Shown here piece after piece: positions 1-21,009 of a stretch of 21,009 nucleotides of DNA. The notes beneath the pieces were generated by a model that did no database searches, was not told the origin of the DNA, and was given only the letters and a program-made list of their open reading frames with translations. A program made the translations under genes and the position numbers. The stretch comes from a virus, in IMG/VR virus record IMGVR_UViG_3300037153_000207, positions 1 to 21,009 of that record. One strand, written 5' to 3'. Each line of letters starts with the position of its first letter. Position 1 is the first letter of the stretch.

Positions 1-9
1 GGTTACACC

Positions 10-1566
10 ATGACAATGAATCCTGAAACAGGCGAAGGTTTCGATGCTGTACAGGTAGGCGAGCAGATCTATTTTGACCCCAATGCTACAGATCCAAAAT
101 ATCCAGGCTCTGTTGGTCTGGATATGCGCAAGAAGACCTACTGGCAAGGCGATGTAGAGTTTGATACATTTGAAACAGTAGGTCCGAAGTTTGGCCCCAA
201 ATGGCCTGACGGCACTATGCGCGTCAGTGGTCTTGGGTTGGATACCGATGTCTGGGGACTAAGCGAAAAAACACCACCACCTCCAGGGTATGCTCCGTGG
301 TTAGAACAAGGTATTGTCGACACTGGTGCTGGTGGCAATATCTTCACCCCTGTTAGCAGAAACCCGCCGCATGGTATGGAGCTTATTTCAAAGCATGATT
401 GGACACCATGCTTTGAACTCGACGGTTCTCCTACAATGGGGGACGCCGCACAGCGAAATTTTATCGATATTACACTCCTGAGTGCGTACGGTGGAGACAT
501 CAAGTTTCCTGTAATGCCAGAGGAGTTTGGTGCTGATTTTACCCATGAATACTGGACACCAAGGGTAGTTGGTCTGGGGGAGATCATCATGCCTGGTGGA
601 CAATCAATGGAGACTATCAGCTGGGATAGTTTCTTTCCTGCTTCTTATGATGCAGATTACTGTTCTATAAAACCAACAGAGCTAGAAGATCCAAAGTCTG
701 TAACGGCACGAATTATCTGGACCATGCGGTTCAAGATGAATTGTATGCTTATTGTGGGTGGCGGCATTTGGAGCGATCAGGTAGTAATCACCAACTTCAA
801 CTATAGACACAAAGCTGGTGAGATAGACGACATTTACTACACGATCTCGATGAAGAGGTATCGTGCTCCAATTGTTTCTACTTCACCAAACCCTGAATCT
901 ATCAAAGACAGATGGTATAAGGATCCCAGGCAGCCTGGCGGCGGAGTCGATGTTACACCACCTACGCAGGAAGGTGAGCCTCCGGCCGATCCTAATCCTG
1001 CAGAAGTGCCAGTTGTACCAGAGCCGCCTAATGATCAAGTTAACCCTGGTGTGCCTGGGCGTAATTCTCTTATTACCATTGAGACAGATGTAGTTAGATC
1101 TATGGTAGGAATACCAAGATTTGGCGGGTCTCAAGAATTTGGTGAAACATTCGCTCTGGTAGTGGAACGTTTGAGGGGCGAAGGCCCCAATGATATGGAT
1201 AGCATGCTCGCTCTAAACAAGTGGGTAACGGATAATGGTTATAATCCTAGCACCAGCAATCTGCCAGTTGGTGCTGGTGTGAGGTACTATAAGGAAACAC
1301 CAGTTACGAGATCACCAGGCACTATTATTGAGCCTCATGAAGGTGGTGGCGGCGGAGGTGGTTCTGGTGGATTTACTGGTGGTGAACCTGGCGAAGATCC
1401 GCAAAGCATAGGTGATGCTCTGGGTGTAATTGGCGGCGGTATCGGTGGTGCTATCGGTGGCGCAGTGAGAGGCATTGGTGATGTGATTGGCTTGCCAAAG
1501 AACACACCGATTGAAACACCACGCGAAGGTGGCGGCAATGGCGGCGGTAGTGGTGGGTTCAACTGA
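10..1566 (+). CDS. XkdP-like baseplate hub protein with glycine-zipper C-terminus
   Basis: Probable baseplate hub or tail-tube-end component, 518 residues. Residues about 150-290 follow the pattern of the N-terminal domain of PBSX XkdP-type proteins: a 'FPVMPEEFG' segment, then 'VVGLGEI', 'SWDSFFPASY', and near the end 'NFNYRHKAGEIDDIYYTIS'. Residues about 375-430 may be a degenerate LysM-like stretch (ending 'NPSTSNLPVGAGVRYYK'), the domain XkdP normally carries, but the match is weak. A Pro/Glu/Asp-rich linker (about 305-345) separates the two. The last 75 residues are glycine-rich and contain a hydrophobic GxxxG segment at 470-494. The next gene encodes the XkdQ-like hub, matching the PBSX xkdP-xkdQ order, and the genes overlap (TGATG). 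The frame is open to the window edge. I chose ATG at 10 because its ATGA could overlap the stop of an upstream gene, the style used throughout; a start upstream cannot be excluded. Confidence 0.72.
   Translation: MTMNPETGEGFDAVQVGEQIYFDPNATDPKYPGSVGLDMRKKTYWQGDVEFDTFETVGPKFGPKWPDGTMRVSGLGLDTDVWGLSEKTPPPPGYAPWLEQGIVDTGAGGNIFTPVSRNPPHGMELISKHDWTPCFELDGSPTMGDAAQRNFIDITLLSAYGGDIKFPVMPEEFGADFTHEYWTPRVVGLGEIIMPGGQSMETISWDSFFPASYDADYCSIKPTELEDPKSVTARIIWTMRFKMNCMLIVGGGIWSDQVVITNFNYRHKAGEIDDIYYTISMKRYRAPIVSTSPNPESIKDRWYKDPRQPGGGVDVTPPTQEGEPPADPNPAEVPVVPEPPNDQVNPGVPGRNSLITIETDVVRSMVGIPRFGGSQEFGETFALVVERLRGEGPNDMDSMLALNKWVTDNGYNPSTSNLPVGAGVRYYKETPVTRSPGTIIEPHEGGGGGGGSGGFTGGEPGEDPQSIGDALGVIGGGIGGAIGGAVRGIGDVIGLPKNTPIETPREGGGNGGGSGGFN
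1417..1491 (+). other. Glycine-zipper hydrophobic segment in hub protein
   Basis: This encodes residues 470-494 of the XkdP-like protein, with 'GGGIGGAIGGAVRGIG' at its core. Glycines at i, i+4 and i+8 make a GxxxGxxxG glycine zipper, a pattern known from membrane-inserting or helix-packing segments. It is flanked by poly-Gly linkers on both sides (about 445-460 and 507-518). What is seen is the motif; membrane insertion is inference. Confidence 0.5.
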
Positions 1567-3791
1567 TGCCTCTACTGACATCACAAACACCCAACATAGG
1601 CGAGCTTAAGATAAGCGAATACAAGGTTGTGGTGCTTGATGTTGACTCTGGCACTAGTCAGGATCTTTCGCAGTTAGTATCTTCTATCCAGTGGGATTAT
1701 GATCTTGATCAACCTGCTGAGCATTACACTATCACTTTTGTACATACTGAGAACATTGCGAAGAAAGTCAAGCCAGGCGACAGAATAAAGCTGTATGGTT
1801 GGGCGGTACGGCCAGTAGGCAGCAATATAGAGATGTACTGGGAGCTACTCAAGAGAGTCTATATTGTAGAAACTTCACTGAGTAGTGATCAGGGTGGGAC
1901 TCTTAAAGCTACTGGCTACAACGTCATGTGGTATATCATGCGTAACAAAGATACTGTTATGCTTGAGAAAGAGACTGCCAGCCAGTTTATCACCAGGACA
2001 GCCGCTTACTATGGTATTCCATTGGGTACCATTATGGATACTGGTGTACAGCTAGAACGCGAACCGTTCATAAACCGTACTGTGTGGGACATGTGGGTAT
2101 CTGCGCTGTCTTATACCAGAGATCTTAATGCTAGTGCGCGTTTTATCTTGCAAGAGAAAGATGGCAAAATAGAACTGATAGCGCGTACACCTTCAAGCGG
2201 CATCTGGAACTTCCATCGCGGCATGTTCGAGCCTGGCCCAAATTCTTGGAATAATAACCCTGGTAACATTTTTTCTTCTGTCAACAACTTCAGTATGCAG
2301 AATTACTCAAATGTTATCAGGGTCTACAAAGGTAGTAGTGGCAGCAGTAGTTCTAACCCGTTAGAAGGTGGCGGTGATTCCAGTACGCCGATGTTGCAGT
2401 TTCAGTATCCTGCACAAGCTATAATTGAGGCTGGTGGTGACAAAGAGATAGAAAAGTACGGCATGTTTGTTGAGTCTGTTGATTTGCAAGCACCTGGAGA
2501 AGCTGCACTAGATCTAGGTAACGATGGATCAAATGCAGAACAACAGGGTATGAAGCTGTACAAGAAGTTGGTAAAGTTTGAGAACACAGGTACCATCACT
2601 ACCTTCAATATCAACACCATACGCCCTGGAGATGCAGTACATATACGGGACGAAATTACTGGTCTGGTAGGCAAATACTACGTCAAATCTGGCAACCATA
2701 TGATATCCGATCAAGAGGCTTCAATGTCTCTTACGGTAAATATTGAAGACGCGTTGCCAGAGGCTTATGAAGCCAGAGCACAAACTAAGTCTGGTGCTGG
2801 TTTGCTCGGTAGTACAGGTGGTGGGCAAGTTGCCGCCCCGTCTGGTAGGAACTGGACCATTATGGGTGGTTCTGTTCCTATACCAGATAGATATGCGTTG
2901 GCTGTTTCTGCTGGCTTCAACGCTGGCGAAGATGCGTTGAAGATGACCACTATCAGTTTGTACGAATGTGGCAACTGCAATATGGAGGAAGTTAATCCAT
3001 CTGGCGACGTTGGATTGTGGCAAATCAATAGCCAGCACTGGCCTACCTATGGTGGTCCTGATGTATTGAAGAATCCACCTGCTGCTGCTAGAGCTGCCTA
3101 TGGTATCTGGAAGGGTGCTGGTGGTGGTGAAGCAGGATTCAGGCAGTGGTGTGTCTATCCTAATGGTTGTGGATTAACGCCTGGTACACATAATCAGCCT
3201 ACGGTAGAGGCATTCAATGCCAAATTGGCTGAAGTACGTGCTATAGTAATGTCTGGCGGTACCAAGGCTGACACTGGATGGGCACCTGTGGATGTGCGAG
3301 GTAAGCTACCAACTAATCATGAAGCAAACTATGATAAAAGGGACCTGGCTGGCATCACTGGTATTACTTTGCATTTTACTGATGGACCGGCTAGTCAAAC
3401 AGTTTACCAGATAGCGCAGTATCAAACATCTGAAGATGCCAGGGGCCAGACGGGTAACGATACTCCATTCCCAGGTCTGGCATATACATTCTTTGTAGAG
3501 CAGGATGGTAAGACGTCACAAGCATGGGATCTTGATGTAGCTACCTGGCACAGTTCGGCACCAGGCAGAAACACACACAATATCGGTATCTGTTATTCTG
3601 GTAATGTTGCACCCAATGCAGCCCAGATAAATGGCATGGCACAGGCTATCGGCTATTGTCAGAAACAATTAGGCAGAAAGATTGGTGTTGAAGGCCACAA
3701 GGATTATTCACTTGAGGCAACTCAGTGTCCTGGTCCAACATGGCCTAGTTGGCGACAAGATATCATGTCTGGGATTCCTCTAACTTTCTAA
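1566..3791 (+). CDS. Tail hub (gpD/XkdQ-like) fused to transglycosylase-like and amidase domains
   Basis: Likely the central hub or spike base of the tail, carrying its own cell-wall hydrolases (741 residues). Residues about 15-400 resemble the late-control-D/XkdQ/gp27-like hub family: early '[21 protein letters not shown]', a '[11 protein letters not shown]' strand, and '[14 protein letters not shown]' near 350. A Gly/Ser linker (about 256-275) interrupts it. Residues about 440-565 look like a lysozyme-type transglycosylase: E467 in '[11 protein letters not shown]' as candidate acid, then '[13 protein letters not shown]' and 'GFRQWCVY'. Cysteines 468, 471, 529 and 535 could form disulfides. 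Residues about 575-735 are an Amidase_2/T7-lysozyme-like domain with expected zinc ligands H603 (LHFTDG), H711 (GHKD) and C721 (QCPGP), and Y640. The start overlaps the previous stop. Hub and amidase calls are firm; the transglycosylase call is good but motif-based. Confidence 0.85.
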
Positions 3792-5062
3792 TGCCTACAC
3801 TTGATGGTCCGCAAAAATTACTAGATGTTCTACGCACTATAGCGGACAATGAGGACAAGCTCAATGCACTAACTGGCACGGGGTTAGTGCTTAGGACTGG
3901 TGTTGTCCTTACACCATTGCCAGAACTAACTATCTCTATGGATGGTGAAACATCTATGGGTGGTCCGATGATCTTCGACCATTCCCAGGGTGATTTGCTC
4001 ATACCAGAGGATCTGTTCCTTACCAAGGGCGATACAGTTGTTCTAGCACCAATATCCAAGAGACGTTGGGTAATTTTGTTCAAGACGAGAACCACCAACG
4101 AACAAATATATCGTGCGCGGTATGGCTTGAACAACGATAGAGCTGGTGGTGCATTTGCTGGTCTGGAAGTTATAGAGGATCCCGTAACTGGACAGGTCAC
4201 GATTAATCTGGTTGGTGGTATCACTAATGTTAGTGGCGGTACTACTAACGTCAACGGCGATAATGTATTTGTTAATAACTCGGAAATAGCTGAAGACGTC
4301 ATTGTTGGTCCGCCTGGTCCTGCAGGACCAGCTGGCCCTCCCGGTCCTCAAGGTTCTCCCGGAGCTGACAGTACCGTTGTAGGACCAGTTGGTCCAGCAG
4401 GACCACAGGGCAATCCTGGGCCTACTGGTCTTGCAGGCCCCAAGGGTGATACTGGTGCTGCTGGTCCACCAGGCCCCAGAGGCTATGAAGGCCCAGAAGG
4501 TCCAAGAGGTCCACAAGGTCTCATGGGGCCGCAAGGCTTTGATGGTAAGACTGGGCCACAGGGTCAGCAAGGTGTAAAGGGTGACCCTGGACCTAAAGGT
4601 GATACTGGTCCTAAGGGAGATCCTGGGCCGCAGGGTGTTATGGGCACCCCTGGAGCTACTACTACGGGCGCACACGAGGAGTTTGTGCCATCTTTAGGCC
4701 AAACAGTAGTAACGCTAAGTATGCCTGCACTTACCCTCTTGATGGTGTCTAGAGGTGGTGTTGTACAGTCCATAGTAGACGGTGATTATGCCCTTACTGA
4801 TGATGGCAATACGGTTACTTTCAGCGACCCATTCAACGGCACAGAACGTGTTATAATCTCATATGGTGCTGCGACGATGGCTGGTGCTGATACAGAGTTA
4901 CGTCTATATGTTGCAAATATGATGGCACTACTTGATCCAGGAGGAGTACCACCGCCGCAGGCATCAACTGCACAAGGTCCAGCAATTGACGCAGAGCTAC
5001 GTACATATATCCAGACTATCATGGCGAAACTTGATCCAGGCGGTCCGCCTGCACCACCATAA
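3791..5062 (+). CDS. Collagen-like tail fibre protein
   Basis: Probable surface fibre of 423 residues. An N-terminal region of about 170 residues (probably the attachment or trimerisation part) contains beta-rich segments and ends in a Gly/Asn/Val-rich stretch. Residues 173-290 are 38 Gly-X-Y triplets, 7 then 31, split by a four-residue STVV interruption. They are rich in GPP, GPQ and PKGD(T/P), triplets known to stabilise bacterial collagen triple helices. A globular beta domain follows (about 295-365). The C-terminus has two copies of a 33-residue unit around '[17 protein letters not shown]' and '[17 protein letters not shown]'. The frame is open back to 3749, but ATG 3791 overlaps the previous stop (TAATG) like its neighbours and avoids a 43-base overlap. 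Collagen-like domains are common in phage fibres; the receptor is unknown. Confidence 0.85.
4307..4660 (+). repeat. Collagen Gly-X-Y repeat region
   Basis: The segment encodes 38 uninterrupted-in-phase Gly-X-Y triplets apart from one four-residue break after the seventh triplet. Proline is frequent at X, and Pro, Gln, Lys or Asp-containing pairs are frequent at Y/X. At DNA level the repeat is degenerate (ggN cca/cct ...), so it is an old or purified array rather than a recent expansion. Confidence 0.93.
4889..5059 (+). repeat. Tandem 33-residue C-terminal repeat of the collagen-like protein
   Basis: Two tandem copies 99 bases apart, beginning at 4889 and 4988; the second is truncated by the stop. 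Each encodes D-(T/A)-ELR-x-Y-(V/I)-x-x-(M/I)-MA-x-LDPGG followed by a Pro-rich tail. The helical part followed by a Pro-rich linker looks like a small oligomerisation motif; that role is inference. Confidence 0.8.
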
Positions 5063-5071
5063 GGAGAACTA

Positions 5072-5473
5072 ATGGCTGGTTCCAAAACAGATGCACTTGA
5101 GCAACGCATTCTAGACCACCTGTTCAAAGGTGGTGCGACACCTGCGCTTACTGCATTGTCAACCGTGTATGTTGCACTCTATACGGTAGTACCTACTGAT
5201 TCTACTGCTGGTACTGAGGTATCTGGCTCAAGCTACGCCCGACAGGCAGTTGCTTCAGCGGCTTGGACACGCACCAATAGTCAGATAGCAAACAACGCAG
5301 AGATTGCATTTCCAGCAGTAACGGGTTCGGCCTACACGGTTGTTGGTTGGGCTATCATGGATGCATCTTCGTCTGGCAACCAGCTGTATTGGGGCGACTG
5401 CACTAGCACCACTATGAACGTTGGTGATATTCCTAGATTTGCTCCTAGTGCATTGACTGTTTCTGAGGACTAA
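5072..5473 (+). CDS. Small tail-fibre-associated phage protein
   Basis: A 133-residue protein resembling a widespread phage family often annotated as tail fibre or structural protein. The features I recognise are: an N-terminal helix 'KTDALEQRILDHLFKG', a strand 'TVYVALYTVVPTDSTAG', then 'EVSGSSYARQAV', 'EIAFPAVTGSAYTVVGWAIMD', 'GNQLYWGDC' and a C-terminal 'ALTVSED'. These proteins are short all-beta structural subunits, usually beside fibre genes, as here. No catalytic residues are visible. A strong Shine-Dalgarno (aaggag) lies at 5061-5066, just after the stop of the collagen-like gene, and supports the ATG at 5072. Precise role unknown; it may be an adaptor or decoration of the fibre. Confidence 0.65.
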   Translation: MAGSKTDALEQRILDHLFKGGATPALTALSTVYVALYTVVPTDSTAGTEVSGSSYARQAVASAAWTRTNSQIANNAEIAFPAVTGSAYTVVGWAIMDASSSGNQLYWGDCTSTTMNVGDIPRFAPSALTVSED

Positions 5474-5482
5474 TCTAGACAC

Positions 5483-8400
5483 GTGGCTATCACAGCTCGT
5501 ACGCCGACGACTGGCACGGCTGCTAGCAGTGCGGGCTTCACGGTCACGCTGCCCGCGAGCACCGCCGTGGGCGACATGCTCATTGTGGCGGTGTCTTCGG
5601 CCAGCGTGAATGCTGTCGCCACGCCGTCGGGATGGACTCTGGGCGGCAACTTCTCAGCAGGCACCAACGAGGGCTTGACCGTCTTCTCGGCACGTTATGT
5701 GGCAGGCCTGACGCTGAGCTTCACCAACGCCAACGGTGTCAGCGTGTGGATCTGCAACGCCTTCTACGAGTCGGCGGGCACAGGCCTCATCTACCTCGAT
5801 GGCAACCCCATCGGCGCCTCCAACAGCACCAACAACACGACCGTGCCTACGGGCGCTCCCGTGGCAACGGGCAACGTCGCGGGCGACTACGAGGTGCTCA
5901 TCTACTCGTGGTCCAGCAGCGGCACGATCACTTTCAACGCCAGCACCACCAAGGACTCGGCCAATATCAATAACGGCTCGAGCATCGCTGGTGCGATGGG
6001 CCACGCCAATGCGACACTAGGTGCGAATGCGACAGCTACGGCCTGGAGCGCTACACTGTCGGGCAACAACACGCGCAAGGTCGGCGTCGGCTGGCTGCTG
6101 ATGTCGGTACCTACACCTACGACGGCTATCGGCATCACAGACAACTTTGACGACAGCTCGATCGGCAGTCAGTGGACGTCGTATACAAATGCTGGCGGCA
6201 CCGTCACAGAGACAACCTCATTGGCTATTGCTCCGTCGGGAACAAGCGGTGCATACAATGGTGTCTTCTCAACAGCGGCATACGACCTGACGGGAAAATA
6301 CGTCTACGTTCAATTCGCGGCGTTTTTGAATTCGACCACGGGAGACGTCGCTTCGTTTCAGGCCCAGATCGATTCGTCCAACTATCTGGAATGGGCGCAG
6401 GTTGATAACAGTCTTTATGCTCGCCGCAATGTAAGCGGCACGCTTACCAGCTACGGTTCGATGGCACTACCCGCTCCAGGTACGTATGTTCGTATCCATG
6501 AATCGGGCGGCGTGGTGTACATGATGTATGCCACTAATCCCATTGGTACTTGGACACTGATGGGGCGTGGTCCGAATCCCATCGCAGTCACCGCGCTGTA
6601 TATTGTGATCCAGGCGGGCTGCTATCAAGCTGTTGCTTCGCCAGGCACGGCTCGCTTCGACAACCTCAACTACGTCTCGTACAAGAATCTAACGGGCAGT
6701 GCCAGTGGCCTGACGGTTTCGCCAGCAGATACGTATCGTACTACCATCCTGGCAGACAATCCTGTAGCATTCTATAGGATGGACGAGACGTGGCCTGGAC
6801 AGCCAGGTGGCGATGTACTTCTTACTGACTCTGGACCCAATAATCGCTGGAATTACATAAACAAGGGATACGAGACATACGGCATTACAGGTGCTTTGTC
6901 TCGTGGTGATCCAGCTATAAATTTCAATGGAATGTCTGGAGCGTATGCGCAGACACCCTATCAACCTGAACTAAATGGTTCTGGGCCATTTACAGTAGAA
7001 GGTTGGATGCGTGTTGCGTCGTGGCCTGCTGTAGATGCTCCTTTGTTCAGTATGGGTAATGCTGGAACGAATGATGCATTTCTACACTGTGTGGTACGTA
7101 ACGGGCTGCCTTATTTTGGTTTCTATGGTGACGATTATGCACCATCGGGATCAGCTCTAAGCCTGAACGTTTGGCATCATCTAGTCTACGTGTGGGAAGG
7201 TCCAGGCACAAAAGTGCAGAGGATCTACGTAGATGGTGTGCAATGGGGAACTGGTAGAACTAGTACAAACAATCTCAATGTCTCTTCGACCAATGGTTAT
7301 GTTGCCAGACAAACCAGTTATAATCTCAATGGTGACCTTGATGAGATTGCTTTGTACGGCACAGCATTATCACAAGCTCAGGTAACGGCACATTATAACG
7401 CAGCTTCAAATAGTCCAATCAAGCTAAGTGCCAAAAGAATACTGCGTTGGCCGTATGGTATCAATACTCTAGATACGTCTAGAGGAAGAGCTGGTGTTAG
7501 CGGTGTACCGTACAGTAGTGTTGTTATGCAAGATAGTCCAATGCTCTATTGGCGTCTTGGTGAAATCACTGGTACTACGGTTAACGATAGCTCTGGCAAT
7601 GGACGCGGTGGTACACTGAATACTGGAGTATTGTTCCAAGCTAATGGTGTGTTGCCGTTTGATACGGATGGTGCAGCAGATCTTCCAGGTACTTCAAACG
7701 CATACATACAGGGACCATATCTAAACGTGTTCCAGGGTGGTGCTGCTTGGACGGTAGAGATGTGGGTAAATCCATCGGGAATATGGGGGCCTGGTGCTGC
7801 ACATCCTATGTTCCATTGCGGAGATGCTCAGGCAAATAATCAATGGCTTACGTGTGAATGTACTGGTCCCATTCCCGAACTAAGATTTTATGGTAATGAT
7901 ACCACAGGTGGTGCACCATTTCTGCAACCTGGGCGTCATCATTTAGTCTGGCAGTATGAAGGAACTGGTACCAAGATACAGCGTATCTATGTTGATGGTG
8001 TACAGTGGGACAACAGAACAGCTACTGCCAATCTAAACGTTCTTACAGGATCCCAAACGGGTAACGGTTTCAGGGTTGGTGCTGGACATTTTCAAGGTGG
8101 TGCTTTCAATGGTAGGATAGATGAAGTAGCTGTCTATCCAACTTTCTTGTCGCTTACCAGAATCCAAGCACACTATAATGCAGGATGGGGTGTTAGTCCT
8201 TCACCTGGTATTAGTAGGAAGAGATCTATAACAGCACTTTCTGCTGGTACATCGTCTGTAGTTGTTACTATACTGAAACGCCCTAGTCTTTTTGGTACTG
8301 CTGTGGGTGTAGCTACCGACGTTGGACAATCATCCAGAAAAGTACTTCTTGGAAACCGTTTGTCAGTTGGCGTAGCTGTCACAAGTGGTTTAATTGACAA

Positions 8401-9313
8401 GGGTGCTTCGATAAGAAATATTACTGGTATTACTTCTGGTCTTGCCCTTACTACTGGTACGCTAACTGCACGAAGGTCTTTGACTGGTATATCTGCTGGC
8501 AAAGCTACTGATGTGGGACAACCTGTTATACGTCGTAGTGTAACTGGAGCCTCTACTGGTATAGCCACTGATGTTGGGAACCCGAGTGTAAGAAAAGCAT
8601 TGGTTGTTGCGTCTGCTGGTAAAGCGATTACGTCTGGGCAGATTTTTGCTAGAAGATCTATTGCTGTCACGGCAGCAGGCGTCGCGACTGTATCAGCTCA
8701 ACTCACTATACGTTCCAGTACCATACCTCCTGTAACGGTTGCTGGCAAAGCCACGACATCTGCTACGATTGGACGTAAGCGACAATTGGTAGCGACTTCA
8801 GTAGGTATTGCTACTGTTGCTGTATCTATAGTGCGCAAGAGAGCACTCGTTGCTACGTGTGTGGGTGTGGCAGCAACAACGGGTGTAATGAGCCATAAGA
8901 TATCGCTTATATCTCTTGGCGCGACAGGTATAGCCACTACCACTACCGCTATCATACAGCGTAAGCGTAATCTTGTAGCTTCTTCTGTTGGTATAGCTTC
9001 CACGTCTACTATTCAAGTTCTCACTAAACGTGCTATAGCAGGTACTTCAAACGGACTGGCAGTAACATCACGGGCACAACTAACGACAGTACGTAGACTT
9101 GTAGGTGTGACTGCTGGTAGAGCGATAGTACATGGTAGGGTGGTAAACGTGGGTCTCATACTCTGGAACGGATCTACTTTTACACTAGCAGGTAGTTATC
9201 CTGTGGTATTATGGGACCAAGCGGAATTTCAAACAGAATATACGGAAGGTGAGACTTTGGACTACGTGGCGTACAGAGACTCCACTGACCAATTCAACCC
9301 AATAGAACCATGA
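5483..9313 (+). CDS. Giant multidomain adhesin with lectin-like (LamG) domains and 20-residue repeats
   Basis: A 1276-residue probable tail fibre or adhesin binding cell-surface glycans. Domains by inspection: residues 1-210, a beta domain with 'VGDMLIVAVSS' and 'SGWTLGG'; about 215-400, a ConA-like beta-sandwich ('NFDDSSIGSQWTSY' to 'GTARFDNLNYVSY'); about 416-642, a LamG/ConA-type lectin fold ('NPVAFYRMDE', 'FTVEGWMRV', 'WHHLVYVWEG', 'QRIYVDGVQW', 'GDLDEIALYG'); about 678-902, a second LamG copy ('SPMLYWRLGE', 'WTVEMWVNP', 'RHHLVWQYEG', 'QRIYVDGVQW', 'GRIDEVAVYP'); 912-1222, about fifteen 20-residue repeats; then a C-terminal cap. There is no signal peptide or TM. The GTG start lies 9 bases after the previous stop with only a weak, distant purine-rich site. 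Its end overlaps the next gene (ATGA). The first 1.2 kb has foreign-looking base composition. The lectin folds are convincing; ligand and position on the virion are inferred. Confidence 0.8.
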   Translation: MAITARTPTTGTAASSAGFTVTLPASTAVGDMLIVAVSSASVNAVATPSGWTLGGNFSAGTNEGLTVFSARYVAGLTLSFTNANGVSVWICNAFYESAGTGLIYLDGNPIGASNSTNNTTVPTGAPVATGNVAGDYEVLIYSWSSSGTITFNASTTKDSANINNGSSIAGAMGHANATLGANATATAWSATLSGNNTRKVGVGWLLMSVPTPTTAIGITDNFDDSSIGSQWTSYTNAGGTVTETTSLAIAPSGTSGAYNGVFSTAAYDLTGKYVYVQFAAFLNSTTGDVASFQAQIDSSNYLEWAQVDNSLYARRNVSGTLTSYGSMALPAPGTYVRIHESGGVVYMMYATNPIGTWTLMGRGPNPIAVTALYIVIQAGCYQAVASPGTARFDNLNYVSYKNLTGSASGLTVSPADTYRTTILADNPVAFYRMDETWPGQPGGDVLLTDSGPNNRWNYINKGYETYGITGALSRGDPAINFNGMSGAYAQTPYQPELNGSGPFTVEGWMRVASWPAVDAPLFSMGNAGTNDAFLHCVVRNGLPYFGFYGDDYAPSGSALSLNVWHHLVYVWEGPGTKVQRIYVDGVQWGTGRTSTNNLNVSSTNGYVARQTSYNLNGDLDEIALYGTALSQAQVTAHYNAASNSPIKLSAKRILRWPYGINTLDTSRGRAGVSGVPYSSVVMQDSPMLYWRLGEITGTTVNDSSGNGRGGTLNTGVLFQANGVLPFDTDGAADLPGTSNAYIQGPYLNVFQGGAAWTVEMWVNPSGIWGPGAAHPMFHCGDAQANNQWLTCECTGPIPELRFYGNDTTGGAPFLQPGRHHLVWQYEGTGTKIQRIYVDGVQWDNRTATANLNVLTGSQTGNGFRVGAGHFQGGAFNGRIDEVAVYPTFLSLTRIQAHYNAGWGVSPSPGISRKRSITALSAGTSSVVVTILKRPSLFGTAVGVATDVGQSSRKVLLGNRLSVGVAVTSGLIDKGASIRNITGITSGLALTTGTLTARRSLTGISAGKATDVGQPVIRRSVTGASTGIATDVGNPSVRKALVVASAGKAITSGQIFARRSIAVTAAGVATVSAQLTIRSSTIPPVTVAGKATTSATIGRKRQLVATSVGIATVAVSIVRKRALVATCVGVAATTGVMSHKISLISLGATGIATTTTAIIQRKRNLVASSVGIASTSTIQVLTKRAIAGTSNGLAVTSRAQLTTVRRLVGVTAGRAIVHGRVVNVGLILWNGSTFTLAGSYPVVLWDQAEFQTEYTEGETLDYVAYRDSTDQFNPIEP
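5486..6715 (+). other. GC-rich, compositionally distinct module
   Basis: From the first codons of the giant adhesin to about residue 411 the DNA is clearly richer in G+C, with third positions mostly C or G (for example 'gcgggcttcacggtcacgct'). The change is strongest in 5486-6100 and milder to 6715, after which the usual A/T-tolerant codon use returns. The left edge coincides with the gene start. The right edge coincides with the junction between the ConA-like domain and the first LamG domain. This is consistent with acquisition of one or two domains from a GC-rich donor. Boundaries were judged by eye. Confidence 0.75.
6728..8188 (+). repeat. Duplicated LamG-like lectin modules
   Basis: Two related modules of about 225 residues (6728-7408 and 7514-8188) share ordered motifs, most clearly 'GTK(V/I)QRIYVDGVQW' followed by T-x-x-NLNV, and C-terminal 'AHYNA'. 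Protein similarity is higher than DNA similarity, so the duplication is not recent or the copies arrived separately. Confidence 0.8.
8216..9148 (+). repeat. Array of about fifteen 20-22-residue repeats in the adhesin shaft
   Basis: Basic pairs (RK, RR, KR or HK) recur at residues near 913, 933, 953, 978, 997, 1017, 1037, 1057, 1077, 1098, 1118, 1138, 1160, 1182 and 1204, giving a period of 20 rising to 22. The unit is roughly (R/K)(R/K)-x-(L/I/V)-x-(G/A/V)-x-S-x-G-(I/K/L/V)-A-(T/V)-x-x-(A/G)-x-(I/V/L)-x. It has two short beta-prone strands split by Gly. DNA copies are diverged. An elongated beta-solenoid or fibrous shaft is a reasonable inference; I do not recognise a named repeat family. Confidence 0.85.
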
Positions 9314-12054
9314 CGAAGCAGCAAGTCGCCAACAATATGCTCAAGGATTTTCCTTGGGATGGTACGGAGCTAGTTGCACCTTTGACGTTGCCTGGTGCTT
9401 TGTTGGCTTCGTCTTATGTTGAACAGAAATGGATTGCCACACCAGCTAATCCTCCAGTTGGCAGCTTGCGGTTGTATCCCAAGGCGGATGGTAAATACTA
9501 CCAGTTAGACTCTGCTGGCAACGAACAGATTATCAGTGGTCAAAGCCAGGCCCAGAATGATACACGTTATTTACAACTAACTGGCGGCACACTAACTGGC
9601 CCACTGACGCTTACTAATCTCGCTGCTCAGAACATTGCTGCGTCTGGAAGTGTAACTGCAGATGGTATAGTCGCCAACACTTACAAGTGGACGCCAGCCA
9701 GTGATGGTGAATCTCTGTACAAAGAGATGCCTGGTAGACTGCGCTTGTCTGGAGCTATGCTAACTGTCGACCAAAACCTAAACGTCGGTAGTTATACACA
9801 GCTTGCTGAAATTGCAACGCCAGTGACTCCCAATACAGGTCAAGTGCGTCTGTATGCAAAGACAGATCACAAGGTGTACATTAGGGACACTACAGGCGTA
9901 GAGACAGACTTGACTTTTATGGGTCTTACACTGGCGGATACTGATGCCAGGTATCCACAGAAGACAGATGTTGATCCTTACCCTCAGTATGTAACAGAGG
10001 TTGAGGGTGATGCTCGTTATGCTTCTAATCCTGGTGGGCCTAGTGGTGGATACCTTACTGTATCTGCTGCCGCTGCTACTTATCTACCATTAGCAGGTGG
10101 GACGCTAACTGGCAATCTACTATTTTCTACTGATAATACCAAAGATATTGGTGATGCTACTCATCGACCGCGTGATTTGGTTCTGGGGCGCAATCTAGTT
10201 ATAAGTGGTTCTGGCCCACGTATTCTAGCAGATTTCAGTTCAGCACCAAACACTAATCGGCTGATGTTCCAAACTAGTGTGGCAGCTAGTGGTTCTTATG
10301 TTGGTATTCTGCCTAGTGCAGATGACCAGGGTAGTGCGATTATCTGCTACGAGGATGCCGTTCCAGCCAACAGCGCCTACGGGATCATGTGGAATGATGG
10401 TACCCAGGTCAACATTGGCACGGGTGCCAGCGGTGCAGGTATCCCGAAGGGTCTATCAATCTGGTCCAGTGGTGAGAAGTGGCGTATTCCAGTTGCTGGT
10501 CATCTACTAGCTGGTGCGAACAGCACCTATGACATTGGTGATAGTGGTGGTACTGGCAAGCCACGTGATCTCTTTGTAGGTCGAGACTTGTTTATGGGTC
10601 GCAACCTGAAAGTTGACGGCTATACCTTATTGGGTAGCGGCATGGCAGCTGGTGCCAATCAGGTTGTCCAGGCATTTGCTGGTGGAAATAGCAGTGGTGA
10701 TCAGGTCGGTTATCACATGTACTCTAAGGCGGGTACATTACAGGCTGAGCTGTGGACCGATGCTGCTGGCGGCACTACACGTCTGAAGTCTAATGGTGTG
10801 CTTGCATTTCACACTGGAGCAGGTAGCACTGGCTTTACAGCTACCAACCAGCGTGTGAGTATTGATGCAGCAGGCGCGATGAATTTTGGTGTTGCCTCAC
10901 CTCCACCGTTTATACGTGCTAACCCTGGAGCAACTTCAGCGTTAGATATCCAGTCGCCTACTAATTATCTGATGCTGCAATCCAAATCTGGAACGCATAT
11001 GACGGGCAATTTGTACTGGGACGGTACGAATTGGCAGCGTTATGATACGGCTGCGGCAGGTAGTTTGTGGATTGCTTCGGGAGGTTTAGGCTACTTCTAT
11101 TCGGTTGCTGCTGGAGCAAATCCTGCAAGTTTATCACAACGTCTTTCTATTGACAATACTGGCGCTCTTATTGCTGCGGGTAACATAACGGGCAGATGGC
11201 TATATACCAGTGATGGCTCCAATGGTGTATTGTACGCAGGAGCTGGTGATCTATACTTGCGCACAGGTTCAGCTGGAAATACTTATCGCTTTGATACTGG
11301 CGCAAATATAGTTGTTGCTGGTGGTGCCACTTTTGGCAATCACGTGATGATATCACAAGCAACAGGAGGCATCGGTTCTGGTGGTGGCAGTGAGGGACAA
11401 CTAGAGTTACAGAATGCTGGTAGTGGTGCGTCCAAGATTGCATTCCATAGAGTAGGTGCATACGCTGCATATCTTGGTCTTGATACTGATAATGTGTGGG
11501 CTGTCGGTGGTTGGAGCATGGGTGCTATTCGTTACCCACTTCACCACGATGGTAATTATCCAGTAAGCCAGAGTGCTAGTGGTAGCACGTTAGTGCAGCG
11601 TACTGTCAACGGCTACATCTACTGTAATTATATCAATTGTACTGCAGACGTCCCTGGTGGCAAGCCAGCTTACGTCTGGGGTGATAATGGTGATGCGTTC
11701 GCACGGAGGTGGCCGATATCAGCAGTCGGCCCCCCTAGTTTATGGAACTGGAGCGGCGGCAACGGTGCTGGCGTTACAGTTCCATACACAGGATATTATA
11801 GAGTTAGTGTCGTGTTGCGATGTGTTGGTGGTAGTAATTGTGGTGATTCACATGGCTGGAACTGGATATATCGCAATGGTGGCGGCATATTTTATTGTGA
11901 TTGGAATGATGCCTTGAATGGTGGAGGTGCTTCTGGTATAGTTTTGTGTAATGCTGGAGATACACTGTCAAGCAATGCTGGTGTAGGCACATCTTTCAGT
12001 GAGTACACATTCTGGGCCACCTTTTGCCCTTCTTCTCAGTACCCTGGTAACTAA
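9310..12054 (+). CDS. Tail fibre protein with C1q-like C-terminal domain
   Basis: A 914-residue phage tail fibre. It carries motifs typical of long fibres: 'PPVGSLRLYPKADGKYYQLD' and its partner 'NTGQVRLYAKTDHKVYIRD' (near 48 and 175); 'YLQLTGGTLTGPLTL' and 'YLPLAGGTLTGNL' (near 87 and 258); and 'TKDIGDATHRPRDLVLGRNL' and 'TYDIGDSGGTGKPRDLFVGR' (near 277 and 406). Near 758-800 is the 'LVQRTVNGYIY' stretch often preceding fibre tips. Residues 808-914 form a Cys-containing beta domain ('VPYTGYYRVSV', 'NCGDSHG', 'NAGDTLSS') resembling C1q/TNF-type jelly rolls, also found on the protein at 16307-17332. No intramolecular chaperone domain is visible. The start overlaps the adhesin stop (ATGA), so the two are likely co-translated. 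The fibre call is strong; the jelly-roll call is inference. Confidence 0.85.
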   Translation: MTKQQVANNMLKDFPWDGTELVAPLTLPGALLASSYVEQKWIATPANPPVGSLRLYPKADGKYYQLDSAGNEQIISGQSQAQNDTRYLQLTGGTLTGPLTLTNLAAQNIAASGSVTADGIVANTYKWTPASDGESLYKEMPGRLRLSGAMLTVDQNLNVGSYTQLAEIATPVTPNTGQVRLYAKTDHKVYIRDTTGVETDLTFMGLTLADTDARYPQKTDVDPYPQYVTEVEGDARYASNPGGPSGGYLTVSAAAATYLPLAGGTLTGNLLFSTDNTKDIGDATHRPRDLVLGRNLVISGSGPRILADFSSAPNTNRLMFQTSVAASGSYVGILPSADDQGSAIICYEDAVPANSAYGIMWNDGTQVNIGTGASGAGIPKGLSIWSSGEKWRIPVAGHLLAGANSTYDIGDSGGTGKPRDLFVGRDLFMGRNLKVDGYTLLGSGMAAGANQVVQAFAGGNSSGDQVGYHMYSKAGTLQAELWTDAAGGTTRLKSNGVLAFHTGAGSTGFTATNQRVSIDAAGAMNFGVASPPPFIRANPGATSALDIQSPTNYLMLQSKSGTHMTGNLYWDGTNWQRYDTAAAGSLWIASGGLGYFYSVAAGANPASLSQRLSIDNTGALIAAGNITGRWLYTSDGSNGVLYAGAGDLYLRTGSAGNTYRFDTGANIVVAGGATFGNHVMISQATGGIGSGGGSEGQLELQNAGSGASKIAFHRVGAYAAYLGLDTDNVWAVGGWSMGAIRYPLHHDGNYPVSQSASGSTLVQRTVNGYIYCNYINCTADVPGGKPAYVWGDNGDAFARRWPISAVGPPSLWNWSGGNGAGVTVPYTGYYRVSVVLRCVGGSNCGDSHGWNWIYRNGGGIFYCDWNDALNGGGASGIVLCNAGDTLSSNAGVGTSFSEYTFWATFCPSSQYPGN
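11731..12051 (+). repeat. Shared C-terminal domain, copy 1
   Basis: This encodes residues 808-914 of the 914-residue fibre. It aligns along its full length with the C-terminus of the protein at 16307-17332 (copy 2 at 17012-17329). Shared blocks are LWN(W/Y), G-NG-x-x-V-x-VPYTGYY, GG-x-NCGD-(S/A)-HG, WND, C-x-AG-T, FS-x-Y and a final QY. Loops between blocks differ, as expected for paralogous receptor-binding tips. Confidence 0.88.
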
Positions 12055-12066
12055 GGAATTAAGACG

Positions 12067-12351
12067 ATGACAATACCTCCAGCTACTTACGGCAAGACGA
12101 CTCCTGGGCTTGCGCCTGGAAATTCTTATGAGGTCAATGCTTCAATTGGTGCTCATCTGCGGTCATTTGTAGATATTAAAGAAACCATTGCACATGATTA
12201 CGATGGCTTATTAGGTGTGGACCTAAAAGCCGAGCCTTACAATATGACACCTGAAGATGAGACTCTTATTAAGTCCGCAATTAGCGACCTGCATACTTCT
12301 TTGGAAGCTGTCAATATGACTTGGATCAATCGTCTAACAGGATTGTGGTAA
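12067..12351 (+). CDS. Small phage protein of unknown function
   Basis: A 94-residue protein I do not recognise. It starts with a Pro/Gly/Thr-rich stretch of about 20 residues ('PPATYGKTTPGLAPGN') and continues with mostly helical sequence: 'IGAHLRSFVDIKETIAHDYDG', then 'MTPEDETLIKSAISDLHTSL' and a final 'MTWINRLTGLW'. No signal peptide, TM segment or catalytic motif is seen. A Shine-Dalgarno-like aaggaa at 12053-12058 precedes the ATG by about eight bases. It lies between the fibre cassette and the baseplate wedge genes and overlaps the next gene (TAATG). A fibre-assembly or tail accessory role would fit the place but is not shown by the sequence. Confidence 0.7.
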   Translation: MTIPPATYGKTTPGLAPGNSYEVNASIGAHLRSFVDIKETIAHDYDGLLGVDLKAEPYNMTPEDETLIKSAISDLHTSLEAVNMTWINRLTGLW

Positions 12352-12686
12352 TGAGGTATATTCCATTACGTACTGTGCGTATTGAAAATGCTCCTGATTT
12401 TGAGTATGCAGAAGCTATACGTACAGTTATTCGCCAACCATTGGATGCTAACAGAGGTGTGAACATTGATGAAATGCGTCGTGGCATTCGCATTCTTGAT
12501 AAACTTGATGCGGCTACAGACATACTCGAACTCGAAGATGCAGACTACGACCACCTCAAAGCCAAGGTAGAGGCGATGCAATGGGGTATGGTGGACCGTA
12601 ATTTGCTACAGTTTATTGATACAGTACTCGGTGCTACAGAAGCAAGTAGCAGCAATGGATTGGTGACGCCTGCTAAGGTGATGTAA
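12351..12686 (+). CDS. Small phage protein of unknown function upstream of gp25-like gene
   Basis: A 111-residue, predominantly helical, acidic protein. Visible segments: 'YIPLRTVRIENAPDFEYAEA', 'VNIDEMRRGIRILDKLDAA', then 'LELEDADYDHLKAKVEAMQW' and 'MVDRNLLQFIDTVLGA'. The shape recalls small helical proteins next to structural genes in many phages, but I cannot name a family. The reading frame is open to an ATG at 12321; I prefer ATG 12351 because it overlaps the previous stop exactly (TAATG), as its neighbours do, and its end overlaps the next gene in the same way. Tight coupling suggests a defined stoichiometry with the baseplate genes. Confidence 0.7.
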   Translation: MRYIPLRTVRIENAPDFEYAEAIRTVIRQPLDANRGVNIDEMRRGIRILDKLDAATDILELEDADYDHLKAKVEAMQWGMVDRNLLQFIDTVLGATEASSSNGLVTPAKVM

Positions 12687-13153
12687 TGCCAGTAACCACG
12701 GTACCAAGGTTTGAAGATCCAGCGTTCTCTATAGACACTCTTAACCCATCTACTGAACCAGTTTGGGGTGTAGCACCACGCCTGAACTTTGAGAACAACG
12801 ATGGGCAGTTGTTTATGTTCAACAATGCCAACGAGTTTGTCTTTGCTAACGAAGCAATGACACTCGAGCAGTTGATCGTAAAGTCAATGATTACTGAGCG
12901 TCTTACATACCATGCTTATGACAAAGAGTTTGGTTCCGATTTCTGGACTATCCTTGGACGTGGGCTAAGTGAACTGGCTGTACAAGCTGTGGCAGAAAGA
13001 TTTACCAGAGAAGCTCTGGGCAATATCAATCTGATACGGTCTATGGACCAGTTTGTTACCAGTGTACGAGGAGACCAATTATATCTTTCATTTCGCGTCA
13101 TAACTGTAACTGGACACGAGAAAGAATTTAGTTTCGCAAGGACCATACGGTGA
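12686..13153 (+). CDS. Baseplate wedge protein, gp25/XkdS-like
   Basis: A 155-residue protein resembling the XkdS (DUF2634)/gp25 group of baseplate wedge proteins. These link the hub and sheath to the wedge and are related in fold to type VI TssE. Supporting pattern: after an N-terminal region with two beta hairpins ('NDGQLFMFNNANEFVFA'), the core reads 'ITERLTYHAYDKEFGSDFWT', an amphipathic helix 'LAVQAVAERFTREALG', and a C-terminal beta meander 'DQLYLSFRVITVTG'. The order XkdS-like, Baseplate J, XkdU-like that follows is the standard order in PBSX-type operons. Both ends overlap neighbours (TAATG at the start, GTGA at the end). Confidence 0.75.
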   Translation: MPVTTVPRFEDPAFSIDTLNPSTEPVWGVAPRLNFENNDGQLFMFNNANEFVFANEAMTLEQLIVKSMITERLTYHAYDKEFGSDFWTILGRGLSELAVQAVAERFTREALGNINLIRSMDQFVTSVRGDQLYLSFRVITVTGHEKEFSFARTIR

Positions 13154-14796
13154 CAACAATTACCTCAGTGTCTCCTTCGCTGTCCCAGGTTGGAGTTGAT
13201 ACAACGTTGGAGATTGCTGGGACTGGATTCTTGACTACCAGCACGGCAAAGCTGGTAAGCCCGGAAGATCCACCTGTCGAATACGCTATGACCAACTTCC
13301 AGTTGGTTACTAGCGAGATGATGCGTGCAACCGTGCAGGCCAACGTAGTCCCAATCGGGTTCTATACCGTTGTGGTTGATAACGGTGGCGAAGACGTAGC
13401 ACAGCTGGATGCAGCATTCAGGATCAGTGTCAATCTGCCTGTAAGACCATTCTTGACAAACAACACAACAGATGTTATCCAGCAGCGTATTATGGACCGC
13501 ATTGGGATAGCACCCAACGGGTTGCCATATGACAAGCGCAAGGGGCAAGTGCCTTGGGATATGACTGCTGCACAGGCACCTGAGTTTGAGAAGATCTACA
13601 AGCGCCTGGATGATCTGTTTCCGCAGGGTTTTGCGCAGTTTATGGGTGGTGCGCTGTTAGACCTGCGTGCTGAAGAGCATGGTATACTGAGGAATATTGC
13701 TAGTTTCTCACGTACTGTAATGGAAGTCACAGCGCCAGTAGGAACTGTCATTCCCAGCGCCATAAGATTTAGCACCACGGCTGTACCCAATACCGCGGAC
13801 AGGCCTCTTGTATTCAATGGCATTGAAACTGCCAATATCATATACAAGAATCCTGTGTCTGGTCTGGTAACAAGCGGTACGGCAACTAGTCTTACAGATA
13901 ATACTGCGGCATTTGTGGTAGATGAGTGGAAAGATTATTATGTCTTGATCACTCTGGGCAAGGGTATTGGACAGTGGCGCAAAGTAATCAATAATAACGC
14001 TAATACCCTGAACGTTTCAGATTGGGATACTGGTAATATACCCAACAATACGTCTACATACAAACTGTTCACGGGTGTAGCAGCACAAGCAGATAGAGCA
14101 GGCAGGGCGAGCAACGTGCTGGCTGGAGCGATCAACAGGTTGGCTGTACCTGTTGCGTTCGTTAGTAAAGTATCTAACCCTGTAGATTCTGTAGATGGTG
14201 TAGATAGAGAATCAGATAGACTGTTCTTGAGCAGGTTCCTGCTGACGGTGCGCCAACGTTCTGCTGGCGGTAACGATACAGACTATCAGATCTGGGCTAG
14301 AGAAACGCCAGGTACTAGTTTGGGTCCAGTCAGTGTGTTGGAAGAGTGGGCTGGATATGGTACCGTCAAAGTAGTTATAGTCAATTCGGACAATACTATT
14401 TCGGATGCAGCTACCGTTAGCAAAGTATACGACTATATCCAGACGCGGAGACCTATCGGTGCGCATGTAACGGTAGAAGCAGCTGTTGGTGTGTTGATTG
14501 AAGCTAATTTTACTTTGACGGTCAAGTCTGGCTTTAGTCTAGTGGCTGTACAGGAAGAAGTTAGACAAGCAATTTCTACTTACCTGAATACTGTACCTGT
14601 TGGTGGCGACGATGGCTTTGTAATGTTCTATCGTGTGCAGCAAGCCGCCATTAATGAAGTCGATGGTATTGATACTTTTAACATGTATTCCACAGGCTAC
14701 GGTATCAGGAGATCGGGAGCTCCTAGCTTCAGTACAGCAGATGTTACGGTAACAGGTACTGAGAAACCAGTTGCAGGGACGGTTACAGCTGCATGA
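13150..14796 (+). CDS. Baseplate J-like protein with N-terminal IPT/TIG domain
   Basis: A 548-residue structural baseplate wedge protein of the Baseplate J family (Mu gp47, XkdT). Residues about 3-95 form an IPT/TIG immunoglobulin-like domain: 'ITSVSPSLSQVGVDTTLEIA', 'GTGF', then 'GFYTVVVDNGGED'. The family core runs from about 105 to the end. It includes 'ERFPQ'-type helices near 155, 'GTVIPSAIRFSTT', the typical acidic/basic run 'VDGVDRESDRLFLSRFLLTV', and 'YQIWARETPGTSLGPVSVLE' followed by 'GYGTVKVVIVNSD' and 'RRPIGAHVTVE'. The GTG start at 13150 overlaps the upstream stop (GTGA), and the C-terminus overlaps the next gene (ATGA). The IPT/TIG addition is unusual for the family and may decorate the wedge exterior. 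The phrase 'ERFPQ-type' is descriptive only; the visible text there is 'RLDDLFPQGFAQF'. Confidence 0.9.
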   Translation: MTTITSVSPSLSQVGVDTTLEIAGTGFLTTSTAKLVSPEDPPVEYAMTNFQLVTSEMMRATVQANVVPIGFYTVVVDNGGEDVAQLDAAFRISVNLPVRPFLTNNTTDVIQQRIMDRIGIAPNGLPYDKRKGQVPWDMTAAQAPEFEKIYKRLDDLFPQGFAQFMGGALLDLRAEEHGILRNIASFSRTVMEVTAPVGTVIPSAIRFSTTAVPNTADRPLVFNGIETANIIYKNPVSGLVTSGTATSLTDNTAAFVVDEWKDYYVLITLGKGIGQWRKVINNNANTLNVSDWDTGNIPNNTSTYKLFTGVAAQADRAGRASNVLAGAINRLAVPVAFVSKVSNPVDSVDGVDRESDRLFLSRFLLTVRQRSAGGNDTDYQIWARETPGTSLGPVSVLEEWAGYGTVKVVIVNSDNTISDAATVSKVYDYIQTRRPIGAHVTVEAAVGVLIEANFTLTVKSGFSLVAVQEEVRQAISTYLNTVPVGGDDGFVMFYRVQQAAINEVDGIDTFNMYSTGYGIRRSGAPSFSTADVTVTGTEKPVAGTVTAA

Positions 14797-15446
14797 GAGA
14801 GAAAGATTTCTACGGTTGGGGCGAGATTCTTATGGAGAATCTGCCCACTTACTGGGAAGAAGACGACTTTATGCAGCAGTTCCTTATGGCTGTAGGGTTT
14901 GAATTCGATCCAGTAGATAGATTCACGCGTTTTATGATAGATGGTGAAATCCAGAAAGCTATCGCACAGCAACTGACTGCCAATCTCGAACCAATGCATT
15001 CGGCATGGTTTGTGCGCACTGCTGATGAGCGGGCAATGGAAATGTGGGAGCAAATGTTCAGTGCGCCCACTGATAGCACTGCGACGCTAGAAGAACGTAG
15101 GGCTAACATCATTGCTAGGATGCAGGGTACCGCCACCCCAACACCAGCGTATGTGCACTCTCAGATTGCTAACTATGCGGATGAGATTGCAGTCATAGAG
15201 TATTTCGATTTGCCGCCCGATGATCTTCGGCGTTATAGTTTTAGCATACGTATCATCAAGCCCAAAGGATTTCCGCCCAACGTCCAGCAAAATATCGATC
15301 TCATGATCAAGCGTATCAAACCATCACATCTGGGCTACTTCATAGAATACAGTGAAGTAACTTGGTTTGGTGATAACACCAATATGTATGATAGAACTTG
15401 GGCAGATCTCGGCAACATAACCTGGGCAGATCTCCGATTTGAGTAA
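14793..15446 (+). CDS. Tail protein, YmfQ/XkdU-like (Mu gp48 group)
   Basis: A 217-residue baseplate protein. It follows Baseplate J directly with an ATGA overlap, the normal place for YmfQ/XkdU/Mu gp48 proteins. The sequence fits: a helical N-terminus ('ILMENLPTYWEEDDFMQQF'), 'AWFVRTADERAMEMWEQMF', the family-typical 'TLEERRANIIARMQG' followed by 'PAYVHSQIANYAD', and late 'IKPSHLGYFIEYSEVTW'. The C-terminus has repeated TW elements: TWFGD, RTWADL, ITWADL. These proteins cap the baseplate wedge and often precede tail-fibre genes; two surface-protein genes do follow here. Confidence 0.82.
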   Translation: MREKDFYGWGEILMENLPTYWEEDDFMQQFLMAVGFEFDPVDRFTRFMIDGEIQKAIAQQLTANLEPMHSAWFVRTADERAMEMWEQMFSAPTDSTATLEERRANIIARMQGTATPTPAYVHSQIANYADEIAVIEYFDLPPDDLRRYSFSIRIIKPKGFPPNVQQNIDLMIKRIKPSHLGYFIEYSEVTWFGDNTNMYDRTWADLGNITWADLRFE

Positions 15447-15455
15447 GGTGAGCAA

Positions 15456-16310
15456 ATGCAAACAACCGTTCGGCACGGATTTCTACTTCCAGAGGTGACT
15501 GATGATGACCCTACACCCAACGCAGGTGTTAGGGACACTACCAGATATAATTCAAATCTTAGTGATAGAAGTACGTTTTTCGATTTCAATGAGACCATAA
15601 CTGGCAGATGGGCGTTCAATACCATCACATTGCTCAATGGTTTGAGCCAGGATATGGTCAACAACACAGGCGCGGCCAGGGTTCCTGGTGATGTAGTACA
15701 GCTTGATCCTAACGTTGACCGTAGCGTTATCATGCCTGTGCTCGGTGCTGTCGGCCCTCAGGTTGGTATTATAGTTGAGAACATCGCAGCTGGCGCGGTT
15801 GGACGCGTTGCGATGGAAGGATTTGTACGCGCCAAAGTCACAGGTATTACCCGTCTGCAATACCTCGTGACACAGGATAACAGTGTTATAGCTGCTGGTC
15901 AGAGCTTTGGTAGTAGCGCAGCATTTGGGATTGCTCTGGAGAACCCATCTGGCGGTACGGCACTGGCTTACCTGCACCCTAGTGCTGGTACTGACCCAGA
16001 AAGCATGTACAAAGGCGCGATGTTGCGCTCTAATGCTGCAACAGTCACAGCTGCTATGCTTACTGGCAGACTATTCTTCTTTGGATATCTAGCAACTGCA
16101 CAGAATGTCATACTGCCAGACCCAACCATAACTGAGCGTCCTATTACTATTACAGCTGAGGCAGGACAAATCAACGTAACTGCAACTGGAGGCTCTGCTA
16201 TTGTTGGTGGCTCTACCAACTTTACAACTGGAGCAATCCAGAACGGCGTGATTGTAGCCCCTGATGCTTTTACTTTCAAGAGTAATGGTATCCAGTGGAG
16301 AGCCTCATGA
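15456..16310 (+). CDS. Probable tail structural/fibre protein, unknown family
   Basis: A 284-residue protein with mostly beta-type sequence. The N-terminus is polar ('TRYNSNLSDRSTFFDFNETI'). The central part (about 75-175) contains 'VPGDVVQLD', 'VGIIVENIAAGAVGRVAMEG' and 'TQDNSVIAAGQSFGSSAAFG', a rhythm like SH3-like capsid cement or decoration proteins (loose resemblance only). The C-terminus (about 225-284) has 'PITITAEAGQINVTATGGSA' followed by 'NGIQWRAS', compatible with a fibre cap. A Shine-Dalgarno-like aaggtgag overlaps the previous stop. It lies just after the YmfQ-like gene, where fibre genes usually sit, and overlaps the next gene (ATGA). A virion surface role is likely; specific function unknown. 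Confidence 0.6.
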   Translation: MQTTVRHGFLLPEVTDDDPTPNAGVRDTTRYNSNLSDRSTFFDFNETITGRWAFNTITLLNGLSQDMVNNTGAARVPGDVVQLDPNVDRSVIMPVLGAVGPQVGIIVENIAAGAVGRVAMEGFVRAKVTGITRLQYLVTQDNSVIAAGQSFGSSAAFGIALENPSGGTALAYLHPSAGTDPESMYKGAMLRSNAATVTAAMLTGRLFFFGYLATAQNVILPDPTITERPITITAEAGQINVTATGGSAIVGGSTNFTTGAIQNGVIVAPDAFTFKSNGIQWRAS

Positions 16311-17332
16311 CATACGCCGCTACGCAGGTTGCTTATTGGGTTGGTCAGGCTAACGATAACAGCACAGGTCAGCATCCGCCTGGATACGTTGTTAGCCAGA
16401 GATGGTCTGCTACGTCCAATACCTGGATGACCATGTATAACACAGAGTATGCCAATGCTCGTGACAATAGTGCAGGTCAGCCAGGCAAACCTAGCGGTAG
16501 TCAGCATCCTACAGGGTGGGTAGCGGGACAGTTATGGTCTGTTACTGCTACTCAGTGGAACACCATGTGGGGTACTGAGTGGACCAATGCTAGGGATAAC
16601 TCTGGTGGACAAACAAGCTCTGGCTTGGGCGCACAGCATCCTGGCGGTTGGGGCGCTGGACAGTTCTGGTCTACTACGGCTGAGCAATGGAATGCTATGT
16701 GGGGTACCGAATGGCGCAATGCCAGAGACCCACAGGGTTATTCCTACAGTTATCCTGGGCAGGCTGCAAATGCTGTCTACTGGAGTCAGTCTGCGCAATA
16801 CTGGCGTGGACAAGCAGACTACTACTGGGGACCAAACAGAGTCTGGAATAATGGCTCTACTTGGGAGCAATTGTACAACCTCTATGTAGGCTACTACAAT
16901 GACATGGTTTCCCAGAGAGACACCTGGCAGTCAAGAGCTAATAACGCCTGGGGTCCCAATCGTGTATGGTCCAATGGTGAAAGCTGGGAAGCTGCCTACA
17001 ATAGAGTCTTGCCTGCTGCGCTGTGGAACTATCAGGCTGGCAATGGAGGCTCTGTAAACGTTCCATACACTGGCTACTATGTTATGATGGTAAAAGCGTT
17101 TGCCATTGGTGGTGATAACTGCGGCGATGCACATGGTAGTCTAGACATCTTCTTTGCTGGCAACAACGTTGGGCACAGTGAATGGAACGACTGGACAACT
17201 GCGGGTAACTGGTACGGTCCAGTGTACTGTGGTGCTGGCACTAACTTTCGCTCACAGGGTGGAAGTGGTAGAGGATTTTCTAACTATTACTTTTCAGTCG
17301 TATTCATTCCAACACCTCAATATGCACATTAG
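16307..17332 (+). CDS. Trp-rich repeat fibre with shared C1q-like C-terminal domain
   Basis: A 341-residue probable receptor-binding fibre or tip protein. Residues 22-141 contain three units with an exact 44-residue period, each QHP-x-G(Y/W)-x-x-x-Q-x-WS-x-T-x-x-x-W-x-x-M(Y/W)-x-TE(Y/W)-x-NARD. Residues about 157-232 contain a second repeat type with 'WGPNRVW' at 174 and 215. Residues 236-341 are a beta domain shared with the fibre at 9310-12054 ('NVPYTGYYVMM', 'DNCGDAHGS', final PQYAH). Trp content is extraordinary, suggesting carbohydrate contact or a tightly packed trimeric shaft. The frame is open to a GTG at 16295, but ATG 16307 overlaps the previous stop (ATGA) and is preferred. Fibre identity is inferred from the C-terminal domain and position. 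Confidence 0.75.
   Translation: MTYAATQVAYWVGQANDNSTGQHPPGYVVSQRWSATSNTWMTMYNTEYANARDNSAGQPGKPSGSQHPTGWVAGQLWSVTATQWNTMWGTEWTNARDNSGGQTSSGLGAQHPGGWGAGQFWSTTAEQWNAMWGTEWRNARDPQGYSYSYPGQAANAVYWSQSAQYWRGQADYYWGPNRVWNNGSTWEQLYNLYVGYYNDMVSQRDTWQSRANNAWGPNRVWSNGESWEAAYNRVLPAALWNYQAGNGGSVNVPYTGYYVMMVKAFAIGGDNCGDAHGSLDIFFAGNNVGHSEWNDWTTAGNWYGPVYCGAGTNFRSQGGSGRGFSNYYFSVVFIPTPQYAH
16370..16729 (+). repeat. Three 132-base repeats encoding Trp-rich 44-residue units
   Basis: Units begin at 16370, 16502 and 16634. The second and third share long protein blocks ('WGTEW', 'NARD', 'AGQ-x-WS'); the first is more diverged. Spacers of about 11 residues between units are Gly/Ser/Pro-rich and less conserved. Confidence 0.9.
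17012..17329 (+). repeat. Shared C-terminal domain, copy 2
   Basis: This encodes residues 236-341 of the Trp-rich fibre and is paralogous to 11731-12051. Stretches such as 'VPYTGYY' and 'NCGD-x-HG' are identical or nearly so, and the flanking DNA (for example 'gttccatacac') is also conserved. Confidence 0.88.
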
Positions 17333-17340
17333 GAGGATTC

Positions 17341-17640
17341 GTGGCTGATATCGTCCTCAAGATGAATATTAGGACAGCAAGAAAACTGTCCTATGCTATT
17401 GGGCATTCTGACGAAGCGAACGCTGTGGTGTATGCAGCTACCAACGCTGCCAAAGTAGCTGAGCAGAATGTTCGTGATATCATCAACTTGATAGCAGACG
17501 AACAGGGTGTCAAATTGCCATATCATTACGGTGTAATGTTTGATGAAGATGTAAACGAAATTACTTTGACTACACAGACGGATGGTATGGCTGGCGTAGA
17601 ATTTAGTCCGACAAATCTGCGTGTGAATGGAATACAATAA
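17341..17640 (+). CDS. Small phage protein of unknown function
   Basis: A 99-residue protein that I do not recognise. The GTG start is supported by a strong Shine-Dalgarno (aggagga at 17331-17337) that overlaps the previous gene's stop. The first two thirds look helical ('KMNIRTARKLSYAIGHSDEA', 'AAKVAEQNVRDIINLIADEQ'); the last third looks like a beta hairpin ('VNEITLTTQTDG'). No TM segment or catalytic motif. It is the first gene after the last fibre-type protein and overlaps the next small gene (TAATG), so it may belong either to the tail accessory group or to the lysis group. Confidence 0.7.
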   Translation: MADIVLKMNIRTARKLSYAIGHSDEANAVVYAATNAAKVAEQNVRDIINLIADEQGVKLPYHYGVMFDEDVNEITLTTQTDGMAGVEFSPTNLRVNGIQ

Positions 17641-17840
17641 TGCCAGAACCAGAGATCACACAACTTCAGCAACAACAGTCTTTGTTCACAGCTGCATTGG
17701 CAGCGGCAGTACAGGGTAAATGGACAGGTGAAGGTTCTGTAGAAGCTTACCTGTATGCTCTTGATCCTGGGCTACAGGGCACACTTAGTCTTGATCCTCC
17801 GCTTACAGAGTCAGATGCGGAGTCACTCCCAAAAGGGTAA
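17640..17840 (+). CDS. Small Gln-rich protein of unknown function
   Basis: A 66-residue protein with an N-terminal Gln-rich helix ('ITQLQQQQSLFTAALAAAVQ') and a Pro/Asp/Ser-rich C-terminus ('LDPPLTESDAESLPKG'). No known family recognised. The start overlaps the previous stop (TAATG). The gene is short, but frame, coupling and close packing make it credible. The middle hydrophobic helix is too short and polar for a confident TM call. Confidence 0.6.
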   Translation: MPEPEITQLQQQQSLFTAALAAAVQGKWTGEGSVEAYLYALDPGLQGTLSLDPPLTESDAESLPKG

Positions 17841-17860
17841 CGTGGAATCCACATACTCCA

Positions 17861-18289
17861 ATGCCGACGCAGAGTGTCAACTGGACATGTTCTGCGTGTG
17901 CATTAGCCTGGGTTCTGCGTGCCACTGGATTAGATCCTACAGCTGGCGAATGGCAGTGTGTAGATCAGATTGGTAGTCCAGCAAACATCAATAGTACATA
18001 TGGTTTGATGGATGGTAGTGGTTCGCAGCTGCGCAGGGTGTTGAGTGAATATGGCCAGGCATCAAGTCAAGGATGGTTGCCATTCCATGAAGTCTATGCG
18101 TTAGCTGGCAAGACCACTGGCATGATGTCTGGACAAGGTTGGTATCATTGGGTAGCCATACGTGGTCAGGATGGAAATAATATCTGGATTGCAAATTCTG
18201 CCCCAGGATATCGTGGAGTATGGGATTCTGTCAGCAGGGATGACTATCAAAGACTAGGTGCTTTTAGTGTAGTGTGGTTGGAGGCTTGA
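17861..18289 (+). CDS. C39-like cysteine peptidase, candidate endolysin
   Basis: A 142-residue single-domain protein with the arrangement of papain-like C39-type peptidases: a Cys in an N-terminal helix ('NWTCSACALAWVLRATG', C10 matching the usual C-G-x-A-x-x-x-x-x-L pattern), a His at the start of a strand ('GWYHWVAIRG', H96), and a downstream polar residue ('IWIANSAPGYRGV', N112). Family members cleave peptides, and related folds cleave peptidoglycan cross-links. Position just upstream of small membrane-protein genes suggests a lysis role. It starts 20 bases after the previous stop with no clear Shine-Dalgarno, so translation may depend on reinitiation. The catalytic Cys is close to the N-terminus, but no in-frame upstream start was found. 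The end overlaps the next gene (TGATG). Fold plausible; substrate unproven. Confidence 0.6.
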   Translation: MPTQSVNWTCSACALAWVLRATGLDPTAGEWQCVDQIGSPANINSTYGLMDGSGSQLRRVLSEYGQASSQGWLPFHEVYALAGKTTGMMSGQGWYHWVAIRGQDGNNIWIANSAPGYRGVWDSVSRDDYQRLGAFSVVWLEA

Positions 18290-18447
18290 TGGCTACACAT
18301 CAAATTCTACAGGTTGTGGCACTTGTACTACTTGGGCTTGCTGCACTTGCATCCTGGACATGGAGACCAGGATGGGATCATTCATACGGGCATGCATTGG
18401 GATGGGCTGGACTAGCTTTCTATGTTCTGGCTGGTTTGACTGGATAA
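18289..18447 (+). CDS. 52-residue membrane protein with two TM segments, holin candidate
   Basis: A short ORF starting at an ATG that overlaps the stop of the peptidase gene (TGATG) and ending one base before the next ATG. The product has two hydrophobic segments, residues about 7-25 ('LQVVALVLLGLAALASWTW') and 37-52 ('LGWAGLAFYVLAGLTG'), joined by a short loop 'RPGWDHSYGHA'. Size and topology are those of small two-TM holins or other phage membrane peptides. Exact fit between two genes and sensible composition argue that it is real. Holin activity is inferred from topology and from the neighbouring peptidase only. Confidence 0.7.
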   Translation: MATHQILQVVALVLLGLAALASWTWRPGWDHSYGHALGWAGLAFYVLAGLTG

Positions 18448-18448
18448 G

Positions 18449-19594
18449 ATGGCTAAAGTCTGGGGTCTATTAGGTCCATGGATATGGATGTTTGCCGCTG
18501 GTTGGGCGGGTGTTGGACTCATGCTGCTGATAGTAAATGTATCGGCTGTCCATGTAATCAATGCCATACCACCAACGACTACACTCATTCCTACAGCTAC
18601 AGTTGGACCGACAGAGACTCCAATACCACCAGTGGCACTACAGGTAACATTGAGCCATAACTCTCAAGGCGAAGTAGTGGTTTCAGCGCAGGGTGTACAA
18701 CCTGAAGGTGTGCCGACACAAGACGCAACACCAGTTGTACTGGCAGTTAATGTAGACGAGGATAGCAACGTGGTGTCTGTGGAAACAAACCCAACACCTG
18801 TAGAGCAAGTAGAACCGACGTCTACACCGTTTCTGGTGGCGACGATTGCTATACCTGTGGCACCCAAGCCAGCTGTGAAGCCTCAGGCCACCATTATTAT
18901 CGTACCAACGTCAACGCCAGAACCAGCTGAACAGGTATTGGAACCAGGCGAGGAACCACAGCCTGTTGATGTGCCGCAGGTTATGCTTCAGCCAGTAGCT
19001 ACCGAAGAATCAGAAGATGTTGGTACCCCAACGCCGCAGACGGTTAGTGCATCTGGCCCTATACAGTCTACAGGTAGTCCACCAACGAATACGCCTGTAC
19101 CTGTCGCTCCAGGGCAGCCCACCAATACTTCTGTACCAGTTGAGCCGACATCACCATCGGTGCCTGGAGCAGCTACAAACACGCCCGTTGTTGGGCAGCC
19201 CACAGATGTTCCTGTAGCAACCTCTACACCAATCCCAAGCCAACCAACCCCTACCAGCGCACCACCAGTAGTAATACCTACTGCGACGTCTGTACCACCA
19301 CAACCTACACAAGTGCCAGAGGTGCCGACCAGTACATCCGTCCCTTTACCTCCAACACCAGTGCCTCAGCCAACACCTGTTCCTCCAACAAGTGTGCCAC
19401 CCCCGACCCCGAGGCCAACAAATACACCTTCGTTAATAGATCGACTGTTTACTCCATTTCCAACATTTACGCCTCGGCCAACCTTGACGCCAAGACCAAC
19501 GATTACTCCAAGACCAACATTTACGCCCAGACCAACGATAACGCCTCGCCCGCCCCTACCAACACTCCCACCCCTGTTCCCCAACAGGCCGTAA
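18449..19594 (+). CDS. Membrane-anchored protein with long Pro/Thr-rich ectodomain
   Basis: A 381-residue protein. Residues about 8-37 form one hydrophobic TM segment ('WIWMFAAGWAGVGLMLLIVN') with no signal-peptidase site apparent. Everything after residue 40 is low-complexity Pro/Thr/Val/Ser sequence, with 'TSTPEP', 'TNTPVPV' and similar words. The C-terminus has five perfect-length 'PTxTPR' hexads before 'PLPTLPPLFPNRP'. It would be a membrane-anchored, extended, possibly wall-spanning rod. Similar PT-rich tails are frequent in Chloroflexota exported proteins. Position in the presumptive lysis group allows a spanin-like or surface-modifying role, but no family is recognised. ATG is one base after the preceding stop. 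Being unusual in composition, it could also be a host-derived surface protein. Confidence 0.75.
   Translation: MAKVWGLLGPWIWMFAAGWAGVGLMLLIVNVSAVHVINAIPPTTTLIPTATVGPTETPIPPVALQVTLSHNSQGEVVVSAQGVQPEGVPTQDATPVVLAVNVDEDSNVVSVETNPTPVEQVEPTSTPFLVATIAIPVAPKPAVKPQATIIIVPTSTPEPAEQVLEPGEEPQPVDVPQVMLQPVATEESEDVGTPTPQTVSASGPIQSTGSPPTNTPVPVAPGQPTNTSVPVEPTSPSVPGAATNTPVVGQPTDVPVATSTPIPSQPTPTSAPPVVIPTATSVPPQPTQVPEVPTSTSVPLPPTPVPQPTPVPPTSVPPPTPRPTNTPSLIDRLFTPFPTFTPRPTLTPRPTITPRPTFTPRPTITPRPPLPTLPPLFPNRP
19460..19549 (+). repeat. Five 18-base tandem repeats encoding PTxTPR
   Basis: Five contiguous 18-base units (starts 19460, 19478, 19496, 19514, 19532) encode Pro-Thr-(Phe/Leu/Ile)-Thr-Pro-Arg. The third codon alternates ttt, ttg, att, ttt, ata, while cca-acN and acN-ccN-(cgN/aga) are kept. 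Such arrays can change copy number by slippage. Confidence 0.92.
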
Positions 19595-19599
19595 GTAAC

Positions 19600-19890
19600 G
19601 TGGAAGAGCAGCAGTTTGTACTCAATCTCACCACATTGGCAGCAATTGGTGGCATTATGGGAGTATTGACTGGAGCGATATCATATTTGTCCAAAGCATT
19701 GATAGAGTCAAAGGACAGACAGATAGAAGATCTTAAGGAGATGATGGCCCGTAACGATAAAATGCTAAGAAGAGATAACGAATACTGGCGTAGTTTTTCC
19801 GTTCATTTGCTAGAACCAGCAGAGCAGGCACGTCTTGAAAAGATGTTTCCTGCTCAAAAGGATAAAAGCGAGGAAGAGGAAGACTACTAG
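19600..19890 (+). CDS. Small membrane protein with cytoplasmic coiled coil, holin/antiholin candidate
   Basis: A 96-residue protein. Residues about 9-34 are hydrophobic with small residues ('LTTLAAIGGIMGVLTGAISY'), forming one TM helix. They are followed by a charged helix likely to coil ('ESKDRQIEDLKEMMARNDKM'), and a strongly acidic C-terminus (SEEEEDY). One TM plus coiled coil resembles XhlA-type or other small lysis-associated proteins, although XhlA has the TM at the C-terminal end. The GTG start comes five bases after the preceding stop. It is the last forward gene before the structured intergenic region. Function is inferred from topology and neighbours. Confidence 0.65.
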   Translation: MEEQQFVLNLTTLAAIGGIMGVLTGAISYLSKALIESKDRQIEDLKEMMARNDKMLRRDNEYWRSFSVHLLEPAEQARLEKMFPAQKDKSEEEEDY

Positions 19891-19899
19891 CTCTCTAGA

Positions 19900-19923
19900 T
19901 CACCCGTAAGCCACGGCGGGTGA
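19900..19923. other. Short hairpin after the last forward gene
   Basis: TCACCCG (19900-19906) and CGGGTGA (19917-19923) form a perfect 7-bp stem with a 10-base loop. It starts ten bases after the forward stop codon. There is no T-run after it, so alone it is not a canonical intrinsic terminator. Its 3' half overlaps a segment (19914-19920) complementary to 19956-19962, so two mutually exclusive folds are possible. Confidence 0.6.
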
Positions 19924-19925
19924 GT

Positions 19926-19989
19926 GAAAGGCCCCTGAAACTCCTGCGGTGCTTGCCCGCCGCTAGCAGGAGAAAGTAGGGGGTCTTTC
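19926..19989. terminator. Bidirectional terminator-like structured element between convergent genes
   Basis: An outer stem pairs GAAAGGCCCC (19926-19935) with GGGGTCTTTC (19980-19989), ten pairs including one G-U in the forward RNA. Inside it a second perfect 7-bp hairpin pairs CTCCTGC (19941-19947) with GCAGGAG (19966-19972). Both transcripts end the outer stem in a short U-rich tract, weak in canonical terms. The outer arm touches the stop codon of the minus-strand gene. Placement between convergent operons supports a shared terminator; the inner architecture is more elaborate than usual. Confidence 0.6.
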
Positions 19990-20255
19990 TATGCCTTGCC
20001 TGCTGCGATGTCTCGCCCGAACTGTTCCATTTCATTGGTTAGAGAATCCAGGTAATCGTAGTCCTCTTGCTCTGGTTCTTCTATGGAGGTAAATCCATGC
20101 ATTATAGCATCTAGAAATGATGCTGCTCCTGCATAGAATGCGCGGCGCATTTCTGTTCGTTGTACCAGGGAAGTAGTTGCAACGCCAGTACTCAGTTCAA
20201 ACTCCGTCCATTGTTCTGCTAACGATTTCTTCTTGAAACGTGGTCTTTTGGGCAT
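19989..20255 (-). CDS. Small phage protein of unknown function
   Basis: An 88-residue protein. The start is a minus-strand ATG at 20255 supported by an aaggaa Shine-Dalgarno seven bases upstream; the longer reading to 20429 is rejected because it runs through a terminator and another gene. The N-terminus is basic ('MPKRPRFKKKSLAEQWTEF'). The middle, 'QRTEMRRAFYAGAASFLDAI', followed by an acidic helix 'EDYDYLDSLTNEMEQFGRDI', recalls a type of short phage protein found scattered through many tailed phages, with no known function. It lies directly downstream of an intrinsic terminator on its own strand, so expression needs readthrough or a promoter of its own, which I do not see. Confidence 0.72.
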   Translation of the reverse strand: MPKRPRFKKKSLAEQWTEFELSTGVATTSLVQRTEMRRAFYAGAASFLDAIMHGFTSIEEPEQEDYDYLDSLTNEMEQFGRDIAAGKA

Positions 20256-20270
20256 TGGTAATTCCTTGGG

Positions 20271-20312
20271 CAAAAGAAATCCCCTGCGGTGACCCCTCAC
20301 GCACAGGGGATT
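20271..20312 (-). terminator. Intrinsic terminator of the minus-strand transcript
   Basis: AATCCCCTG (20278-20286) pairs perfectly with CAGGGGATT (20304-20312); a smaller GTGA/TCAC stem closes the loop. On the minus strand the stem is followed by TCTTTTG, a U-rich tract. It begins 19 bases after the stop of the 30-residue peptide gene. It lies immediately upstream of the Shine-Dalgarno of the 88-residue gene, so it could act as an attenuator for that gene. Confidence 0.75.
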
Positions 20313-20331
20313 CTTCTGGCGCGGTAGCCAG

Positions 20332-20424
20332 TTAGTTAGGAGCCGGTGCTGGTTGGGGTGGCTCCGGTTGTGGATCTGGCTGCGGATCCGGCTCTGGATC
20401 TGGTGGTTTCGGATCTTCGTACAT
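20332..20424 (-). CDS. 30-residue Pro/Asp/Glu-rich peptide
   Basis: A minus-strand ORF too short for ordinary ORF calling. It has a very strong Shine-Dalgarno (aaaggaggg) about five bases before its ATG and an intrinsic terminator just after its stop. The product begins MYEDPKPPDPEPDPQPDPQP and is a run of (D/Q/E)-P dipeptides: strongly acidic, with no hydrophobic core, presumably extended or disordered. The quality of the translation signal and terminator argues that it is expressed. Function unknown; it could be a binding peptide for a basic partner such as the Lys/Ala-rich protein encoded upstream, which is speculation. Confidence 0.65.
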   Translation of the reverse strand: MYEDPKPPDPEPDPQPDPQPEPPQPAPAPN

Positions 20425-20536
20425 GGCACCCTCCTTTCTGCACAAGTAGCTAATCTTTACAACAGTAACTCCCACCGCAGGTTTCCGAGAGACTTATTGT
20501 AAGACTAACACATATAGTGTAGCACATGGTAAAGGG
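20425..20536 (-). other. Intergenic region upstream of the 30-residue peptide gene
   Basis: This 112-base stretch holds the Shine-Dalgarno of the 30-residue gene at its left end. On the minus strand there are A/T-rich words such as TACAAT and TACACT, but none has a well-placed -35 box, so I do not call a promoter. No ORF or strong hairpin is visible in it. Confidence 0.5.
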
Positions 20537-20995
20537 TTATGCGCTGAGTGTATAGTTGTCTCCCTCTTCGTCAACTGTCACGTCGAAGCCTTTACCCTTG
20601 AGGAATTTGGCATAGAATGCGACGTCAAAATTCTTATATGCCTTGGCGTCCGACAGTTCCTCAACACCCTTGCGTTCGGCTAGTCTTGCAGCGCGACTCT
20701 TGATTTCAGCAGCACTACCGCCCCGTTTCATGGCACGCATGATGAAGTCACGCATGCTGTTGGCATTGGGTACGTATGCGCTTTCCTCGTCGGTAGCCCT
20801 AGCAGGCTTCTTAGCGACAGTCGCTTTGGCAGTAGACTTGCCGTTAGCGCGGCCATTGGTAGCGGATTTGGCTGGAGCAGCAGCAGTTACTTTCTTCTTG
20901 GGAGAAGCAATAACTACTTCCTCTTCGTCCTCATCCTCGTCGTCTGCAACGGCAGCCTTACGACTGGCTGTCGTGGGTGTACTTCTCTTAGCCAC
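20537..20995 (-). CDS. Histone-H1-like Lys/Ala-rich protein
   Basis: A 152-residue minus-strand protein. The N-terminal 70 residues are low-complexity: an acidic block ('DDEDEDEEEVV', 18-28) is followed by Lys/Ala/Pro/Thr-rich sequence ('SPKKKVTAAAPAKSATNGRA', 'AKATVAKKPARA') like the tails of bacterial histone H1-like or HU-extension proteins. Residues about 75-152 look folded: 'NSMRDFIMRAMKRGG', 'AAEIKSRAARLAERKG', 'FDVAFYAKFLKGKGFDVTVD', helices with a final beta hairpin, perhaps winged-helix-like. A nucleic-acid-binding or genome-condensing role is inferred. The GTG start has an aaggaga Shine-Dalgarno seven bases upstream, at the window edge. Leftward transcription likely continues into the 30-residue gene. 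Confidence 0.7.
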   Translation of the reverse strand: MAKRSTPTTASRKAAVADDEDEDEEEVVIASPKKKVTAAAPAKSATNGRANGKSTAKATVAKKPARATDEESAYVPNANSMRDFIMRAMKRGGSAAEIKSRAARLAERKGVEELSDAKAYKNFDVAFYAKFLKGKGFDVTVDEEGDNYTLSA

Positions 20996-21009
20996 TTCGA
21001 TTCTCCTTA

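What the first reader, a model, noticed from the sequence alone, without database searches (positions are those of the whole stretch)
11731..12051. The same receptor-binding-like tip on two otherwise unrelated fibres
The last roughly 105 residues of the 914-residue fibre and of the Trp-rich 341-residue protein (17012-17329) are paralogous, with conserved VPYTGYY, NCGD-x-HG and WND blocks and variable loops between. The proteins upstream of the domain are unrelated. A shared C1q-like tip on two fibres suggests domain duplication and possible recombination between the copies, giving a dual or switchable host range.
Basis: partly seen in the sequence, partly recalled or inferred. Interest (0 to 1): 0.65.

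Follow-up and report, generated by a model that had tools for sequence, protein, structure and literature searches.

The report
Matching C1q-like heads on two fibres
A virus of an unknown bacterium carries the same small C1q/TNF-type binding head on the ends of two otherwise unrelated tail proteins; relatives show that this head is a swappable part, and its preserved loops suggest that both copies grip the same target rather than giving two host ranges.

Summary
The last ~105 residues of the 914-aa fibre and of the 341-aa Trp-rich protein (W341) are homologous (41% over 126 aa, E=5e-22, 32 s.d. above shuffles); the upstream parts are unrelated. Both tips model as an eight-stranded C1q/TNF jelly roll.

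Related IMG/VR contigs give context. W341 has a conserved body (aa 1 to ~237) and an exchangeable head: identity falls to 20-35% there, and six other head types occur. The fibre has a C1q-like head in five lineages and an S74 chaperone in at least five others. One relative, L016, repeats the pattern with a different head type: its two heads are 53% identical to each other. L019 does not match.

The conserved blocks (PYTG, NCGDxHG, WND) lie in loops, which are better conserved than strands, so a shared ligand is likelier than dual host range. There is no sign of recent recombination between the copies (longest shared DNA 11 nt).

Phage C1q heads and tail-module swapping are known. Matched heads on two unrelated tail proteins, seen twice with different head types, is an unusual but thinly sampled variant.

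The parts
9310..12054 (+). 914-aa long tail fibre carrying the first head
   Evidence: fibre repeat region matches PHROG tail protein families; N-terminus conserved in relatives
11485..11727 (+). fibre linker before the head; its GYI..YIN..AD..GG.P.YV.G..GD...R.P part (about 11600-11715) is shared by relatives with different heads
   Evidence: alignment of five fibres
11728..12051 (+). C1q/TNF-fold head of the fibre (tip 1)
   Evidence: homology, structure model and fold search
15456..16310 (+). 284-aa conserved protein whose stop overlaps the W341 start (ATGA); probable partner or attachment protein (inferred from position)
16307..17332 (+). W341, Trp-rich protein behind the Baseplate_J and Gp48-like genes, carrying the second head
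16307..17011 (+). conserved body of W341 with ~44-aa Trp-rich repeats
17012..17329 (+). C1q/TNF-fold head of W341 (tip 2), exchangeable in relatives
13150..14796 (+). Baseplate_J protein, the anchor used to find relatives
14793..15446 (+). Mu Gp48-like baseplate protein

Best explanation
Each protein ends in a C1q/TNF-fold, presumably trimeric, receptor-binding head. Heads are cassettes that start just after a conserved xPP/xPA junction and are replaced as units. In this lineage the fibre and W341 carry the same head type because the head was copied from one gene to the other, or both were replaced by the same type, before the window and L021 separated. Both copies most likely recognise the same surface ligand through the conserved loops NCGD-x-HG, WND and PYTG, so that a long fibre and a shorter baseplate fibre grip one kind of receptor together or in succession. 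Shown: homology, predicted fold, cassette boundary, and a second case (L016). Inferred: trimerisation, receptor binding, the shared ligand, and the direction and mechanism of copying.
For: Homology E=5e-22, z=32. Fibre-head model pLDDT 77.8 with eight strands; Foldseek PDB best hits C1QL1, C1QL3, TNF at E about 1e-4; Z 10-11 to BC2L-C TNF-like lectin, C1QL3, RANKL, BclA and the phi812 central spike knob. W341 head: same strand pattern in its own model and C1q/TNF-type hits. W341 identity to L016, L024 and L019 falls from 0.75-0.95 to 0.2-0.35 at about aa 240. L016 fibre and W heads 53% identical, E=3e-43. Ten-head tree: window fibre with window W and L021 W 98/95, L016 fibre with L016 W 96/95, the two fibre heads as one clade rejected, AU p=1.5e-7. 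Loops better conserved than strands: 21/36 vs 23/68, p=0.022; W vs L021 34/36 vs 43/68, p=3.6e-4. Searches of IMG/VR found the window head type only in L003 and L021 and the L016 type only in L016.
Against: L019 has C1q-like heads on both proteins that do not match; L062 and L015, possibly one genome, do not match either. The window was picked because its heads match, so only L016 is an unbiased second case. In L016 loops are not better conserved than strands (19/45 vs 39/66). In the larger tree with long-branched heads the window grouping is unresolved. No receptor, host or virion data exist. The searches rely on short exact peptide patterns and can miss relatives. The W341 model is confident only in the head.
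Confidence: 0.55

Rival explanations
1. Independent draws from a common pool: each gene picks up heads on its own from co-infecting phages, and the match in the window (and in L016) is coincidence, with no functional coupling.
For: Heads are clearly exchanged between genomes. L019 and possibly L062/L015 have unmatched heads. The window is an ascertained case, so the unbiased count is one match in two or three genomes.
Against: At least seven W head types are known, so a same-type match by chance is uncommon. Each matched type was found only within its own lineage.
Confidence: 0.25
2. Dual or switchable host range: the two heads bind different receptors and recombine to change specificity.
For: The heads are only 41-44% identical, and the framework has diverged. 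C1q heads vary in other phages (PMC3909814).
Against: Loops are better conserved than strands. There is no shared DNA tract beyond 11 nt. No switching machinery was seen in the window.
Confidence: 0.12
3. The head is an assembly or trimerisation module (a cap or registration domain) rather than a receptor binder; matching types reflect folding or contact between the two proteins.
For: C1q/TNF domains trimerise, and on related fibres the same terminal place is taken by an S74 chaperone.
Against: A pure assembly module should be conserved with its stalk, yet the head changes completely over a conserved body. Nearly all relatives keep a C1q-like head on W whether or not the fibre has one.
Confidence: 0.08

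Closest known systems
C1q-domain receptor-binding proteins of phages, e.g. pelagiphage C1q proteins in metaviromic islands (PMC3909814)
   Same: A C1q-fold domain on a tail-region protein, far more variable than the protein's N-terminal part and read as host recognition
   Different: There one variable C1q protein near the tail fibre; here two different tail proteins of one genome carry the same head type, and heads are replaced as a block
Staphylococcus phage 80alpha RBP and FibL (PMC7048315)
   Same: Two tail proteins of one phage with a related (RBP-like tower) domain on different stalks
   Different: The shared domain is a tower domain in the middle of FibL (a weak HHpred match), not a C1q head at both ends
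eCIS tail fibres with C1q or S74 ends (PMC12923769)
   Same: The same choice of C-terminal modules (C1q, S74) on tail fibres, with domain exchange
   Different: Toxin-delivery particles, not phages; no matched pair on two fibres in the passages read
TNF-like lectin domain of BC2L-C (PDB 6tid, 2wq4)
   Same: Top structural match of the fibre-head model, Z 11.0 over 109 residues, tied with C1QL3
   Different: 9-10% sequence identity; sugar binding by the phage head is untested

Membership tests
C1q/TNF-fold superfamily | Jelly-roll fold of the C1q/TNF type | tested here: met
   AF2 model pLDDT 77.8, Foldseek prob 1.00 to C1QL and TNF, VIA Z 10-11; W341 head gives similar hits
C1q/TNF-fold superfamily | Homotrimeric assembly | not testable with these tools
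   Only single-chain prediction was available
Pfam C1q (PF00386) | Sequence match above the family's gathering score | tested here: not met
   No hit for the window proteins at E<=0.001 and none for the fibre head at E<=1; two of 16 aligned heads match, best E 0.0045. Same fold, not a Pfam C1q member by sequence.
Phage receptor-binding protein | Encoded among tail and baseplate genes | tested here: met
   Baseplate_J, Gp48-like and Sheath_initiator genes lie between and beside the two genes
Phage receptor-binding protein | C-terminal domain varies while the attachment part is conserved | tested here: met
   W341; fibre:
Phage receptor-binding protein | Binds a host-surface receptor | not testable with these tools
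   Host unknown; two profile scans of GTDB genomes found no related prophage
Peptidase_S74 intramolecular chaperone | S74 domain at the fibre C-terminus | tested here: not met
   Absent from the window fibre; present in L024 and L009 above the gathering score and in L013, L007 and L032 below it
Diversity-generating retroelement target | Reverse transcriptase and template repeat near the variable domain | tested here: inconclusive
   No RT among the ten proteins scanned and no near-identical repeat of the heads in 5483-17400, but only 21 kb of the genome is held

The most novel reading that the evidence does not exclude
Coupled head exchange: in this phage group, when the receptor-binding head of one tail protein is replaced, the other, unrelated tail protein comes to carry the same new head, so that both fibres keep one specificity. 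Two occurrences with different head types are seen (window and L016).
Probability: 0.3. Interest if true: 0.6.

Novelty: new variant of a known kind. Interest (0 to 1): 0.4.

Why it matters
If heads are copied between two unrelated tail proteins so that both keep the same specificity, a host shift in such phages needs concerted change at two loci, and two binding steps would use one receptor. It gives a concrete case for testing how phages keep several adhesins in register, and it warns against reading every extra fibre as an extra host range.

Tried and rejected
Close relatives of the fibre head alone: none in IMG/VR or GenBank phages; W341 had no GenBank phage match either. PDB by sequence: nothing for the single head; the profile gave only weak hits, C1q-related factor at E 0.1. 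PHROGs: only weak, uninformative hits for the heads. Host by GTDB scans with baseplate J and with the YQBQ-amidase protein: nothing. Recent gene conversion between the copies: no sign. DGR-type loop diversification: no sign, but the genome is incomplete. S74 cap on the window fibre: rejected. L004-L006 share VPYTGYY but lie in an unrelated gene context and match over about 50 residues only. An in-frame version of the L016 fibre junction was not found in viral contigs. Full-length W341 structure: the body is not predicted (pLDDT under 50).

Full report
The window is a 21-kb virus fragment from IMG/VR. It holds the baseplate and fibre region of a probably contractile-tailed phage: a YQBQ-like hub with an amidase, a collagen-like fibre, a protein with two laminin-G domains, the 914-aa fibre, Sheath_initiator, Baseplate_J, a Mu Gp48-like protein, a 284-aa protein and the Trp-rich W341. 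Cultured phages are remote: baseplate J finds only matches under 60% identity, the best covering 66% of the query at 33%.

Observation. The fibre and W341 ends are homologous: 41% over 126 aa, E=5e-22; z=32 against shuffles, while the upstream parts give z=0.3. No third copy lies in the window.

Fold. A model of the fibre head on a 16-row alignment has mean pLDDT 77.8 and eight strands. Foldseek ranks C1QL1 and C1QL3 first with TNF close behind; the structural aligner gives Z 10-11 to BC2L-C TNF-like lectin, C1QL3, RANKL, BclA and the knob of the phi812 central spike. Viral predicted structures with this fold include many phage tail and C1q-annotated proteins. W341's head, modelled separately, shows a similar strand order and C1q/TNF-type hits; its body is not predicted. 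Sequence models of C1q do not reach their cut-off, so the fold claim rests on structure prediction.

Relatives. Baseplate J found 19 related contigs; the W body and the fibre N-terminus added a few. Several contigs are copies of one lineage. W341's body aligns throughout but the head differs. Compared with the window, identity per 20 residues drops to 0.2-0.35 at about aa 240 in L016, L024 and L019, somewhat earlier in L015 and L023, while L021 keeps the same head at 74%. Counting the window, seven W head types are seen: window/L021, L016, L024/L009/L007 and kin, L023 and kin, L019, L015 and L032. The fibre is modular too: a conserved linker is followed by a C1q-like head in the window, L014, L019, L062 and, in a shifted frame, L016. 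L024, L009, L013, L007 and L032 have an S74 domain instead, two above Pfam's cut-off and three below it. The L017/L023 group has an end that looks S74-like by eye but that Pfam does not report. The heads of L014, L019 and L062 are called C1q-like from weak similarity and were not modelled one by one.

Matched heads. In L016 the fibre and W heads are 53% identical and unlike the window's. On a tree of ten heads each fibre head groups with the W head of its own genome (98/95 and 96/95), and putting the two fibre heads together is rejected, p=1.5e-7. In the larger tree with long-branched heads the window grouping is unresolved. The searches that could be run found each type nowhere else; L003, the nearest hit, is a second contig of the same phage with an identical W341. 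L019 does not match, nor do L062 and L015, which come from one metagenome and may be one genome. As the window was picked for its match, the unbiased evidence is one match in two or three genomes: suggestive only.

Function. Mapped on the predicted strands, loops are better conserved than strands between the copies (21/36 vs 23/68, p=0.022) and between window and L021 W (34/36 vs 43/68, p=3.6e-4). NCGDxHG falls mostly in the loop between the third and fourth strands, WND at the end of the fifth strand and the start of the following loop, PYTG in the turn before the third strand. The simplest reading is one shared ligand. In L016 the loops are not better conserved, so this applies to the window's head type only.

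Recombination. The copies share no DNA run longer than 11 nt, within codon-shuffled values, and synonymous distance could not be computed. Any copying is old, and the tree order places it before the window and L021 split.

Verdict. Real, and more than chance: a C1q-type head used as a cassette, most likely for receptor binding. Ordinary in kind (phage C1q heads and module swapping are known, PMC3909814 and PMC12923769; two tail proteins sharing a domain are known in 80alpha, PMC7048315), with an unusual matched-pair pattern worth a larger survey.

Noticed in passing
L016:4640-5033: The fibre head of L016 lies in the -1 frame after a canonical slippery heptamer C_CCA_AAA (4653-4659), followed by a 5-nt spacer and a stable hairpin (z=-2.85). 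Either a programmed -1 frameshift that adds the head to a fraction of fibres, or a one-base deletion or assembly error in the A run.
   Followed up: partly
window 16370-16728: W341 body holds ~44-aa Trp-rich repeats (QHPxGWxxGQxWSxTAxQWNxMWGTEWxNARD), three copies here, copy number varying in relatives; no Pfam, PHROG or GenBank phage match.
   Followed up: partly
window 1566-3791: One protein joins a YQBQ-like tail hub with a weak lysozyme-like match and an Amidase_2 domain, i.e. a tail protein with likely cell-wall hydrolase activity.
   Followed up: no
window 5483-9313: 1276-aa protein with two Laminin_G_3 lectin-like domains and an imperfect repeat region; its counterpart is 1605 aa in L024. 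Another candidate adhesin.
   Followed up: no
window 18449-19594: 381-aa protein with a hydrophobic N-terminus and a long Pro/Thr repeat tail (TPRPTFTPRPTITPRP), conserved in relatives; it may hint at the host group.
   Followed up: no
L014:6618-7133: Extra 171-aa ORF inserted between the baseplate J and Gp48-like genes, not seen there in the other relatives; possibly a mobile gene.
   Followed up: no
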